Shown here one piece after another: positions 1 to 58,804 of a DNA stretch of 58,804 nt (position 1 is the stretch's first letter; every line of letters begins with the position of its first letter). The position numbers were made by a program, and so were the translations under genes. Source of the stretch: a virus; the IMG/VR virus record IMGVR_UViG_3300033150_000453, positions 1-58,804 of that record. The stretch is one strand, 5' to 3'. The notes below the pieces were generated by a model. It did not search any database, had not been told where the DNA came from, and saw only the letters and a program-made list of their open reading frames with translations.

Positions 1-315
1 GGCATCTTGCCCGGCGGCGGTGTTACCCTGTACAACTTGAGCCGGAAGTTGGGCGAAGGCAGTACGGCTAGTTACATCTTGCGCCAAGCTTTGCAGGCTC
101 CGTTGAAGCAGATTATGGAGAACGCCGGCGTTGACTACGACTATAGTATGGTTGAGGACGGCATGGGCTACAACATTAAGACCGGAGAGTTTGGCGACAT
201 GATTGACATGGGCATCGTGGACCCGACGCGGGTCACGGTTACTGCTTTGCAGAACGCGGTCAGTGTGGCCATCACCATCCTTAGCACGAAAGCAATTATT
301 ACTTTGGCCCAATGA
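1..315 (+). CDS. groL: GroEL chaperonin, C-terminal fragment (5' end outside window)
   Basis: Frame 1 is open from the first base to TGA at 313-315, giving 104 residues. The segment reads like the end of the GroEL equatorial domain: a PGGG-V motif at the start, 'QIMENAG', then 'GYNIKTGEFGDMIDMGI', 'DPTRVTVTALQNAVSVA', as in bacterial Cpn60. The usual Gly/Met-rich tail is missing and the protein ends STKAIITLAQ. GroEL folds proteins in the cytoplasm with GroES, and a groES gene lies about 220 bases downstream, so this is a phage-borne chaperonin pair, probably serving capsid or tail folding. The stop overlaps the next ATG (ATGA). The domain call is firm; whether the missing part is intact cannot be seen. 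Confidence 0.93.
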   Translation, partial: GILPGGGVTLYNLSRKLGEGSTASYILRQALQAPLKQIMENAGVDYDYSMVEDGMGYNIKTGEFGDMIDMGIVDPTRVTVTALQNAVSVAITILSTKAIITLAQ

Positions 316-545
316 GGGACGAGGTACTCGAGTATTTAGACAGCGCATTGTTCGCCGACGGCTTTGACGACGCCATCCTTGGTTTCACTGACGCGGGCGT
401 TGTTGTGTATGACGAGGGTCGGTGTTTGGAGATTCTAATGCTCAACGGCTTGGAGTATGACGAGGCATACGAGTTCTATACTTTCAATGTTGCGGGAGCT
501 TACGTCGGCCCCAAGACACCAATTTTTATTACATGCGTCCGATAG
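312..545 (+). CDS. Small acidic conserved phage protein between groEL and groES
   Basis: A 77-residue acidic protein starting in an ATGA overlap with groEL. It has the pattern 'GVVVYDEGRCLEILM' followed by 'FNVAGAYVGPKTPIF'. From memory, a similar small family of unknown function (YD-x3-C ... FN-x-AGAYVG-x-x-TPIF) is widespread in marine phages. No catalytic motif, signal peptide or membrane segment is visible. Its 3' end overlaps the groES start by 13 bases, so it is translated as part of the chaperonin operon, though a chaperonin role is not implied by its sequence. Confidence 0.75.
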   Translation: MRDEVLEYLDSALFADGFDDAILGFTDAGVVVYDEGRCLEILMLNGLEYDEAYEFYTFNVAGAYVGPKTPIFITCVR

Positions 546-793
546 GAAAATACATTGTCCTCCAGCCCATCGAAGAGGAGGTGACGACAGAGAGCGGCTT
601 GTTGCTTAGCGGTGAGGACACCAGCCAGTTGCGATATGCTCGCGGCAAGGTTGTGGCAGCGGGCACGGATGTCGAAGCCATCCACGCTGATGAGGAGCTA
701 TACTACGACAAGCGCAGTGCGTACTCTATGATGATTGAGGATGTTAAGTACACCATCATCTCTGAGCGCGATGTTGTCGTTGTGCTTCATTGA
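533..793 (+). CDS. groS: GroES co-chaperonin
   Basis: 86 residues with the GroES layout: an N-terminal 'MRPIGKYIVLQPIEEE' strand like IRPLxDRVLVKxxE, a mobile-loop region 'TESGLLLSGED' (residues 19-29, hydrophobic L-L-L in place of the usual IVL that docks on GroEL), 'GKVVAAGTDVEAIHADEELYY' in place of GxVVAVGxG...VKxGDxVL, and 'YTIISERDVVVVLH' matching YLILxExDILAVL. It would cap the GroEL ring. It starts 13 bases inside the upstream gene and its 3' end overlaps the convergent winged-helix gene by 38 bases. With the groEL end at 1-315 it makes a two-gene phage chaperonin cassette. Confidence 0.9.
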   Translation: MRPIGKYIVLQPIEEEVTTESGLLLSGEDTSQLRYARGKVVAAGTDVEAIHADEELYYDKRSAYSMMIEDVKYTIISERDVVVVLH

Positions 794-1178
794 TTTGCAT
801 CATCACCTGCTTGTACATCTTGTCGGTGAATGAGCAGTCTCGCCTGAATACGGGGTTGTTCTGCGCCTCCATGGGATACTCTTTTCCTTCGAGCAGGGCG
901 TAGGCGTACCCTATTACGCGCTTGGCTTTGTAGGTCAGGTTGTATACCCCTAGCCTCGACTTAGACTCTACGGACACTTTCTCTACCCATCCGTTTTTGA
1001 CGAGGCGGTTGAAGCGGTCTTTGTCCCACGAGAAGGTCTTGTCGAACTCTTTGAACTTGGCTCGGGTGAAGTAGGGCTCATCGTAGAGGAAGATGAGCAT
1101 CTCTAGGTCGGGCTGGGAGATGCCGTATTTGGCATTGATGAAGTATCGGACGACCCTCCAGTACTTTAGATAGTTCAT
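756..1178 (-). CDS. Winged-helix (MarR/PadR-like) DNA-binding protein
   Basis: 140 residues from the ATG at 1178; a longer frame to 1235 exists but would cross into the divergent gene at 1207. The N-terminal half looks like a winged helix: 'GISQPDLEMLIFLYDEPYFTRAKFKEF' as a helix-turn-helix scaffold, then 'DRFNRLVKNGWVEKVS' as the recognition helix and wing entry, then 'YNLTYKAKRVIGYAYALLEG'. From memory, similar proteins occur in phages of marine Bacteroidota. It is the only reverse-strand gene in the left 41 kb and is divergent from the 1207 gene, so it may be a regulator of the late region. DNA binding is inferred from fold-like features only. Confidence 0.72.
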   Translation of the reverse strand: MNYLKYWRVVRYFINAKYGISQPDLEMLIFLYDEPYFTRAKFKEFDKTFSWDKDRFNRLVKNGWVEKVSVESKSRLGVYNLTYKAKRVIGYAYALLEGKEYPMEAQNNPVFRRDCSFTDKMYKQVMMQINEAQRQHRAQR

Positions 1179-1206
1179 TGTATTTTGGTCCCACAAGATA
1201 CTTGTT

Positions 1207-1584
1207 ATGGAAAAGAAGACTACGGTCAAGCGCACGGTTTACAAGAACCGTGGAGGCACAGGAAAGATGGTCGAGGTTTCCAAGGGCCGCAAAACCAAAA
1301 CCAAAACTCGCAATGTTCGCGGCGGCGCTACTGTCACCAAGACCAAGGTGAAGACCAAGGGCGAGAAGGACAAGGTGAAGACGCGTACCAGTTCTGTTGG
1401 TACGACCAAGACCACCAAGAACAAGAGTGCGACTGGGCGTAAGTACACGACCAAGGTCAAGACGACCAAGACCAACACTCGTACGGGTGTCGGTTACGGC
1501 CCTCAAACTTCTCGTGGAAAGCAGTCTAAAGGAGCTTCTGCTACGGCCAAAACTCGCCGGCGCGTTGTCAAGCGTCGTGGCTAA
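1207..1584 (+). CDS. Highly basic Lys/Thr-rich protein, candidate nucleoid or virion DNA-binding protein
   Basis: 125 residues dominated by Lys, Arg, Thr, Gly and Ser, with repeated 'KTKTK', 'KVKTK' and 'KTTK' runs and a C-terminal 'KTRRRVVKRRG'. There are almost no hydrophobic core residues, so it is probably disordered and strongly cationic, comparable in composition to histone H1-like tails. Function is inferred: condensing or neutralising DNA, or packaging inside the head. It opens a string of tiny basic genes to 2607. The ATG follows 28 bases after the divergent winged-helix start. Spurious translation is unlikely, because the gene fits the tight overlapping array and no better frame exists. 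Confidence 0.72.
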   Translation: MEKKTTVKRTVYKNRGGTGKMVEVSKGRKTKTKTRNVRGGATVTKTKVKTKGEKDKVKTRTSSVGTTKTTKNKSATGRKYTTKVKTTKTNTRTGVGYGPQTSRGKQSKGASATAKTRRRVVKRRG

Positions 1585-1666
1585 AGAGTTCTCTTACAAG
1601 ATGGTGGGCCTCGGCATGGTCGGGGCCTTCATCTGTCTTGTATATCTTGTAGTCCATGGCGGGTAG
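1577..1666 (+). CDS. Possible 29-residue single-pass membrane peptide
   Basis: From a GTG at 1577 that overlaps the stop of the upstream gene, this frame encodes 29 residues: a short polar start (VAKEFSYK), then a hydrophobic stretch 'MVGLGMVGAFICLVYLVV' long enough to span a membrane. Its stop at 1664-1666 lies 11 bases inside the next gene. An ATG at 1601 would give 21 residues. It fills an otherwise empty gap of 71 bases, which favours a real gene in this densely packed phage, but length and the non-ATG start leave doubt. Confidence 0.4.
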   Translation: MAKEFSYKMVGLGMVGAFICLVYLVVHGG

Positions 1667-1805
1667 AACCAAGAAGAAGAACAAGATTTGTCCGGCTGGT
1701 ATTGCTTGGGCTAAGCGGACTTTTGACCGCTACCCAAGCGCCTATGCCAACATGGCTGCGAGCAAGTACTGCAAGGACCCGAACTACGCAAAAAACAAGA
1801 AGTGA
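1656..1805 (+). CDS. Small basic phage protein (CPAG-IAWAKRTF motif)
   Basis: 49 residues: a Lys-rich N-terminus (GRTKKKNK), then 'ICPAGIAWAKRTFDRYPSAY', 'ANMAASKYCKDPNYAKNKK'. Two cysteines and the pattern CPxG-x-WAKRxFD-YPSAYAN-x-x-AxKYCKDP belong, from memory, to a widespread unnamed small phage family that often occurs in runs of similar basic proteins. The stop TGA overlaps the next ATG (TGATG, 1803-1807). Function is unknown; virion association is plausible given its setting among structural genes. Confidence 0.75.
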   Translation: MAGRTKKKNKICPAGIAWAKRTFDRYPSAYANMAASKYCKDPNYAKNKK

Positions 1806-2173
1806 TGCCGAGAAATTACCGAAAAGCTCAGAGGGAGCGCGACAAGAAGAAGCGGTCTCGAATTTCGAGAGGAACCAAGTCTTCCAAAACAGTTCCTTCG
1901 ACCAAGCCCAGCGGCACGGCCTCCGGGACTAAGTCTTCGCGCAAGAAGACTTATCTCGAAAAAACAAACGATAGGGCTAACCGTGTTGGCCGCTCGCCAT
2001 TCATATACGGCGTTGGCCCGAACAATCAAGGTGTCGTACAGAGAAAAGAACATTACATAGGTCATCAAGGAGTTGCGGTAGCTCATGGCCCTAAGCACAT
2101 CAAGCCGCTGAAGTCAAAGCCAGCGTCGCCTATTAAAGGCCGCGACATCCCCCTCCCCAAAAGCAAGTTCTGA
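1805..2173 (+). CDS. Basic Ser/Lys-rich hypothetical protein
   Basis: 122 residues starting with the ATG in a TGATG overlap; a GTG three bases upstream is less likely. The N-terminal half is a charged disordered stretch ('QRERDKKKRSR', 'GTKSSKTVPSTK'), followed by 'RVGRSPFIYGVGPNNQG' and His/Gly/Lys-rich tails ending 'IPLPKSKF'. No known domain is recognised. It is the longest non-repetitive member of the basic island at 1207-2607. Confidence 0.65.
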   Translation: MPRNYRKAQRERDKKKRSRISRGTKSSKTVPSTKPSGTASGTKSSRKKTYLEKTNDRANRVGRSPFIYGVGPNNQGVVQRKEHYIGHQGVAVAHGPKHIKPLKSKPASPIKGRDIPLPKSKF

Positions 2174-2256
2174 TGCCTAAGTATGGAAAGCCGTGTACGG
2201 CAAAGAACAAGCCCAAGGTTCGCAAGCCTAAGTCCAAGCCTTACGGCAAAAAGTAA
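2173..2256 (+). CDS. 27-residue Lys/Pro-rich mini-protein
   Basis: An ATG inside the upstream stop (TGATG) opens a 27-codon frame beginning MPKYGKPCTAKNK and ending KPYGKK, whose stop TAA overlaps the next ATG (TAATG at 2254-2258). Over a third of its residues are Lys or Arg and it has one cysteine. The exact stop/start nesting on both sides is the main evidence that it is translated. Function unknown; the composition matches its neighbours. Confidence 0.6.
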   Translation: MPKYGKPCTAKNKPKVRKPKSKPYGKK

Positions 2257-2498
2257 TGGGCGAGCTCAAGAAGTGGCGGGACGAGAAGTGGGTGCGCATC
2301 GGTACCGATGGCAGCATCAAGGGCGAGTGCGGCACGAGCAAGAACAAGAAGAACCCGGACAGGTGTTTGCCATTGGCTAAGGCCAAGCGTTTGAGCAAGG
2401 CCCAGCGTGCCAAGACGGCTCGGAAGAAAAAGGCTCAGGGTAAGCGCAAGCAGTTTGTCTCTAATACGAAAGCAGCCCGTGTCACCCGTGGTAGGTAA
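2256..2498 (+). CDS. DUF5872-like basic protein
   Basis: 80 residues. Residues 1-50 carry 'WRDEKWVRIGTDGSIKGECG' and then 'NPDRCLPLAKAKRLSKAQR'. This resembles the family I recall as DUF5872, with its pattern W-V-x-I ... G-x-CG ... KCVPAAKAxxMT. The last 30 residues are a Lys/Arg tail ('KTARKKKAQGKRK'). Two cysteines at the conserved spacing might bind metal. From memory, the family occurs as single small proteins in giant and marine phages; function unknown. The ATG overlaps the previous stop by one base. Confidence 0.7.
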   Translation: MGELKKWRDEKWVRIGTDGSIKGECGTSKNKKNPDRCLPLAKAKRLSKAQRAKTARKKKAQGKRKQFVSNTKAARVTRGR

Positions 2499-2511
2499 GG
2501 TTTTGAAGTTC

Positions 2512-2607
2512 ATGTCGCGCCGCATCCCGCGTTGGGTTGCGAAGGTGGCGGTCAACCGCGCTGTCAAGAAACTAAGGAAGAGACATGCCGCGAATAAACA
2601 GTCGTAA
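2512..2607 (+). CDS. 31-residue cationic amphipathic mini-protein
   Basis: The frame ending at 2607 can begin at ATG 2512 (31 residues, MSRRIPRWVAKVAVNRAVKKLRKRH...) or at GTG 2488 or 2479, which would overlap the upstream gene in the manner seen elsewhere here. The predicted helix alternates basic and hydrophobic residues, like a membrane-active or nucleic-acid-binding peptide. It ends five bases before the large structural gene at 2613. Start choice and function are both uncertain. Confidence 0.45.
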   Translation: MSRRIPRWVAKVAVNRAVKKLRKRHAANKQS

Positions 2608-2612
2608 AAAAA

Positions 2613-4094
2613 ATGGCAATTCCAGCAGGAACTAAGTTTCACGGGGTGGCCTCCGGTGTAGATACGGACAACCGTGGTTCTCGTCGCAAGAATGATGACC
2701 GCAAGGCGTATTCTATAGAAGAAATTGCTGCCCCACCATTTCAGTATTCCAGTGGCCTTCCTGCGATTGCCACATTGACATTTTCTGGCTTGCCAGCAAA
2801 TGGTGAAACTCTAACGATTGGGGGCACTGTAATTACTTTTCGGACCGCGCTCACTGGTTCTGGCAATGAGATTAAAATTCAAAGTTCGGTCGGCAACCAG
2901 TCTAGTAGGATTGTAAATTTCTTTGGTAACTCCAAGCAAACCAGCTTCGACTACACCATTGAATCTGAATTCAGTGTAATTGCACTTGAAGCTCCCACTG
3001 ACGACAGTGTCATCAACCTTATTGCTAAGACGGCCGGCACATCGGGGAACTCTATTTCGGTTGCGACTACTATTGCGAACGCCACTTTAAGTGGGGCCAC
3101 ACTTTCGGGGGGAACCAATTCGGCGGCTTCTGTAAGCTCACTTAAAAATGCCTACGTAAACGCGGTTGCGGCTGAGGCACTCAGCCACTCAACGATTGTA
3201 TACCAAATTGGAGTTGACCAGACTACGGGGCTGCCCCTTGTTATAGACAACCCCGCTATCGCTCGCGGCGTAAATGCTAATACCGATGGCAATACGTACA
3301 CACCTATGGGCGTCGTTTATGACGAAAAGGTGGTGGACGGAACCTCTTCAGGCTTTAGTACAATTAGTCAAGGAGAGACCTTTAAGATTTGCTCTAACGG
3401 TATCGTACCTAAAGCTATAGTCTACACAGACGCGGCAACTGGGGCCCGCCCTCCTGCGGGCTCGACACTAACCGCAGGGGTGACAGGAGACATTCTTAGT
3501 GCCGATAGTGGTTCTGGACAGTCTATTGCCACTATGATTATTTCGGGCACTGCCTCCTCGTTTGTACAGGACGCGGTGGTTTACGTGAATGGAGGCATCG
3601 AAGACCCTTATTTGCGACCCACGCGCGACGGTGTGTCCAACCAAAGCACGGTGCGTTTACCCGCCATTGGTAACGCCGGTGTTACTGCGGGCTCTTTGGT
3701 TGTCCATGCCGGCAACACGTCGTCCGACGTTGGTAATGGTGTCGCCTTCGTCTCTAACGTTCGTCATTACACGAACACCGACGCCAACTTAGATATCCTT
3801 GGAATTTCCTCAGCCACAGTTTCTGGAAACGGCACCGATGATGGGATGGGTGTCTGTGCTCATGGGCTTGTTAACGCTACAGTTTATGACGCTTCGGGTA
3901 ATGTACTTACGAGCGAAACCGCAGGTCTCCTTAGCTCTGTTGTATACGCTGGCGACGGCACAACTAACGCCAGCCATCTGTTGACTACAGACAACACAAG
4001 CGGTGTGGCAGTAGGCATTATTTATGGGTACCCAATTCGGGGTGCTGCCGAAGTCAATAAATTCTCTATCCTTTTCCAGCCTTACAGACTGTAA
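2613..4094 (+). CDS. Virion surface protein with shared anchor peptide (paralogue 1 of 4)
   Basis: 493 residues. Residues 3-35 (PAGTKFHGVASGVDTDNRGS, then RRKNDDRKAYSIEEI) recur in diverged form at the start of the products at 6218, 7255 and 8328, which suggests a common docking or assembly segment. The rest is beta-rich and rich in Gly, Ser and Thr. The C-terminus has 'VVYAGDGTTNASHLLTTDNT' plus 'VAVGIIYGYP', also echoed in the paralogues and reminiscent of DUF2190-type head decoration proteins. Its role is inferred as a capsid decoration or tail appendage. The start follows an A-run (taaaaaaaATG) with no Shine-Dalgarno sequence, as expected in Bacteroidota. Confidence 0.7.
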   Translation: MAIPAGTKFHGVASGVDTDNRGSRRKNDDRKAYSIEEIAAPPFQYSSGLPAIATLTFSGLPANGETLTIGGTVITFRTALTGSGNEIKIQSSVGNQSSRIVNFFGNSKQTSFDYTIESEFSVIALEAPTDDSVINLIAKTAGTSGNSISVATTIANATLSGATLSGGTNSAASVSSLKNAYVNAVAAEALSHSTIVYQIGVDQTTGLPLVIDNPAIARGVNANTDGNTYTPMGVVYDEKVVDGTSSGFSTISQGETFKICSNGIVPKAIVYTDAATGARPPAGSTLTAGVTGDILSADSGSGQSIATMIISGTASSFVQDAVVYVNGGIEDPYLRPTRDGVSNQSTVRLPAIGNAGVTAGSLVVHAGNTSSDVGNGVAFVSNVRHYTNTDANLDILGISSATVSGNGTDDGMGVCAHGLVNATVYDASGNVLTSETAGLLSSVVYAGDGTTNASHLLTTDNTSGVAVGIIYGYPIRGAAEVNKFSILFQPYRL

Positions 4095-4099
4095 CAATA

Positions 4100-4390
4100 A
4101 TGCCGAGCAAAAAGGACATGCCCTGCAACAAGCCTCGTCGTAGTACGAGCAAGGGTAAGAAGATGATGGTCAAGGGATGCGAGGGCGGCAAGGAGAAAAT
4201 TATTCATTTCGGAGCGAAGGGCTATGGTCACAACTACAGTGCAGCGGCGCGTAAAAGTTTCAAGGCGCGGCACAAGTGCGGCTCAGCCAAGAGTAAACTC
4301 ACCGCTAGATACTGGGCCTGCAAGAAGCTGTGGGCTGGCCCCGGTGGAAGTACAAAGAGCAGCCCCAAAGGAAGACAGGGAAAGTATTAA
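4100..4390 (+). CDS. Small basic Cys/His protein of a conserved phage family
   Basis: 96 residues with 'MVKGCEGGKEKIIHFGAKGYG', then 'ARKSFKARHKCG' and 'KLTARYWACKKLW'. The pattern (CEGGKEK-I-x-FG ... FKARHxC ... KxTARYWxCKxLW) is one I recall in many phages as a family of unknown function. Four cysteines and several histidines leave room for a metal site. It sits between the first anchor-peptide protein and the next small basic gene. A virion or packaging role is only inferred. Confidence 0.75.
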   Translation: MPSKKDMPCNKPRRSTSKGKKMMVKGCEGGKEKIIHFGAKGYGHNYSAAARKSFKARHKCGSAKSKLTARYWACKKLWAGPGGSTKSSPKGRQGKY

Positions 4391-4399
4391 CTTAGGACC

Positions 4400-4606
4400 A
4401 TGAAACAAGGTTACAACGCACGTCTCGACGAGGCTCTCGGGGCTCGCCACGGTAAGAAGTCTCAATCCATGAAAGCTCGCCGGGACGAGTCCAAGGGCAT
4501 GAGCAAAGCTTCTGGCGACAACCCATATGGTGGCGACCATTCTATGGAAGAGACCCGCCGGGTCCACAACGTCAAAGCGCATATTTCAAGCTGCATCCGC
4601 AAGTGA
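4400..4606 (+). CDS. Small polar phage protein (MKQGYNARLDE family)
   Basis: 68 residues beginning MKQGYNARLDEALGARHGKK, with 'ARRDESKGM' in the middle and 'HNVKAHISSCIRK' at the end. From memory, short proteins with the same 'GYxxRLDExLGxR ... RRDESKGM' start occur in other phages without known function. It overlaps the next gene by four bases (GTGA at 4603-4606), supporting coupled translation. Confidence 0.7.
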   Translation: MKQGYNARLDEALGARHGKKSQSMKARRDESKGMSKASGDNPYGGDHSMEETRRVHNVKAHISSCIRK

Positions 4607-4746
4607 GGGGCTTAGGCGACACTATTGAAAAGGTCACCAAGGCTACGGGCGTCAAGTACGTGGTAGACAAAGTGTCTAAGGGTAAGGACTGCGGATGCGC
4701 GAGGCGACGTGACTCCTTGAATCGTCAATTTCCATTTGGTAAGTAA
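4603..4746 (+). CDS. 47-residue CGC-motif phage protein
   Basis: A GTG start overlapping the upstream TGA opens 47 codons: 'GLGDTIEKVTKATGVKYVVD', then 'GKDCGCARRRDSLNRQFPFGK'. I recognise the combination of an N-terminal 'GLGDTI-KxTKATGI' helix and a C-terminal 'DCGCxKRxxxLNxxFPF' as a small family found in phages of Bacteroidota. The two vicinal cysteines may bind metal. Its TAA overlaps the next ATG (TAATG, 4744-4748). Confidence 0.75.
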   Translation: MRGLGDTIEKVTKATGVKYVVDKVSKGKDCGCARRRDSLNRQFPFGK

Positions 4747-5207
4747 TGGCATATCAAAAACTTCAAGTCGGGACCGGCGTCAAAGTCATCAAGTCCGACA
4801 CCATCGACGTCCCCAACGTCGCTGGCCCCAGTGTAAGCGGCACTGCCACTGCCACGACTACCAACAAACTCGTGGACAGCGGCGCGGCATTTAGCAGCAA
4901 CCTTGTAGGATTCATTGTCTACAACACAACTGATAGCACGGTAGCAAAGGTTACTGCTGTTGATTCTCCCACCCAGCTCACCTTGAGTGCCAATATTATG
5001 GCCAATGGTGAGAACTACACGCTGTATTCCGACACCAACCCCGGTTGCGTTCTTTATTCTGGCAGTGGAGGAGACATTGAGGTATTGACTTCTAGCGGCG
5101 CCTTGTTGTTATTCTCAACGGTTCCAGCAGGGTCTTTCCTTCCGGTTCAAGTGAAGCGCGTCTTGGCCAGCAATACCTCGGCAACCAACATTTTGGCTCT
5201 CTGGTAA
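4746..5207 (+). CDS. Virion structural protein, spike or decoration type
   Basis: 153 residues, no charged clusters, beta-rich and Ser/Thr-rich. The middle part ('LVDSGAAFSSNLVGFIVYN', 'VDSPTQLTLSANIM') looks like a small beta-sandwich repeat seen in fibres. The end, 'GGDIEVLTSSGALLLFSTVP' followed by 'LPVQVKRVLASNTSATNILA', matches a pattern I recall in phage virion proteins (D-x-V-x-T-x-D/G ... VPAGxxLPVQVKRV). Its exact position in the particle is unknown. One-base overlaps on both sides place it in the same translational unit as its neighbours. Confidence 0.65.
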   Translation: MAYQKLQVGTGVKVIKSDTIDVPNVAGPSVSGTATATTTNKLVDSGAAFSSNLVGFIVYNTTDSTVAKVTAVDSPTQLTLSANIMANGENYTLYSDTNPGCVLYSGSGGDIEVLTSSGALLLFSTVPAGSFLPVQVKRVLASNTSATNILALW

Positions 5208-5365
5208 TGCCGCTTGCGATTGCGATTTCCAATCAGATTCAGAGCCTGACGACCGGTAGCGGTGCCGCTCCGCAGCCCACCAACTTTATTATCCAGAACG
5301 GCACCCCGTCTCCAAATCGCATCGCGCTAAATCAAAACACCTCAGAATACCTTATCCAGAACTGA
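5207..5365 (+). CDS. 52-residue Asn/Gln-rich hypothetical protein
   Basis: The ATG sits in TAATG with the upstream stop, and its TGA sits in TGATG with the next start. The product begins MPLAIAISNQIQSLTTGS and contains 'NFIIQNGTPSPNRIALNQN'. It is neutral, polar and cysteine-free. No family is recognised; the exact nesting of both ends is the evidence for translation. It probably belongs to the virion appendage group around it. Confidence 0.6.
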   Translation: MPLAIAISNQIQSLTTGSGAAPQPTNFIIQNGTPSPNRIALNQNTSEYLIQN

Positions 5366-6069
5366 TGGCTGATAAGACAATTACAGACCTCAATGCTCTC
5401 ACGACGCCGGCGTCAACAGATGTCTTGGCCATCGTCGATGTTGCAGGTAACGAAACAAAAAAAATTGAGGTCGGCAATCTTGTCGACTCCGGGGTTACTC
5501 AGGTAGCTACCGGTACGGGTCTTACGGGTGGTCCGATTACCACGACGGGCACTATTGACCTTGCAAACACGGCCGTTACAGCCGGCTCCTACACGAGCGC
5601 GGACATTACTGTCGACGCTCAGGGACGCATTACGGCTGCTGCTAACGGCAGTGGGGGCGGAGGAGGCACGAACAACGTGATGATTCCTTACGCGTTTTTT
5701 GACAACAACGTGCGGGATGTATTCATTCCGATTACCAGCGAGTCGGAGCAAAGCAGTCGCCAGAGGTACAATAGGTTTGTTGCACCTTTCGCCGGGTCGC
5801 TCAAAGCCGCTACGTTTTATGGGACTTTGAACCTTAGCGGGGGCACCGGTTTTTCTCTGGGCATTCAGCTTATGCAAGCGGGTAGTGCAAGCAACTTCAC
5901 GACGCTAGAGACGCAGAGCGCACAGGGACTGACCAGCTATACGGCAACTACCCTGACGTTTTCGAGCAACAGTTTTTCCGCCGGCGACGTGCTGTATTTT
6001 TTCTTAACCAACGGCTTCGGAACGTCGTTTGGCAACATGACCGGAACCCTTTTATTTGAAGTATCATGA
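5365..6069 (+). CDS. Tail fibre-like protein
   Basis: 234 residues. Residues 1-45 ('TITDLNALTTPASTDVLAIV', 'ETKKIEVGNL') are typical of the N-terminal attachment segment of phage fibres. Residues 50-95 contain the fibre repeat 'GTGLTGGPITTTGTIDLA' and 'ITVDAQGRITAAANG', followed by a Gly linker (SGGGGG). The C-terminal ~135 residues form a separate beta-rich domain ('YNRFVAPFAGSLKAATFYG') that could be the receptor-binding head. A second protein with the same repeat lies at 10592. Receptor binding is inferred. Confidence 0.75.
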   Translation: MADKTITDLNALTTPASTDVLAIVDVAGNETKKIEVGNLVDSGVTQVATGTGLTGGPITTTGTIDLANTAVTAGSYTSADITVDAQGRITAAANGSGGGGGTNNVMIPYAFFDNNVRDVFIPITSESEQSSRQRYNRFVAPFAGSLKAATFYGTLNLSGGTGFSLGIQLMQAGSASNFTTLETQSAQGLTSYTATTLTFSSNSFSAGDVLYFFLTNGFGTSFGNMTGTLLFEVS

Positions 6070-6218
6070 GCTGTTTGACGACTTGGACCCCAGAGACGCA
6101 GGAGGACTGCATTGACATCGAGCGCCTTGCTGCCGTCATCACGGAGATTGACGACAAACTGCACGACATCCTCGAGCGCCTTGAGGCCCTTGAAGGCGTC
6201 GGTAAAGCCTCAAAATAA
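6066..6218 (+). CDS. 50-residue coiled-coil protein
   Basis: ATG overlaps the fibre stop (ATGA) and TAA overlaps the next ATG. The C-terminal two-thirds is a clear heptad helix (IERLAAVITEIDDKLHDILE, then RLEALEGVG), preceded by MSCLTTWTPETQEDC with two cysteines. It may trimerise or chaperone the adjacent appendage proteins. The last 18 bases of its coding region are the left edge of the sequence duplicated in front of the 7255 gene. Confidence 0.65.
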   Translation: MSCLTTWTPETQEDCIDIERLAAVITEIDDKLHDILERLEALEGVGKASK

Positions 6219-7216
6219 TGACCGAGCTTTCTCGAGACTCAAAGATTCACACCGTAGCGGCGGGTGTAGATACTCAAGACAAGGGTTCGGCTCGAACCAA
6301 CGCAAACCGCGAGGCGGTTACGGTGGACGACGTTGCTCGCGTAACCTGTTCGTTTAAGGCAGAAGTCTTTGGCAACTCGCCTAATTATACCAAATGCGTC
6401 TCATTCTACGGTACCGCAACCGATGGTTCACCGATAGTGCGGGGTAGTAACGGAAGCCCCGGCGCACTGACAAACCAACAGGTAGACTTCCCTAATGTTC
6501 TGGGCATTAACCTTGGCGCATCCAGCGGGCAAATTAATGACATAGTTAGCTACGGCGTTTTAGAGAATGTTGAGGTAATTGTCCTAGAAGGAGAAACTCC
6601 CCTGCTGGGTTCAATTCTCTATTCGGGCTCAGGACACGCTATTTATGGCAAGAGCGCCTCGGGGTACTACATTGATGCGGGGTCTATAGTTAGTTTGGGG
6701 ACGATTATAAAGGTGGGAAGCTTGGTGCGAAGCTTCTCGGGCTTTTTCGACGTCTATGCTTGCGACATTTTTGTCAACATGCCCGACCATGGCGCTATCC
6801 ATATGGACGGTGTTCCATACAAGCAAAGTCAAAGGTTTCGGGCTAAGGAAGACGTAGGTGTAGTTGCCGGAAACATCGTTAAGTTTGCACCCGGAGGGAA
6901 TCCCACGGGCACGGAAATGTTTGTATCAAACTGGGATGCTTCTAGTGATAGTACAGATTTAATCACGGGGGTTGTGTGCAATGAGCCAATAGGAATCTTT
7001 TGTACTGTAGCTACCAGCGGACTGATTAACCTGTCGCCCTCAATGATTGGCGGCGCTGCGCCAGTTTCGGGAGGCATTGTGTACGCCGACAACACCACGT
7101 CGCACCTCCTTACCACCGACTCTACAAGCGGAACAAAGATTGGTATTATCACGAATTTTCACCTCGCTCCATCTACACAAGCACCCTATGTTCGGATTCT
7201 GCTGAAGTTCATCTAA
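6218..7216 (+). CDS. Virion surface protein with shared anchor peptide (paralogue 2, tandem copy A)
   Basis: 332 residues. N-terminus 'DSKIHTVAAGVDTQDKGS' then 'ARTNANREAVTVDDVARV' is nearly identical in DNA and protein to the start of the gene at 7255 and is a diverged form of the anchor peptide in the genes at 2613 and 8328. The middle is variable. The C-terminal part shares blocks with 7255 ('YKQSQRFRA', 'NWDASSDSTDLI', 'VYADNTTSHLLTTDSTSGTK', 'VRILLKFI'). Its role is inferred as a decoration or appendage subunit in which surface parts diverge while assembly parts stay fixed. Confidence 0.7.
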   Translation: MTELSRDSKIHTVAAGVDTQDKGSARTNANREAVTVDDVARVTCSFKAEVFGNSPNYTKCVSFYGTATDGSPIVRGSNGSPGALTNQQVDFPNVLGINLGASSGQINDIVSYGVLENVEVIVLEGETPLLGSILYSGSGHAIYGKSASGYYIDAGSIVSLGTIIKVGSLVRSFSGFFDVYACDIFVNMPDHGAIHMDGVPYKQSQRFRAKEDVGVVAGNIVKFAPGGNPTGTEMFVSNWDASSDSTDLITGVVCNEPIGIFCTVATSGLINLSPSMIGGAAPVSGGIVYADNTTSHLLTTDSTSGTKIGIITNFHLAPSTQAPYVRILLKFI

Positions 7217-7242
7217 TGAGCCCTCGTTATCTTTATCGGTAA
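7216..7242 (+). pseudogene. Truncated remnant of a 'NYLYR' mini-gene at the duplication junction
   Basis: Directly at the stop of the 6218 gene (TAATG) an 8-codon frame reads MSPRYLYR and stops. Two fuller relatives follow the next paralogues: GLNYLYRNSSG... at 8256 and MRLNYLYRSNKHEQ... at 9768, each with the same 12-base block TTATCTTTATCG. Here the frame runs straight into 'GGTAAAGCCTCAAAATAATG', the end of the coiled-coil gene at 6218, so the tandem duplication appears to have cut it. Read as a gene fragment; alternatively the AT-rich block is a regulatory site. Confidence 0.45.
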
Positions 7243-7254
7243 AGCCTCAAAATA

Positions 7255-8256
7255 ATGACCGAGCTTTCTCGAGACTCAAAGATTCACACCGTAGCAGCGG
7301 GTGTAGATACTCAAGACAAGGGTTCGGCTCGAACCAATGCAAACCGCGAGGCGGTTACGGTGGGGGATATCGCTCGTGTAACTAATGGGTTTACAGCAGA
7401 ACTTGGAAGCAACCTAACCACCTTTAGCAAACTCCTTGATATTTTTTCTCTGGGGGATAGTGGTTTCCCGAGGGTGATTGGTAGTAACGGAGACCCTACC
7501 GCAAGCACAAACAGGGGCTTAGCGTCTCCTCTAGCTCTTTGCCCTTCCGGAGTCAGCGGAGACATTATTGATGGAGTCGCTTCTGGTAAAGTAGAAAACT
7601 GTAACGTACTCGTTATAGAAGGAGAAACTCCGATTCTTGGGTCAACCTTGTATTCAGGTTTGAGCCACGCTATTTATGCTAAAAGCACTTCGGGGTATGT
7701 AAACAAGGTTTCGTCACTACTTAGTGTCGGTAAGATTATAAGTGAGGGTACCCTTAAACAAAGCTTTGCGGGTTTTTTCGATGTCTATACCTGCGACATA
7801 TTTGTCAACCTCCCCGTTTCCAACCCGGTTTTTATTGACGGTGTAGCGTACAAACAAAGTCAAAGGTTTCGGGCTCTTCCTGACACAGGCGCAGTGGCCG
7901 GTCATATCGTTAAGTTTTTACCAGATGGAGGAAGTAGTGACGCCGAATTTTTTGTAGGAAACTGGGATGCTTCTAGTGATAGTACAGATTTAATCGCAGG
8001 TGTTATATGTAATGAGCCCATTGATACCTACTGTACTATAGCGACTAACGGGCTAATTAACCTTCCAACGACAATGATTGGCGGGGCTGAAGCAAACGGC
8101 GGGGACATTATATACGCTGACAATACCACGTCTCACCTTCTTACGACTGACTCTGCCAGTGGCACAAAGATTGGGATTGTCACCAATACACGATACAATA
8201 GTGCTAGTCCTGAAGACCTTCCAGATTTCGTTCGGATTCTGCTGAAGTTCATCTGA
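7255..8256 (+). CDS. Virion surface protein with shared anchor peptide (paralogue 3, tandem copy B)
   Basis: 333 residues, a duplicate of the 6218 product. The first ~125 bases differ by only a few substitutions, then the sequences diverge sharply through the middle. They reconverge in islands, including a 36-base exact match around 'NWDASSDSTDLI' and the C-terminal 'VRILLKFI'. The 20 bases before the start repeat the end of the upstream coiled-coil gene, marking the left edge of the duplication. The pattern of conserved ends and a diverged middle fits selection on an exposed region, or recombination with other alleles. Confidence 0.7.
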   Translation: MTELSRDSKIHTVAAGVDTQDKGSARTNANREAVTVGDIARVTNGFTAELGSNLTTFSKLLDIFSLGDSGFPRVIGSNGDPTASTNRGLASPLALCPSGVSGDIIDGVASGKVENCNVLVIEGETPILGSTLYSGLSHAIYAKSTSGYVNKVSSLLSVGKIISEGTLKQSFAGFFDVYTCDIFVNLPVSNPVFIDGVAYKQSQRFRALPDTGAVAGHIVKFLPDGGSSDAEFFVGNWDASSDSTDLIAGVICNEPIDTYCTIATNGLINLPTTMIGGAEANGGDIIYADNTTSHLLTTDSASGTKIGIVTNTRYNSASPEDLPDFVRILLKFI

Positions 8257-8324
8257 TTGGCCTTAATTATCTTTATCGGAATAGTAGTGGTGCTGAGGCC
8301 GAGGGTTGGCTTCCAAACGAATAA
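8256..8324 (+). pseudogene. 'NYLYR' mini-gene remnant without ATG
   Basis: Starting in the TGATT overlap with the upstream stop, the frame reads ATT-GGC-CTT-AAT-TAT-CTT-TAT-CGG and ends after 22 residues as GWLPNE. It aligns with MRLNYLYRSNKHEQYW at 9768 for its first eight residues and with the 8-codon remnant at 7216. The expected ATG is ATT here, so it is either a decayed copy or uses a rare start. It fills the 71-base gap before the 8328 gene. Confidence 0.4.
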
Positions 8325-8327
8325 GAC

Positions 8328-9659
8328 ATGCCTATCCCTCCCGGAACAAAATTTCATGGCGTAGCCCCCGGCGTCGATACCGACAACAAGGGGTCAAAGC
8401 GCAAGAACGACCAGCGGAACACTTACACCATCGAGGAGCTTGGCGGTGGCAATACCATAAGTGTAGTTGCTGATAGCAATATCCAAGCGGGCAGAGCTTG
8501 TTATATGGTAGGCAGTGACGAAGCTACGGGGTTGCCATTGGTATCTGACTCCCCGGCATCGGCACCTGTTGGAATAGGCAAGTATCTTGGTCTTCGGGAT
8601 TATTATTCGGGCAATGTTGCTGCTGGCGAGACGTTTGACCTTGTTGTCAACGGACCCGTGACGGCTATCCTTTATCGCACAGACAGAAACATTTATGGTG
8701 ATGGAGGGTTCTATGATGGCCAACCCATATACGTCCACCCTCGGTATGTGAATGAAATCAGCCCTATAGATGGTTCTGGGGTAAAGGTTGGGTATCTAGC
8801 GGACGCGACGGTTATTGACGGGTTTTATCGAAAGGTTTACCTTCAGCCCAACCCCACTACCACTTGGTTCGATGGTGTGGGGTATGGCTTGAGTCATAGG
8901 GTGCCGATTTTTTCTACCCCGAGAATTCCAAACAGCAATACGTATAAGATAGATACGTCCTATTCCGGCACGGGGCTTACGGGAGGAATGATTGTGGTCG
9001 CCCCATGGGTAGAGGGCACCGACAATACATCTACTTTGAAATTTATATCTGTCGGCGATTCTAACGGAACAAACGGAACTACAAGTGGTGTAATTCGCGG
9101 TACAGTTACGCTTGCTCTTGCCGACGATTATTCTTTTGGTGATTCAATTTACATTGAGTCCGGCGGTAGTGGACTTACCCCAACCTCAACTAGCGGAATT
9201 TCCGTTGGTATTATCACAGATGACAATCGAAGTGGTGCGTATGCGGTGGGGACATTTACGGGAGTTCCTTCCGACGGAGACACCATTGAATTCAATTCAA
9301 ACACGTTTTATTTTGTCTCTACAGTTAATTCTGGCAACGCTAGAAACCAGATTGAGATAGGCTCCTTGACATCCGCGAGCGACTTTGCGACTCTTTTCAA
9401 AGAAGTTGTTGATGCTGGCAGCGCAGCTACGGGCTCTGGCAGCGCACCTACAAGCGGCAATAGCTATTACATAGACTCTTTGGTCTTGGGCCTAAGAGCC
9501 AACACCCCGGCCATCAGTCTTGGAGACTTGGTTTACGTATACGCTGTTAAAGGCTCTGCGGGTAACGGTTACACAGCGACTTCTTCGTCCTCTGCATTTT
9601 CTTGGACCCAGACTTTTTCAGGAGGCTCTGATGATTATGAGTGTTACATAGACGTCTAA
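8328..9659 (+). CDS. Virion surface protein with shared anchor peptide (paralogue 4)
   Basis: 443 residues. Residues 3-36 (PPGTKFHGVAPGVDTDNKGS, KRKNDQRNTYTIEEL) closely match the start of the 2613 product and more distantly those at 6218 and 7255. Also shared with 2613 is a 'DEATGLPLVSDSPA' block (2613: 'DQTTGLPLVIDNPA') and a Gly/Ser/Thr-rich beta C-terminus with 'GDSIYIESGGSGLTPTSTSG' and 'VGIITDD'. A C-terminal insertion around residues 305-440 is unique. It probably occupies the same site on the virion as its relatives, either as an alternative or as a co-assembled subunit. Confidence 0.7.
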   Translation: MPIPPGTKFHGVAPGVDTDNKGSKRKNDQRNTYTIEELGGGNTISVVADSNIQAGRACYMVGSDEATGLPLVSDSPASAPVGIGKYLGLRDYYSGNVAAGETFDLVVNGPVTAILYRTDRNIYGDGGFYDGQPIYVHPRYVNEISPIDGSGVKVGYLADATVIDGFYRKVYLQPNPTTTWFDGVGYGLSHRVPIFSTPRIPNSNTYKIDTSYSGTGLTGGMIVVAPWVEGTDNTSTLKFISVGDSNGTNGTTSGVIRGTVTLALADDYSFGDSIYIESGGSGLTPTSTSGISVGIITDDNRSGAYAVGTFTGVPSDGDTIEFNSNTFYFVSTVNSGNARNQIEIGSLTSASDFATLFKEVVDAGSAATGSGSAPTSGNSYYIDSLVLGLRANTPAISLGDLVYVYAVKGSAGNGYTATSSSSAFSWTQTFSGGSDDYECYIDV

Positions 9660-9766
9660 TGAACTGGACGGCTTTCGAGTGGACCCGGGTTGTCTTGGAC
9701 CTTTTGGCGGATGGATTGGTTATTGTTTTCTGCGTAGTCTCGATATCATTCTTGATTAAAAAGTAA
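9659..9766 (+). CDS. 35-residue single-pass membrane protein
   Basis: ATG in TAATG overlap with the upstream gene. A polar start (MNWTAFEWTR) is followed by the hydrophobic stretch 'VVLDLLADGLVIVFCVVSIS' and 'FLIKK', i.e. one membrane helix with a positive C-terminal anchor. It stands three genes before the M15 peptidase, so a holin or lysis-accessory role is possible, but the length alone proves nothing. Confidence 0.6.
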   Translation: MNWTAFEWTRVVLDLLADGLVIVFCVVSISFLIKK

Positions 9767-9767
9767 G

Positions 9768-9926
9768 ATGCGTCTGAATTATCTTTATCGGAGTAACAAG
9801 CACGAGCAGTATTGGATTTACTGGGACGAGCCCGATTGGGATAACAACGCATCATGGACAGCACTATCACCTTGTTCGAAATCATCACCCTCTCCGGAGC
9901 CCTCATCGGAGTCTACGTCAAGTTGA
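9768..9926 (+). CDS. 'NYLYR' mini-protein, fullest copy
   Basis: 52 residues: MRLNYLYRSNKHEQYWIYWD then 'EPDWDNNASW', after which a Ser/Pro-rich tail overlaps the next gene by 73 bases in another frame. The aromatic and acidic first 30 residues look like genuine protein. The tail may be an accident of the overlap. Two degraded copies lie at 7216 and 8256, each following an anchor-peptide paralogue, so this small gene probably travelled with them. Function unknown. Confidence 0.5.
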   Translation: MRLNYLYRSNKHEQYWIYWDEPDWDNNASWTALSPCSKSSPSPEPSSESTSS

Positions 9927-10063
9927 GTAGCGAGGTCGGCAAGCTCAAGTCCCGCATCATCATGCTAGAGCGGCAGGAAAGCGAGGTGAAGGCAATGCTG
10001 ACGGCCCTTACCGAGGCTGTGCAAGAAATTAAGATTCTGCTGGCCCAAACGGGCATCAAGTGA
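9854..10063 (+). CDS. Membrane-anchored coiled-coil protein (lysis or spanin-like candidate)
   Basis: 69 residues: a hydrophobic helix 'LFEIITLSGALIGVYV' (residues 7-22) followed by a charged coiled coil ('KLSSEVGKLKSRIIMLERQE' and onwards to residue 65). This architecture is common in small phage proteins next to endolysins (holin-associated or i-spanin-like). It overlaps the M15 peptidase start by four bases (GTGA). The assignment rests on topology and position only. Confidence 0.62.
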   Translation: MDSTITLFEIITLSGALIGVYVKLSSEVGKLKSRIIMLERQESEVKAMLTALTEAVQEIKILLAQTGIK

Positions 10064-10413
10064 AGTACTTCACCTACGACGAATTCGACAGCCCGGACCA
10101 GCCGGGGTCGGGCTACGAGATGGAGCCCATCTTTTTGGAGAAGCTTGATTTGGCTCGCGAGCTGAGCGGCGTTCCGTACGTCATCAACTCTGGCTATCGT
10201 ACGGAGTACTGGAATCAAAAAGTTGGGGGCCGCGTTGGAAGCAGCCATCTTACGGGCTGGGCGGCCGACATCCGTGCTAACAGTTCCAACCGCCGGTTTT
10301 TTGTTCTGAAGGGCCTTATCGAAGCCGGATTCGACAGGATTGGCGTGGGCACCAACTTCATCCACGTGGACTGCGACCCGAGCAAAGCAGGCAACGTAAC
10401 GTGGTTGTACTGA
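10060..10413 (+). CDS. Peptidase M15 family endolysin (zinc DD- or LD-peptidase)
   Basis: 117 residues, a complete small M15 (DD-carboxypeptidase/VanY-like) domain. The motifs are 'SGYRT' (residues 44-48), the zinc motif SSHLTGWAADI with His63 and Asp70, and the C-terminal 'FIHVDCD' with His102 as third ligand. It would cleave peptide stems or cross-bridges of host peptidoglycan at lysis. There is no signal peptide, so it needs a holin, and three small membrane-type proteins flank it. GTG start at 10060 overlapping the previous TGA. Confidence 0.9.
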   Translation: MKYFTYDEFDSPDQPGSGYEMEPIFLEKLDLARELSGVPYVINSGYRTEYWNQKVGGRVGSSHLTGWAADIRANSSNRRFFVLKGLIEAGFDRIGVGTNFIHVDCDPSKAGNVTWLY

Positions 10414-10431
10414 ATTGCGTAACTTGGTTCC

Positions 10432-10590
10432 ATGATTGATTTTATCACTGAGTTTTGGGCTGAGCTTTTGCTCGCCGCTCTGGCATTCGCGAAGGTCATC
10501 GTGAATCTCACACCGACGGAGAGCGACAACCAAGTCTTCGGGTATCTGGATTTGCTTATTACTGCTATTACTGGCGACCGCCGTAAGTGA
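10432..10590 (+). CDS. 52-residue membrane-associated phage protein near endolysin
   Basis: Starts with ATG 18 bases after the peptidase. A hydrophobic helix 'FWAELLLALLALAK'-like segment (here WAELLLAALAFAKVIVN, residues 9-25) is followed by 'LTPTESDNQVFGYLDLLITA' and a basic end 'GDRRK'. From memory, the 'KVIVNLTPTxxDxxVFGxxD' pattern recurs in small proteins of Bacteroidota phages close to lysis genes. It may be holin-like; no experiment is known to me. Confidence 0.6.
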   Translation: MIDFITEFWAELLLAALAFAKVIVNLTPTESDNQVFGYLDLLITAITGDRRK

Positions 10591-10591
10591 G

Positions 10592-11833
10592 ATGGCTAAG
10601 ATTGGCAACGACACAAGCTATCCTCAAAAGACAACCCCGGTAGGGGCGGATACGCTTATTGGCACCGACTCTCAGGATAACGAGAATACTAAGCAGTTTA
10701 CTGTTCAGGGCCTCGCGAACTTTGTGACAGGCGGCGGAGGCGTTGTCAACACCGTTACTGGGACTAGCCCTATACAGGCGACCCCGACTTCGGGCAACGT
10801 CAACGTAAGCCTTTCTACTGTGTCTTCTCAAGGCACATACAGTTACGCGAGCGTCATTGTGGACCAGTACGGCCGTGTTATTGGAGCTAACTCCAACACT
10901 CCCGTTACCGCTGCTTCCGCTGGCGGGACAAGCCTTACTGGGGATGTAACTTTTGCCGCAGGGCCAAACACCATTGTTACTGGTGACGCAGCCACCAACA
11001 CCATTACCATCGAGTCTACGGGGGGTGCGGGCCCCGGCGGTACGGTTACTCAGGTTAATACCGGGACAGGGCTCTCTGGAGGGCCGGTAACAACTACCGG
11101 AACCATTTCTTTGGCCAACACTGCTGTAACTGCGGGGAGCTATACAGCGCCTACTATTGCGGTTAATGCTCAGGGTCAGATTACTTCTGCATCGAGCAAC
11201 ACCATTGACCTTCAATACGTCCTCAATAACGGAGGTGTATCTAATGGTCAATCCGTTATTCTTACAGGCACAGGTGTTCAGATTAGTGCGCCGGGCGCGG
11301 TTTTTACCAGCTCTAACACTGGCTCCACTGTTACCGCCGACCTGCGTGTAGGCAACCAGCTTCTCGACTACAACAATGCCTTTGGGACTAGCGGTCAAGT
11401 CCTTGTGGCGGACCCTAATGCGGGGGGAGTTGGGGTACCCGGGGTGGTTTGGGCCAACCCCTCTACATTCACGGCCACAGCCACGATTAGTTCAGCGGCG
11501 CTAAATGCAGCTACTCCCGTTCAAGTTGTAGCTGCGCCCGGAGCCGGCAAGTACATTCAGGTCATTTCTGCCGCAGCGAAATACAACTACGGAACCTCGA
11601 CTTATAGCTTTAACCAGCCTTTGAAGCTGTACACGAACGTCAGCAGCCCGCAGTTTGAGCTTGACGAAAACTTCTTGCTCCTCCCGGCAAGTCAGGTCCG
11701 AGCTATGTCTTTGACTACTAGCGGAGCCCTGACTGAAAACACCGCACTTTTCTTTGCTCCGGCCGCTGTTCCGAGTTCAAATGGCGACGGAGATATTGAA
11801 CTTAACGTACAGTATCGTATTGTTGAGTTCTGA
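10592..11833 (+). CDS. Tail fibre protein with TGLTGGP repeats
   Basis: 413 residues. The N-terminus 'TSYPQKTTPVGADTLIGTDS' and 'ENTKQFTVQGLANFV' is a common fibre attachment segment ('D-L-I-G-T-D-x...N-T-x-x-F-T-V-x-x-L'). Two copies of the fibre repeat follow ('VSLSTVSSQGTYSYASVIVD' and, around residues 152-200, 'TGTGLSGGPVTTTGTISLAN' with 'IAVNAQGQITSASS'). The C-terminal ~115 residues form a distinct globular part. It resembles the protein at 5365, so the particle may carry two fibre types. Confidence 0.75.
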   Translation: MAKIGNDTSYPQKTTPVGADTLIGTDSQDNENTKQFTVQGLANFVTGGGGVVNTVTGTSPIQATPTSGNVNVSLSTVSSQGTYSYASVIVDQYGRVIGANSNTPVTAASAGGTSLTGDVTFAAGPNTIVTGDAATNTITIESTGGAGPGGTVTQVNTGTGLSGGPVTTTGTISLANTAVTAGSYTAPTIAVNAQGQITSASSNTIDLQYVLNNGGVSNGQSVILTGTGVQISAPGAVFTSSNTGSTVTADLRVGNQLLDYNNAFGTSGQVLVADPNAGGVGVPGVVWANPSTFTATATISSAALNAATPVQVVAAPGAGKYIQVISAAAKYNYGTSTYSFNQPLKLYTNVSSPQFELDENFLLLPASQVRAMSLTTSGALTENTALFFAPAAVPSSNGDGDIELNVQYRIVEF

Positions 11834-12051
11834 TGCGAGACATTAGAAAGCTCTGTGTCGGTCCGAACTACAAGGACTCGATGTGTTACGTGGTGGGGCA
11901 GCCAGTTCTTGGCGGCACCCACCATGTGCATTTAATTAAATACGTAGACGGCAACTTCCTCATCTTCATTGAGCAGGAGGACGTGATTGTGCTTTGGAAA
12001 GAGTTCACGTCTCCCATGCCGATTTCAATAGAGTACAATATCAACTTTTGA
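11833..12051 (+). CDS. Hypothetical protein, 72 residues
   Basis: Begins in the TGATG overlap with the fibre gene: 'MRDIRKLCVGPNYKDSMCYV' then 'LGGTHHVHLIKYVDGNFLIF' and 'EDVIVLWKEF'. The strand-turn-strand character and 'GxHxVHxIK' suggest a small beta-fold. No family is known to me. Its stop overlaps the TTG start of the GroES-like gene (TTGA). Confidence 0.62.
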   Translation: MRDIRKLCVGPNYKDSMCYVVGQPVLGGTHHVHLIKYVDGNFLIFIEQEDVIVLWKEFTSPMPISIEYNINF

Positions 12052-12599
12052 GAGCAGTAGAGCAATTCATTGTACGGGGAGATAGATACGCAAATACCAA
12101 GGGGGACCTCATCGTCAGCGCGAACGAGGAGGACCACCGCTTTTCGAACCGGGAGGGCGAGGTAGTTGCGTTACCCTTGGGCTACGACGGCCCTATCTCT
12201 GTTGGCGACACCCTACTTGTTCACCACAACGTGTTCAAGTACTATAACGACATGAAGGGTCGCCGGCAAAGCGGCAGGAGCTTTCTCAGGGACGACCTCT
12301 TCCTCGTCGACTTCGACCAGTTCTATATGTGGCGTTCGGACGGGGACTGGCGCCCCCACGACAGGTTTTGTTTTGTCAAACCCATACCTCCTGTAGAGTC
12401 AACAATATTTAAGCCGTTGACAGAGGAGCCGTTGATGGGTATAATGAGTTACCCAAATGATTATCTTATGGCGCAAGGAATCAAGTCTGGTGACACGGTA
12501 ACCTTTAGACCCGAAAGCGAGTACGAGTTCATTGTTGACGGGGAGAAGTTGTACCGAATGTTCGACCACCAAATCACATGCAAGATTCAAGGAGGCTGA
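12048..12599 (+). CDS. Tandem GroES-like (co-chaperonin fold) protein
   Basis: 183 residues from the TTG overlapping the upstream stop. A TTG at 11994 would add 18 residues unlike a GroES start, whereas MRAVEQFIVRGDRY matches the first GroES strand. The first half shows 'GDLIVSANEE', 'REGEVVALPLGYDGPISVGD' and 'TLLVHHNVFKYY'. The second begins 'DRFCFVKPIPPV' and continues 'MGIMSYPN', 'GIKSGDTVTFRPESEYEFIV' and 'DGEKLYRMFDHQITCKI', echoing GroES VKVGDxVLF..YxG.E...DGxEYLILxExDIL. It therefore looks like two fused GroES-like barrels upstream of the packaging genes. The mobile loop is not obvious. It could be a capsid-assembly chaperone or a structural protein reusing the fold. Confidence 0.62.
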   Translation: MRAVEQFIVRGDRYANTKGDLIVSANEEDHRFSNREGEVVALPLGYDGPISVGDTLLVHHNVFKYYNDMKGRRQSGRSFLRDDLFLVDFDQFYMWRSDGDWRPHDRFCFVKPIPPVESTIFKPLTEEPLMGIMSYPNDYLMAQGIKSGDTVTFRPESEYEFIVDGEKLYRMFDHQITCKIQGG

Positions 12600-12859
12600 A
12601 GGAACGCATCATTGCTGCCGGCCGCGTGGCCGTGGAGCAACTCATCAAGGTTGCTCAGGAGGACATCCTGAAGCCGGGTGAGGATGATGACCTTGCGGCA
12701 GACAGGCTGAAAAATGCGGCGGCTACGAAGAAGCTGGCCATCATGGACGCCTTTGAAATCTTGAATCGCATCGACTCCGAAGAAGAGGAGTTGGAGCTGG
12801 CGTCGAGCTCTACCAAGACAGAAACTAAGGTGGGGTTTGCAGAGCGACGTTCCAGATAA
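12578..12859 (+). CDS. Probable small terminase subunit or terminase-associated protein
   Basis: 93 residues, helical: 'RLKERIIAAGRVAVEQLIKV', 'DDDLAADRLKNAAATKKLAI' and 'MDAFEILNRIDSEEEELEL'. Its place directly before TerL (23-base overlap), its size and its helical character fit a small terminase subunit. From memory, the 'LxADKLKNAAATKKxAIxDAFEIL' segment recurs upstream of TerL in phages of Bacteroidota. DNA recognition has not been shown from sequence. Confidence 0.62.
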   Translation: MQDSRRLKERIIAAGRVAVEQLIKVAQEDILKPGEDDDLAADRLKNAAATKKLAIMDAFEILNRIDSEEEELELASSSTKTETKVGFAERRSR

Positions 12860-15056
12860 GCTATACACCGTTCGGTACGACTACGTATCGAAGGGAGTGG
12901 TATCCAACAAGAACCGCGCGAAGACGTGGATGTATGGATACAACGAGAAGTACGACATGGTCGTTATCTCCAAGACCGGACAGATTGGAGACATCATAGA
13001 GGTCAACGGCCTCGTTATCGCGCTCCCCTTGGCGCCGAAAGACTTGCCCAAGGGCAATAACAAGTGGGTCCGCGAAGAGCTCCCCAAGGCCCTTTCTCGC
13101 GTCCAGAGCATCTTCCAATGGAATGATATGCCCAAGGCGTTCAAGGCGCAGTGGGTAGACTATATCGAGAGCGAATTCGACCGCCGGGAGGAGGGCCATT
13201 GGTTCATTAACAACGGCATCTCGACGTACATCACGGGCGCCCACTACATGTACTTGCAGTGGACGAGCATCGACGTGGGCTACCCCGACTACCGCGAGGC
13301 CAATCGGATATTCTTTATCTTCTGGGAAGCGTGCAAGGCGGACCCCCGCAGCTTCGGTATGGTATACCTGAAGATTCGTCGTTCGGGATTTTCGTTCATG
13401 GGGTCTTCGGAGTGCGTCAACACAGGAACTCTAGCCAAGGACTCACGAGTTGGGATACTCTCAAAGACAGGTAACGACGCGAAAAAGATGTTCACCGACA
13501 AGGTGGTACCCATCGCGAACCGACTTCCATTCTTCTTCAAACCGATACAGGACGGCATGGATAAGCCGAAAACGGAACTGGCGTTTCGTATACCTGCTTC
13601 GAAGATTACAAAGAAGAACATGTACGATGTGGAGGACGAAGAGATTTTCGGACTGGACACGACCATCGACTGGAAGAACACCGACGACAACTCCTACGAC
13701 GGAGAGAAGCTCCTCCTCCTCGTCCACGACGAGAGCGGAAAGTGGATTAAGCCCAACAACATCCTCAACAACTGGCGAGTTACCAAGACGTGTTTGCGCT
13801 TGGGCAGCAAGATTATCGGCAAGTGCCTTATGGGCTCCACTTCGAACGCGCTGGCGAAGGGAGGCTCAAATTTCAAGAAGCTATACGAGGATTCCGACCC
13901 GCGTGTACGCAACGCCAACGGACAAACCAAGAGCGGCATGTACTCCCTCTTCATCCCGATGGAGTACAATATGGAAGGCTTCATCGACGAGTTCGGCCAC
14001 CCGGTGTTCCACGCGCCGGAGAAGCCGGTGATGGGTGTCGACGGCGAGAAGATTCGTGGCGGGGCGGTAGACTACTGGGACGCGGAGGTCGAAAGCATGA
14101 AGAGCGACCCCGACGCCCTTAACGAGTTCTACCGACAGTTTCCGCGTACTGAGTCGCACGCTTTCCGGGACGAAAGCAAGCAGAGCCTATTTAATCTGAC
14201 CAAGATTTACCAGCAGATTGATTACGCCGACAGCCTTGTCAAAGAGCACTACCTCACGCGCGGTTCGTTTCAGTGGCAGAACGGAATCAAGGACAGCAAA
14301 GTCATCTTCAGTCCCGACAAGCGGGGCAGATTTAATGTGTCTTGGACGCCACCCCAGCACATGCAAAATCGTTGGATAGACAAACGTGGCGTTAAGTATC
14401 CCGGCAATGAACATCTCGGTTCCTTTGGATGTGACTCCTACGACATTAGTGGCACTGTTGGCGGTGGTGGTAGTAATGGCGCTCTGCACGGAATGACCAA
14501 GTTCCACATGGACGACGCGCCTACCAACGAGTTCTTCTTGGAGTATGTCGCCCGCCCGCAGACGGCGGAGATTTTCTTCGAGGAGGTGCTCATGGCTTGC
14601 ATCTTCTATGGTATGCCCATCTTGATTGAGAACAACAAGCCCCGCCTGTTGTACCACTTCAAGAACCGAGGGTATCGCGGGTTCTGTATGAACCGTCCGG
14701 ACAAGCACTTCAATAAGTTGAGTAAGACCGAGCGCGAGCTGGGCGGCATCCCCAACAGTTCTGAAGACGTCAAGCAGGCCCACGCCGCCGCCGTGGAGAG
14801 CTATATCGAAAAGCACGTTGGCGTGCTAGAGGACGGAGAAATTGGGATGATGCCGTTCGTCAGAACCCTTGAGGACTGGGCACGATTTGATATTAGCAAC
14901 CGTACTGCATTTGACGCCACCATTAGCAGCGGACTGGCTGTTATGGCCAACCAAAAACACCTCTATCTTCCTGAGCAGAAGAAGAGTTCAATAAGCATTA
15001 CCTTGCCGAGATATAACAATCGTGGTTATAGGAGCGAGCTGAATGAAGGACGTTAA
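12837..15056 (+). CDS. terL: Terminase large subunit (packaging ATPase and nuclease)
   Basis: 739 residues from TTG 12837. The ATPase part has a Walker A region 'YLKIRRSGFSFMGSSE' (about residues 177-192) that lacks the classical GK[ST], a clear Walker B 'LLLLVHDE' (292-299, ending in the catalytic Asp-Glu) and a coupling motif 'CLMGSTS' (330-336). The RuvC-like nuclease begins 'GSFGCDSYDISG' (Asp533, Asp536) and continues with 'PILIENNKPRLLYHFKNRGY' (Glu598). It pumps DNA into the prohead through the portal and cuts it. Small terminase-like and portal genes flank it with overlaps. Long TerLs with this style occur in crAss-like phages. Confidence 0.9.
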   Translation: MQSDVPDKLYTVRYDYVSKGVVSNKNRAKTWMYGYNEKYDMVVISKTGQIGDIIEVNGLVIALPLAPKDLPKGNNKWVREELPKALSRVQSIFQWNDMPKAFKAQWVDYIESEFDRREEGHWFINNGISTYITGAHYMYLQWTSIDVGYPDYREANRIFFIFWEACKADPRSFGMVYLKIRRSGFSFMGSSECVNTGTLAKDSRVGILSKTGNDAKKMFTDKVVPIANRLPFFFKPIQDGMDKPKTELAFRIPASKITKKNMYDVEDEEIFGLDTTIDWKNTDDNSYDGEKLLLLVHDESGKWIKPNNILNNWRVTKTCLRLGSKIIGKCLMGSTSNALAKGGSNFKKLYEDSDPRVRNANGQTKSGMYSLFIPMEYNMEGFIDEFGHPVFHAPEKPVMGVDGEKIRGGAVDYWDAEVESMKSDPDALNEFYRQFPRTESHAFRDESKQSLFNLTKIYQQIDYADSLVKEHYLTRGSFQWQNGIKDSKVIFSPDKRGRFNVSWTPPQHMQNRWIDKRGVKYPGNEHLGSFGCDSYDISGTVGGGGSNGALHGMTKFHMDDAPTNEFFLEYVARPQTAEIFFEEVLMACIFYGMPILIENNKPRLLYHFKNRGYRGFCMNRPDKHFNKLSKTERELGGIPNSSEDVKQAHAAAVESYIEKHVGVLEDGEIGMMPFVRTLEDWARFDISNRTAFDATISSGLAVMANQKHLYLPEQKKSSISITLPRYNNRGYRSELNEGR

Positions 15057-17478
15057 GGTTAACATCTCTACTGCTGGTTTCCCAAGTCAGTTCGTTTCTG
15101 ACGCGGAGAAGGCATCGGACGAGTACGGCCTTATGGTCGGACAAGCCATTCAATACGAGTGGTTCAAGAAAGACGGCAACCAGTGCCGTTTCTACAATCA
15201 GTGGCGAGACTTCAATCGTTTGCGCCTCTACGCTCGTGGAGAGCAAAGCATTGCCAAATACAAGAACGAACTCGCCATTGATGGTGACCTTTCGTATTTG
15301 AATTTGGATTGGACGCCGGTTCCTATCCTCCCGAAGTTCGTGGACATCGTCGTCAACGGCATGTCGGAGCGCCTTTTTAAGGTTCAGGCTTACGCTCAAG
15401 ACGCGCTGTCTCAGTCTAAGCGGAGCAAGTATCAGGACATGATTGAGGGACAGATGGTCGCCAAGCCTGTCCTCCAGCTCATACAGGAGAAGACGGGCGT
15501 AGACCCCTTTACCATGGACCCGGCTGACTTGCCGAGCACGGACGAGGAGCTGAGCTTGTACATGCAGCTTAACTACAAGCCTGCCATCGAGATTGCTGAG
15601 GAAGAGGCCATCAACACCATCCTTGAGGAGAATCACTATGTGGACACCCGAAAGCGCCTCGACTACGACCTAACCGTCTTGGGCATCAGCGTGGCCAAGC
15701 ATGAGTTCTTGCCGGGCTCGGGTGTGCAGGTTTCTTACGTCGACCCGGCCAACGTCGTATACAGCTATACGGAAGACCCTCAGTTCAAGGACTGCTTCTA
15801 CTGGGGTGAGATTAAGACACTTCCCATCACTGAGCTGATGAAGATTGACCCAAGCCTCACCAACGAGGACTTGGAGGAGATTAGCAAGTACAGCCAGAGT
15901 TGGTACGACTACTACAACGTGGCCCAGTTCTACGAGAACGATATGTTCTATCGTGACGTGGCTACGCTGATGTACTTCAACTACAAGACAACCAAGAAGA
16001 TTGTCTACAAGAAGAAGAAGCTCGACGGCGACGGAGCCCGGATGATTGAAAAGGACGACCAGTTCAATCCGCCGGACGAGATGATGGAGGAGGGCAACTT
16101 CGAGAAGGTCGAGAAGACCATCGACGTTTGGTACGAGGGCATCATGGTTATGGGCACCAATATCCTGCTGAAGTGGGAGGTGGCCGAGAACATGGTTCGC
16201 CCGAAGTCGGCAAGCCAGCACGCCCTGCCCAACTACGTGGCTACGGCCCCCCGTATGTACAAGGGCGTCATCGAGTCCTTGGTCCGGCGCATGGTCCCCT
16301 TCGCGGACCTCATCCAGATTACGCACCTCAAGCTCCAGCAGGTTATCGCACGTACGGTACCGGACGGGGTGTATATCGACGCCGACGGCCTCAACGAGGT
16401 TGACCTTGGGACGGGCAACGCATACAACCCTGAAGACGCTCTACGGCTCTACTTCCAAACGGGTAGCGTCATCGGTCGCTCCTTCACTCAGGACGGAGAG
16501 TTCAACCATGGCAAGGTTCCCATTCAGGAGCTTACCTCCAACAGCGGTGCGTCTAAGACGCAGATGCTGATTGGCAACATGAACCACTACCTGCAAATGA
16601 TTCGTGACGTCACAGGTCTCAATGAGGCCCGCGACGGTAGCACTCCCGACCCGCATAGTCTGGTCGGCTTGCAGAAGCTGGCTGCGGCAAACAGCAATAC
16701 GGCTACCCGCCACATTCTGGACGGCAGCCTGTACATGTTCCGGTCTCTGGCTGAGGCCCTGACGTATCGGGTTAGCGATATCCTTGAGTACGCTGACTTC
16801 AAGGACGAGTTCGCCAACCAGATTGGTAAGTACAACGTCAGTATCCTCGGTGAGATTAACGACCTGTACATCTACGACTTCGGCATCTTCATTGAGGTCA
16901 GCCCCGATGAGGAGCAGCGTGCGCAACTCGAGGCCAATATTCAAATGGCTTTGAGCAAGGGCGACATCAACCTCGAGGACGCCATCGACATCCGTGAGCT
17001 CAAGAACATCAAGCTCGCCAACCAACTGCTGAAGGTCAAGCGTATGGCCAAGCAGGAGAGGGAGCAGAAGATGGCTCTTCAGCAGCAGGCCATGCAGCAG
17101 CAAGCTAATATGCAGTCACAGCAAATGGCAGCTCAGACGGCTATGCAGAAGATTCAGGCTGAGTCGCAGGGCAAAATGCAGGTCAAGCAGGCCGAGATTG
17201 CATTTGAGATTGAGAAGATGCAGGCCGAGGCGCAGCTCAAGGCACAGCTTATGGAGCGCGAGTTCCAGTACCAGATGCAGATTGCTGGCATCCAAGAGCA
17301 GGGTTTGCAGCAGCGCGAGGACAACCGCGAGCAGGCCAAGGCCAGCCGCATTAGTCAACAAAATACTGAGCAGAGCAAGCTTATCGACCAACGGAAGAAT
17401 AACTTGCCGCCAATCAATTTCGAGTCGAATGAAGACAGCTTGGACGGCTTCGACTTGGCAGAATTTAGTCCGAGATAA
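15043..17478 (+). CDS. Portal protein
   Basis: 811 residues, between TerL (14-base overlap) and the scaffold gene. Typical portal features are 'FYNQWRDFNRLRLYARGEQS' near the N-terminus, 'LNLDWTPVPILPKFVDIVVN' (residues 85-104), 'VAKHEFLPGSGVQVSYVDPA', and an 'ASQHALPNYVATAPRMYKG' stretch. The long C-terminus (about 665-790) is Gln/Met/Ala-rich coiled coil ('QQQAMQQQANMQSQQMAAQT'), possibly the barrel helix or a flexible crown. Twelve copies form the DNA channel at one capsid vertex. The large size is usual for crAss-like portals. Confidence 0.85.
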   Translation: MKDVKVNISTAGFPSQFVSDAEKASDEYGLMVGQAIQYEWFKKDGNQCRFYNQWRDFNRLRLYARGEQSIAKYKNELAIDGDLSYLNLDWTPVPILPKFVDIVVNGMSERLFKVQAYAQDALSQSKRSKYQDMIEGQMVAKPVLQLIQEKTGVDPFTMDPADLPSTDEELSLYMQLNYKPAIEIAEEEAINTILEENHYVDTRKRLDYDLTVLGISVAKHEFLPGSGVQVSYVDPANVVYSYTEDPQFKDCFYWGEIKTLPITELMKIDPSLTNEDLEEISKYSQSWYDYYNVAQFYENDMFYRDVATLMYFNYKTTKKIVYKKKKLDGDGARMIEKDDQFNPPDEMMEEGNFEKVEKTIDVWYEGIMVMGTNILLKWEVAENMVRPKSASQHALPNYVATAPRMYKGVIESLVRRMVPFADLIQITHLKLQQVIARTVPDGVYIDADGLNEVDLGTGNAYNPEDALRLYFQTGSVIGRSFTQDGEFNHGKVPIQELTSNSGASKTQMLIGNMNHYLQMIRDVTGLNEARDGSTPDPHSLVGLQKLAAANSNTATRHILDGSLYMFRSLAEALTYRVSDILEYADFKDEFANQIGKYNVSILGEINDLYIYDFGIFIEVSPDEEQRAQLEANIQMALSKGDINLEDAIDIRELKNIKLANQLLKVKRMAKQEREQKMALQQQAMQQQANMQSQQMAAQTAMQKIQAESQGKMQVKQAEIAFEIEKMQAEAQLKAQLMEREFQYQMQIAGIQEQGLQQREDNREQAKASRISQQNTEQSKLIDQRKNNLPPINFESNEDSLDGFDLAEFSPR

Positions 17479-17497
17479 ATAATATAATTTTACAGCA

Positions 17498-18565
17498 ATG
17501 GAAATCAAAGTCCGTGAGGTCAGCGAGGTAGAATCCAAGTCCGCTCAAGAGGTGGAACAGGAACTCCTTGCTAAGCATGAGGCAGACTTGAACGGGGATG
17601 CCCCCGCTCAGGAGGAGGCTACGGCCGAAGAGCCCGCTGGGCTCTCCGAGGATGACGTGCGTTCGTTTTTGAGCGAGCGTTACGGTCGGGAGATTACTTC
17701 TCTCGATGAATTTAACGAGGCGCGGGAGACCGCCCCCGAGCTGCCCGATGACGTGGCGGCGTACTACAAATACAAGCAAGAGACGGGCCGTGGGCTCGAA
17801 GACTTTATGAAGGTAAACCGCAACCTCGATGAGGCTGACGGAGACAACCTACTGAAGGAATACCTCCTCATCACTGAAGACGGTCTCGACGCCGAGGACG
17901 TGGAGATGATGATGGACGATTATAAATATGATGAAGACCTCGATGACGAGGGCGACATCAAGAAGGCCAAGTTGGCCAAAAAGAAAGCGATTGCTAAGGC
18001 GAAGAAATACTTCGAAGAGCAGAAGGAGAAGTATCAGGCCCCTCTTGAGTCAAGGGGTGCCGGGTCTCTGGAAGACTCCGAGGAGTACCAAGCGTACCAG
18101 CAATACGTTGAGCAGGCGAAGACGTACCAAGAGGAACAGAAGCGCAGGAAAGAGTGGTTTGACGAGAAGACCAATGAGGTTTTCTCTGATGGATTCAAAG
18201 GTTTTGAGTTCAGCATCGACGACAAATCCTACGTGTACACTCCCGGTGACCGCACTGAATTGAAGAAGCTCCAACAGACTCCGGAGGCTTGGTTGAACAA
18301 GTATCTGGATGACAAGGGCCTCGTCAAGGACGCTGCGGGATACCACAAGTCTTTGGCTGTCGCCATGAATCCCGAGAAGTTTGCCCGGTTCTTCTACGAG
18401 CAGGGGCAGGCTAATGCCGTGGATGATGTCATGCGCAAGACGAAAAACATCAACATGTCTGAGCGTGCGGCACCACAGTCTACGACGAAGGGAGGATTGA
18501 AAATCCGCGCCGTCAATACAGATTCAGGCCGAGGCTTGAAGATTAAGACGCGGCGCAGTTCCTAA
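17498..18565 (+). CDS. Probable scaffolding protein
   Basis: 355 residues between portal and major capsid genes. An acidic N-terminal half ('EVSEVESKSAQEVEQELLAK', 'DDVRSFLSERYGREI') precedes a Lys/Glu coiled-coil region ('DIKKAKLAKKKAIAKAKKYF', 'EEQKRRKEWFDEKT'). The basic C-terminus 'GGLKIRAVNTDSGRGLKIKT' is where many scaffolds bind coat protein. It would direct prohead assembly and then leave or be digested. The ATG has an A/T-rich leader (ataatataattttacagcaATG) and no Shine-Dalgarno sequence. Assigned from position and composition. Confidence 0.68.
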   Translation: MEIKVREVSEVESKSAQEVEQELLAKHEADLNGDAPAQEEATAEEPAGLSEDDVRSFLSERYGREITSLDEFNEARETAPELPDDVAAYYKYKQETGRGLEDFMKVNRNLDEADGDNLLKEYLLITEDGLDAEDVEMMMDDYKYDEDLDDEGDIKKAKLAKKKAIAKAKKYFEEQKEKYQAPLESRGAGSLEDSEEYQAYQQYVEQAKTYQEEQKRRKEWFDEKTNEVFSDGFKGFEFSIDDKSYVYTPGDRTELKKLQQTPEAWLNKYLDDKGLVKDAAGYHKSLAVAMNPEKFARFFYEQGQANAVDDVMRKTKNINMSERAAPQSTTKGGLKIRAVNTDSGRGLKIKTRRSS

Positions 18566-18584
18566 CTCTTAGAAAACAGAAAAC

Positions 18585-20018
18585 ATGGCAGGTTCAGTAC
18601 AAGCCAACCCCGGGTTCGATTTGCAACCCAGCGCAGAGCGCGTTGCTCTCGCAACCAATTACATCACCAACTTCGACTTCCTCAACCAGTATCTCCCCGA
18701 TACTTACGAGAAGGAGTTCGAGCGTTACGGCAACCGGACTGTGTCTGGCTTCCTTCGCATGGTTGGTGCCGAGATGCCCACCAACTCCGACATGATTAAG
18801 TGGGCGGAGCAAGGTCGTCTTCACACTAAGTACACCAACTGCACGTCGGCTGCTGCCGCGACTTCCAACACGGCTACGTGGACGGTGAACGACACCCTCA
18901 ACCCCGGCACTGGCGGCATCGCCATCCGCAAGGGGCAGACGGTGTTCATTACCGACAACACGGCGGCTAGTGGTCTTACCAACAAAGCTGTCGTGACGGA
19001 CGTCGACTATGCTAACGGCACTTTTGACGTCGCCTACTATGAGGGCGGTGGTCAGGCCGTTGCCGCAGCCGTGGTTTGTACCGTGATGATTTACGGTTCA
19101 GAGTTCAAGAAGGGCGACACTGGCATGGAGGACTCTCTCGAGGCCGACGACTTCATCTTCGACAACAAGCCCATCATCCTGAAGGACCGCTACGAAGTTT
19201 CCGGTTCCGACATGGCGCAGATTGGCTGGATTGAGGTGACGACCGAGAACGGCGCTACGGGATACCTGTGGTACCTGAAGTCCGAGCACGAGACCCGTCT
19301 CCGCTTCGACGACTACCTCGAGACCGCTATGATTGAGGCTGTCCCGGCCGCTCCGAACTCCGGTGCCGAGGGTGCCCTGAGTACTGCTACGGCTGCCGTG
19401 GGTACGGTCAACGCTGGTTCCGAGGGTATCTTCTACGCTGTGGAGACTCGCGGAAACCTCTGGTCTGGCGGTATCCCGTCCACCCTTGCTGACTTCGACT
19501 CCGTCATCGGACGTCTGGACAAGCAAGGTGCCATCGAGGAGAACGTCCTCTTCGTGAATCGTGAGATGAGCTTCGATATCGACGACATGCTGGCTGCGCA
19601 GAACAGCTACGGTGCCGGCGGTACGAGCTACGGTCTCTTCGACAACGACGAGCAGATGGCCCTCAACCTTGGCTTCACGGGCTTCCGTCGCGGTTACGAC
19701 TTCTACAAGTCTGACTGGAAGTACCTGAACGACCCGACGATGCGCGGTGGCCTTACCAACGGCGTTGTCAACGGTCTGCTTGTTCCGGCTGGTAGCACCA
19801 CGGTCTATGACCAAGTGCTCGGCAAGAACGCCAAGCGTCCGTTCCTCCACGTCCGTTACCGGGCGAGCGAGACCGAGGACCGTCGGTACAAGACTTGGAT
19901 TACCGGTTCCGCCGGAGGCGCTCGCACGAGCTCTCTGGACGCCATGGAAGTCCACTTCCTGTCCGAGCGTGCTGTTTGCGTCATGGGCGCCAACAACTTC
20001 TTCTTGTTCCAAGACTGA
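18585..20018 (+). CDS. Major capsid protein (HK97-fold expected)
   Basis: 477 residues in the standard slot after portal and scaffold. 'FDFLNQYLPDTYEKEFERYG', 'RTVSGFLRMVGAEMPTNSDM', 'FKKGDTGMEDSLEADDFIFD' and 'YKTWITGSAG' fit crAss-like major capsid proteins as I remember them. An insertion of about 80 residues (roughly 85-165, 'TSAAAATSNTATWTVNDTLN') may be a surface domain. Codons are regular and C-ending, as in a highly expressed gene. A hairpin follows the stop and the A-rich leader gaaaacagaaaacATG precedes the start. HK97 fold is inferred from position, not from visible motifs. Confidence 0.82.
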   Translation: MAGSVQANPGFDLQPSAERVALATNYITNFDFLNQYLPDTYEKEFERYGNRTVSGFLRMVGAEMPTNSDMIKWAEQGRLHTKYTNCTSAAAATSNTATWTVNDTLNPGTGGIAIRKGQTVFITDNTAASGLTNKAVVTDVDYANGTFDVAYYEGGGQAVAAAVVCTVMIYGSEFKKGDTGMEDSLEADDFIFDNKPIILKDRYEVSGSDMAQIGWIEVTTENGATGYLWYLKSEHETRLRFDDYLETAMIEAVPAAPNSGAEGALSTATAAVGTVNAGSEGIFYAVETRGNLWSGGIPSTLADFDSVIGRLDKQGAIEENVLFVNREMSFDIDDMLAAQNSYGAGGTSYGLFDNDEQMALNLGFTGFRRGYDFYKSDWKYLNDPTMRGGLTNGVVNGLLVPAGSTTVYDQVLGKNAKRPFLHVRYRASETEDRRYKTWITGSAGGARTSSLDAMEVHFLSERAVCVMGANNFFLFQD

Positions 20019-20033
20019 TTCTGAATCGGATAT

Positions 20034-20057
20034 GGGGGCCACAAAGGGTGGTCCCCC
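20034..20057 (+). terminator. Hairpin after the capsid gene
   Basis: GGGGG-CCAC (20034-20042) pairs with GTGG-t-CCCCC (20048-20057), a 9-pair GC-rich stem with one bulged T and a 5-base loop AAAGG. It starts 15 bases after the capsid stop. No T-run follows, so it may act as an RNA 3'-end stabiliser or weak pause, not a full terminator. Confidence 0.5.
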
Positions 20058-20081
20058 TATCCACCCCCAAATACAATAGTT

Positions 20082-20816
20082 ATGAATAAAGACAAGACCT
20101 ACCGCCTCAAGCGTGGGCGAGCCCCCCTCTCCTTTATGATTCCCGGTCGTAGCACCAGCCGAAAGCCTCTCCTGTATTGGGATGAGGAAAAGGGTGAGAA
20201 CCGCGTTCTCCGCTACGCACGGAACCAAAAGAGCCCCTTCGAGGATGAGCAAGATGGTAACGCCATCGTCGAGCCCATCATTTTTGAAGACGGCTTCCTT
20301 CACGTCCCGAAGAATAATCCGGTCCTTCAGAGCTTCCTCGCGCACCACCCGCTGAATGGGGCGCAGTATGAGGAAGTCAACCTCGAGCGCGACGCCGAGG
20401 CCGAGGTGGAGCAGTTGAACCTTGAGGTCGATGCGCTCATCGAGTGCAAGGCTTTGACGCTGGACCAGCTTGAGTCCATGTCTCGCATCATGCTTGGCCT
20501 AGACCCTCGCAAGTACACTACGGCTGAGCTTCGCCGCGATATGCTCGTTGCCGTCCGCCGCGAGCCCGAGCACTTCCTTTCGTTGGTTAATGACCCCGAC
20601 GTGAAGTTGCAGGGTCAGGTGCAGCGGTTCTTCGACGACAACCTCCTTTCCTTCCGTCGCAACAAGACTGAGATTTGGTACAATGGTCCGTCCAACAAAA
20701 AGAAGTTGGTGACGGTACCGCATGGTAAAGACTATCTCGCTGTTGCGATTTCCTATCTACTTAGCGACGAGGGCCTTGAGCACCTCCGTGCCCTCGAGGC
20801 GTTGACTCAGGAGTGA
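20082..20816 (+). CDS. Conserved capsid-region protein of unknown function
   Basis: 244 residues. It begins with a basic stretch (MNKDKTYRLKRGRAPLSFMI), then 'PLLYWDEEKGENRVLRYARN', a glutamate-rich helix ('YEEVNLERDAEAEVEQLNLE') and 'TKTEIWYNG'-like C-terminal elements ('RRNKTEIWYNGPSNKKKLVT'). Proteins of this size directly after the capsid gene are usual in crAss-like phages and may be auxiliary capsid proteins. The gene is bounded by the post-capsid hairpin and a strong terminator, so it shares the capsid transcript. Confidence 0.6.
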   Translation: MNKDKTYRLKRGRAPLSFMIPGRSTSRKPLLYWDEEKGENRVLRYARNQKSPFEDEQDGNAIVEPIIFEDGFLHVPKNNPVLQSFLAHHPLNGAQYEEVNLERDAEAEVEQLNLEVDALIECKALTLDQLESMSRIMLGLDPRKYTTAELRRDMLVAVRREPEHFLSLVNDPDVKLQGQVQRFFDDNLLSFRRNKTEIWYNGPSNKKKLVTVPHGKDYLAVAISYLLSDEGLEHLRALEALTQE

Positions 20817-20851
20817 ACGCCTAACGCTTCCACCTTACTGATAAAGAAAAG

Positions 20852-20877
20852 AGCCACCTTCGGGTGGCTTTTTTTTT
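20852..20877 (+). terminator. Rho-independent terminator between capsid and tail genes
   Basis: AGCCACC (20852-20858), TTCG tetraloop, GGTGGCT (20863-20869), then an unbroken T-run to 20877: a textbook intrinsic terminator. It lies only 13 bases before the ATG of the T9SS-sorted protein, leaving no room for a promoter between them. Downstream genes must be read by read-through or from a promoter inside the 20082 gene. It probably lowers tail-gene transcription relative to capsid. Confidence 0.93.
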
Positions 20878-20890
20878 GGACCTTGGTGGT

Positions 20891-22123
20891 ATGAAGAGAT
20901 GGCTGCTACTCCTTTGGTTCCCAACAGCTTCGTACGCTCAGTGCGACCTTGAGCTCCTCGACTTCGACCCTATCGTCGGTGAGATTACGGTTGCGTTCAA
21001 CAACACCGAGAGCTGCGGGGGACTGGCGGGACCGACTGGGATAGCTGAGATTCAGTTTGGCTTTCAGGCTTTGGACTCCAACTGCAACGCCCTGAATCAG
21101 GGGTGGGACTTCCCGTGGGGTCTGAGCATTCCCGACGACAGCAACCACCCGGGGTGGATTTACTCTGCTACGACTACGGTTCAGTCTACCAACTGGACCA
21201 ATCTGGACGTATGGGCCGACTACAACGTAGACCCCCCGTACTATACGGGCGATACCATCACGTTTCCCCTCGATGACTTCTATCAGGCTGGTAGCACTAG
21301 CCTGTTCTCCAACCTGCTTAACGCCTTTGACTTCTGGTTGGGTCAGGGCTTGGGCATACAGGCCGTCATCTGGCAGATAAGCTATGGGCCTACTATGTAT
21401 GCTGCCGACGGCGGCTGGGCTGAGGTGGGCATCAATGGCGACGGTACCGGCGGTGGGGGTGGCCTCTATGAGGACCAGAACTGGCAAGACAATTGGCTCA
21501 TCACCTGTCCGGACGAGGTGCCTGTGGTCGTCTATGACACGGTGTATATCGAGTTGCCACCCGATACTATCATCGAGTACGTCTATGACACGACTTACAT
21601 AGAGCTTCCGCCCGTGGTGGAGTTCGATACCATCTCTATCACCCTGTACGACACGGTCTTCGTTCAGCTCCCTCCGATTACGATTTACGACACGACGTAT
21701 ATCGAGCTCACGCCTGATACGGTGGTGTTGTGGGATACGGTCACGTGGTATCTGACTGACACGGTCTATCTAACGCTCTTAGACACCATCGTCGTCGAAG
21801 TAGACTGCGAGACGGGTGAGGAGTGCTTGGGTATTATTGAGTGCCCCATTTACGCTCCTAACGCCTTTACGCCAGACGGCGACGGGGTCAACGACGTGTG
21901 GTTTGTGGAGGCTCCTGACGATTGCTGGGATAATGTGAACGTCAAGGTCTACTCCCGGTGGGGCGACTTGGTGTGGGCTTCGAGCTCATTCAACGAGCTG
22001 TGGGACGGTGGCTACGATGTGGCATACGTACGTGACGACGTGTACACGTATCACTTCATAGCTCGGAATATCCACACCAATCAGTGGGTGGAAAGGAGTG
22101 GCCATGTAGTGGTATTGAGATGA
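20891..22123 (+). CDS. Secreted protein with T9SS type B (gliding-motility-type) C-terminal sorting domain
   Basis: 410 residues from ATG 20891; a GTG at 20864 would start inside the terminator. Residues 1-16 are a Sec signal peptide (KR, then LLLLWF, cleavage after ASYA before Gln17, the usual Bacteroidota site). Residues 210-304 are Asp-Thr repeats built on 'YDTVYIELPPDT' and 'YDTTYIELPP'. Residues 321-410 match the T9SS type B / CHU_C sorting domain: 'PNAFTPDGDGVNDVW', 'VKVYSRWGDLVW', 'LWDGGYD', 'RDDVYTYHF' and terminal 'GHVVVLR'. Known role of the domain: export through the type IX system to the Bacteroidota cell surface. Phage use, for example surface modification or superinfection exclusion, is inference. 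Confidence 0.88.
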   Translation: MKRWLLLLWFPTASYAQCDLELLDFDPIVGEITVAFNNTESCGGLAGPTGIAEIQFGFQALDSNCNALNQGWDFPWGLSIPDDSNHPGWIYSATTTVQSTNWTNLDVWADYNVDPPYYTGDTITFPLDDFYQAGSTSLFSNLLNAFDFWLGQGLGIQAVIWQISYGPTMYAADGGWAEVGINGDGTGGGGGLYEDQNWQDNWLITCPDEVPVVVYDTVYIELPPDTIIEYVYDTTYIELPPVVEFDTISITLYDTVFVQLPPITIYDTTYIELTPDTVVLWDTVTWYLTDTVYLTLLDTIVVEVDCETGEECLGIIECPIYAPNAFTPDGDGVNDVWFVEAPDDCWDNVNVKVYSRWGDLVWASSSFNELWDGGYDVAYVRDDVYTYHFIARNIHTNQWVERSGHVVVLR

Positions 22124-22136
22124 TTATCTTTAGAGA

Positions 22137-22844
22137 ATGATTAACTCGGTCCGTAATACCGTATTGTCGATTCTGAATAAGAACAACTACGGATACATCT
22201 CCCCCTCGGACTTCAACCTGTTTGCGAAGCAGGCGCAGCTCGAAATCTTCGACGGGTACTTCAAGGAGCTCAACCAAGTCATCAACGCCGAAAACGCGCG
22301 CATGTCGGGCACGGAGTACGCCGACTTGAACAAGGGCACGCGAGAATCCATTGACATCTTTTCTCGAACGGCAACGCTTACTCAAACTGGCGCTGGCGTA
22401 AACACCTATTTCACGCCAAGTCAGGCGACTACAACGGACGACTACTACCTCATCAACAAGGTTTTAGCTAGTGGCGTAGAGGCAGAGCGGGTGACTCACG
22501 GAAAGATTACGCTCCTCAACAGTAGCCTGTTGACAGCGCCGAGCGTGCAGTATCCGGCATACACACTTGAAGCAGACCGCATCACCCTTTTCCCAAACAC
22601 TATCACTGGGGCAACCGATGTGACGTGTCAGTACATTCGTTACCCACGCGACCCGCAGTGGACTTACAGTGTGCTGTCGGGCGGAGAGCCGGTCTTCAAC
22701 CAGAGTCTTTCGGACTACCAAGACTTTGAGGTGCCTATTGATGATGAAACCGACCTCGTGTACCGCATCTTGCAGATGGCCGGCTTGAGCATCCGCGAGG
22801 GAGACGTGTACCAATACGCTAACGCCGAGGAAGCCCAAAACTGA
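22137..22844 (+). CDS. Head-tail connector (ring) protein, crAss-like
   Basis: 235 residues: 'NTVLSILNKNNYGYISPSDF', 'LFAKQAQLEIFDGYFKELNQ', then a beta-rich middle and a helical end 'DETDLVYRILQMAGLSIREG'. The helical N-terminal 'Y-x-SPxxFNxFAKQAQLEIF' is typical of proteins that sit under the portal in crAss-like and marine podoviruses. Its position before the 312-residue and 1286-residue tail genes supports an adaptor or ring role. The exact ring is not assignable. Confidence 0.65.
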   Translation: MINSVRNTVLSILNKNNYGYISPSDFNLFAKQAQLEIFDGYFKELNQVINAENARMSGTEYADLNKGTRESIDIFSRTATLTQTGAGVNTYFTPSQATTTDDYYLINKVLASGVEAERVTHGKITLLNSSLLTAPSVQYPAYTLEADRITLFPNTITGATDVTCQYIRYPRDPQWTYSVLSGGEPVFNQSLSDYQDFEVPIDDETDLVYRILQMAGLSIREGDVYQYANAEEAQN

Positions 22845-23782
22845 TGCCATACCTAGCCAGCGACTACGTCTATTACGAGAACGGCGGTACCGCGCCTGAA
22901 GATGCCAACTGGGGCAGCTATCAGTACGTTACCCTACAAGACATCGTAACCAACTTCCAGCTCATGTACATGGGCAACCACTCCTTGGTCAACAACGAGG
23001 AGCGGTACAAGGTCTTGTTCCACGCCAAGCGTGCTATCCAAGAGCTCAACTACGACGCGTTCAAGGAGGTCAAGGTCCTCGAGCTCAACGTCTGCGACCA
23101 GCTCCGTTTCGTGCTACCTCCCGACTACGTCAACTGGGTTCGCATCAGCCTGTACAAGGACGGTGTCCTGCGCCCGCTGACGGAGAACATCCAGACCAAC
23201 TTTAGCGGTGCGTACCTGCAAGACAACGAGTGCCGCATCCTCTTCGACGCGGCCGGCAATATCCTGCGCCCTCAGAACTCGACCATCGACTTCGACCGCA
23301 TTACGGGAACCAAGAAGAGCATCTACCTCAACATCTACCTCAATGAGAGTAATAGGTTCGACGGGCAGCTCGGATACGAGTGCGATGGGGATTGGTACTT
23401 CGACTACAACATCGGGGCCCGGTACGGGCTGAACACGGAGACAGCTAATTCGAACCCGACGTTTAGTATCGACCGCAAGGGCGGCGTCATCAACTTCAGC
23501 AGTGGCATCGCCGACGAGCTGGTCATCCTCGAGTACGTCAGCGACGGCATGGAGGCCGGCGACAATTCGGCGATTACGGTCAACAAGCTTTTCGAAGAGT
23601 ACGTCTATGCGTACATCAACTACTCTATTCTGGACGCCAAGCTGGGCGTACAGGAGTACATCGTGAACCGCGCTCGGAAGAAGAAGAACGCCTTGTTGCG
23701 TAACGCCAAGATTCGCATCAGCAACATCCACCCGGGACGGTTGCTTATGAACCTACGCGGTCGCGGCAAGTGGATTAAGTAA
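22844..23782 (+). CDS. Tail tubular / head-completion protein (P22 gp4-like position)
   Basis: 312 residues, one-base overlaps with both neighbours. It shows 'ERYKVLFHAKRAIQELNYDA', 'LRFVLPPDYVNWVRISLYKD', 'LLEEYVYAYINY'-like helices (here FEEYVYAYINYSILDAKLGV) and a basic end 'NALLRNAKIRISNIHPGRLL'. From memory, this layout is that of the crAss-like tail tubular protein, which joins the portal to the tail hub. The call leans on gene order. Confidence 0.68.
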   Translation: MPYLASDYVYYENGGTAPEDANWGSYQYVTLQDIVTNFQLMYMGNHSLVNNEERYKVLFHAKRAIQELNYDAFKEVKVLELNVCDQLRFVLPPDYVNWVRISLYKDGVLRPLTENIQTNFSGAYLQDNECRILFDAAGNILRPQNSTIDFDRITGTKKSIYLNIYLNESNRFDGQLGYECDGDWYFDYNIGARYGLNTETANSNPTFSIDRKGGVINFSSGIADELVILEYVSDGMEAGDNSAITVNKLFEEYVYAYINYSILDAKLGVQEYIVNRARKKKNALLRNAKIRISNIHPGRLLMNLRGRGKWIK

Positions 23783-26700
23783 TGGCAAATCTGGTAAGGA
23801 ACTTCATCAAGGGCCGGATGAACAAGAGCGTTGACGAGCGCCTTGTTCCGAACGGAGAGTACATCGACGCTCAGAACGTCCGCATGGGGTCTACCGAAGA
23901 CTCCGAGATTGGTGCCGTCGAGAACACCAAGGGCAACACTGAGCTCACTAGGCTGGTGTATCCGGATACTGGAGATGCGCTAAGTGCGCAGGCAACATGT
24001 ATCGGGTCGTATGCCGACGGAGCCAACGAAACCATCTATTGGTTCGTTCACGACCCCGCCTTTACGGCCGTGGGGGCCACAGGGAAGTTGGACCTGATTG
24101 TGTCATACAACGCTCGTACCGACAATTTGCGGTACCACGTAGTAAGTATCGACGACCCCTCAGACCCCACCAATACGCTCACGACCCTCAACTTCGACCC
24201 GCAGCACTTGGTCACCGGCGTTGATTTGGTTGACGACCTACTGTTCTTCACCGACGACTACAATCCGCCTCGCAGAATCAACATCAACACGGCGTACCCA
24301 CAGCCCACAGCTCCGACTCATGTCGATGGGGGTGTTCTGGGTGACGACATCCTCGTCATCAAGGCTCCGCCGATAGAAGCGCCCGTAGTAACTGCCGTAG
24401 ACGTAGACTCCCGTGAGGACTTTATGGAAGACCGGCTGCTTTGCTTTGGCTATCGTTGGGAATACGCTAACAACGAATACTCGGCGACATCACAGTTTAG
24501 TGCTCCTGTTTTTGAAAGCAACCCATTCTCCTTCAGTCAAGAAGATTACCTGAATGTGGGAATGGAGAACTCCATTCAGGCATGCAATGTCACTGTGCGT
24601 ACGGGGAGCTCTTTGGTTAAGGGCATCGACATCTTGTTCAAGGAGATGGACGACTCCATCATCCGCGTTATCGAGAAAGTGGACAAAGCGGACTCGGCTT
24701 TGACCGACAACTCGGACTACACCATTCAATTCAGCAAGCGCAAGATTTTCACCCTTCTGCCGGAGAGCGAGATTTTGAGACTGTATGACAATGTCCCCCG
24801 CCTATCTAAGGCTCAGACATTGATGGGCAACCGCATTGTATATGGCAACTACCTCGAGGGGTACAACCTCATAAACAAAGACAATCTGAGCGTAAAGCTT
24901 GGGTTCAGTGCCGCACTACTGCAAACGCCTCTTGACAACGATGACCCCGCAATAGAAACTCCTGAGGTTTACTCGGCTACCAGCCTGCATAGCAACCGCA
25001 ACTATGAAGTGGGTATCATCTATATGGACGAGTATGGTCGCGCCAGCACTGTGCTTACTGCGCCCAACAACAAGGTGGAGATTGAGTGTGGTCAATCCAT
25101 CTTTCAGAATCAGATTCGGGTTACCATCCCCACACTTATGTCTCCGCCTGAGTGGGCCACTCGATACAAGTTTGCGATTAAGTCTGATGCAGACCTCTAC
25201 GAGACGGTGTACACTAATCAGAACTTTGAGTTCCCGGCCAACTCTGGCGATGTCTATTTCCTGCTTGAGGGGGAGAACGCAGCCAAAGTTGAAAAGGGTG
25301 ACGACCTGATTGTAAAGAGGGACACCTCCGGTGCCGTCACGTCTTGCCTCTCCGCTAATGTGTTGGAGAAAAAGGCGTACGCGGTAGGGGAGTTCGATGA
25401 CTCTACTCCCGGGGCCTTGGTGCCTGCCGTGGCGGGAACCTACATGAAGATGCGCCCCGACTTTTCGTACGGGCCAACCGAAGATGGGTCTGGAAATGTG
25501 CTGAGCAACGTTAGCCCCGGAAAGCAATCCGCCGGAACCAATGGCGGTAACGACCAGCGAACCGAGAATGGTCAGTTTTCTGCTGGCGACTTCCCATACT
25601 TAGTCTATCAAGGCTTCGACTCTGACAGCATCCCCCAAGGGACCAGAATCCGCCTGACAATGACATTCACTCGTCAGGGCCGTGGTGACGCAGCGTGTGA
25701 AACGAGGACACTAGACTTTGACCACACGTGGGTGGCTGATGCAAACTATACCGACATCGTTGATTGGTTCTATGGAGACCCCGATGTTGAAGCTGTTATC
25801 GAGGCCGCATCGGGCGTGTCTGGAGACCCCTCCGCTGCCGCTCCGACAAATCAGGTCGAGCCACAAAACACCAGTAACGCTATCGACTTCGGAGTCTCGG
25901 GAAACTTGCTTGTCAACAAGGTCTTCTTCAACACTCACGCCTCGGTACCTCGATTTGTAGCAATCGGAACCCAGAAGTGTGACGGGTTGCTAGGTTCCGG
26001 AAGTAGTCCTAATCGCCGCTCACGAGTTGATGCGGAATGGACCATCACGAGAGCTACAGACGTGGTTGCGTTCGAAACCGAGCCGACACCATCACTGCCA
26101 AACCTGTGGTATGAGTCTAGCGCCTCGTATCAAATTGACCGGCAAAACGGCCTGCACTATGGCAACGTACAGAACCAAACGCCAACGCAGCCGGCTATCG
26201 TTGACACGGCATTCTTTAATTGTATCAGCTATGGTAATGGGGTTGAGAGCTACAAGATTCGAGACTCCGTAAAAGGAAAGCCTATTACGCTGGGCAACCG
26301 TGCCTTATCAAATAGTGAGGAACGATTCTCTGAAGTCCGCCGCTTTGCAGACCTGACGTACAGTGGCGTATACAACGACGAGACGAACGTAAACAAGCTC
26401 AACGAATTCAACCTTGGTTTGCTCAACTTCAAGCCGCTGGAGGACATCTATGGGCCTGTAGAGAAGCTGTTCGGTAGGCGCACCGATATCCTCACGTTGC
26501 AGGAGGACAAGATTAGCTACGTCTTGGCGGGTAAGAATCTGCTTACCGACGCCACGGGTGATAGCGTGGTTACCTCAGTACCTGAGGTGTTGGGTACGCA
26601 GGTAGCCCGTGTGGAGGACTATGGCATCAGCAACAACCCCGAGAGCTTCGCTCAGTGGGGCCCACACAAGTTCTTCACCGACGCCAAGCGCGGGGCAGTC

Positions 26701-27642
26701 ATCCATTTGTTGGGTGACGGGACCAACGAACAGCTTGAGGTCATTAGTGAACAGGGTATGCGCGGCTGGTTCCGTGATGAGTTTATCGCAAGCTTCAACA
26801 CTCAAAAGCTTGGGGGCTACGACCCGTATATGAACGAGTACGTGCTTGCGAGCAACGGGGTCTTTTTGCCGGGAGAGGAGCCCTGTATCGAGTGTGATAC
26901 GGTACAAACTTTCCTGCTTACCCCGACTCAACAAAGCTTTTGTGTCGACGTGGGAAATACGATTGGCACAGTCGTCGTCAACTATGCCGTTATTTCCGCT
27001 CAGGCCGGGGACGAGGCTACGCTAACCACTACGTATAACGGTACTACCTTTACGACAGGGCCCATAACTAGCGCCTCTCAACCTGCGGCCCCCGCCATCA
27101 ACAAAAACTCGGTTACTGCGGATACCGTTACTGTTAATCTGGACTATACCGGCTCCGAGAAGTTCATTATTCAGGTGCAGGTAAAGTGTCCGCAAGCGCA
27201 AAATATTCTTCTTCGCTTGATTACGGTCAGTAACCGAGACAACGCCCGGCAGTCCATCCATAGTGAGTTCCAGTGGGTTGATGGAAGCTTTGTTTCCCCG
27301 CTTAGCAGTACCGCTGTTACCTTCCCCGCCGGCACTGGCCCCAACATCGCTGATTGGCAAGAGTACTCTGTTGCCGAGGGCAGCAATCTGGGGCCTCCAC
27401 GCGGAAGTACGGTGACGATGTTCTACAATCGCATCTCTCCGGATAACTACATTATTCGAGCGGTAGACCGGTTCAAGTATTTACGCACCAACACCAATTA
27501 CACTCAGGCGGATATTGTGACTTTGTTGAGCGCGGCAAATTCGCTGACCCCCACCGGTGCAGACCCTCAATACGAGGCTTCGTTTACGGTTCCCACCGCC
27601 GGGGCCTACCTCTACTTAATCTGGGATTATTCCAACCCCTAA
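23782..27642 (+). CDS. Large tail hub / stabilization protein (P22 gp10-like, crAss-like)
   Basis: 1286 residues. The start 'NFIKGRMNKSVDERLVPNGE' and 'YIDAQNVRMGSTEDSEIGAV' followed by 'ENTKGNTEL' is characteristic of tail stabilization (P22 gp10-like) proteins: a beta-propeller-like region that reads 'DDLLFFTDDYNPPRRININT' and, near residues 885-915, 'IYGPVEKLFGRRTDILTLQE'. The C-terminal 250 residues ('PCIECDTVQTFLLTPTQQSF' onward) look like extra beta-sandwich domains. It would cap the connector and hold the fibres. Overlap-linked to the genes on both sides. Confidence 0.75.
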   Translation: MANLVRNFIKGRMNKSVDERLVPNGEYIDAQNVRMGSTEDSEIGAVENTKGNTELTRLVYPDTGDALSAQATCIGSYADGANETIYWFVHDPAFTAVGATGKLDLIVSYNARTDNLRYHVVSIDDPSDPTNTLTTLNFDPQHLVTGVDLVDDLLFFTDDYNPPRRININTAYPQPTAPTHVDGGVLGDDILVIKAPPIEAPVVTAVDVDSREDFMEDRLLCFGYRWEYANNEYSATSQFSAPVFESNPFSFSQEDYLNVGMENSIQACNVTVRTGSSLVKGIDILFKEMDDSIIRVIEKVDKADSALTDNSDYTIQFSKRKIFTLLPESEILRLYDNVPRLSKAQTLMGNRIVYGNYLEGYNLINKDNLSVKLGFSAALLQTPLDNDDPAIETPEVYSATSLHSNRNYEVGIIYMDEYGRASTVLTAPNNKVEIECGQSIFQNQIRVTIPTLMSPPEWATRYKFAIKSDADLYETVYTNQNFEFPANSGDVYFLLEGENAAKVEKGDDLIVKRDTSGAVTSCLSANVLEKKAYAVGEFDDSTPGALVPAVAGTYMKMRPDFSYGPTEDGSGNVLSNVSPGKQSAGTNGGNDQRTENGQFSAGDFPYLVYQGFDSDSIPQGTRIRLTMTFTRQGRGDAACETRTLDFDHTWVADANYTDIVDWFYGDPDVEAVIEAASGVSGDPSAAAPTNQVEPQNTSNAIDFGVSGNLLVNKVFFNTHASVPRFVAIGTQKCDGLLGSGSSPNRRSRVDAEWTITRATDVVAFETEPTPSLPNLWYESSASYQIDRQNGLHYGNVQNQTPTQPAIVDTAFFNCISYGNGVESYKIRDSVKGKPITLGNRALSNSEERFSEVRRFADLTYSGVYNDETNVNKLNEFNLGLLNFKPLEDIYGPVEKLFGRRTDILTLQEDKISYVLAGKNLLTDATGDSVVTSVPEVLGTQVARVEDYGISNNPESFAQWGPHKFFTDAKRGAVIHLLGDGTNEQLEVISEQGMRGWFRDEFIASFNTQKLGGYDPYMNEYVLASNGVFLPGEEPCIECDTVQTFLLTPTQQSFCVDVGNTIGTVVVNYAVISAQAGDEATLTTTYNGTTFTTGPITSASQPAAPAINKNSVTADTVTVNLDYTGSEKFIIQVQVKCPQAQNILLRLITVSNRDNARQSIHSEFQWVDGSFVSPLSSTAVTFPAGTGPNIADWQEYSVAEGSNLGPPRGSTVTMFYNRISPDNYIIRAVDRFKYLRTNTNYTQADIVTLLSAANSLTPTGADPQYEASFTVPTAGAYLYLIWDYSNP

Positions 27643-28415
27643 TGCCTAACTATACCCTGACATATAGCCCGCCTGCTGAGGGGTGGCCGTCCTTCTACTC
27701 CTATGAGCCCGAGTGGATTCAGGGCATGAACCAGTACCTGTACACGTTCAGTGGGGGCAACCTGTGGCGTCACAATACTAACGAGACGCGCAACAACTTC
27801 TATGGGACGCAGTACGACAGTAGTATTCAGAGCGTCTTCAACGACCAGCCCATCGTCAACAAGATTTTCAAGACGCTGGCCATCGAAGGCAATCGGCCTT
27901 GGGCCGCTACGCTTGTCTCGGACCAGCAGGACACGGGCTTCATCAACGCCTCATACTTCGAGAAGAAGGAGGGGGACTTCTTTGCTTTCGTTCGCAACAG
28001 CGGCACCAACCCCGCCAGCCCTGACGAATACGCTCTTCGTTCTCTGAATGGCATTGGCCAAAGCATAAGTGTTTTGGGGAACGTGGTCAGGTTTCCGCCT
28101 ACCGTCAGCATCGGCAGTATCCTGAGCGTGGGAGATAACTTCTACTTCTCTCCGTCACCGTTTACAGCAATTACGTTTGCGGGTAATGTCACAAGTATCG
28201 ACGTCGATTTGCCAAACGGAATCAATACTGTAACCCACGACGGCTCTGGCGCGGCCGGCGGAAACACGGACCTGTGGCTTGGCATTAAGAACCAAGTGGC
28301 GGAGTCTCATGGCATCCTCGGTCACTACGGCGTCTTCACCCTGACCAACACTGATACTACGGCGGTGGAGATGTTCGTGGCCAAGAGTGAGGTCATGCAG
28401 TCGTATCCGGGGTAA
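27642..28415 (+). CDS. crAss-like tail or virion structural protein
   Basis: 257 residues with 'YSPPAEGWPSFYSYEPEWIQ', 'GMNQYLYTFSGGNLWRHNTN' and 'RNNFYGTQYDSSIQSVFNDQ'. I recall this 'GW-S-x-x-SY-P-x-W-x-GxNxxxYTF-x-x-GxLWxHN' signature from crAss-like and marine Bacteroidota phages, placed after the tail hub. The C-terminal 50 residues form a separate beta part ('GILGHYGVFTLTNTDTTAVE'). It is probably a tail or hub component. It shares a one-base TAATG overlap with the hub gene. Confidence 0.68.
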   Translation: MPNYTLTYSPPAEGWPSFYSYEPEWIQGMNQYLYTFSGGNLWRHNTNETRNNFYGTQYDSSIQSVFNDQPIVNKIFKTLAIEGNRPWAATLVSDQQDTGFINASYFEKKEGDFFAFVRNSGTNPASPDEYALRSLNGIGQSISVLGNVVRFPPTVSIGSILSVGDNFYFSPSPFTAITFAGNVTSIDVDLPNGINTVTHDGSGAAGGNTDLWLGIKNQVAESHGILGHYGVFTLTNTDTTAVEMFVAKSEVMQSYPG

Positions 28416-28433
28416 ATCGTACTTTTATAGTTG

Positions 28434-28913
28434 ATGGAAGAGATTCTGCATCACGTTCACACTCAGCGCGGCCTGCTTTGGGAATCCATTGAGGATTTGC
28501 AGAAGGCGCTCGTAGGGTTGAACGAGACTGTAGAGCACCACACCGAAGCCATGCAGGACTTGATGCCCGTGACCCACAAGCTTGAGAACGGCCTGTATAC
28601 GCGTGAGATTTTCATGCCGGCGGGGCAGCTCGTGGTGAGCTTCATCCACAAGCAGAACCACCCGTCCTTCTTCATGGAAGGCGATATGTCCTTGCTCCTC
28701 GACGACGGTACGGTCAAGCGCGTCAAGGCGCCTATGGTGGTGCATACTGAGGTGGGCACGCAGCGCGTGGCATATATCCACGAGGACACGCGGTGGGCGT
28801 GCGTGTACCGCACCGATGCCAAGACCATTGAAGAGGCGGAGAAAGAGGTGTATACCATGGACTTCCGGGAGCTTCCGGAGGCCGTAATCCAAAAGAAATT
28901 ATGTCAGGAGTAA
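28434..28913 (+). CDS. Cupin-like protein
   Basis: 159 residues from ATG 28434. An N-terminal helical coiled segment ('WESIEDLQKALVGLNETVEH') leads into a double-stranded beta-helix signature: 'REIFMPAGQLVVSFIHKQNH', 'PSFFMEGDMSLLLDDGTVKR' and 'APMVVHTEVGTQRVAYIHED', where His71, His75 and the second-half His residues could ligate a metal. From memory, small cupin proteins of this type are frequent in phage structural clusters; function is unknown. The 3' end overlaps the next gene by 13 bases. Confidence 0.62.
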   Translation: MEEILHHVHTQRGLLWESIEDLQKALVGLNETVEHHTEAMQDLMPVTHKLENGLYTREIFMPAGQLVVSFIHKQNHPSFFMEGDMSLLLDDGTVKRVKAPMVVHTEVGTQRVAYIHEDTRWACVYRTDAKTIEEAEKEVYTMDFRELPEAVIQKKLCQE

Positions 28914-30157
28914 TTCTAGCTACAGCTATCGGAAGTGGCGTCGCCGCTGCGGGCGGTACGGCAGCGGTCGTAGCCGCAGGTATCGGCGCGGGAACGACGC
29001 TCTACGGTGGCGCCAAGTCTTTCAGCGATGCTAACAAGGCGCGTAAGCGTGGGGAGGACGCCCAGCGCGACCTCCTCAAGAGTATGAAGGAGGCCAAGCG
29101 GCGTATCGACGTCAACGTCTACGAACAGTTGTCAATTCCCAAGGAGCCATTCGAGCTTATGCGCGAAGCTGCTCTAGTACAGGGCGCTACAGGTATGCAG
29201 GCTGGAGTAGAGGGTGACCAACGTGGCTCAGCGGCTACGGCAGGCCGAATACAGATGGCACAGCAGGCACAGCAAGCTGGCATTAGGACGGCTATGGGCG
29301 AGCAGATGATGGCCATTGATAAGCTCGTAGCTCAGGACGACGCACGCATCCAACAGCAGTTGGCAGGCATCGCCATGGAAGAGGCAGCGGGAGCTCAGGC
29401 CGCTATCCGCGACGCGGAGGAGGACCGGGCAAACTACATCACTCAAGGCGTGGGCACGCTGGGCAGTATCGCCGAGGGGTTGGCTACCAACTACGCGGAG
29501 GGCAACTTTGGTCAGCTTCGACAAGGCAACGCAGACTTGCGTCAGAGTGAGGGGGTGGCCTCTCCCGATACGCGTGTTGGTCGTAGGCAGATGCGAGAGG
29601 GGGACCGTCTTATGAGGCAGGACATGAGGCAGGCAGGTGACCTCAGTGGCTTTGGTTTTGACCAGCAGTTTGATATCACGGCACCTACCCAACCAGACGC
29701 TTATGTGCCTCCGGGCATGACCAACCGCGAGCTGAATCAAGCCCGCCGTAGTGAGCGTCAAGCCCTCAACCAGCAGCGCCGCGACCTCGGTATTTCTCGC
29801 GATGAGTTTGCTCGTCGCCGTGCCGAAGCGGAGGCTTTCGTTCCACGTGAGCAAGAGATGCAAGCTATTCGACAGTTTGACGACAAGAGTTTTAGCTCCT
29901 ACAGGCCGAGCGCAGACCGATTATTCACGCGTAGGGTTCCGGCAACAGAACCGCTCTTTGACCCCTACAATAGGGTTGGTAGCGTCCTTGGAGACCCGAA
30001 TAACCCAGATAGGTTTGATTATCGCACAATGCGTACGATGACTTTGGGCAACAGCTACGATGACCTCCCCACCGGCCCCCGCCCGTTGCCTCCGGGACCG
30101 CCTAATCTCGGACAGTACTCTGGCCTTGGCTTCCCGTCATACTTGATGTACGAATGA
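28901..30157 (+). CDS. Probable internal virion (ejection) protein A
   Basis: 418 residues. Residues 5-36 are Ala/Gly-rich and hydrophobic ('ATAIGSGVAAAGGTAAVVAA'), the kind of N-terminus found in small internal core proteins (T7 gp14-like) that insert into the host envelope. A Gln/Ala-rich helix follows ('RIQMAQQAQQAGIRTAMGEQ'), then an Arg-rich disordered second half ('RRQMREGDRLMRQDMRQAGD') and a Pro-rich end. It heads a run of three internal-type proteins with ATGA overlaps. Confidence 0.6.
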   Translation: MSGVILATAIGSGVAAAGGTAAVVAAGIGAGTTLYGGAKSFSDANKARKRGEDAQRDLLKSMKEAKRRIDVNVYEQLSIPKEPFELMREAALVQGATGMQAGVEGDQRGSAATAGRIQMAQQAQQAGIRTAMGEQMMAIDKLVAQDDARIQQQLAGIAMEEAAGAQAAIRDAEEDRANYITQGVGTLGSIAEGLATNYAEGNFGQLRQGNADLRQSEGVASPDTRVGRRQMREGDRLMRQDMRQAGDLSGFGFDQQFDITAPTQPDAYVPPGMTNRELNQARRSERQALNQQRRDLGISRDEFARRRAEAEAFVPREQEMQAIRQFDDKSFSSYRPSADRLFTRRVPATEPLFDPYNRVGSVLGDPNNPDRFDYRTMRTMTLGNSYDDLPTGPRPLPPGPPNLGQYSGLGFPSYLMYE

Positions 30158-32124
30158 GCTATTTCAAGTACGCCGAACGGTCATCTGAATCTCGGGTAGA
30201 CTGGAATGAGATTAGCAAGGGCATGGTCGACATGCTCAAGGAGCAGACGCGCCTGCGCAACGAGAAGCTCGACGAGGCGGTAAAGCTCCAAGGCGAAGTC
30301 ACGACCACCCTGTCCGAGGCCCCGATGGGGTCCGACGTGAATGCCAACCAGCGGGTGGCAGAGTTTGCGTCCGACGCGCAGGAGTATTCGCTCATGATGA
30401 ACAAGCTGTGGCGTAGCGGGGAGATGAGCTACCGGGAGTACATGGCTGCGACCAACAACTTCAAGACCAATACCGAGGGATACCTCAGTCAGGCCGAGAA
30501 GTACGCCGCCAACTACGAGGTTCACAAGAAGCGCATGGAGGAGCAGATTGCCTCTGGCGTAGAGGTGTCTGAGCTGGCCCGTGTCGAGGACTTTGGCAAC
30601 TTCAGCAAGTTCACCCCGGTTATCGACGCGCCTACAGGCGCTATTGGATTGGTGGGAGAAGACGGAACCAAGTACGCCAGCATGACTCAGCTTGGCGTAG
30701 CCGTTATGTCTCAGTACGACAGGCTCGATGTCAATGCCGCTACTACTTCGGTCGCAGAGCAGATGGGCACTACGGTTGAGGTGATTAAGAGAGGCGGTGT
30801 TCGGACTCTGGAAAGCGCATTGCAGAACGAAGATTACATCGCCGCCGAGGACAACGCTATCAGCGGCATCCTTGTTGGCGACAACGCCCATACGTCTGTT
30901 TTGGTCGATTACGACATGGGTGCATACAGCACGACCCACGACATCAACGACGCCATCAACGACCCCAATGCCATCCTTATGGTCCCTAGCTCTAGGAATC
31001 CAAACAGGATGATTGGTGCTGTCGAAGACGATGCTGCCTTTGATAGGTACATCGACGAGCAAGCCACCCGAAACGGTCAGCCTCTGACCGATGGGGAGAA
31101 GGCCACTCTCCGACGCCACCGTGACGCGCAGCGCGAGCAGTCTTTCGAAACCGTTCGCAAGCAGCTCCGTGCCCGACTGGACTTCAAGGAGACTCCGATG
31201 GCGGACCGGCAGCCGCCAAAGCCATCCGACAGAGAGAAGGCTGGGCGCTCTTCCGCTGAAACGGGAATAAACAACTTGCAGGCCATCTACACCGCCACGG
31301 ATGACACGAAGGACAAGATGATTGCCGCCATCAACTACTTCGAGGGGCTCAATGAGGGGCTTGACCTTGAGGTGGTGACCCGTGATAATCAGCGTACTCT
31401 TGCCATCAAGCGTGAGGGTGAGGATGAGACGCGATACATTTCCATGGAAACCGATTACCCCACTTTTGTGGAGTCGGTCTCCACCTTCGTTATGCCGAAC
31501 ACGCAGTACTTGAGTTCTGCGCTTGAAGAGAACCCCCTCCCCGAGGGGGCAACGCGTGGAACGGCTTTGGGTGGTGTCGTGATGGAACGTGACGTAGACC
31601 TCGAAAACATCGGTGCCGAAGTGGTGACGTACGATGAAGATGGGGACCAAATTGAGACCACTTTCCGAGGCTTTATGGAGGGCCTTCCCGTGCCGGAAAG
31701 TGATATGTCAAATGAAGACGACAAAACCATTGTTGCGGTAAACGAAATTAACAGCGCCCTTGACCAGTTGAATTTGACCGATAAGATTACGGTCAGTTCC
31801 GTAGTCGAGAACACACTGGAAGACCTGTATGGCAGGACTTTAGGCACGTCGCCCATCGACTACCCCGGCATAAAAATTCAGGCTCCGAACATGCCGAATG
31901 GAATTCTCATTTCGCATGAGCCAAATGACGTCAACACCATTGGACCTATCTTGGAATTGATTGCTACGGGACGCCCTGTAACAATGGAAGAACTATACGC
32001 TCTCATGGGTGATGAGTCTATTGCAATCACCAACAAGCTGATTGAGAAGGGACACTTGAACATCGAGCGGCCCGAGATTCCGAATCCAAACGCGCAAACA
32101 GCTTCAGGAGGTAACGTACGGTAA
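30154..32124 (+). CDS. Probable internal virion (ejection) protein B
   Basis: 656 residues, acidic and largely helical: 'GMVDMLKEQTRLRNEKLDEA', 'YREYMAATNNFKTNTEGYLS' and 'KYAANYEVHKKRMEEQIASG' form long coiled stretches. A charged middle and a beta-like end ('DYPGIKIQAPNMPNGILISH') follow. There is no signal or membrane segment. Its position between the 418-residue and the 3218-residue proteins matches the three-protein internal core of T7-like and marine podoviruses. The assignment is by position. Confidence 0.58.
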   Translation: MSYFKYAERSSESRVDWNEISKGMVDMLKEQTRLRNEKLDEAVKLQGEVTTTLSEAPMGSDVNANQRVAEFASDAQEYSLMMNKLWRSGEMSYREYMAATNNFKTNTEGYLSQAEKYAANYEVHKKRMEEQIASGVEVSELARVEDFGNFSKFTPVIDAPTGAIGLVGEDGTKYASMTQLGVAVMSQYDRLDVNAATTSVAEQMGTTVEVIKRGGVRTLESALQNEDYIAAEDNAISGILVGDNAHTSVLVDYDMGAYSTTHDINDAINDPNAILMVPSSRNPNRMIGAVEDDAAFDRYIDEQATRNGQPLTDGEKATLRRHRDAQREQSFETVRKQLRARLDFKETPMADRQPPKPSDREKAGRSSAETGINNLQAIYTATDDTKDKMIAAINYFEGLNEGLDLEVVTRDNQRTLAIKREGEDETRYISMETDYPTFVESVSTFVMPNTQYLSSALEENPLPEGATRGTALGGVVMERDVDLENIGAEVVTYDEDGDQIETTFRGFMEGLPVPESDMSNEDDKTIVAVNEINSALDQLNLTDKITVSSVVENTLEDLYGRTLGTSPIDYPGIKIQAPNMPNGILISHEPNDVNTIGPILELIATGRPVTMEELYALMGDESIAITNKLIEKGHLNIERPEIPNPNAQTASGGNVR

Positions 32125-35100
32125 TGAACGACGAGCAGGTACTCAAGGATTTTATTGCGACCGCGCAGGCCAATAATTATAACTATGATGTGGTCATGCC
32201 CAAGTTCCCGGAGCTTGAAGGCTACGACCTTCAGGTGCTCAAGGACTACATCGCTACAGCGGAGGCCAACGATTACAACTATGAGGTAATCAACCCCAAG
32301 TTCCCCGAGCTGTTCGACGATAAAAAAAAAGACGATACGGAATCTGTATCGGAGGTTGGTTCATTGGAGCCACCCGTTGTTGAGGAACAAGCTGAACGGG
32401 CCCGGAACCTACGCCCCACTGCGCGGCTGAACGAAGACGGAACGGAGTCTACCGTCTTGATGGCTTCGATGGAAGTCGACGGGAAGAACGTGGCTATCCC
32501 AACCCTATTCCCCAAGGACCCAAACAACGTCACGTCGAGCCCCGAGGACTGGATGGAGCTGGACGCCATGGAGGCATACAACACCGCCCTTGAGCGCGGA
32601 GAAGTCTTTGAGTTCGAAACGCCCGAGGAGGCCAACGCTTTCGCTGAGGGCTCTTGGAAGGTTGACACCCCCGTTGAACAGCCCCGCACGGAGGCGGACA
32701 CTTTCTTCGACATGGCTTTGGAGGCGGTTACGCCCGAGCTAATCGACAGGGGCGACGAGGACAAAGTAGCCTTTGAGCTCAACGACCTTCTCAACCAGTT
32801 CGGTTTCAATGTCGAGACGTCTGGGTTTCTGACCGACGCCTTGAAGGTGACGGCCAAGAACGGCCAGAGCATTGACGTAGACCTTGACCCGTTCCGAACC
32901 AGTACTGAGGTGGCGGAGTCGGACAAGCTCCGTCAGTTCCTTGTCGACAACCGCCGTGAGTCAGAGAACCTGCTCAAGCAGGAAGACGACTATCAGGCCG
33001 CTAAGCTGAAGTTCGCCACCGAGAAGCAGATTGACGAGAACGTAGCCCGCCTGAACCAACAGGCGAACGAGTTCCAGCAGTTCGCTCGCGAGGTCGACGA
33101 TGCGGCTTTGCAGATTCAAAAGAAGCACGCTGGCTTAGAGAAATACACCGAGGAGTATTTGCGTGCCAACCCCGAGGAATACGACGAGTACAAGGCTCAA
33201 TACGATGCTTACGCAGCCGATATGGCTGCTCTCGAAGACTTGGACAAACAGTTGCAGCGGCGTAGCCAAGAGCTGCTGTATGCCGACCAAGAAATCAATC
33301 GCGCCGCAGGAGAGTACATCCAAACCAAGGGTGAGTTCTTTAGGTCAGACATCCCCGGCTTGGCCAAGCGTGCCCTAGCGGAGGGGACGTCTCGTTTGGC
33401 ACGGGGAAGCGTAGACCTTATGGTCGACATCGGACTCCCCGGTCGCGCAATCGACTACAAGCTCGGCACCTTGGACAGGGCCGACGAGGCGGAAGACTTT
33501 GTGTTGGCAGCCAACGAGATTGGCCTAACCAATATCCCGGAGGACGCGGTTGAGAACTTCGACGCTTGGTGGGACTCCCTCCCCGAGGACCTTCAGCAAG
33601 ACATTACTGCTAAGCACCTCGACAACTACGCCAAAGCCCTCAAGTATGGTGGCGAAGATGCGGCGAAGATGTCTGGCGTCGACTTGGAAAAGGGACTCGG
33701 CGGTGACGCATTTGATGGAACGATGTGGGTCTTCGGAGAGTCCGAGGGCGACCTTACTTACGACCTGACTAAAGAGGGTTGGTGGGGTGGCGCGATTCTC
33801 GGTGCCATTGAATCCATTCCCGCCTTTGTTGGCTTCGGGAAAAGCGTCGTGGGCAAAGCCCTTGGTGCGGGTACGCGCTTGGGTAGGCTCTACACACAGA
33901 CTTCCGACCACGTTGACGAGGAGTTCCGCAAAGACCCCGAGTTGCGTAACGTAAGTGAGGCCGATAAGCTCAAGCTGAAAGTCCCGCTGTCGCTGACGGT
34001 AGCTGCACTGGAGAATGTTGGCTTCAGGAACATGGTGCAGTCGAGGAACCTGATGGGCAAGGCGCTTCTTAAGATTGCCGGTAAGCCCACCGAGCGGGCT
34101 ACGGGCCGAACATTTCGAGAGATTATTCAGCGTGAGGTCAATAACGGTGTGGCACGCGCTGGACTCACTCTTACTGCCGGCGCCGCTGCCGAGTTCGAGA
34201 CCGGCTTTGCCCAAGAGGGTGCCGATATCGCTATGAAGAAGCTGTGGAACTTGACGTCAGAAAACCCAGAGTTCGAGACCCCGGACAATGTCCTTATGGC
34301 GATGCTTAACGGCGGTGCTCAGGAGGCTGTGGGTTCTTTCGTCCTCGGCGCCCCCACTGCTGTTGGTGCGTATGCTAACAAGTCTGACTTCTCCAAGCTG
34401 TCAAATGCGGAGCTGGCGGTATTCGAGTGGATGTCCAACCCCGGCAACCGTGGTGCTACCAAGCCTATGATTGCTGCCCACCTAAAGAACCTTGTCAACC
34501 AAGGCAAGCTGACGGGGGCTGAGGCCAAGGCTGCACTCGACGGTTACGAGCGTACCTCACAAGCCATGGATGGCATTCGTGGTGTAGATGGTATGACGCC
34601 CGAGCAAAAGAAGTCGTACCTCGCTATGGAGCTCCGCAAGCAGGAGTTGCAGAGGCAGCTTGACGGTCGTGCCGCACCGTTCAAGAAAGCCATCCAGCAG
34701 GAGATTGACGACCTAGGAATTAGACAACAAGAGATAGCAGATGCCGTTCAAGAGCAAAGCACAGAGAAGGTTCCTACACGCGACGAATCCGGAGCTCGCG
34801 CAGAAGTGGGAAAAGAAGTACAAGACGAGCAAGAACCTCCCGTCGAAACTCAAGAAGCGGAAGAAGAAGTAGAGAGAGACTCTCTTTTTGAGCAGGCAGC
34901 TCGGGCCGTCATTGAGTCTGGTATAGCCGATTCTGGCGCTCTGATGCGGAAGTTTAAAATCGGTAATAACCGGGCCGGTAAAATCATTGACCAGCTTGAG
35001 CAGGCAGGAGTTGTTAGTGAGTTTAGTCCAGAAGGCCGAAAGGTCCTGATGGACGAAGGCGCTTTAGATAATCTGTTGGCTCCAACAGAGGAGGTCGCAC

Positions 35101-38100
35101 CTGCTGAGGAAACGGCCCCCACAGAAAGTGCCGCACCAGAGCTGACCGAAGAGGAGCGTGCCGAGGCCGAGGCTTTGGAGGCGCAGTTTGGTGCCGAGGG
35201 TACACCCGACGTTACCGAAACCACTGACGATGGCGTCAATGTGCGCACGCGTGAGGGCAGCAAGCTGACCAAGAAGCAACAGCGGTATGTGGAGCAGGCC
35301 AACAACGTATTGAAGGCCCTTCAGTCCGTTATCCCGGATGTCAAAGTCGTAGCATACCAAACTACCGAGCAGTACCGTGAGGCTACTGGCCGGAGCGGTA
35401 GCGGGATGTACTTCGACAAGACCATCCACATCAACCTCGCCAAGGCCAATAGCCGTACTGCTTTCCACGAGGCGTTCCACGCCATCTTCTTGGAACAGCT
35501 ACGTAACCCCGAGAGTAACGAAGAGGCGCAGGCGAAGGCAAAGGCGTTGCTGCGCACCATCCGTAAGGCTATCCCGCCGAAGTCGGTTCTGGCTAACCGT
35601 ATCGACAACTTCCTCACTCAATACGAGGAGCAGGACATCAGCGAGGAGGCTTTGTCGGAAGTCTTCGGGTACATCGCCAGTGGCTATACCGCCCTCGGCC
35701 CACAGGTCAAAAGCAGGATTAAGGCCGCCATCAAGGGCTTTATCGAAGGCATCATCGGTCGCAAGCTGGGGTCGCAGTGGTCACAAGGCGACCAAGCTGT
35801 GCTTGACGCCATGCGGTTGCTGGCTGGTAAGGTCGAGCGTGGTGAAGCCCTGACCGAAGAGGATGTCGCTGGTATCGAGGTCAGTGAGGAGGCTGCCGCC
35901 AAGGAGGAAGCCGAGGCAGAGCTGGACCGTGGCATCAGTGCGATTCAGAAGCTGCGTCAGGATGCTTTGAGTGCCGCTAATGACGTACTTGGGCCACTGG
36001 CTGAGAAGGTGACCAAGACCGACAAGGGTCGGGAGACCCTGCGCAAACTGGTCAAGCGTATCGACGACAAGAAGCTCGCGTCCATCGAGAAGAAGATGCG
36101 CGATGCGAAGAAGTCGAAGAAGATGTCCGAGGCCGACAAGGCTGAGCGCATTGCGTCATTACAGCGTGATGCGGAGGCGGAGATGGAGCGGCTCGCCAAG
36201 GAGCGTGAGGCTGTAGCCAAGGAAGCTGAGGAGGCTTTGGAGAAGCTCAAGCCCATCGAGGAGAAGCAGGAGCAGGAGTCCAAGCTGGCCGATATCAAGC
36301 GGCGGCAGAAGGAGATTACCGAGCAGCTTTCCAAGGACAAGCGCGAGGCAAAGAGGACTTTCGAAGGCGAGGAGCTCAAGGAGTATGTGAAGGGTCTTAC
36401 CGAGGAGGCTGAGGCCAAGCGGGCTGCTTTGCGTGACGAGATTGCTGAGCTGCGCGGGAAGAAGAAGAAGGTCGAGGAAGAAGCCCCGGTGGAGGAGGCA
36501 CCCGTTGAGGAGACCCCCACCGTCGGCACCATCCGCACCAAGGTTGGCGTCGAGGCGTTCGGGAAGTTGGAGGCTGCGGTGCGCGACTACTTGGAGTATA
36601 TGGATGCTCTCGACCCGGAGCAGGACATGACCCGTGGTCAAAAGGCTGCGTCCACACGACGGGTAAACAAGGTGGTGAATCTGGCTTTCGAGCTAGGCTT
36701 AACTGATGCGGAGCAGGCGGTGGTGCAGAACTCCGTACAGGAAAAGATTGATGCAGAGAAGCGGGCAGCCGAGGCGAAGGAGGCCGAGCAGGCCGAGCTC
36801 ACGGCAGCAGCCGAGCGGGCTAAGAAGGCAGCGGAGGAGCCCACGGTGGAGGAAACGGTAGAGGAGGAGCCCACGGTGGAGGAGACGGTGGACGACGCAG
36901 AGATTGCCCGGCTTGAGGAGGAGCTGCGCAAGGCTGAGGAGGACCTTGACTTCTACAACCGTGACGAGCCGGACAATACCAAGTACCCGAAGTACAAGAG
37001 CTTTAAGCAGGCGAAAGAGGCCATCAATGCGGGCAAAGACCCGCGCTTCCATAGTATGGAAGACGCGCCGTCTATGGGTGCGCAAACAGCTAATGAGAAC
37101 TTAGATAGAAAGTACACGGCTGAGCAAAAAACTCCCTATATAACGGGTTTGGAGACGACCATGGTGTTTGAGGACAGTGCTCGCGACGCCTTGGTTTCCA
37201 TCAACAGGACATACAGAGCCACTAAGAGCAGAGACACCGCCGGTGTGGGTGAAGACCTTGAGAGCACGGTCGAAGACCTAAAAAAACAACTCGCCGAAGC
37301 CAAGAAGACTCAGGCGCCCAAGGCTACGGAGGCGCAGAAGCGTGCTGCTATCGAGGGCGTCAGCGTGGAGGATTTCACCAAGGAGCAGCAGCGGGTAGAG
37401 CGCCAGCGGAAAGACACGCTGTCTCGGCAGGCGAAGCGGGAGCTGGACGGGCTGAAGGGGAAGACCGATAAGGCGTCCAAGGCCAAGAGGGCAGAGCTCA
37501 AGGAGTTCATGTCCAACCTCGGTACCATGTCCGTGGACGAGGCTCAGGCGAAGCGGCAGCCCAAGGCTCGGGAGCAGCGTGCTTCGGAGGTGTTGGGTCG
37601 GTACAAGTTCCGTCCGGACGGAAGTCTGATTGGCGATGCAAAGCTGGCAGCAGAGCTGCGTGGCTACATGAAGAAGTTTGGCTTCGGAGTGGAGCAGTTC
37701 GGAGACCGCGACGACAGGTTCTATATCGTGGAAGACGGCAAGCGGGTCAAACCTGCTGACGTCATTGCCAGCGACGAGGCGTTCATTGCCGACCGAGAGG
37801 CCATCGAAGCAGAGCAGCGCGAGGCGCAGGCCGCAGAGAGCTTGGCCCGTGCCGAGGCTGAAGACCTGCGTACCGAGGGACTCAAGCGGTACCAAGACGA
37901 GTACCTCGACTTCCCGGAGGGGATGATTCCTCCGAGCCGGTTGTCGGCCCGTGAGCAGCGTAGCGACCTCGGAGATTCCACCGAAGGGTTCTCTACCTCA
38001 GCCGTGGTTAAGTTCGCCAAGGAGCGCGGCTTCTCCGACAAGGCCATCCTCGCCGTACGCCCCGGGGCAGAGCAAGCCATCGCCGAGTACGACGCCAAGG

Positions 38101-41100
38101 CTGCTCGTGTCAACCGTGAGATTCAAGGCATCATCCAGCGCACTCGAGAGCGCGTGCGTGGTGAGGCTTCCATCCAAGCCATCACCAACAAGGGGGCCCG
38201 AGCCAAGGCCGTCAACGACCGCATCGAAGAGGCCGTGCTCGAGTATCTGCGTGGTTCCAAGTTCTACAAGGACGCATCCGATGTGGGGCGTGAGGCTATG
38301 GAGCTCAACGTAAAGCGGCAGATGGGGCGTCGCATCAAGTCGTCACCCAAGCCGGGCACCATCCTCAACGCACCGAAGGACAAGACGTTTACGGTCAAAG
38401 AGAAGGACGCCCTCCGCCAGAAGATTCGGGACATGGCCCGCAGCTCCGCAAATACGGCAGCAGCTATCGCAGCGGCCCGTCGCGAGCTTGCCAAAGACGT
38501 GGCTAAACTGCGGAAGGCAGGTGCCCTTACATCCGCTCAGGCAGCGGCGCTGGTGTCTCGCATGAGCCGCACCAATCCGCTCAACGAGGCTTCGGTAAGC
38601 TCATTCATTGAGTACGCCGACAACGTATTCAAGGACGCCGACTACGCGGACAAGATGAACCGCGCAAATAAGCTGCGTAAGCGCGCGTGGAGGAACGTAG
38701 AGTCAGGTAAGATTGGCGTTGCCGAGAACATCAAAGAGTCTATCCGCGTCATCACCGGCATCAACGCAGAGGTTATTCCGGAAGGGGCGCTCGAGGACTA
38801 CATGGAGCTCATCGAGATGTTGGGTGAACGCAAGGCTACACTCGACTTGGCCCCGATGGGACAGGTGGAGATGCTAGTCGATGGCATCATCAACGAAATC
38901 AATCAGGAGCTCAACGCCAAGGACGAGTTGCTGGCCGAGTTTGAGAACTTCGAGGACAAGGTATATACCAAGGAGGGCAAGCTGAGCGTGGCCAGAACTA
39001 TTACGGCTATGGTCAAAGCTGGCGTAATAACCGAAGACGAGGCCAAGCTGTTGCGGAAGTATGGCTCCGAGCTCTTTGTTGCCCCGGAGGGTAAGACCGA
39101 GGAGGAGTTGGAAGACGCTCGTCGTGACGAGAAGATGCGACTGCTCACCGCCGTTGAGGCTTTGTCAGCCTTACCTACCAACTTCGGGCTTCGGGAGGAG
39201 AACAACCTCGTGCGGCAGCTTAACCAACTGATTCGTACGGGGGCTGTAGAGAAGCTGGACAATGCCGAGCTGAAGAACCTGCTGCGCGTGGCAAACAATA
39301 TCGAGAACGGCTTTGTGCCGCACATGACAGAGATGTTGGTGGAGAAGCTCGACGGCTTAGTGCGTGCCGACCAAGTGATGCAGTCCATCTACAACGACAA
39401 GTCCGGTCTCGCCCGGTTCTTTGATAGGACTAGGCTCACCTCCTTGACGCGACGCGGGCGACGCAACCCGCAGTACTACATCGACCAAGTGTGGGGTGAC
39501 TTCAAGAGCACGCGTATCTACGACGCCGTATTTGCTCCTTTGGCTAAGGCTTCCGCTCAGTTCCGCTCGGAGTTGCAGGGTATCGAGGCCCGCATGGACA
39601 ACGTGGAGAACGCGCTCATCAAGAGCCTCAGTCGTGACCCGAACAAGATTACTCGTGCTAAGTTCCTGCTCGGAGCATACATGATGCAGAAGGAGTTCGA
39701 GGCCAACGAGGGGCGGACGGGGGTGTATTCCGCCGTCGACCTGCTCGATGCGACCATCGACCAAGCGGACACCCGTGGAAACAAAGTCAAGTATAACCGA
39801 GAGTCTGCTGCGGTGCTACAGTCTATCCGTGATGAGATAGACGGCAAGTCCGCTGCGGAGATAGAGGCGCTGATTCGCAAGCAGAAAGGCGGGGAGCAGA
39901 TGATGGCCGTGGCAGAAGAGATTCGGAAGATTAACGACGAGCTCACGCCGAAAGCCAACTATACGGCGAGCGTGCTGCGTGGCATGCCGTTCCGTCCGTA
40001 TTCACAGTATTTCCACCGCGTTGTGCTGACGCCAGAGCAGGATGCAGGTACCATGTTCTCTTCCGGGAATATGGCTGACGCACTGAACAAAAGGTTCCAA
40101 GCCACGACGAAGGCTAAGAACCTCATCGAGCGTGAAGGAGGTGCCGCTCCGGCAGTGAGCTTCGACCCGTTTGCTTCTGTCAACCGTGGTGCCAAGTTCA
40201 TCCTGACCGACTACCACATGACCAAGCCCGTGCGCACAGCGTATCGGATGCTGAAGAACTTGGAGAATGTCAGGGGTCTCAACCTCAGGCAGGAGGAAAT
40301 GCTTGACCTTATCGACGATAGCGTGCGCCAGCTTGTGAAAGACCAGCTCGTACAAACCGTCAACCAAGACAGTATGGCCTCCAAGATTTTCAATACCGTA
40401 AGGAAGATTGGATACCAGCTCACCCTCGGTCAGGTTGAGCGAGCCTTCTCTGAGTTCGGCTCCAACTTGGGATATGCTCTAACGGTAGACCCCGGCGCGT
40501 TCCGTGAGGGGCAGCGGTATCGAAACATGTATCACAACGAGGGGGCCAACATCCTTCGCAACGTGGGAAGCGTGCAAACGACGAGGCTGTTCCCTGATGG
40601 TGAGGGAACGCAAATCACTTCATCCGCCCTCGACCAGTTCCGTGAGGCCACGTCTCCCGGTCGGGCAGAGATTCGTGGCGGCGCATCCAATGCCTTTGGA
40701 AAGATTTGGGCTAACACCGGCGGAAGCTTGCAGAAGGTGACGGGTAAGTTGGCAGACAAGATGATTACCACGCCGGATAAGGCGGTGTCTCGCCCCTTGT
40801 GGTTTGGTTCTTTCTCACGGTCTTTCGAGGCACAGACAGGTCAGAAACCAGACATGGCGAAGATTGCCGAGAACGATGTCCAATACATGAACCAGTATCG
40901 CGGGGCTATCGAAAACGCTACGCGTGATGCTGACGACACGTCAGTCAAGGCGGGTGCTACGGACAACATCTTCTTGGGCATGCTTGGCGGGACCATCCGA
41001 CCCGACGCCAACATCGGCTCCAATGTCTACGCTTTCATCAATAGCTATATGACACGCTTCCTTGTGTTCGAGTATGTCACCACGCGCACGGCACTCAACG

Positions 41101-41780
41101 CTATGGTGGGCAACGGAATGATTACCCGTGGTCAAGGAGCGGCGCTCTTGGGTGGCGTGGGTGTCCGTATGGTTTCTTACACCCTGATGGCAGGATTGAT
41201 GCGAGACTTCATCGCCTCCATGTACGGTGACGATGAGTGGGAAGAAGAAGACATCGCTGAGCGTCTCAAGAGGTCCATCGCTCAGGGGGCGGCCACGCTA
41301 GTTCTGGGCGGCACTCGTGGTCAACTTGCCCGTGGTGCTGTCGCAATTCCTGTTGAGCTCATCAACCGTGATATGTACGGTGACGAAGAGTACGGCTTTG
41401 GCAAGCGTGTTATGATGCCGCTGTTCGACATCAACGACGAGAAGCAGTGGAAGGGAAAGATGTGGGACGCCTTTACCCGTACGTCTGGTCCGCTCGGCCC
41501 GGCGCTTCGCTTTGCCGAGGGCGCCCTCGGATTCGCTGCCGAAGAGCTTGGCATCAAGAAGAAGAGAAAGGACGCAGCCCGTCAAGAGCAGGAGTACACA
41601 AGGTCCCTTATCAAGGGTCTCGGTGTTGTCGGTCTACTGCCCTTCGCCAACGACATCAACTACCACTACCAGCGGTACATCTACAAAGACATTGACAAGG
41701 AGGATACGGGGCGGAGAACTCGGGAGTCGAGAAGTAGAGAGCGCCGAAGTAGAGAGCGTAGGGCGGGAGAGCGTCGCTAG
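32124..41780 (+). CDS. Giant polyvalent (internal/ejected) protein with HEAFH metallopeptidase domain
   Basis: 3218 residues. Residues 5-31 and 37-63 are a duplicated motif (QVLKDFIATAQANNYNYDVV then MPKFPEL; LKDYIATAEANDYNYEVINP). Residues about 110-185 carry 'TESTVLMASMEVDGKNVAIP' and 'ETPEEANAFAEGSWK', as in other phage internal proteins. A zincin lies at 1080-1200: 'FDKTIHINLAKANSRTAFHE' continuing to HEAFH (1115-1119), with a possible third ligand in EEALSEVF near 1175. Glu/Lys/Ala coiled coils fill about 1270-1900. The C-terminal region (about 2880-3200) holds hydrophobic helices and an Arg-Glu tail (RESRSRERRSRERR). Probably injected with DNA. I see no RNA-polymerase DxDGD motif. Confidence 0.75.
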   Translation: MNDEQVLKDFIATAQANNYNYDVVMPKFPELEGYDLQVLKDYIATAEANDYNYEVINPKFPELFDDKKKDDTESVSEVGSLEPPVVEEQAERARNLRPTARLNEDGTESTVLMASMEVDGKNVAIPTLFPKDPNNVTSSPEDWMELDAMEAYNTALERGEVFEFETPEEANAFAEGSWKVDTPVEQPRTEADTFFDMALEAVTPELIDRGDEDKVAFELNDLLNQFGFNVETSGFLTDALKVTAKNGQSIDVDLDPFRTSTEVAESDKLRQFLVDNRRESENLLKQEDDYQAAKLKFATEKQIDENVARLNQQANEFQQFAREVDDAALQIQKKHAGLEKYTEEYLRANPEEYDEYKAQYDAYAADMAALEDLDKQLQRRSQELLYADQEINRAAGEYIQTKGEFFRSDIPGLAKRALAEGTSRLARGSVDLMVDIGLPGRAIDYKLGTLDRADEAEDFVLAANEIGLTNIPEDAVENFDAWWDSLPEDLQQDITAKHLDNYAKALKYGGEDAAKMSGVDLEKGLGGDAFDGTMWVFGESEGDLTYDLTKEGWWGGAILGAIESIPAFVGFGKSVVGKALGAGTRLGRLYTQTSDHVDEEFRKDPELRNVSEADKLKLKVPLSLTVAALENVGFRNMVQSRNLMGKALLKIAGKPTERATGRTFREIIQREVNNGVARAGLTLTAGAAAEFETGFAQEGADIAMKKLWNLTSENPEFETPDNVLMAMLNGGAQEAVGSFVLGAPTAVGAYANKSDFSKLSNAELAVFEWMSNPGNRGATKPMIAAHLKNLVNQGKLTGAEAKAALDGYERTSQAMDGIRGVDGMTPEQKKSYLAMELRKQELQRQLDGRAAPFKKAIQQEIDDLGIRQQEIADAVQEQSTEKVPTRDESGARAEVGKEVQDEQEPPVETQEAEEEVERDSLFEQAARAVIESGIADSGALMRKFKIGNNRAGKIIDQLEQAGVVSEFSPEGRKVLMDEGALDNLLAPTEEVAPAEETAPTESAAPELTEEERAEAEALEAQFGAEGTPDVTETTDDGVNVRTREGSKLTKKQQRYVEQANNVLKALQSVIPDVKVVAYQTTEQYREATGRSGSGMYFDKTIHINLAKANSRTAFHEAFHAIFLEQLRNPESNEEAQAKAKALLRTIRKAIPPKSVLANRIDNFLTQYEEQDISEEALSEVFGYIASGYTALGPQVKSRIKAAIKGFIEGIIGRKLGSQWSQGDQAVLDAMRLLAGKVERGEALTEEDVAGIEVSEEAAAKEEAEAELDRGISAIQKLRQDALSAANDVLGPLAEKVTKTDKGRETLRKLVKRIDDKKLASIEKKMRDAKKSKKMSEADKAERIASLQRDAEAEMERLAKEREAVAKEAEEALEKLKPIEEKQEQESKLADIKRRQKEITEQLSKDKREAKRTFEGEELKEYVKGLTEEAEAKRAALRDEIAELRGKKKKVEEEAPVEEAPVEETPTVGTIRTKVGVEAFGKLEAAVRDYLEYMDALDPEQDMTRGQKAASTRRVNKVVNLAFELGLTDAEQAVVQNSVQEKIDAEKRAAEAKEAEQAELTAAAERAKKAAEEPTVEETVEEEPTVEETVDDAEIARLEEELRKAEEDLDFYNRDEPDNTKYPKYKSFKQAKEAINAGKDPRFHSMEDAPSMGAQTANENLDRKYTAEQKTPYITGLETTMVFEDSARDALVSINRTYRATKSRDTAGVGEDLESTVEDLKKQLAEAKKTQAPKATEAQKRAAIEGVSVEDFTKEQQRVERQRKDTLSRQAKRELDGLKGKTDKASKAKRAELKEFMSNLGTMSVDEAQAKRQPKAREQRASEVLGRYKFRPDGSLIGDAKLAAELRGYMKKFGFGVEQFGDRDDRFYIVEDGKRVKPADVIASDEAFIADREAIEAEQREAQAAESLARAEAEDLRTEGLKRYQDEYLDFPEGMIPPSRLSAREQRSDLGDSTEGFSTSAVVKFAKERGFSDKAILAVRPGAEQAIAEYDAKAARVNREIQGIIQRTRERVRGEASIQAITNKGARAKAVNDRIEEAVLEYLRGSKFYKDASDVGREAMELNVKRQMGRRIKSSPKPGTILNAPKDKTFTVKEKDALRQKIRDMARSSANTAAAIAAARRELAKDVAKLRKAGALTSAQAAALVSRMSRTNPLNEASVSSFIEYADNVFKDADYADKMNRANKLRKRAWRNVESGKIGVAENIKESIRVITGINAEVIPEGALEDYMELIEMLGERKATLDLAPMGQVEMLVDGIINEINQELNAKDELLAEFENFEDKVYTKEGKLSVARTITAMVKAGVITEDEAKLLRKYGSELFVAPEGKTEEELEDARRDEKMRLLTAVEALSALPTNFGLREENNLVRQLNQLIRTGAVEKLDNAELKNLLRVANNIENGFVPHMTEMLVEKLDGLVRADQVMQSIYNDKSGLARFFDRTRLTSLTRRGRRNPQYYIDQVWGDFKSTRIYDAVFAPLAKASAQFRSELQGIEARMDNVENALIKSLSRDPNKITRAKFLLGAYMMQKEFEANEGRTGVYSAVDLLDATIDQADTRGNKVKYNRESAAVLQSIRDEIDGKSAAEIEALIRKQKGGEQMMAVAEEIRKINDELTPKANYTASVLRGMPFRPYSQYFHRVVLTPEQDAGTMFSSGNMADALNKRFQATTKAKNLIEREGGAAPAVSFDPFASVNRGAKFILTDYHMTKPVRTAYRMLKNLENVRGLNLRQEEMLDLIDDSVRQLVKDQLVQTVNQDSMASKIFNTVRKIGYQLTLGQVERAFSEFGSNLGYALTVDPGAFREGQRYRNMYHNEGANILRNVGSVQTTRLFPDGEGTQITSSALDQFREATSPGRAEIRGGASNAFGKIWANTGGSLQKVTGKLADKMITTPDKAVSRPLWFGSFSRSFEAQTGQKPDMAKIAENDVQYMNQYRGAIENATRDADDTSVKAGATDNIFLGMLGGTIRPDANIGSNVYAFINSYMTRFLVFEYVTTRTALNAMVGNGMITRGQGAALLGGVGVRMVSYTLMAGLMRDFIASMYGDDEWEEEDIAERLKRSIAQGAATLVLGGTRGQLARGAVAIPVELINRDMYGDEEYGFGKRVMMPLFDINDEKQWKGKMWDAFTRTSGPLGPALRFAEGALGFAAEELGIKKKRKDAARQEQEYTRSLIKGLGVVGLLPFANDINYHYQRYIYKDIDKEDTGRRTRESRSRERRSRERRAGERR

Positions 41781-41923
41781 ATAACCCAGTGGACATCGAC
41801 AGCGCGAATCTCGCAGTCCTCGTTGACGCAGAGCCATGAGACCATGAGACCCTGCTGACCGTCCTCGTCGGAGTCGTGGTCACCAGTCCACATCATGTTC
41901 TTACGGCACTGCGGGCACTTCAT
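41777..41923 (-). CDS. 48-residue zinc-ribbon protein
   Basis: Reverse-strand ATG at 41923, TAG at 41777-41779, overlapping the stop of the giant plus-strand gene by four bases. The product has two CxxC-type knuckles: 'MKCPQCRKNM' at the start and 'CVNEDC' (residues 32-37), about 26 residues apart and separated by an acidic loop (GDHDSDEDG). That is a minimal zinc ribbon. It is the last gene of the leftward arm; the palindrome TTAATCCGGATTAA lies 18 bases before its start. Confidence 0.72.
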   Translation of the reverse strand: MKCPQCRKNMMWTGDHDSDEDGQQGLMVSWLCVNEDCEIRAVDVHWVI

Positions 41924-42429
41924 AATCCGTTGTAGAGCCGGTTAATCCGGATTAATACCTCGTCCAACTTGTCACGCTTGGTGCGCCAGCGTACGACGTT
42001 GAAGATTTCCTCGAGGTGGCGGTCCTCCTTGGCTTGATGCTTGTAGGCTTGCAACTCTAGTTGCATCTTGTTGCGCTCGTTGCGTAGCTCGATAAACTTC
42101 TTGCGGAGGTCTCGGCTGGAGTAGTAGTACACCGGCTCCTTGCCTGCGTACTCTTCTCGGCACTTGACGAACCGCTTCAGGAAAATCTTATCCGTCTCCA
42201 TCAAAGCCTCGCCACGGTTCCAGTAGTGCAGTACTGTAGCGTGGTTGCGGTTGAGGAGCTTGCCGATTTCGGAGCAGCCCAGCCCCTGCTCACGGAGCAT
42301 GAGGGAGAAGGCGATGCGGCCATCGACATGCTGCCGCTTGCGGCAACGGGTGTATACGTCGGAATCGAATCCGTTGCGGACAATTTCTGCGAGGCGCTTG
42401 ACCTCGTCGGGGTGTTTGGGTGAAATCAC
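41920..42429 (-). CDS. DnaA domain IV-like DNA-binding protein
   Basis: 169 residues. Residues 28-74 ('CRKRQHVDGRIAFSLMLREQ', 'GLGCSEIGKLLNRNHATVLH', YW) match the DnaA C-terminal helix-turn-helix: basic start, 'R-x-AFxLMLRE', 'SxxEIGxLLxRxHATVLH' (domain IV signature DHxTV-H). There is no AAA+ domain; instead a charged helical tail follows ('RKKFIELRNERNKMQLELQA'). It could bind an origin or act as a transcription factor. A second, different DnaA-C-like gene is at 48728. It overlaps the zinc-ribbon gene by four bases and contains one copy of the palindrome near its end. Confidence 0.75.
   Translation of the reverse strand: MISPKHPDEVKRLAEIVRNGFDSDVYTRCRKRQHVDGRIAFSLMLREQGLGCSEIGKLLNRNHATVLHYWNRGEALMETDKIFLKRFVKCREEYAGKEPVYYYSSRDLRKKFIELRNERNKMQLELQAYKHQAKEDRHLEEIFNVVRWRTKRDKLDEVLIRINRLYNGL
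41942..41955. promoter_or_regulatory. Palindrome TTAATCCGGATTAA, copy A
   Basis: Perfect 14-base palindrome inside the end of the DnaA-C-like gene, where it encodes part of LIRIN. It ends 18 bases before the ATG of the zinc-ribbon gene. It is one of six identical copies, all in the leftward arm. Confidence 0.6.
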
Positions 42430-42737
42430 GATATGACTAATTTATTGTCGACCATCATGTCCAAGTAGTCGTCTACTTCGACAAGACGAAAGTCGAGGAG
42501 GACAGGGACCCAGCCCTCCATGTTGTAGTATTCAAATTCGTAAAAGACCTGTGAGCCCACCCGACCCCCGGCAACCATGGTGTCGTCGTCGGTGTACTCA
42601 AGTTCTTCTATAGCACTGTTTATTTGCCGAAGCACACGAAGCCTGTGGTGGGCAGCCAATTCCATGACGCCGTCCACGAACCCTTCGTCCAACTCGTACG
42701 AAGAGTCAACCTCGATATACTTCGGTCTCAATTCCAT
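42426..42737 (-). CDS. Hypothetical acidic protein, 103 residues
   Basis: Reads 'YIEVDSSYELDEGFVDGVME', 'HHRLRVLRQINSAIEELEYT', 'VGSQVFYEFEYYNMEGWVPV' and 'DFRLVEVDDYLDMMVDN'. Strongly acidic, mixed alpha/beta, no cysteine, no known motif. It overlaps the DnaA-C-like gene by four bases and the VRR-NUC gene by 32, so it belongs to the replication operon. Confidence 0.65.
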   Translation of the reverse strand: MELRPKYIEVDSSYELDEGFVDGVMELAAHHRLRVLRQINSAIEELEYTDDDTMVAGGRVGSQVFYEFEYYNMEGWVPVLLDFRLVEVDDYLDMMVDNKLVIS

Positions 42738-42945
42738 GTTGCCTCAACTCTTTCATCCGGTACTCCTGTAGCTTAGATACCGTACCCTTCGGTCGCTTGA
42801 CTTCAGAGAAAATAACGCCGCTGTCAGGAGGGATAGCAACGAGGTCAGGGATGCCGTTCTTGTTGGTCTTGATGAGCTTGATGACATAGTAGCCCTGCTC
42901 CTCGAGCTCCTTGATACGGCGTGTCTGAATCTGCTGCTCCGTCAT
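42706..42945 (-). CDS. VRR-NUC domain nuclease
   Basis: 79 residues, the size of a stand-alone viral replication-repair nuclease. PD-(D/E)XK core: 'GIPDLVAI' with Asp34, 'GVIFSEVKRPKG' with Glu48 and Lys50, and 'KLQEYRMKELRQHGIETEV' with the helical Gln60. From family knowledge, VRR-NUC proteins resolve Holliday or flap structures. Sits between two unknown genes close to a second nuclease and a helicase. It starts 19 bases after the stop of the 42965 gene. Confidence 0.88.
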   Translation of the reverse strand: MTEQQIQTRRIKELEEQGYYVIKLIKTNKNGIPDLVAIPPDSGVIFSEVKRPKGTVSKLQEYRMKELRQHGIETEVYRG

Positions 42946-42964
42946 CCCAGATACAAGATAACAT

Positions 42965-43333
42965 CTATACCATTCTCATGAATTCACACAATGGGATAAG
43001 GATGGAGGTGGAGCTGTTCTTGTCACCCATCTTCTTGATGCTTCCCTTCTTCAAGTACTCTCGAGCTATGTCTTTCAGCCTCTCGGTGTCCACCATGATG
43101 AATGTTTTTTTGGCTTCCTCACCATCGAAGATGAAGCACCAGTAGTCAGCTTCGGTAGTGGCGATTCCGGAGGGCTTGCCACGGCTCTCGTACTCCACAG
43201 CAATGTTGCGCGTTCGGCCAATCCAACTGTCAGCCTTGACCTCGATGGTGGCGCCCTCAAGGATGGCGGCCAGATACCGCTCCCCTTTGTGGCCCACCTT
43301 CAGGTCGTGTCTAAAATCGCTGTTGTATTCCAT
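42965..43333 (-). CDS. PD-(D/E)XK-type endonuclease
   Basis: 122 residues from ATG 43333; a longer frame to 43474 runs into the helicase gene. 'HKGERYLAAIL', then 'TIEVKADSWIGRTRNIAVEY' and 'SRGKPSGIATTEADYWCFIF'. The E-V-K at 31-33 and the 'VEYESRGKPSGIxTTxADYW' segment resemble small phage endonucleases with a PD-(D/E)XK core (resolvase-like). C-terminal 'FIMVDTERLKDIAREYLKKG' matches the same group from memory. It overlaps the helicase gene by 34 bases. Confidence 0.72.
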   Translation of the reverse strand: MEYNSDFRHDLKVGHKGERYLAAILEGATIEVKADSWIGRTRNIAVEYESRGKPSGIATTEADYWCFIFDGEEAKKTFIMVDTERLKDIAREYLKKGSIKKMGDKNSSTSILIPLCEFMRMV

Positions 43334-44538
43334 TTCTTGAAGTGATTTAACGTGTAGTCTTTCTTCTCGGTCACGGCCTTGTACACCTGCCTCTCGATGC
43401 CCTTCTCGGCGAAGACCCAATAGATGTCGCTCTCGGTCCTGTCCTTGGTCGTCATCCGGTCCCGCGACTGCCAATAGCTGGTCGCAGAGAAGTCGATGTT
43501 GTAGTACACCAACGCAGAGGCTTGCTTCAAAGAGATGCCTTCCCGCCCGCTCACAATTTGTAGGGCTATGCTCTTGTCGCCGTCGTAAAATTCCTGAAGG
43601 TCTGTAGTCAGCTCGTCGCCATACACGTCCTGCAAAGCCTTGAGCTCAGCCTTGAACTTGTAGAAGATGCCAATCTTGTCCCGACAGAACCTGTCGTAGA
43701 TGAACTGCGCCTTGCTGTGGTCGAAGACCATGGCCCTGCCGCTCTCGAACTTAACCGTACCGGAGTACATCTGATGCAGCTTCTGCATGAGCTTGACCGG
43801 AGTGTCGGCCAAGACAACCTCCTCGTTCCCGTCGATGACGCGGTCCTTGCGGAGGCGTTTGCACAGCTCGTACGTGCGGGCCTCCATGGGGACGCGCAAA
43901 ATGTGCTCCCGAAGGTCGCTCTTGAAGCCTGCCTCGCGCTGGCTGAAGCTAATCATATATGGCTGCATGGCCGTCAGGATACTCGGCAAGCCCTTGTTGT
44001 AGAACTTGATAGGAAGGGAGTTAACTACCTGAGTCTTAACGTCTACGTAGTCGTCGCAGAAGCGGTAGAAGTTCCTGTACCCAGCAAACGGATTGCCCTT
44101 GATGCCATATACCTGATGGTACATCTGACTGTACGACTCCGGGGTAGGGGTGCCGGAGAGGAGGATGACCTTGCTTCCCCGCACAAGGTCGCGGACGCCC
44201 TTGGCTCGCTTGCTCGGCTTAGGGAACGCACCCAAGCTGTGGGCCTCGTCCAAGATGACGAGGTCCCAGTTTTTGTGGGGCAGCTTGTGCATGCTCTCGT
44301 AGTTGATGGCGAAGAACTCGTACGAGGGGCACAGCTTCAGGGCGTCTTCCCCCACGCTGCCGAGCGCCTTCTTCTTGGTCAAGAACAAAACACTATGCAC
44401 GCCTAACTCTTCGGCTATGCTCAGGGATGTGAGCGTCTTTCCGGTGCGCACCTCCATAGCGAGGTAGACGAAGCCATGCTGCTCCACGATGCGCTTAGCG
44501 CGGTGGACGATGCGCTTCTGATAGTTTCTCAGTTCCAT
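43300..44538 (-). CDS. SNF2-like superfamily 2 helicase
   Basis: 412 residues: motif Q/I 'LRNYQKRIV' and 'MEVRTGKTLTSLSIAEELG' (Walker A, RTGKT at 31-35), motif II 'LVILDEAHSLG' (DEAH 97-100), motif III 'VILLSGTPTP' (128-131), motif V 'IVSGREGISLKQASALVYYN' and motif VI 'YWQSRDRM'. It is short for SNF2 proteins but complete, as in phage-type SNF2 helicases that remodel replication or recombination intermediates. It overlaps the primase-helicase gene by ten bases. Confidence 0.88.
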   Translation of the reverse strand: MELRNYQKRIVHRAKRIVEQHGFVYLAMEVRTGKTLTSLSIAEELGVHSVLFLTKKKALGSVGEDALKLCPSYEFFAINYESMHKLPHKNWDLVILDEAHSLGAFPKPSKRAKGVRDLVRGSKVILLSGTPTPESYSQMYHQVYGIKGNPFAGYRNFYRFCDDYVDVKTQVVNSLPIKFYNKGLPSILTAMQPYMISFSQREAGFKSDLREHILRVPMEARTYELCKRLRKDRVIDGNEEVVLADTPVKLMQKLHQMYSGTVKFESGRAMVFDHSKAQFIYDRFCRDKIGIFYKFKAELKALQDVYGDELTTDLQEFYDGDKSIALQIVSGREGISLKQASALVYYNIDFSATSYWQSRDRMTTKDRTESDIYWVFAEKGIERQVYKAVTEKKDYTLNHFKKWNTTAILDTT

Positions 44539-46940
44539 TGCAGTTCAGTTTGTTCTTCGGTGGGCTTTCGGATGCGGAGCCAGCGCCCGGCGCTGTCCCG
44601 CCCTTCCTCTGGTGCCAAGCCGTGTTTGTGCATGCAGTACGCCACAAGCCACTTGTAGAACTTGGTGCGCGAAATGCTTTGCTTGGCCTTCGGTGCGTAG
44701 TCAGGATACTCCTGCACGAAGTCGAGGTATACGTCGTGCTTGTACAGCTTGGCGTACGGCTCGAGCGTCTTGTTCTCCTCGCCACCGATGAGGCCGCACC
44801 ACTCGATGAAGTCGTGGCTCGTCTCTGCCGAGAGCTGACGGATACCGAGGTTGATGAACTTGCTTTCGACAAGGCCGGTAGCGAGGTATCCGCGCAGGCA
44901 GGCGACCATATAGTTGTCGAACTTGCACCAATCGTCGTCGTCCCAATCTGCGAAGAAGTGCTTCTTGAATTCGTGGATGGGAGTGAACGCCTTGCTGTAG
45001 TACTGGTGTAGCTCAAGCTCCCACTTCCTCCGCGCGAAGCTGTTGCCCGCACCCTTGATGGCATAGTTGGTCGTGATACCAATCTTGGGGGACTTCTCGA
45101 ACGGAATCTTGATGGCGTCCTTGTTCTTCTTCTCCAACGTCAAACCCTCTGTGACTACGCTGAATAGACGCTCGAAGTCGAAGTTCTTCTTTACGTCATC
45201 GAAGCAAAGTATCTGAGTGTCAGCACTTACGAGCTGATAGGGGAAGCTTCTCTCGAAGGCGAACGCTTTACCGTCTATGACTACCAGCTTTTTCATCTTG
45301 GATAGGGCCGCCATGAAGAGGCCCTTGCCTGTCCCGCCCTCGGGGTTGTCGCTGATGACCTCGTCGTTGAGGATGACCGCAGGGGAATAGCTGAGGTTCT
45401 TGTAGCCGTGGAGCATGTACCCGATGGTACTCTCCATACTCGCCGTACGGCCGTCGTCGCCACCGCAGATGTTGGCGATAAACTTCTGATAGTCGAAGCC
45501 ATCGTAGCTGCACTCGTTGAACGAGCGGTCTATGATGTGGTCGCTCCAAACGTATCCGCCGAGGTCGAGGTAGTCGATGCTCGTGACGGCCTCCGGCGTG
45601 ACGCGCACAGCGCAGTTGCGGTAGTACAGGTACGCCGAGTCACTGGTGTCCTCCATGAAGTACACGTCGATGGTGGCGAGCAGGGTGAGGAACTCCTCAC
45701 GGAAGTAGCGCACCGCATCGGCGAAGAAGTTGTAGATGGTCTTGTCGTCGTGTTCCAAGAGGTGGCCGAGGACGAAGTCCTTTATCTCCTTCTCCGACGT
45801 GTGGTCGATGAGGTTGTTGGTGACGCGCACGAAGACGTAGTTCTTGCTACCCTCCGGGCAGTACTTGTAGAACCCGTTGTCCTCGAGGAATGTCTTGAAG
45901 TCGAGCGGCACAATCTTGATGACGCCCTTCTCGGTCTTGGTCCAGAATGTCTGCTCCTCGTTCTCTCGCTCCACCCGCTCGATGACGGAATCAATTACGT
46001 CGCTCTCCAGCTTGGACTCCTTGAGTTGGGAGCGGACCTCTTTTTTTGACACGCCGCGCTTGAGCTGTGCCTTGATGGAGTTGATGCGGTCAGAGTCCTC
46101 GTAGTATCGGGTGCCGTGGTTCGCGGTATTGCTGTATGCCGAAGCCAGAGTACGCTCAATCTCTTCGGCCTTGAAGTCGGGCTGCTCGAACTGACGGAGG
46201 ATGTGGGAGGCGAGGCTACGGTTCACGCCGAAGTCATTGAACGCCATAGCCAGCTTGTACAGGTTGGCGTTGCGCTCCCCGTCGACCATGCCGTACTTCT
46301 TGGTCCACCACTTCAGGAGTATGTCAACCACCTTATTCTCGTCGGTGATGGGGATGGTGGGGGCATCGCGGATGGCTTCGACCTCTACGTACTCCGCCTC
46401 CTCCACCTTGGTCCAAACCGAGGACTCTTCGTTGATGTAGATGAGCGGGTCAAAGCTCTCGTAGCATACCCGACTGATGTTCTTGCACGTCTTATCGAAG
46501 TGCTCCGAGTTGAAGTGCTTCTCTAGCGCGTTAAAGTAACTCGTATGATTGTCAGGGTCTTGCATGATGCGGACCAAGACCTTGAGGCCATTGCCGGAGG
46601 GAGAGGTGAAGACAGAGAAAACGTACTTGTCTTTGCTAAGCCGCTCGCGCTCAGCCATCATGAGCTTCTTGGTCTTGTATCCGTCGAAGTCGAGGCAGAT
46701 AAAGCCACTGTGCTCCATCAGGTTGGCGTCGCTGCGCTTGTTGAATGTGCCGGAGAAGCATACCGCAGGGAGCCCCTTCTTGAGCTCGTTGCGGGCGGAC
46801 TTGTCTTTCTCCTTGCGGATGCGAGTGACCAATTCTTTGGACGCTCCATCGCGGATTCTACCAAGCACAAAGTCCACGGAGCGGTGGAACGGAGTCTCCG
46901 TTTCCTTGATGTCCTTAAAGATTGTGACGATTCTTGACAT
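44529..46940 (-). CDS. Primase-helicase: VirE_N/BT4734-like primase fused to SF3 (D5-like) helicase
   Basis: 803 residues. N-terminal 30-180: 'GLPAVCFSGTFNKRSDANLM', 'HSGFICLDFDG' and 'FTSPSGNGLKVLVRI' match the BT4734/VirE_N domain of Bacteroidota elements, an archaeo-eukaryotic-primase-related fold (Asp-x-Asp in LDFDG). A PriCT-like segment lies at about 235-290 ('ERNANLYKLAMAFNDFGVNR'). The SF3 helicase has Walker A 'NPEGGTGKGLF' near 532-541 and Walker B 'ILCFDDV' near 575, then 'KIGITTNYAIKG' (motif C). It is the phage's main replication enzyme. A 218-base gap with an inverted repeat lies upstream. Confidence 0.85.
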   Translation of the reverse strand: MSRIVTIFKDIKETETPFHRSVDFVLGRIRDGASKELVTRIRKEKDKSARNELKKGLPAVCFSGTFNKRSDANLMEHSGFICLDFDGYKTKKLMMAERERLSKDKYVFSVFTSPSGNGLKVLVRIMQDPDNHTSYFNALEKHFNSEHFDKTCKNISRVCYESFDPLIYINEESSVWTKVEEAEYVEVEAIRDAPTIPITDENKVVDILLKWWTKKYGMVDGERNANLYKLAMAFNDFGVNRSLASHILRQFEQPDFKAEEIERTLASAYSNTANHGTRYYEDSDRINSIKAQLKRGVSKKEVRSQLKESKLESDVIDSVIERVERENEEQTFWTKTEKGVIKIVPLDFKTFLEDNGFYKYCPEGSKNYVFVRVTNNLIDHTSEKEIKDFVLGHLLEHDDKTIYNFFADAVRYFREEFLTLLATIDVYFMEDTSDSAYLYYRNCAVRVTPEAVTSIDYLDLGGYVWSDHIIDRSFNECSYDGFDYQKFIANICGGDDGRTASMESTIGYMLHGYKNLSYSPAVILNDEVISDNPEGGTGKGLFMAALSKMKKLVVIDGKAFAFERSFPYQLVSADTQILCFDDVKKNFDFERLFSVVTEGLTLEKKNKDAIKIPFEKSPKIGITTNYAIKGAGNSFARRKWELELHQYYSKAFTPIHEFKKHFFADWDDDDWCKFDNYMVACLRGYLATGLVESKFINLGIRQLSAETSHDFIEWCGLIGGEENKTLEPYAKLYKHDVYLDFVQEYPDYAPKAKQSISRTKFYKWLVAYCMHKHGLAPEEGRDSAGRWLRIRKPTEEQTELQWN

Positions 46941-46980
46941 GGGTGTGTCGATTTTGGTGCCGGTTTATTGTAGTCAACTA

Positions 46981-46993
46981 CCTGATTATCAGG
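46981..46993. promoter_or_regulatory. Inverted repeat CCTGAT-T-ATCAGG upstream of the primase-helicase operon
   Basis: A 6+6 inverted repeat with one central base, 40 bases before the ATG at 46940, in the only sizeable gap of the replication region (46941-47158). It could be an operator for this operon. I find no clear TTG-N20-TATATTG promoter next to it. Confidence 0.35.
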
Positions 46994-47110
46994 AGCTGTG
47001 TCGAAAATGTCGATTATTCTTCTCGTATACGTAGGAGAAGAGAAGGAAGTAAAGAAAGTAAAAGAGAGAGTAGGGGCCAACGAAAAACGACATCCGCGTC
47101 ATGAGATGAA

Positions 47111-47132
47111 GGAGGGGACCGAAGCCCCCTCC
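47111..47132 (-). terminator. Hairpin after the 47159 gene
   Basis: GGAGGGG (47111-47117) pairs with CCCCTCC (47126-47132), loop of 8 bases. On the reverse strand it follows the stop of the 47159 gene by about 26 bases and ends the recombination block before the primase-helicase operon. Only a short T-rich stretch follows (TTCATCTC), so termination may be partial. Confidence 0.5.
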
Positions 47133-47158
47133 CCACTCATCACAATGACCCAATCCAA

Positions 47159-47410
47159 TCAGAACGGGGTGTCGTCAGCGTTGTCCTGTTTCTTCGGCTC
47201 CCACGTGTCAAGCTCGAAGTAGTAACGCCCGTCTTGGGCTTGCTTCATCTCGAAGTTAATCCAGCCCGAGGGCTTGGCGTTCTCCTTGAGGAAGGTAATG
47301 AACTCGTCAGTCTTGATGCCAAGCTTGGCTTTGACGAAGTCGGGAGCACCCTCACGGGGTTGGCTCCAATTCATGGCGGGTGCAAAGACCCTGTCTTTCT
47401 GGTCGCTCAT
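47159..47410 (-). CDS. Small protein with SSB-like acidic C-terminal tip
   Basis: 83 residues: 'APDFVKAKLGIKTDEFITFL', 'GWINFEMKQAQDGRYYFELD' and 'TWEPKKQDNADDTPF'. The last six residues (ADDTPF) resemble the DDxPF tip by which bacterial single-strand binding proteins recruit partners. From memory, related small phage proteins ('PDFVKxxxxxxxDEFxxxL...YYxELDTWxPK') have no known function. Its place just after the exonuclease and annealing protein suggests a role with single-stranded DNA. It overlaps the exonuclease gene by four bases. Confidence 0.6.
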   Translation of the reverse strand: MSDQKDRVFAPAMNWSQPREGAPDFVKAKLGIKTDEFITFLKENAKPSGWINFEMKQAQDGRYYFELDTWEPKKQDNADDTPF

Positions 47411-48138
47411 AGCGTCTCTTTGATGTAAAAGGTTTCGATGTTGTGTGTGGCATCGGCTCCAAAGAACCGGTCGTAGACCTCGAGGGCCCTCTCAACTTTA
47501 TCCCTGCCACGGCGGATGAAGTCGTCACTGGTATCAAACATGCCCATCCTACCCGTCTTCTTGTCGATGGCATAGAACACCATCGGTTTGCCGAACAGGC
47601 TTTGGTAGATATAGGCTTGACTGTCGTAGCCATACTTGCGCGCCGACCACTTGAAGTCGTCGAGGTTACTCGTCGTCTTCAGGTCAATGATGCAGTCGGC
47701 ACCAAGGATGTCTGCCTTCCCTTTGAACTGCTTGCCCATGATGGTACCCACGGCGGGCTGCTCATAGACGTTGCCGTCCTCACGGATGGTATCGAAGAAG
47801 TCAAGGTTGCCAAGCATCTTGTCGGTCAACCTCGTGATGTTCTCCTGCTCTTTGCAGAGGAGCATAAAGGGCACACCGGCTTCGGCACAGGCGTCCTTGT
47901 ACTTCTTGGTGTTGCGGCTTGCGGCATCGACACACACTACGCCTGCCGCCTTCTCCGGCTCAAGGATGAGCTGATGGAAGAGGCGACCCCCGGCAAACGC
48001 AGGGTTGTCCGGAGTGGGCACGCCATACTGCGATGGGTCCTCAAGCAGAACCTTGATGTCCGAGTTGGACAGGAACTGCCGGCCGAACTTTCCGTAGTAC
48101 TGGCTGTCGTCACGCAGCTTGTCGATAGTATCGCTCAT
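47407..48138 (-). CDS. PD-(D/E)XK recombination exonuclease (RecE/Cas4-like)
   Basis: 243 residues with the exonuclease core: 'GGRLFHQLILEPEK' (His55), 'GKQFKGKADILGADCIIDLK' (Asp143, then Asp152-x-Lys154) and the QxxxY motif 'DSQAYIYQ' (Gln174, Tyr178). These are the hallmarks of RecE/RecB-type nucleases. With the DUF1071 gene directly upstream (four-base overlap) it forms a Red-like pair: the exonuclease resects double-strand ends and the partner anneals the strands. Confidence 0.87.
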   Translation of the reverse strand: MSDTIDKLRDDSQYYGKFGRQFLSNSDIKVLLEDPSQYGVPTPDNPAFAGGRLFHQLILEPEKAAGVVCVDAASRNTKKYKDACAEAGVPFMLLCKEQENITRLTDKMLGNLDFFDTIREDGNVYEQPAVGTIMGKQFKGKADILGADCIIDLKTTSNLDDFKWSARKYGYDSQAYIYQSLFGKPMVFYAIDKKTGRMGMFDTSDDFIRRGRDKVERALEVYDRFFGADATHNIETFYIKETL

Positions 48139-48731
48139 CCCATGTTGTCCTTCAGGGCCTTCTGCACCTTGGTGCTCACCTTGTACTTGGTGCGAAGGTT
48201 CTTCAGCAGTTCGTCAATGCCCAACTCCTTGTTGGCCACCACGTACTTGAGCACCTTCGACCAGTTCTCGTCGTCGACCTCGAGCGAGATGCGCTGCTTT
48301 GGCTCTTTAGAGGGGGCCTCCTTGACCTCGGACGGCTGCGATGGAACATCTTCGCCCGTCCATAGAGATAGGCCGAGGCCGTGCATCGCAATAGCCTTAG
48401 CGGTGGCGCGTTGGATGGCCTTGTTGACGTCCATGCTGGTCACCTTCTCCACCGAGATGGAGTTGTTGCGGTAGTCCATGACCGGGAGCATGTCGATATG
48501 CTCGATGTCATTGACCACAATGCCGACCTTGACGTAGCAGGTGCGACCGTCGGTGAAATAGTTGAGCCCAGTGTGCTCGCTCTCGTAGACGATGCGTTGG
48601 GCTTGAGGGTAGAGCTGCTTGAGCATGTGCCATGCCTGAGCCCACGACAGGTAGTCGAGGTTGCCCTTGCGCTCCACCTTGGGGCGCACGTCGATGCCAC
48701 TGAGGTGGCCGTAAACTGACTCGTGTTTCAT
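48135..48731 (-). CDS. DUF1071/Sak-family single-strand annealing protein
   Basis: 198 residues. 'GNLDYLSWAQAWHMLKQLYP', 'LPVMDYRNNSI' and 'MDVNKAIQRATAKAIAMHGL' with 'GLSLWTGEDVP' are the DUF1071 (Sak/Rad52-like) signatures. Residues about 125-140 form a Pro/Glu/Lys linker, followed by a helical C-terminal part ('WSKVLKYVVANKELGIDELL'). It anneals complementary strands during phage recombination. Adjacent to its exonuclease. Confidence 0.87.
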   Translation of the reverse strand: MKHESVYGHLSGIDVRPKVERKGNLDYLSWAQAWHMLKQLYPQAQRIVYESEHTGLNYFTDGRTCYVKVGIVVNDIEHIDMLPVMDYRNNSISVEKVTSMDVNKAIQRATAKAIAMHGLGLSLWTGEDVPSQPSEVKEAPSKEPKQRISLEVDDENWSKVLKYVVANKELGIDELLKNLRTKYKVSTKVQKALKDNMG

Positions 48732-49015
48732 TTGAGTTGGTTAATTAGAGTGGTGTAGTCTGGGTCGTTGGCGATGTGTTCTTCCACGCGCTTCAGACCA
48801 TGAGCGATGGAAGGTAAGTCGATAGCGTATCCGTTCTCCGTCATGTACCGCTTGATGTAGGTGTTGGTCATCGGACGCTCCTTGCACAGGTAGTACAGCA
48901 TGTGGCGGGCGTCAACTACGTCACGCGATTTGTCTTTGGCGAACAGTCGCTCTCGGGGGATGTCGAATCGGGCGCTGACCCGCTCGACATAGTCTTCGAA
49001 AATGTCTCGTTTCAT
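48728..49015 (-). CDS. Stand-alone DnaA domain IV-like protein
   Basis: 95 residues: 'FEDYVERVSARFDIPRERLF', 'AKDKSRDVVDARHMLYYLCK' and 'DLPSIAHGLKRVEEHIANDP'. This follows the DnaA_C layout (helix, 'K-x-R-x-VV-x-AR-x-x-x-YL', HTH ending in a recognition helix), with 'IDLPSIAHGLKRVEE' where DnaA has 'DHSTVLHAxxxIE'. There is no ATPase. It could mark the phage origin or regulate early genes. A different DnaA-C-like protein lies at 41920. Four-base overlaps on both sides. Confidence 0.72.
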   Translation of the reverse strand: MKRDIFEDYVERVSARFDIPRERLFAKDKSRDVVDARHMLYYLCKERPMTNTYIKRYMTENGYAIDLPSIAHGLKRVEEHIANDPDYTTLINQLK

Positions 49016-49248
49016 TCGAGTTCGTCGGTTAGAATAGCGGTGCCGACAAGGTGCCGGCCCGCAATGTTAGATGCAGTCATGTTGGTAGGCAAGCCAAGAA
49101 GCAAGCCCTCCTCGTTGACTACGATGAATTGTTTTCCGGGGAGGTAGACAAGCTCAATCAAGCCGCCGACTACCTGCTGGAGGTCATGCAAGGAGAGCGG
49201 TCCTTCAACCGTCTCCCTGCTACCATCGAGGTGTAGAATCTCTATCAT
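49012..49248 (-). CDS. DUF3846-like protein
   Basis: 78 residues from the ATG that overlaps the stop of the ParB-like gene. 'SLHDLQQVVGGLIELVYLPG', 'KQFIVVNEEGLLLGLPTNMT' and 'LVGTAILT' match the DUF3846 pattern (LxxLQxxVGGxIExVxLP ... VVNEEGxLxGLPxNxxAT ... IVGxAxx). The family is common in phages and plasmids and of unknown function. Confidence 0.8.
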   Translation of the reverse strand: MIEILHLDGSRETVEGPLSLHDLQQVVGGLIELVYLPGKQFIVVNEEGLLLGLPTNMTASNIAGRHLVGTAILTDELE

Positions 49249-49970
49249 CAGAAGAACCTTGTGTGCTTGCGCTTTTTGTGATTGTACACCTGCTCGAACA
49301 TCCGCATGTACTCCTGCGTGGTTCCGGCGTGCATGAACATGTGGGGGTTCATCTCCGCCTTCTTCAGCAACTCCTTCCAATTAAAGCCTTCGACGGTGCG
49401 GATGCACCGCAGGAAGGCGGTGATGAAGTTGTTGTTCAGGAAGAACGGCCAACGGCTGAAGGCGCTGATGGCATACAGCCTAGCGTAGGCGTCGTCACGC
49501 TTGGCGCGGAACTCCCACGTCCCCCCACCGAGGTTCATCCCGTTGCGGCCTGACGATTGAGAGCTACTGCCTTGTGCAATGTGCGCCGCAGACCGGACCG
49601 AAAACTTCGGGTGTACCTCTCGGCACTCGGCATGGAACTCAAGCAGCTTGATGTAGTGCTCGTTGCCCTGCGCCGCATAGCTTTTGACCTTGTCCATGAT
49701 GGTCCAAGACTTGCTTGCGTTGTTGAGCTTGACCACATCCGCGATGTCCATGGCGTCACGGACGATGTATTGGATGGGGATGCCGAGCTCTCGGCACGCA
49801 TGGAAGCGGTGCTGTCCGTCGATGATGGTCCCGTCAGCGGTGACGATGATGGGTTGGACGAGTCCGAGTTCGCTGATGTTCTTCTTCAGCCTGCGGATTT
49901 GAGTGGCATCGACGCCACGGTTCAGCTCGTTGAAGTCGAACTGAGAGTAATTACTTGTTGTGTGAATCAT
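49248..49970 (-). CDS. ParB/Sulfiredoxin-like domain protein
   Basis: 240 residues from ATG 49970; upstream codons would overlap the 49951 gene extensively. N-terminal ParB-like domain: 'IRRLKKNISELGLVQPIIVT' and 'GTIIDGQHRFHACRELGIPI' (GQHR at 52-55, the nucleotide-binding and catalytic box). The rest is helical without a ParB HTH being obvious. Phage proteins of this type act as DNA-binding or nuclease accessories. Lies in the early operon ahead of DUF3846 and DnaA-C-like genes. Confidence 0.8.
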   Translation of the reverse strand: MIHTTSNYSQFDFNELNRGVDATQIRRLKKNISELGLVQPIIVTADGTIIDGQHRFHACRELGIPIQYIVRDAMDIADVVKLNNASKSWTIMDKVKSYAAQGNEHYIKLLEFHAECREVHPKFSVRSAAHIAQGSSSQSSGRNGMNLGGGTWEFRAKRDDAYARLYAISAFSRWPFFLNNNFITAFLRCIRTVEGFNWKELLKKAEMNPHMFMHAGTTQEYMRMFEQVYNHKKRKHTRFF

Positions 49971-50445
49971 AGTCGAGAATGTATTCGGTGATGGCATTGA
50001 ATTGTCGGGCTGCATGGATGTCGTAGTCGCAGTCGGGGTAGCTTTGGCTACGCATCCAATCCCGGAATCCGTGCATGTTGTACCCAATGCGCTGGATGCT
50101 GTCGGTGAACGCTCGGTAAAAGGTGGTGATGAACCCGTCCTCCAAAGCGTTGCAGAACCCGTTGTTGTAGTACTCATACTGAAGGCGACCCAAGGCACGG
50201 ATGGCCTCGCCATACGGCGTGTCGGCCTCGCCGCTTGCCGGGACGTGCTTGTCCCACAGGGCGTCCCACTCCGCCTGTCGGGGGTGGTTGCCGTCCCACA
50301 GGGTAGGTTCGGTCAGTTGGATGGTCAACAGACCGTCCTCGTAACCGTGTGACTCCGGCGTAACAATCTTGCCGTCGATAAGGAAGCGAACCTTTTTTGT
50401 GTCAGGGTGTCGCTCAATCACCCTGTTCCATTCTTTCAAGAACAT
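49951..50445 (-). CDS. Hypothetical protein, 164 residues
   Basis: Contains 'KKVRFLIDGKIVTPESHGYE', 'LWDGNHPRQAEWDALWDKHV' and 'NNGFCNALEDGFITTFYRAF'. Trp- and Tyr-rich, acidic, no recognised domain. The Asn/Gly-rich 'YYNNGFCNALEDGF' and the C-terminal helix suggest a compact alpha/beta protein. Overlaps ParB-like (20 bases) and the 50414 gene (32 bases). Confidence 0.65.
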   Translation of the reverse strand: MFLKEWNRVIERHPDTKKVRFLIDGKIVTPESHGYEDGLLTIQLTEPTLWDGNHPRQAEWDALWDKHVPASGEADTPYGEAIRALGRLQYEYYNNGFCNALEDGFITTFYRAFTDSIQRIGYNMHGFRDWMRSQSYPDCDYDIHAARQFNAITEYILDYDSHNK

Positions 50446-50605
50446 GTTGTATTGTATTGATGGTTTCCATTAGTGAATCGTATACGATGTCTTCGTACTC
50501 CCGCTCCAAGTAGCCGTCGGCAATCTCTTGGAGGTGCTTACGCAGGTCGTTGAGGTCATCGTATTCGGAGGGCAGATACCTATACGGCTCGTTTGGATTG
50601 GACAT
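50414..50605 (-). CDS. Small helical acidic protein, 63 residues
   Basis: From ATG 50605: 'YRYLPSEYDDLNDLRKHLQE', 'YLEREYEDIVYDSLMETINT', ending 'VLERMEQGD'. Entirely helical and acidic, resembling small phage inhibitor proteins in composition only. No family known. It overlaps the 50580 gene by 26 bases. Confidence 0.6.
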   Translation of the reverse strand: MSNPNEPYRYLPSEYDDLNDLRKHLQEIADGYLEREYEDIVYDSLMETINTIQHVLERMEQGD

Positions 50606-51104
50606 TGTACTCGTCGTCGTAAGGGATGTGTGCATACTCGCCCGCCTCGCGCATACTCCAGAACTCGTTGGGCGCACCCGGCATACGATTGTGCTCCTCG
50701 AGATACAGGGGGGTGTCGTAATTCGACAGGTCGTACACGGCGCTCTCAGTCATCTCTGCCTCGGCATGGTCGAGAGCTTTGTGATGGAAGTAACTGTGTC
50801 GTGCTAGGCTCATGATGAGCTTGTCGCCAAGGCGGGTAATGACTACGCCGTAGTCGCACGTGTCGTGGCCACGCTTGAAGGCCAAGTCCTCAGCCAATCG
50901 CATCATGCGGGTCCAGTGCTCGAAAGCATCTTGGGTGAATGCATGCTTGATGTCAAGCTGTGCCTCGTTGGGTTCGCGGACACCGTGGATGTATCCGCTC
51001 ATGGTCGCGCCTTGGAAGACGTCGCACTTGGTCATACAGATACCGAAGGCCACGGCGTGGCCAACGGTTTCTGCGTAGTTGCGGGATTGACGTGTCATCT
51101 TCAT
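50580..51104 (-). CDS. Hypothetical protein, 174 residues
   Basis: Shows 'NYAETVGHAVAFGICMTKCD', 'AFTQDAFEHWTRMMRLAEDL' and 'LIMSLARHSYFHHKALDHAE'. Rich in His and Met, with an acidic C-terminus ('REAGEYAHIPYDDEYN'). No catalytic motif is certain. Start at ATG 51104 gives a four-base overlap with the upstream gene. Confidence 0.62.
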   Translation of the reverse strand: MKMTRQSRNYAETVGHAVAFGICMTKCDVFQGATMSGYIHGVREPNEAQLDIKHAFTQDAFEHWTRMMRLAEDLAFKRGHDTCDYGVVITRLGDKLIMSLARHSYFHHKALDHAEAEMTESAVYDLSNYDTPLYLEEHNRMPGAPNEFWSMREAGEYAHIPYDDEYNVQSKRAV

Positions 51105-51307
51105 GATACAAGCTCTGCAATGCCGCCGTCACCGATGTCTGTGCCGAGGTAGTCACGGACACCCTCCGGACCGTAGTCGTGGTAGATGACAGCCAGCTCG
51201 TAAATCTTGGTGACCGGAATGGACGCGGGGTCGACACCACAGCCACGCAAGAACGCAACACAGGAGATAGCGGAATCTTGGATTCTCTTCTTGTAGTCGT
51301 CACTCAT
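51101..51307 (-). CDS. Hypothetical protein, 68 residues, preceded by palindrome B
   Basis: 'KKRIQDSAISCVAFLRGCGV', 'VTKIYELAVIYHDYGPEGVR' and 'DYLGTDIGDGGIAELVS'. A small helical acidic protein, no family known. Two bases before its ATG lies TTAATCCGGATTAA, which also supplies the stop of the upstream gene. Confidence 0.65.
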   Translation of the reverse strand: MSDDYKKRIQDSAISCVAFLRGCGVDPASIPVTKIYELAVIYHDYGPEGVRDYLGTDIGDGGIAELVS

Positions 51308-51309
51308 GA

Positions 51310-51323
51310 TTAATCCGGATTAA
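51310..51323. promoter_or_regulatory. Palindrome TTAATCCGGATTAA, copy B
   Basis: The symmetry extends one base on each side (ATTAATCCGGATTAAT, 51309-51324). It encodes the INPD end and stop codon of the 51310 gene and ends two bases before the ATG at 51307. Confidence 0.65.
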
Positions 51324-51696
51324 TGACCTCGTCAATCACGTCGTCGGTGATGACCACATCGCCGAACTGAATGTTGTCGGCGTAGGTGTCGCCCTCAATC
51401 CAAACCTGACCGCTGTAGTCCCAGCGTAGCCCGTCAGAGTGTCCGTCAATCTCGACGTACGGCTCGATGTCCGGACACTCGAAGTTCTCCTGCTGTGCCT
51501 CGGCACCCATGACAAAGAACTTGCGGGCCAAGGCACGCAACTGCTCGGTGGAGAGGGATGGTTGTTGAACGGCCTCGATACTGCGGATGCAGGCTTTGAC
51601 CTCTAAGAGTTGTGCCTCGATGGCCTTGATGGCCTCGTTGGCTTCGGCCAAGTTGGCCTCGGTGGTCTTGACGACCGGGTGATTGGATTGTTCCAT
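51310..51696 (-). CDS. Hypothetical protein, 128 residues, first gene after promoter P3
   Basis: From ATG 51696. An N-terminal coiled helix ('TTEANLAEANEAIKAIEAQL' to 'KACIRSIEA'), then 'STEQLRALARKFFVMGAEAQ' and an acidic beta-like part ('YVEIDGHSDGLRWDYSGQVW', 'FGDVVITDDVIDEVINPD'). No known family. It lies 22 bases downstream of the P3 promoter core and its stop is inside palindrome B. Confidence 0.65.
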   Translation of the reverse strand: MEQSNHPVVKTTEANLAEANEAIKAIEAQLLEVKACIRSIEAVQQPSLSTEQLRALARKFFVMGAEAQQENFECPDIEPYVEIDGHSDGLRWDYSGQVWIEGDTYADNIQFGDVVITDDVIDEVINPD

Positions 51697-51717
51697 GATT
51701 GGATTGTAATTGATGTT

Positions 51718-51748
51718 GCAATATAAGGAATATATTAGTGGCTTGCAA
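51718..51748 (-). promoter_or_regulatory. Early promoter P3, Bacteroidota type
   Basis: On the reverse strand TTG (51748-51746), exactly 20 bases, then TATATTGC (51725-51718). This matches the Bacteroidota sigma-A pattern (-33 TTG, -7 TAnnTTTG) and the promoters at 55173 and 58286, which have the same 20-base spacing and the same -7 box. It drives the block beginning at 51696. Confidence 0.75.
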
Positions 51749-51862
51749 CTTGTTCCACTGTTAATGTTCGGAAGTGCGTCAACTTTTTTACGCCCTTCGG
51801 TAGTCGTGCTGAGTATGAACCCCACGGACAGAACCATGTGTGTACCACAGTCCTGTTACCGC

Positions 51863-51882
51863 GCTCGTCTGCTCCGACGAGC
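51863..51882 (-). terminator. Possible hairpin after the 51896 gene
   Basis: GCTCGTC (51863-51869) pairs perfectly with GACGAGC (51876-51882), 6-base loop. It lies just downstream of the 51896 stop on the reverse strand, without a following T-run, and upstream of promoter P3. The rest of 51749-51862 holds nothing I can name. Confidence 0.4.
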
Positions 51883-51895
51883 TGCCTGTTGTGGC

Positions 51896-52141
51896 TTACT
51901 TGAAAGCGTCCCATACCTCATCGGGTAATTGTTCACGGCATGCCGTGTCCATGTTGCGGATGTAGTTGCGTATCTCTTCGTCACTTGCGTGGCGTCGAAG
52001 TAGGGGGGACAGGCCACGGATGTTGGCTACGTCACCGCATAGGTCTTCCCATCCGTTGCGCCTATTGGTATCGGCCATGCGCTTGGCCCGGTCACGGCAC
52101 AACTGTGCCATGTGGTTGTCGAGGTGTTTCGTTCGTGTCAT
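51896..52141 (-). CDS. Hypothetical basic protein, 81 residues
   Basis: 'HLDNHMAQLCRDRAKRMADT', 'WEDLCGDVANIRGLSPLLRR' and 'ASDEEIRNYIRNMDTACREQ'. Helical, two or three cysteines, Arg-rich. No family recognised. It is the last gene of the block read from promoter P2. Confidence 0.6.
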   Translation of the reverse strand: MTRTKHLDNHMAQLCRDRAKRMADTNRRNGWEDLCGDVANIRGLSPLLRRHASDEEIRNYIRNMDTACREQLPDEVWDAFK

Positions 52142-52151
52142 GATTCCTTGG

Positions 52152-52646
52152 TTATGTCAGTGAATGTCTTTTGCGGGGAATGGTGGATTTTGGGTAGTAC
52201 ACCTTGAGCAAGAAACGAGAGTTGCAGTACTGGTTTTCCAGACGGGCAAGACGTGCCTCGGCTTCCTCCTGTTTCTTTTGCTGTTCCTCGTACCAAAATT
52301 CTCCGTCTGGGTCGCTACCCCATTCGTCGCCGGGATACAAGTCGCATATCCAATTTGGATGGTGTTTATCAATAAGGTCGGTGTCCTTCTTCTCGATTAG
52401 TCTCAGTGTGTCATGGTTCCAAGGTGGTTGGCTTTTGGCGGCAAAGGCTTCCTGTTTCAGGATGCACCACTTGAGGATGGTGCGGGCATGACCTGAGTGG
52501 ACTGAGTCGATGATGGGGAGCAGGTCGGGCCGCTTCCACTTTCGGACGAACCACCGCGCCGCATTGTAGACGTAGGTGATGTCCATCTCGTCGATGTCCA
52601 GCGTTGCGCGGCGGGTGGTGTAGTATACGGGGCCGATGTCCATCAT
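52152..52646 (-). CDS. Hypothetical protein, 164 residues
   Basis: 'YYTTRRATLDIDEMDITYVY', 'NAARWFVRKWKRPDLLPIID' and 'HPNWICDLYPGDEWGSDPDG', then a Glu/Gln-rich helix ('EEQQKKQEEAEARLARLENQ'). No motif known. It overlaps the upstream gene by four bases. Confidence 0.62.
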   Translation of the reverse strand: MMDIGPVYYTTRRATLDIDEMDITYVYNAARWFVRKWKRPDLLPIIDSVHSGHARTILKWCILKQEAFAAKSQPPWNHDTLRLIEKKDTDLIDKHHPNWICDLYPGDEWGSDPDGEFWYEEQQKKQEEAEARLARLENQYCNSRFLLKVYYPKSTIPRKRHSLT

Positions 52647-53362
52647 TCTTCAATCCATTTGAGGTCAGTGCAGTTGTTGATGGTCTCGTTGGTGTCGGGC
52701 CCCCACCGGCAAACGGTGAAGGGCTGGCCGTGCTCGAGGTAGGTACGCGCCTCGTCCTCGTCCATGCACCTGTTGTACGTACGCGCCTCGTCCTCGTCCA
52801 TGCACCTGTTGTACTCTTCGTTCCATAGCATGTCCATGTAGCTCTCGTCGAGGTAGAACAACCGCGATGCGGCATACCCACCACGTACATCGGCACCGCC
52901 GTGAACGCTGATGAGGACGTACGGGTCGTCACCAATGGTCAGGTGCTGGTACTGGAACACTTGGTCCAAGCAGTCGCTGTCGTTGTAGGTGTTGTAGCAC
53001 CGCTCGTCGTCGATGTCTGCGTCCCACTCCATTAGCTTCTGATAGCACTGCTCGGTGGTGAAGGCAAGGTCGTCGCACCAAGGGTCGGCGCTGTCGATGA
53101 GAGCATTGAACTCCTCGGCCCGCTCGTCCTCCTCAATGTTGGCGCCCATCAGCCAATGGTATAGGGTGATGGTCGGGATGATGTCACGATACCTGACCGT
53201 GCCGTCCTCGTTGTAGTTCATGTTCACCTCGAAGGTGATGGGCTCCTCCGACTCGAAGTCGCGGAACTGATTGCGTTGCCAACGCCTACCGTTGGCGCCG
53301 CCGCTGTCCATGGGATGCTTGCCCGTGTTCTCGAGAAGCATGGATTTGATTGTGTCTTTCAT
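52643..53362 (-). CDS. Hypothetical protein with duplicated 12-residue segment, 239 residues
   Basis: 'SGGANGRRWQRNQFRDFESE', 'EPITFEVNMNYNEDGTVRYR', 'ITLYHWLMGANIEEDERAEE' and 'LVLISVHGGADVRGGYAASR'-like regions (here DPYVLISVHGGADVRGG). A recent exact duplication of 36 bases repeats 'YNRCMDEDEART'. Acidic, probably cytoplasmic; function unknown. Confidence 0.62.
   Translation of the reverse strand: MKDTIKSMLLENTGKHPMDSGGANGRRWQRNQFRDFESEEPITFEVNMNYNEDGTVRYRDIIPTITLYHWLMGANIEEDERAEEFNALIDSADPWCDDLAFTTEQCYQKLMEWDADIDDERCYNTYNDSDCLDQVFQYQHLTIGDDPYVLISVHGGADVRGGYAASRLFYLDESYMDMLWNEEYNRCMDEDEARTYNRCMDEDEARTYLEHGQPFTVCRWGPDTNETINNCTDLKWIEE
52743..52814. repeat. Two perfect 36-base tandem copies inside the 52643 gene
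   Basis: 52743-52778 and 52779-52814 are identical, each starting GTACGCGCCTCGTCCTCG. The unit is a multiple of three, so the frame is kept and twelve residues (YNRCMDEDEART, circularly) are doubled. Likely replication slippage. Confidence 0.85.
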
Positions 53363-53523
53363 GTTTCGTTGAAGTGGTTGTTATACATTTCGTCAATCGC
53401 TTCATCGCTATCACCCTCAAGGGACTCTGCGATGGTCTCGTAGACGTAGTGGTACATGGTCTTCCAATCCATGCCGTCGATAACGCTGTCGATGTAGCGT
53501 TCGATTTTCTCTTCTCGTGTCAT
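53359..53523 (-). CDS. 54-residue acidic helical protein
   Basis: ATG at 53523, stop overlapping the next ATG (ATGA). 'MTREEKIERYIDSVIDGMDW', 'MYHYVYETIAESLEGDSDEA' and 'IDEMYNNHFNET'. All-helical and strongly acidic. No family recognised. Confidence 0.62.
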   Translation of the reverse strand: MTREEKIERYIDSVIDGMDWKTMYHYVYETIAESLEGDSDEAIDEMYNNHFNET

Positions 53524-53747
53524 TGCTTTATGTATAAGTTTCCTGATTCGAGTTCTCGTTGTGAACCGTAGGCGGTAGTGATGTAGTACCCTAGCAAAGT
53601 CGGATTCACCATGTATACGAAGCAGTACAGGTGGTCGCCCGCAGGGAAGCCGACATCCTCATGCTCGGATAGTCTGCCCCACTCGGCGTGTTCAGAGACT
53701 TGGATGTCACCAAAATCCTTGGTCTTGATTGTCTTAGGTATGGTCAT
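53520..53747 (-). CDS. Hypothetical protein, 75 residues
   Basis: 'MTIPKTIKTKDFGDIQVSEH', 'GFPAGDHLYCFVYMVNPTLL' and 'GYYITTAYGSQRELESGNLY'. Predicted small beta barrel or sheet, one cysteine. Four-base overlaps on both sides place it firmly in the operon. Function unknown. Confidence 0.62.
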   Translation of the reverse strand: MTIPKTIKTKDFGDIQVSEHAEWGRLSEHEDVGFPAGDHLYCFVYMVNPTLLGYYITTAYGSQRELESGNLYIKQ

Positions 53748-54118
53748 GAGCAGATTCCGTGACAGAGTTGAACGTCAGTGTTGTACTCCCGCAAGCCCGT
53801 CTCCGGGTTGAGCTTGTCAACGAACACGTTGTATTGCCACCGGTCCTCGACGATGAAGATGTTGACGGCGATGTAGCCAATGCTGAACCACGTGTCACTG
53901 CATGGCTCCATAGGCGGTACATCAATACGCCCAAGGACAGGGCTGATGATTTGCTTGGGGAAGGCGGACAACTGCAAGTGCCACTTGAGATGGTCGACAA
54001 CGTCACGCACGGTGGTGTCGCCGATGGGTTCGTCCATGAGGCTGAGGCTACTGTCGAGCCAAGCCTCGAGAGCGCAGATGTTGGTGAGCGCGTCAGAATT
54101 GGGTGCTGAGGATTGCAT
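53744..54118 (-). CDS. Hypothetical protein, 124 residues
   Basis: From ATG 54118; the open frame to 54223 would overlap the 54093 gene completely. 'ALTNICALEAWLDSSLSLMD', 'TTVRDVVDHLKWHLQLSAFP', 'SIGYIAVNIFIVEDRWQYNV' and 'FVDKLNPETGLREYNTDVQL'. Mixed alpha/beta, no known motif. Confidence 0.6.
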   Translation of the reverse strand: MQSSAPNSDALTNICALEAWLDSSLSLMDEPIGDTTVRDVVDHLKWHLQLSAFPKQIISPVLGRIDVPPMEPCSDTWFSIGYIAVNIFIVEDRWQYNVFVDKLNPETGLREYNTDVQLCHGICS

Positions 54119-54254
54119 TGAGATGGAGTTGATTGGTGATTGAGTTCCTGCCCTTGTCTTTCTTGATGAGGCCCCGCACATCGGAGTTCTCGTAGGCAAC
54201 ACGAGGGTCGATGTTGTGCTCATTGCACAGGGAGATGAATGTGTTGGCGGTCAT
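54093..54254 (-). CDS. 53-residue mini-protein, paralogue of the 56041 gene
   Basis: 'MTANTFISLCNEHNIDPRVA', 'SDVRGLIKKDKGRNSITNQL' and 'NAILSTQF'. It aligns over nearly its full length with the 55-residue product at 56041 ('TFKSICEQHDVAFPDAFKND', 'RVRALIDRCDGRESIKDQLE'). The conserved frame is TF-x-S-x-C-x-x-H ... VR-x-LI ... GR-x-SI-x-x-QL-x-L-N-x-IL. Function unknown, probably DNA- or protein-binding. It overlaps neighbours at both ends. Confidence 0.62.
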   Translation of the reverse strand: MTANTFISLCNEHNIDPRVAYENSDVRGLIKKDKGRNSITNQLHLNAILSTQF

Positions 54255-54505
54255 GATTTCAGTTCATGGAAGTTGGGTAGGGATTGCATCTTGTTGGGGT
54301 GGTCGTCGCATAGGGTACTCTTGTACTGCACCTCGATGATGCGCTCGGCACACTCGTAGATGTTGGCGAGAAGACACCCCACGTCAGCACCGTTGAGGTC
54401 GGTGTCCAAGTCTTGAACGCGCTTGGGTATTGCTTGGAGGAGACGGCGCACGTCTTCTTGGATTGCGAGGCACGCCTCGTAGGGGTTCATGATTTCGATA
54501 GCCAT
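54251..54505 (-). CDS. Hypothetical helical protein, 84 residues
   Basis: 'NPYEACLAIQEDVRRLLQAI', 'PKRVQDLDTDLNGADVGCLL' and 'NIYECAERIIEVQYKSTLCD'. Helical with four cysteines. No family recognised. It begins one base into the stop of the 54505 gene. Confidence 0.6.
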   Translation of the reverse strand: MAIEIMNPYEACLAIQEDVRRLLQAIPKRVQDLDTDLNGADVGCLLANIYECAERIIEVQYKSTLCDDHPNKMQSLPNFHELKS

Positions 54506-54789
54506 CAGTTGTTGATTTTGAATACGCTGTTGAGGAAGTCAGATGTCATAGGGCGGGAGCACTCCTCCTGTTGTGCCCACTTGAGGATGTCCTTGCACCG
54601 CCAATACTCAGCGAAGTGTTTCTTCTTGCGCTCGATGCTTCTGATGTGCTTGTGCAGGGAGACCTGAATCTCACGCAGTTGGTGGTCGTCGTAGTACGAG
54701 AGCAGTTCTCGTACCTCGGCCTCGTCGCACTTGAGGAGGGGCTTGGCCCGTAGCTCGGCGATGCGAGCGTCAATCTCTTGGTCGGTCAT
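54505..54789 (-). CDS. Hypothetical charged coiled-coil protein, 94 residues
   Basis: From ATG 54789. 'MTDQEIDARIAELRAKPLLK', 'EVRELLSYYDDHQLREIQVS' and 'LHKHIRSIERKKKHFAEYWR'. A long amphipathic helix, then a Cys/His-containing end ('CKDILKWAQQEECSRP'). Function unknown. Confidence 0.6.
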   Translation of the reverse strand: MTDQEIDARIAELRAKPLLKCDEAEVRELLSYYDDHQLREIQVSLHKHIRSIERKKKHFAEYWRCKDILKWAQQEECSRPMTSDFLNSVFKINN

Positions 54790-55124
54790 GCGTTCCGAAG
54801 GGCTTGGATGATGGACTCGTAGATGGCATCGAGTTGGTCGGCAACCTTGGTGGCGTTGCCCTTGACCCCGTAGTATTTCTTGAGGTCGGTGATGCGCCAA
54901 TGACGTGTTGGCTTCATGCCGATGGTGGCATACGAACGGGCATACCGACGTTGGAAGGTCAACTGCAACAGCGAGCGGTATTGGTCAGCACTCTTGCTCG
55001 TGCCGTCGTTCTCGATGTAACCGACGTTGGTGACTCGGCGCTCGGCAACGTCACGCTCGAGCTGTTCGAAGAAGGGGGCCGAAGCATCGACGCCCTTGGG
55101 AGGGGTGTAATGGATTGTAGTCAT
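54786..55124 (-). CDS. Hypothetical protein, 112 residues, first gene after promoter P2
   Basis: 'TPPKGVDASAPFFEQLERDV', 'VTNVGYIENDGTSKSADQYR', 'LTFQRRYARSYATIGMKPTR' and 'LKKYYGVKGNATKVADQLDA'. Basic; the C-terminal helix could bind nucleic acid, but no family is known to me. The ATG is two bases from palindrome C and about 50 from promoter P2. Confidence 0.63.
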   Translation of the reverse strand: MTTIHYTPPKGVDASAPFFEQLERDVAERRVTNVGYIENDGTSKSADQYRSLLQLTFQRRYARSYATIGMKPTRHWRITDLKKYYGVKGNATKVADQLDAIYESIIQALRNA

Positions 55125-55126
55125 AA

Positions 55127-55140
55127 TTAATCCGGATTAA
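55127..55140. promoter_or_regulatory. Palindrome TTAATCCGGATTAA, copy C (18-base symmetric form)
   Basis: Symmetry extends to AATTAATCCGGATTAATT (55125-55142), the longest of the six. It lies in a non-coding gap between promoter P2 and the ATG at 55124, ending two bases before the start codon. It is therefore in the 5' leader of the mRNA. Confidence 0.7.
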
Positions 55141-55172
55141 TTGGCAGGATTGCCTTGTAATGAATTGATAGC

Positions 55173-55203
55173 GCAATATAAGGAATAACTTCCATACTTG
55201 CAA
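55173..55203 (-). promoter_or_regulatory. Early promoter P2, Bacteroidota type
   Basis: Reverse strand TTG (55203-55201), 20-base spacer, TATATTGC (55180-55173). The spacer ends TATTCCT as in P3. Upstream the A/T-rich block AGATTTCTTACTAATTAC resembles AGATTTCTTACTTATTTC upstream of P1, a possible shared activator or UP-like site. It drives 55124 leftwards. Confidence 0.77.
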
Positions 55204-55227
55204 GTAATTAGTAAGAAATCTTTGGGT

Positions 55228-55671
55228 TCAAAGCAGATTTAGTTCGGCGAAGCTGTTCCACTTGTCCGAGGTGACGATGATGTGGTCGAGCATGGCGATG
55301 TCAAGTAGCTTGCCCCCGTCCTTGAGGGTGCGGGTCAAGTTCTTGTCTGCCATACTCGGAGATGGGTTGCCACTCGGGTGGTTGTGGGAGCAGATGAACG
55401 CCGCGCAGTTGTCGAGCAACAGCCGACTGAACACAAGCTTGGGGTCCACGACACAGCCCGCACAGCCGCCGGCGCCGACCTCGAAGCACGAGCGTATCTT
55501 GTTGGAGCGAGATATGCCGACGATGAAGAACCTCTCCCGAACCTCAAGGTCTGGGTCGTACAAGGGGCGAAGGAACTTCACCAAGTCGATGGCCCTCGAA
55601 ACCTTCGGGCCGTCAGGTTCTGTCCTGTTGTAGGTGAGCGCCAACTCACCGGCTTTCCAATCGTAGTTCAT
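55228..55671 (-). CDS. RadC-like JAB/MPN-domain protein
   Basis: 147 residues. The JAMM metal site is clear: 'CSHNHPSGNPSPSMADKNLT' with His96-x-His98-P-S-G and Asp109, preceded by 'ERFFIVGISRSNKI' (Glu47) and 'VDPKLVFSRLLLDNCAAFIC', and followed by 'LDIAMLDHIIVT'. This is the RadC domain without its N-terminal HhH part. Three extra cysteines (CFEVGAGGCAGC) are unusual. RadC proteins are common on mobile elements, and their biochemical role is unsettled. It is the last gene before promoter P2. Confidence 0.87.
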   Translation of the reverse strand: MNYDWKAGELALTYNRTEPDGPKVSRAIDLVKFLRPLYDPDLEVRERFFIVGISRSNKIRSCFEVGAGGCAGCVVDPKLVFSRLLLDNCAAFICSHNHPSGNPSPSMADKNLTRTLKDGGKLLDIAMLDHIIVTSDKWNSFAELNLL

Positions 55672-55892
55672 AGCGCATCGGTGTTGTCCATGTATTCAAG
55701 GGTGTCCTCGATGTGCTTGGAGATTTGGTGCATGAGGGTCTCGTTGTCCTCGAACGTGGCAATGAGTACACGCTCAAGGGTGGCTTGGTCCAAGTCGTAG
55801 TCAAGGCGTTGAGCGATACACTCCACTTCCTCGACACTCCACTTGAGTTCGGGTCCGGTGTAGCACCCTTCGGGGTCAATAGGTTTATTCAT
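55668..55892 (-). CDS. Hypothetical acidic helical protein, 74 residues
   Basis: 'PIDPEGCYTGPELKWSVEEV', 'ECIAQRLDYDLDQATLERVL' and 'IATFEDNETLMHQISKHIED'. Acidic and helical; no family recognised. It overlaps RadC-like and the 55889 gene by four bases each. Confidence 0.6.
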   Translation of the reverse strand: MNKPIDPEGCYTGPELKWSVEEVECIAQRLDYDLDQATLERVLIATFEDNETLMHQISKHIEDTLEYMDNTDAL

Positions 55893-56044
55893 GGCTTGAA
55901 TATTTCAGGGAATGCCTCGACAAGGCGAGGCTTGTTGGTGTTGTCAGCTTTGAAGAATGCATCAATGATGGCGGCGTTGAACGACCCGCCCATCTTGGCG
56001 GAATCGCTCAATCGGTTGTAGTTCTCTTGGGTGTTCCACGTCAT
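55889..56044 (-). CDS. Hypothetical protein, 51 residues
   Basis: From ATG 56044: 'MTWNTQENYNRLSDSAKMGG', 'SFNAAIIDAFFKADNTNKPR', ending 'LVEAFPEIFKP'. A small helical protein. No family recognised; the four-base overlap with the 56041 gene supports the start. Confidence 0.58.
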   Translation of the reverse strand: MTWNTQENYNRLSDSAKMGGSFNAAIIDAFFKADNTNKPRLVEAFPEIFKP

Positions 56045-56208
56045 GACTTGAATTCTTGAGTGAGGATGCCGTTCAGTTCGAGTTGGTCCTTGATACTCTC
56101 CCGACCATCGCAACGGTCGATGAGGGCACGGACCCTGTCGTTCTTGAACGCGTCAGGGAAAGCAACGTCGTGTTGCTCGCAAATGGATTTGAATGTTTCG
56201 AACTTCAT
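56041..56208 (-). CDS. 55-residue mini-protein, paralogue of the 54093 gene
   Basis: 'MKFETFKSICEQHDVAFPDA', 'RVRALIDRCDGRESIKDQLE' and 'NGILTQEFKS'. Aligns with the 53-residue product at 54093 over almost its whole length, so the early operon carries two copies about 1.8 kb apart. Two of the three cysteines are not shared. Function unknown. Confidence 0.62.
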   Translation of the reverse strand: MKFETFKSICEQHDVAFPDAFKNDRVRALIDRCDGRESIKDQLELNGILTQEFKS

Positions 56209-56285
56209 GGTAGAAGGCTGATGATGATGAACATGCCGACGAACCCAATCAGGGCTACGCGGAGGATGATACTTGTGAAACTCAT
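56205..56285 (-). CDS. 26-residue hydrophobic membrane peptide
   Basis: ATG at 56285, stop in an ATGA overlap with the 56041 gene. 'MSFTSIILRVALIGFVGMFI' then 'IISLLP' is one membrane helix with a single Arg. It fills the only gap in this stretch and keeps the overlap pattern on both sides. It could be a small host-membrane effector; function unknown. Confidence 0.55.
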   Translation of the reverse strand: MSFTSIILRVALIGFVGMFIIISLLP

Positions 56286-56683
56286 GGCAGGAGGGTGTCG
56301 ATTGTCTTAATCATACTTTCAACGTCGTCGGTGTTCCATCCTTCTACGGCCCGGAACGTACACAGCTCGTCGAGCATTCCTATCAGGGATTGCTTGAGTT
56401 CCAAGCGCCGGGCATACTCCGCCGCTTGCTCGGCGGCGAGCAACAGCTCGTCGACGGGATAGATGAATACAATGGTGGCCGCCCCGTATGGCATCCACGC
56501 GTCGTCGTGTAGATACCGGCCCCGGCAACCCGTGAAGCCAACTAATTCTCTCGCTTTGCGCCACACCTGACTGTCGGTGGCGTCGTCAGGAACGGTGAAC
56601 GTATGCCGCTCAACACGGCTGTAGTTGCCGCTCCATTGGTAGCCATCGTGGATGGCGTCGGTACTCTCAACTGTATAGGTCAT
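56282..56683 (-). CDS. Hypothetical protein, 133 residues
   Basis: 'TDAIHDGYQWSGNYSRVERH', 'TFTVPDDATDSQVWRKAREL', 'MPYGAATIVFIYPVDELLLA' and 'LELKQSLIGMLDELCTFRAV'. The alternating pattern in the first half suggests a beta domain, with a helical end. No family known. Confidence 0.62.
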   Translation of the reverse strand: MTYTVESTDAIHDGYQWSGNYSRVERHTFTVPDDATDSQVWRKARELVGFTGCRGRYLHDDAWMPYGAATIVFIYPVDELLLAAEQAAEYARRLELKQSLIGMLDELCTFRAVEGWNTDDVESMIKTIDTLLP

Positions 56684-56888
56684 CGAACATCTCTTTTGCG
56701 CGGCCCATCAGTCGGTGCCACAGGTGAGGCTCCACGAGGAGCAGCTTGTCCTTGTTCTCTTCGAGCCACGCGTCCTTGCTCTCGGCCATCTGTTGAAGGC
56801 CGATGCGCAACGCTTGGTCGAAGACGCCGGGCAGGATAGGATGCTCCTTCGCCGCCTCGTCCATGAGTTTGGATAGTGGGTGTTTCAT
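56667..56888 (-). CDS. Hypothetical helical protein, 73 residues
   Basis: 'MKHPLSKLMDEAAKEHPILP', 'GVFDQALRIGLQQMAESKDA' and 'PHLWHRLMGRAKEMFDDLYS'. All-helical, mildly acidic. No family recognised. It overlaps the next gene by 17 bases. Confidence 0.6.
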   Translation of the reverse strand: MKHPLSKLMDEAAKEHPILPGVFDQALRIGLQQMAESKDAWLEENKDKLLLVEPHLWHRLMGRAKEMFDDLYS

Positions 56889-57565
56889 TGTATTGTCCCT
56901 CGTTTGTTGGTTTGGAACATGGGGGTGAGGAAGCCCATCTTCTCTAATTCAAAAGGTCTGATGAGTCGGCACATACGCTTGGCATGCTCGATGTCGTCGG
57001 TGTTGGCGCGGTAGTATTGGTTGCCCACTAACTCTCCGGCAAAGCGGAACACGATGTCCTTGGTTCGCTCGTTGTGTTGCAACTCCATAAACCACGCACG
57101 CTTGCCGAGTACGTTGTTCTCCCGAAGCCACTCCTTGGTGAAGACTTCTTTGTTGCGTAGGCAACTGCGGATGTGACTGTTGTACCACACGACGCGGTAA
57201 TAGGTATCACCACTGATACCTGAGTCGAAGCGGTCACCCCGGTCTCGATACGCTCTCGCGCCCTCGATGGCCTCGGTGTCGTCGGCATAGCAGACGTAGA
57301 CGAAAGGGTACGGCTTACCGTGCCTGCCTTGGTCACCAATCCATATCGCCACGCCGTCCCTACGCTTGTAAGTGGTGGGGCAGATGATGGTGCAGGTGAA
57401 CTCCTCGTCAGCCTTACTGCGAGAAATGGCACGTTGCATAGCCTCGTTGCAGGTGAAGATGTCGTAGCCGTGGTCGTCCTCAACGTCGCCGTGGAGGTAT
57501 GACCACGCGGCACGGAACTTGCCTCGGTGTATGTTGTCGAAGGTGGTGGGGTATACTATCCGCAT
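56885..57565 (-). CDS. Hypothetical protein, 226 residues
   Basis: 'YPTTFDNIHRGKFRAAWSYL', 'EEFTCTIICPTTYKRRDGVA', 'KPYPFVYVCYADDTEAIEGA', 'TYYRVVWYNSHIRSCLRNKE' and a helical end. The Tyr/Arg-rich alpha/beta character and 'VCYADDTEA' do not match an enzyme I can name. It starts in the stop of the HAD gene (one-base overlap). Confidence 0.62.
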   Translation of the reverse strand: MRIVYPTTFDNIHRGKFRAAWSYLHGDVEDDHGYDIFTCNEAMQRAISRSKADEEFTCTIICPTTYKRRDGVAIWIGDQGRHGKPYPFVYVCYADDTEAIEGARAYRDRGDRFDSGISGDTYYRVVWYNSHIRSCLRNKEVFTKEWLRENNVLGKRAWFMELQHNERTKDIVFRFAGELVGNQYYRANTDDIEHAKRMCRLIRPFELEKMGFLTPMFQTNKRGTIQ

Positions 57566-58044
57566 CAGAACTCTCCTTTGTCACGTGGTACCACTTGGAT
57601 GCAGTCGATGCCGTTGGCCCGCCACATATCGACAACCTGATTGCGGTCGTCGTAAACCCTCTCGATGAGGTCTTCGCCACCCTTGCGGATGTTGTCCAAC
57701 AACTCTTGCTTGAACACGTTGTCGGGGCGATAGTCCCCGTCCTTGCGCATATAGAGCGCGTCGTAGTGGATGCCGTACTGCGCGAGCCACTGCTCGGTCA
57801 CGTCCCTGTTCTTGTCGTTGCGGGCAGAGACGATGACGATGTGTTTGCCCCGCTCTCGCCAGTCCCTGAGGACACTGACCACCAACTCGTTGGGTACGTC
57901 GAGACGCAGGATGTTGTCGGGGTTCTGCCACGCCGCCCACCACGCTTGGCGTTCGTTGCTTGGGTATGGGGCCTGTGCTTCGTCTGCCGCTTGGCGTCTG
58001 CGGTCGACGTTGGCAATGGTGCCGTCTAAATCGAATAGAATCAT
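57565..58044 (-). CDS. HAD-family phosphatase, polynucleotide 3'-phosphatase-like
   Basis: 159 residues. Motif I 'ILFDLDGTIA' (Asp5 nucleophile, Asp7), motif II 'IVIVSARND' (Ser73), motif III Lys in 'LYMRKDGDYRPDNVFKQELL' and motif IV 'VYDDRNQVVDMW'. The 'MRxxGDYRxDxxxKxxLL ... DDRxxVVxMW' pattern is that of the 3'-phosphatase domain of T4 polynucleotide kinase; no kinase domain is present. It would clean 3'-phosphate ends of nucleic acids. Palindrome D lies two bases before its ATG. Confidence 0.85.
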   Translation of the reverse strand: MILFDLDGTIANVDRRRQAADEAQAPYPSNERQAWWAAWQNPDNILRLDVPNELVVSVLRDWRERGKHIVIVSARNDKNRDVTEQWLAQYGIHYDALYMRKDGDYRPDNVFKQELLDNIRKGGEDLIERVYDDRNQVVDMWRANGIDCIQVVPRDKGEF

Positions 58045-58046
58045 GG

Positions 58047-58060
58047 TTAATCCGGATTAA
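58047..58060. promoter_or_regulatory. Palindrome TTAATCCGGATTAA, copy D
   Basis: It encodes the TINPD end and stop of the 58047 gene and finishes two bases before the HAD gene ATG (58044), the same geometry as copies B and C. Confidence 0.65.
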
Positions 58061-58223
58061 TTGTGCGTGTCGAAAGCTCGTCCCTGACTGCGTTGCGCAG
58101 TTCAAGGAACTCAGGCGAGAGCCAACCCTCGCACTTGTCTGCCATCTCTGATATGGCTGTCAACTCTTCAGTCGGTAGGCGCTTAGCCGCTCGCTTGCAA
58201 ATGTTGTAGTGTGGTGTGCTCAT
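58047..58223 (-). CDS. 58-residue protein, first gene of the early operon
   Basis: ATG at 58223. 'STPHYNICKRAAKRLPTEEL', 'TAISEMADKCEGWLSPEFLE' and 'LRNAVRDELSTRTINPD'. Helical, two cysteines. It is the first gene after promoter P1 (about 63 bases) and is preceded by palindrome E. No family known; early first genes are often host takeover proteins. Confidence 0.65.
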   Translation of the reverse strand: MSTPHYNICKRAAKRLPTEELTAISEMADKCEGWLSPEFLELRNAVRDELSTRTINPD

Positions 58224-58228
58224 CTGAA

Positions 58229-58242
58229 TTAATCCGGATTAA
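58229..58242. promoter_or_regulatory. Palindrome TTAATCCGGATTAA, copy E
   Basis: Symmetric to 16 bases (58228-58243). It lies in the 5' leader between promoter P1 and the ATG at 58223, five bases before the start codon. Confidence 0.65.
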
Positions 58243-58285
58243 TCGGCTCCGGGTGCCGCCTATTTGTTCCTTGAATAATGATAGC

Positions 58286-58316
58286 GCAATATACGTAGAT
58301 TATATGGATATTACAA
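58286..58316 (-). promoter_or_regulatory. Early promoter P1, Bacteroidota type
   Basis: Reverse strand TTG (58316-58314), 20-base spacer, TATATTGC (58293-58286), followed by GCTATCA as at P2. Upstream AGATTTCTTACTTATTTC is shared with P2. It is probably the first early promoter, driving 58223 leftwards. Confidence 0.77.
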
Positions 58317-58400
58317 GAAATAAGTAAGAAATCTGCATGGGGTAAGTGCAGGTTTTTCGCGTCCCTGACTCGGAGCGTGGGAAGCGTCCCTGACCCGCAC

Positions 58401-58502
58401 TCGCAGAGCGAGCGCGTCCCTGACTCGGAGCAGGGGAACGAAGGGAGAGGGTCGCAGAGCGAGCGCGTCCCTGACTCGGAGCAGGGGAACGAAGGGAGAG
58501 GG
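58401..58502. repeat. Two perfect 51-base tandem repeats with related partial copies
   Basis: 58401-58451 and 58452-58502 are identical, each beginning TCGCAGAGCGAGCGCGTCCC and containing TGACTCGGAGCAGGGGAACG. Partial relatives (GCGTCCCTGAC..) lie at about 58359 and 58384. GC-rich, just upstream of promoter P1. Confidence 0.85.
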
Positions 58503-58512
58503 AGGGCCGGGG

Positions 58513-58526
58513 TTAATCCGGATTAA
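58513..58526. promoter_or_regulatory. Palindrome TTAATCCGGATTAA, copy F
   Basis: The only copy not next to a start codon. It lies between the 51-base repeats and the terminator at 58548, about 200 bases upstream of promoter P1. Confidence 0.6.
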
Positions 58527-58547
58527 TCAGAGCAGAAACAACGGGGC

Positions 58548-58582
58548 AAAAAAATACCCCGCACCGGGTAGGTGCGGGGTAT
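58548..58582 (-). terminator. Rho-independent terminator for the right-hand gene
   Basis: ATACCCCGCACC (58554-58565) pairs perfectly with GGTGCGGGGTAT (58571-58582), 12 pairs with a 5-base loop. On the reverse strand it is followed by seven T residues (A-run 58548-58554). It sits 17 bases beyond the stop of the 58600 gene and insulates promoter P1. Confidence 0.92.
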
Positions 58583-58599
58583 GTGGGGGGCGCGGGGCC

Positions 58600-58804
58600 T
58601 TAGGCGTTGACCGGGGCGGGGATGATGATTTCCACGCCACACTCGGCCGCCAATTCTTCGATGCATTCGAGGAAATTAGCTCGGGCCGTGTCGCCAAATC
58701 GGAGAGGCACCGTAATCGTCACGCGGTTGGTGTCCTTGCCTTTCGTGACCGTCGTATGAGTCCGCTCAGGTGCCGGGCCGGCTTTTTCGGTGGCCTTAGC
58801 CGCG
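58600..58804 (-). CDS. Hypothetical protein, C-terminal fragment (5' end outside window)
   Basis: The reverse frame is open from the window edge to TAA at 58600-58602: 67 complete codons. An Ala/Lys/Pro/Thr-rich linker ('AAKATEKAGPAPERTHTTVT') leads to 'VTVTITVPLRFGDTARANFL' and 'ECIEELAAECGVEIIIPAPV'. This may be a small alpha/beta domain with two cysteines. No family recognised; its own terminator follows. Confidence 0.6.
   Translation of the reverse strand, partial: AAKATEKAGPAPERTHTTVTKGKDTNRVTITVPLRFGDTARANFLECIEELAAECGVEIIIPAPVNA

Follow-up and report, generated by a model that had tools for sequence, protein, structure and literature searches.

The phage gene at positions 20,891 to 22,123 of the virus record IMGVR_UViG_3300033150_000453 encodes a protein of 410 aa which, judged by its sequence, is very probably exported to the surface of the host cell through the type IX secretion system (T9SS) of the host. 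We tentatively propose that it is a phage-dedicated type B cargo protein which presents a stalked domain at the surface of the infected cell, where it would most likely block adsorption or re-adsorption. Its N-terminal head domain is found across many phages that are unrelated to each other and hardly anywhere outside them, which makes it look like an instrument held in common by phages for changing the host surface during infection.

The record analysed here, referred to as the window, is linear, podovirus-like and 58.8 kb (58,804 nucleotides) long. The genes for the terminase large subunit (TerL), the portal protein and the virion structural proteins form an ordered series on the plus strand, which agrees with the initial claim of phage genes on the same strand as the cargo gene, and the minus strand carries replication and recombination genes encoding a helicase, a primase-like protein, an exonuclease and a Sak-like annealing protein. 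The following features surround the gene:

12837..15056, plus strand: terminase large subunit (phrog_6681)
15043..17478, plus strand: portal protein (PHROGs match; relatives in isolate phages)
18585..20018, plus strand: virion structural protein, probably the major capsid protein judging by its match to phrog_13704
20082..20816, plus strand: upstream neighbour of 244 aa, assigned to a functionally uncharacterised phage family (phrog_34748)
20844..20877, plus strand: terminator-like hairpin with T run, AGCCACC-TTCG-GGTGGCT-T(n), directly before the ATG
20891..22123, plus strand: T9SS type B cargo gene, 410 aa (translation, profile matches, second contig at 100% identity)
22137..22844, plus strand: downstream neighbour, virion structural protein (phrog_14543)
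22844..23782, plus strand: virion structural protein (phrog_13977)

Translation of the open reading frame was exactly as described in the initial annotation. The gene had been placed there between capsid and tail genes; the virion genes on both sides were found, and the downstream ones are annotated only as "head and packaging, virion structural protein", so that "tail" is an interpretation. The description as an inserted gene holds, as in close relatives the flanking genes are directly adjacent or the gap contains other small genes. A second viral contig carries the gene at 100% identity with the same flanks, and the gene is therefore not an artefact of one contig. The closest record to the window is the uncultured podovirus MW202828 (60.9 kb, portal identity 80%); among isolates, the portal relatives listed (46-50% identity) are phages of Flavobacterium, Cellulophaga, Tenacibaculum and Maribacter. 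These genera belong to the Bacteroidota, the phylum which owns the type IX system. An ORF of 3218 aa (32124-41780) follows the virion genes.

Because a strong hairpin with its T run occupies 20852-20877, immediately ahead of the ATG, simple co-transcription with the capsid genes should not be assumed. The element was found before the cargo gene in every member of the window lineage looked at, whichever gene lies upstream. Where the gap is empty, relatives possess another terminator, and a TATCTTTG-like sequence stands between it and the next virion gene. The ATG at 20,891 is the likely start, since a GTG at 20,864 falls inside the hairpin. A scan with a promoter consensus which does not cover Bacteroidota promoters yielded no recognisable promoter. 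Late expression is likely from the position among the virion genes, with the terminator-like hairpin intervening. In the window lineage a conserved GGACCTT stretch accompanies the hairpin, the T run and the cargo gene.

The protein can be divided into four parts:

20891..20938, plus strand: Sec signal peptide MKRWLLLLWFPTASYA (residues 1-16), predicted to be cleaved before Gln17; QCD invariant in 69 of 69 distinct homologues
20939..21505, plus strand: head domain (residues 17-205), beta-rich, exchanged between phage lineages (alignments, AlphaFold2, trees)
21527..21805, plus strand: Asp-Thr-rich stalk (residues 213-305) with 10 DT pairs (shuffle count; pLDDT about 30)
21836..22120, plus strand: type B sorting domain (residues 316-410) with the CHU_C/TIGR04131 core at 322-394 (profiles, conserved columns, PorZ fold match)

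Both ends of the protein carry signals for export. The QCD of the window protein stands at the same place behind the leader in all 68 other distinct full-length homologues, and a Gln directly after the cleavage site corresponds to the Q-rule of Bacteroidetes (PMC5837995, PMC10653852), which agrees with the Sec leader and cleavage site initially proposed. The signal peptides were judged by sequence and a simple set of hydropathy and charge rules instead of SignalP; 67 of the 69 homologues passed, and the remaining two pass with a longer upstream start. At the C-terminus, the profile check called for initially gave matches above the cut-off for PF13585 (CHU_C; residues 322-391, 53.4 bits with a cut-off of 27, E 2.9e-14) as well as TIGR04131 (residues 322-394, 42.6 bits with a cut-off of 35). 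All 69 distinct full-length homologues matched CHU_C, with exactly one match per record in 21 of 21 records, and the type A domain TIGR04183 had no match in the window. Strongly conserved columns of the sorting domain are PNxFTPxxDGxND, RWGD, WDG, VY and GHVxVxR; five conserved motifs of the C-terminal domain are needed for secretion of type B cargo (PMC12618676). The best PDB fold match of the full-protein model was PorZ, a surface component of the T9SS, and other fold matches were disregarded because the AlphaFold2 model of the whole protein is poor (pLDDT 63). Export via Sec and the type IX system of the host, as the initial annotation supposed, is thus strongly supported at the sequence level, as both ends are kept in 69 of 69 homologues despite diverging middle and C-terminal sequences.

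The head of about 190 aa was modelled with a pTM of 0.77. No known enzyme or binding domain was detected in it by searches of Pfam, NCBIfam, PHROGs and the PDB (sequence or fold), and the fold search against the PDB gave no match at E<=0.001. In BFVD two viral fold matches were obtained, one of them 82% identical and the other an entry of Virus NIOZ-UU157 named only by its C-terminal domain. The Asp-Thr repeats which had been noted initially are a genuine excess: the stalk contains 10 DT pairs in 93 residues with 2.1 expected, a number reached in none of 10,000 shuffles.

Searching viral contigs with the whole protein yielded 55 loci, and a profile of the head gave 151 stretches, 80 of which were kept. 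The 69 distinct full-length proteins comprise that of the window, one from the misbinned contig L060 and others from viral contigs; they span at least five phage backgrounds, contigs of 110-199 kb included. Among the top viral matches of a search with the sorting domain, whose ranking followed resemblance to a single member and which therefore favours the family, the head was present in 61 of 77 ORFs with a sorting domain, and most of the other 16 are cut by contig ends. In 84,980 prokaryote species, scanned with a single degenerate peptide pattern which may miss remote kin, only one match to the head was found, on the phage-like contig L060 (WLWP01000006.1, 61.6 kb), which is binned in a Pseudomonadales metagenome-assembled genome (MAG). 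We treat it as a phage contig: the 5.8-Mb MAG has no other CHU_C match, and the neighbouring genes match phage families, one of them weakly a tail protein. The contig has the appearance of a phage that infects Bacteroidota. Among 50,697 GenBank phage records there was no match to the head domain, and three records have the sorting domain only. The phage records LR745206.1 (635 kb) and LR756502.1 (642 kb) have three match places each, the best to the sorting domain, without the head. At one end of the contig carrying L124 (L042:8315-8458) the sequence departs from the cargo gene and resembles what we take, by eye, to be a DNA polymerase III alpha (PHP) region; this is probably an assembly chimera.

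Comparison of the neighbouring genes, by which lineage membership was set and checked independently of the cargo protein, allowed the assignment of the cargo genes to different loci. In the window lineage (A) the gene is preceded by the 244-aa gene and followed by the first of two genes for virion proteins. In a second podovirus lineage (B), with identities of about 48-50% for TerL and about 32% for the portal, it is flanked by a GroES-like gene and TerL. At locus C it adjoins DUF5675 genes, at locus D an endolysin-like gene and a second exported protein, and loci E and F are on contigs of 110, 162 and 199 kb. The gene is dispensable cargo at the two main loci: as expected of a phage moron, it is absent from close relatives with intact flanks. 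Among 78 further relatives with the flanking virion gene only a few carry the export gene, which is found in a minority of lineage A; in most of them the gap either is empty, with a length of about 60-112 bp, or contains small ORFs (about 93-108 aa) that lack a signal peptide. In lineage B it is present in 3 of 58 evaluable close relatives. Since most close relatives lack it, the gene is not essential.

The slot between the GroES-like gene and TerL in lineage B often contains glycosyltransferases, a formyltransferase, a DegT aminotransferase or a capsule-synthesis-like gene (L209:3724-4839, L221:3820-4977, L213:2820-4825, L244:2609-4968, L277:3021-4055). These sugar-modifying genes could also be candidates for a change of the cell surface, and could serve other ends. 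In several lineage B phages tRNA-Ile(TAT) and tRNA-Arg(TCT) genes adjoin the cargo gene (L018:9560-9863, L041:6957-8578, L097:11508-11815, L080:2601-2675, L091:3551-3625), and the tRNA of L080 and that of L091 extend into the cargo reading frame at its upstream end. A second small exported protein of 119-140 aa, consisting of a signal peptide followed by QC and a terminal dockerin-like calcium-loop motif, was noted at several loci (L043:7624-7983, L053:9641-10063, L060:8308-8673 and 20 others). It adjoins the T9SS cargo gene, or lies one gene off, in every locus where it was found, and in some lineages the two genes look like a module.

Head and sorting domain of the family have different histories. 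The head of the window protein is 89% identical to that of L005 from lineage B and 68% to that of L003 from its own lineage; its sorting domain, conversely, is closer to that of L003 (93%) than to that of L005 (43%). Within the window lineage the sorting domains share 66-93% identity, compared with 33-52% across lineages. In the sorting-domain tree lineage A forms a single branch (97*); in the head tree it is scattered, with at least five changes forced by starred branches, and its monophyly was rejected (delta lnL 317, p-AU 0.0002). The trees are of a quick type and the sorting domain offers few columns; the result for the A clade is nevertheless clear. Between the heads of the window and L005 dN is 0.064 with saturated synonymous sites, and between those of the window and L011 dN is 0.11 and dS 1.66. 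By these rates the head is under strong purifying selection. A recent transfer of heads was rejected; as synonymous sites are near saturation and third codon positions only about 50% identical, the exchanges are old. Alignments and trees together indicate that heads are passed from one lineage to another, and that each lineage retains its sorting domain.

A Sec signal peptide brings a protein to the periplasm, and the leader would deliver the cargo protein there. The type B domain would then take it out through the host T9SS, with a PorP/SprF-like shuttle of the host helping and anchoring it at the surface (PMC12618676, PMC9143113). Type B cargo proteins need a cognate shuttle of this kind, and cross-talk occurs only between very similar sorting domains: it succeeded at 68%, but not at 43% or 26% (PMC12618676). 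The pairing also sets the final place of the cargo (PMC12618676, PMC9143113). A linked shuttle gene is frequent and not obligatory, as orphan type B cargo proteins use unlinked shuttles (PMC12618676). PorP_SprF (PF11751) was absent from the window and 20 further virus records, the positive control being found, so the host must supply the shuttle. Shuttle specificity and the lack of a phage-encoded shuttle together predict a lineage-bound sorting domain with an exchanged head; the sorting domain of each lineage presumably fits the shuttle of its own hosts, and the functional head would be traded between lineages. The split between shared head and lineage-bound sorting domain leads to the prediction that sorting domain and host shuttle are cognate pairs, and the host of an uncultured phage might be suggested by its sorting domain.

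The infected cell would thereby be coated with stalked heads, which may cover or bind surface structures used for adsorption. Competing phages would be excluded, and released progeny would not be lost on infected cells and debris. That the displayed head blocks adsorption or re-adsorption is a possibility which we put forward with reserve; the other roles suggested initially, modification of the receptor or an action on neighbouring cells, are likewise compatible with the results. It is supported by the phage resistance of Flavobacterium columnare with mutations in gld/spr (T9SS/gliding) genes (PMC9233685) and by the sugar-modifying genes in the alternative slot. Against it, the cargo gene of two other lineages lies beside endolysin-like or DUF5675 genes, which fits a role in lysis equally well. 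The wider proposal, that a phage-only head module shared among unrelated Bacteroidota phages, with its sorting domain matched to the host shuttle, constitutes a widespread superinfection exclusion via the host T9SS, in some lineages as a two-gene module with the second exported protein, is somewhat unlikely.

Other functions of an exported protein have to be weighed against blocking. The stalked head might act as an adhesin, which sticks infected cells or debris to cells or surfaces and thus brings progeny to new hosts or alters motility. Type B cargo proteins of Flavobacterium are largely putative adhesins, their sorting domain directs them to the gliding machinery or a static anchor (PMC12618676), and a stalk with a globular head is an adhesin-like layout; however, neither a known adhesin fold nor a carbohydrate-binding one was recognised in the head by profile and PDB fold searches, and we consider this function unlikely. 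A helper of lysis or release, exported at the end of infection and weakening the outer membrane or capsule, would agree with the endolysin-like neighbour in L043 and L051 and the DUF5675 neighbours in another lineage. It is rather improbable, since no enzyme family was recognised, the signal peptide is the sole membrane-active segment, the cargo gene of the window lineage is not beside the M15 peptidase gene (10060-10413), and a stalked surface anchor would be odd for a lytic factor. The protein could also jam secretion: an abundant sorting domain would compete for the host shuttle and switch off gliding adhesins used as receptors, the head being secondary. A shuttle-specific type B domain without a phage-encoded shuttle and the phage resistance of T9SS/gliding mutants (PMC9233685) are compatible with this, but conservation across lineages is greater for the head than for the sorting domain and a pure competitor needs no head, which makes jamming improbable.

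A virion decoration or fibre protein with a chance Ig-like C-terminal domain and a hydrophobic start, suggested by the position among virion genes and by small proteins in the slot of relatives which may be virion parts, is very improbable and was rejected as the main reading, as the signal peptide with invariant +1 Gln and the curated T9SS domain are both kept in 69 of 69 homologues from unrelated phage groups and loci; the initial argument that a virion component would need no signal peptide is sound. T9SS cargo genes are common in Bacteroidota hosts, which would allow for a recent chance pickup of a host gene or cellular contamination of the contig, but with the head almost absent from the prokaryote species, 69 distinct versions nearly all in virus records, an identical second contig and a GC content of 0.55 (window 0.544) this can practically be dismissed, contamination being rejected by the second contig and the phage-only distribution.

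Display on the infected cell with a possible block of adsorption is thus the reading we retain. The hijacking of secretion by phages is mostly unexplored in Bacteroidota, and the T9SS cargo family offers a handle on how the surface of infected cells is changed.

T5 Llp is a small lipoprotein with which a phage blocks its receptor. By analogy, it may share with the window protein the proposed principle only, a phage protein at the surface which stops adsorption, and it differs in sequence, export route and anchor. Type B cargo proteins of Bacteroidota such as SprB and PG1035 resemble the window protein in the Sec leader, the Q-rule site, a C-terminal domain above the cut-offs and the layout of a surface protein; in contrast to them, the window protein is phage-encoded, its head is nearly confined to phages and no PorP/SprF shuttle is encoded in the same genome. 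Q-rule proteins of Porphyromonas gingivalis phages, for which modification of the outer membrane was proposed, are likewise adapted to the signal peptidase rule of Bacteroidetes, but no type IX sorting domain is reported for them and the term is absent from the text (PMC10367356). Near the crAss-BACON ORFs of cluster 2 phages there are also T9SS sorting domains, which lie beside the head section of these phages of Bacteroidetes; the repeats there are BACON repeats, and neither the head of the window protein nor domain exchange is described (PMC6949934). The type A cargo of a cryophage is similarly phage-encoded, T9SS-tagged and variable, with competition or superinfection exclusion as proposed role, and comprises known enzymes and PA14 in one phage, whereas the window family is of type B, has a novel head and occurs in several phage groups (PMC7468147). 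Our literature search returned no account of phage-specific type B proteins that form one family over several lineages and swap their heads, and no phages with the name "gliding motility-associated C-terminal". Phage-encoded T9SS-tagged genes as such have already been reported (PMC7468147, type A; PMC6949934); what appears new here, judged by that search, is a type B, phage-specific cargo family which extends over several phage lineages and exchanges its heads between them.
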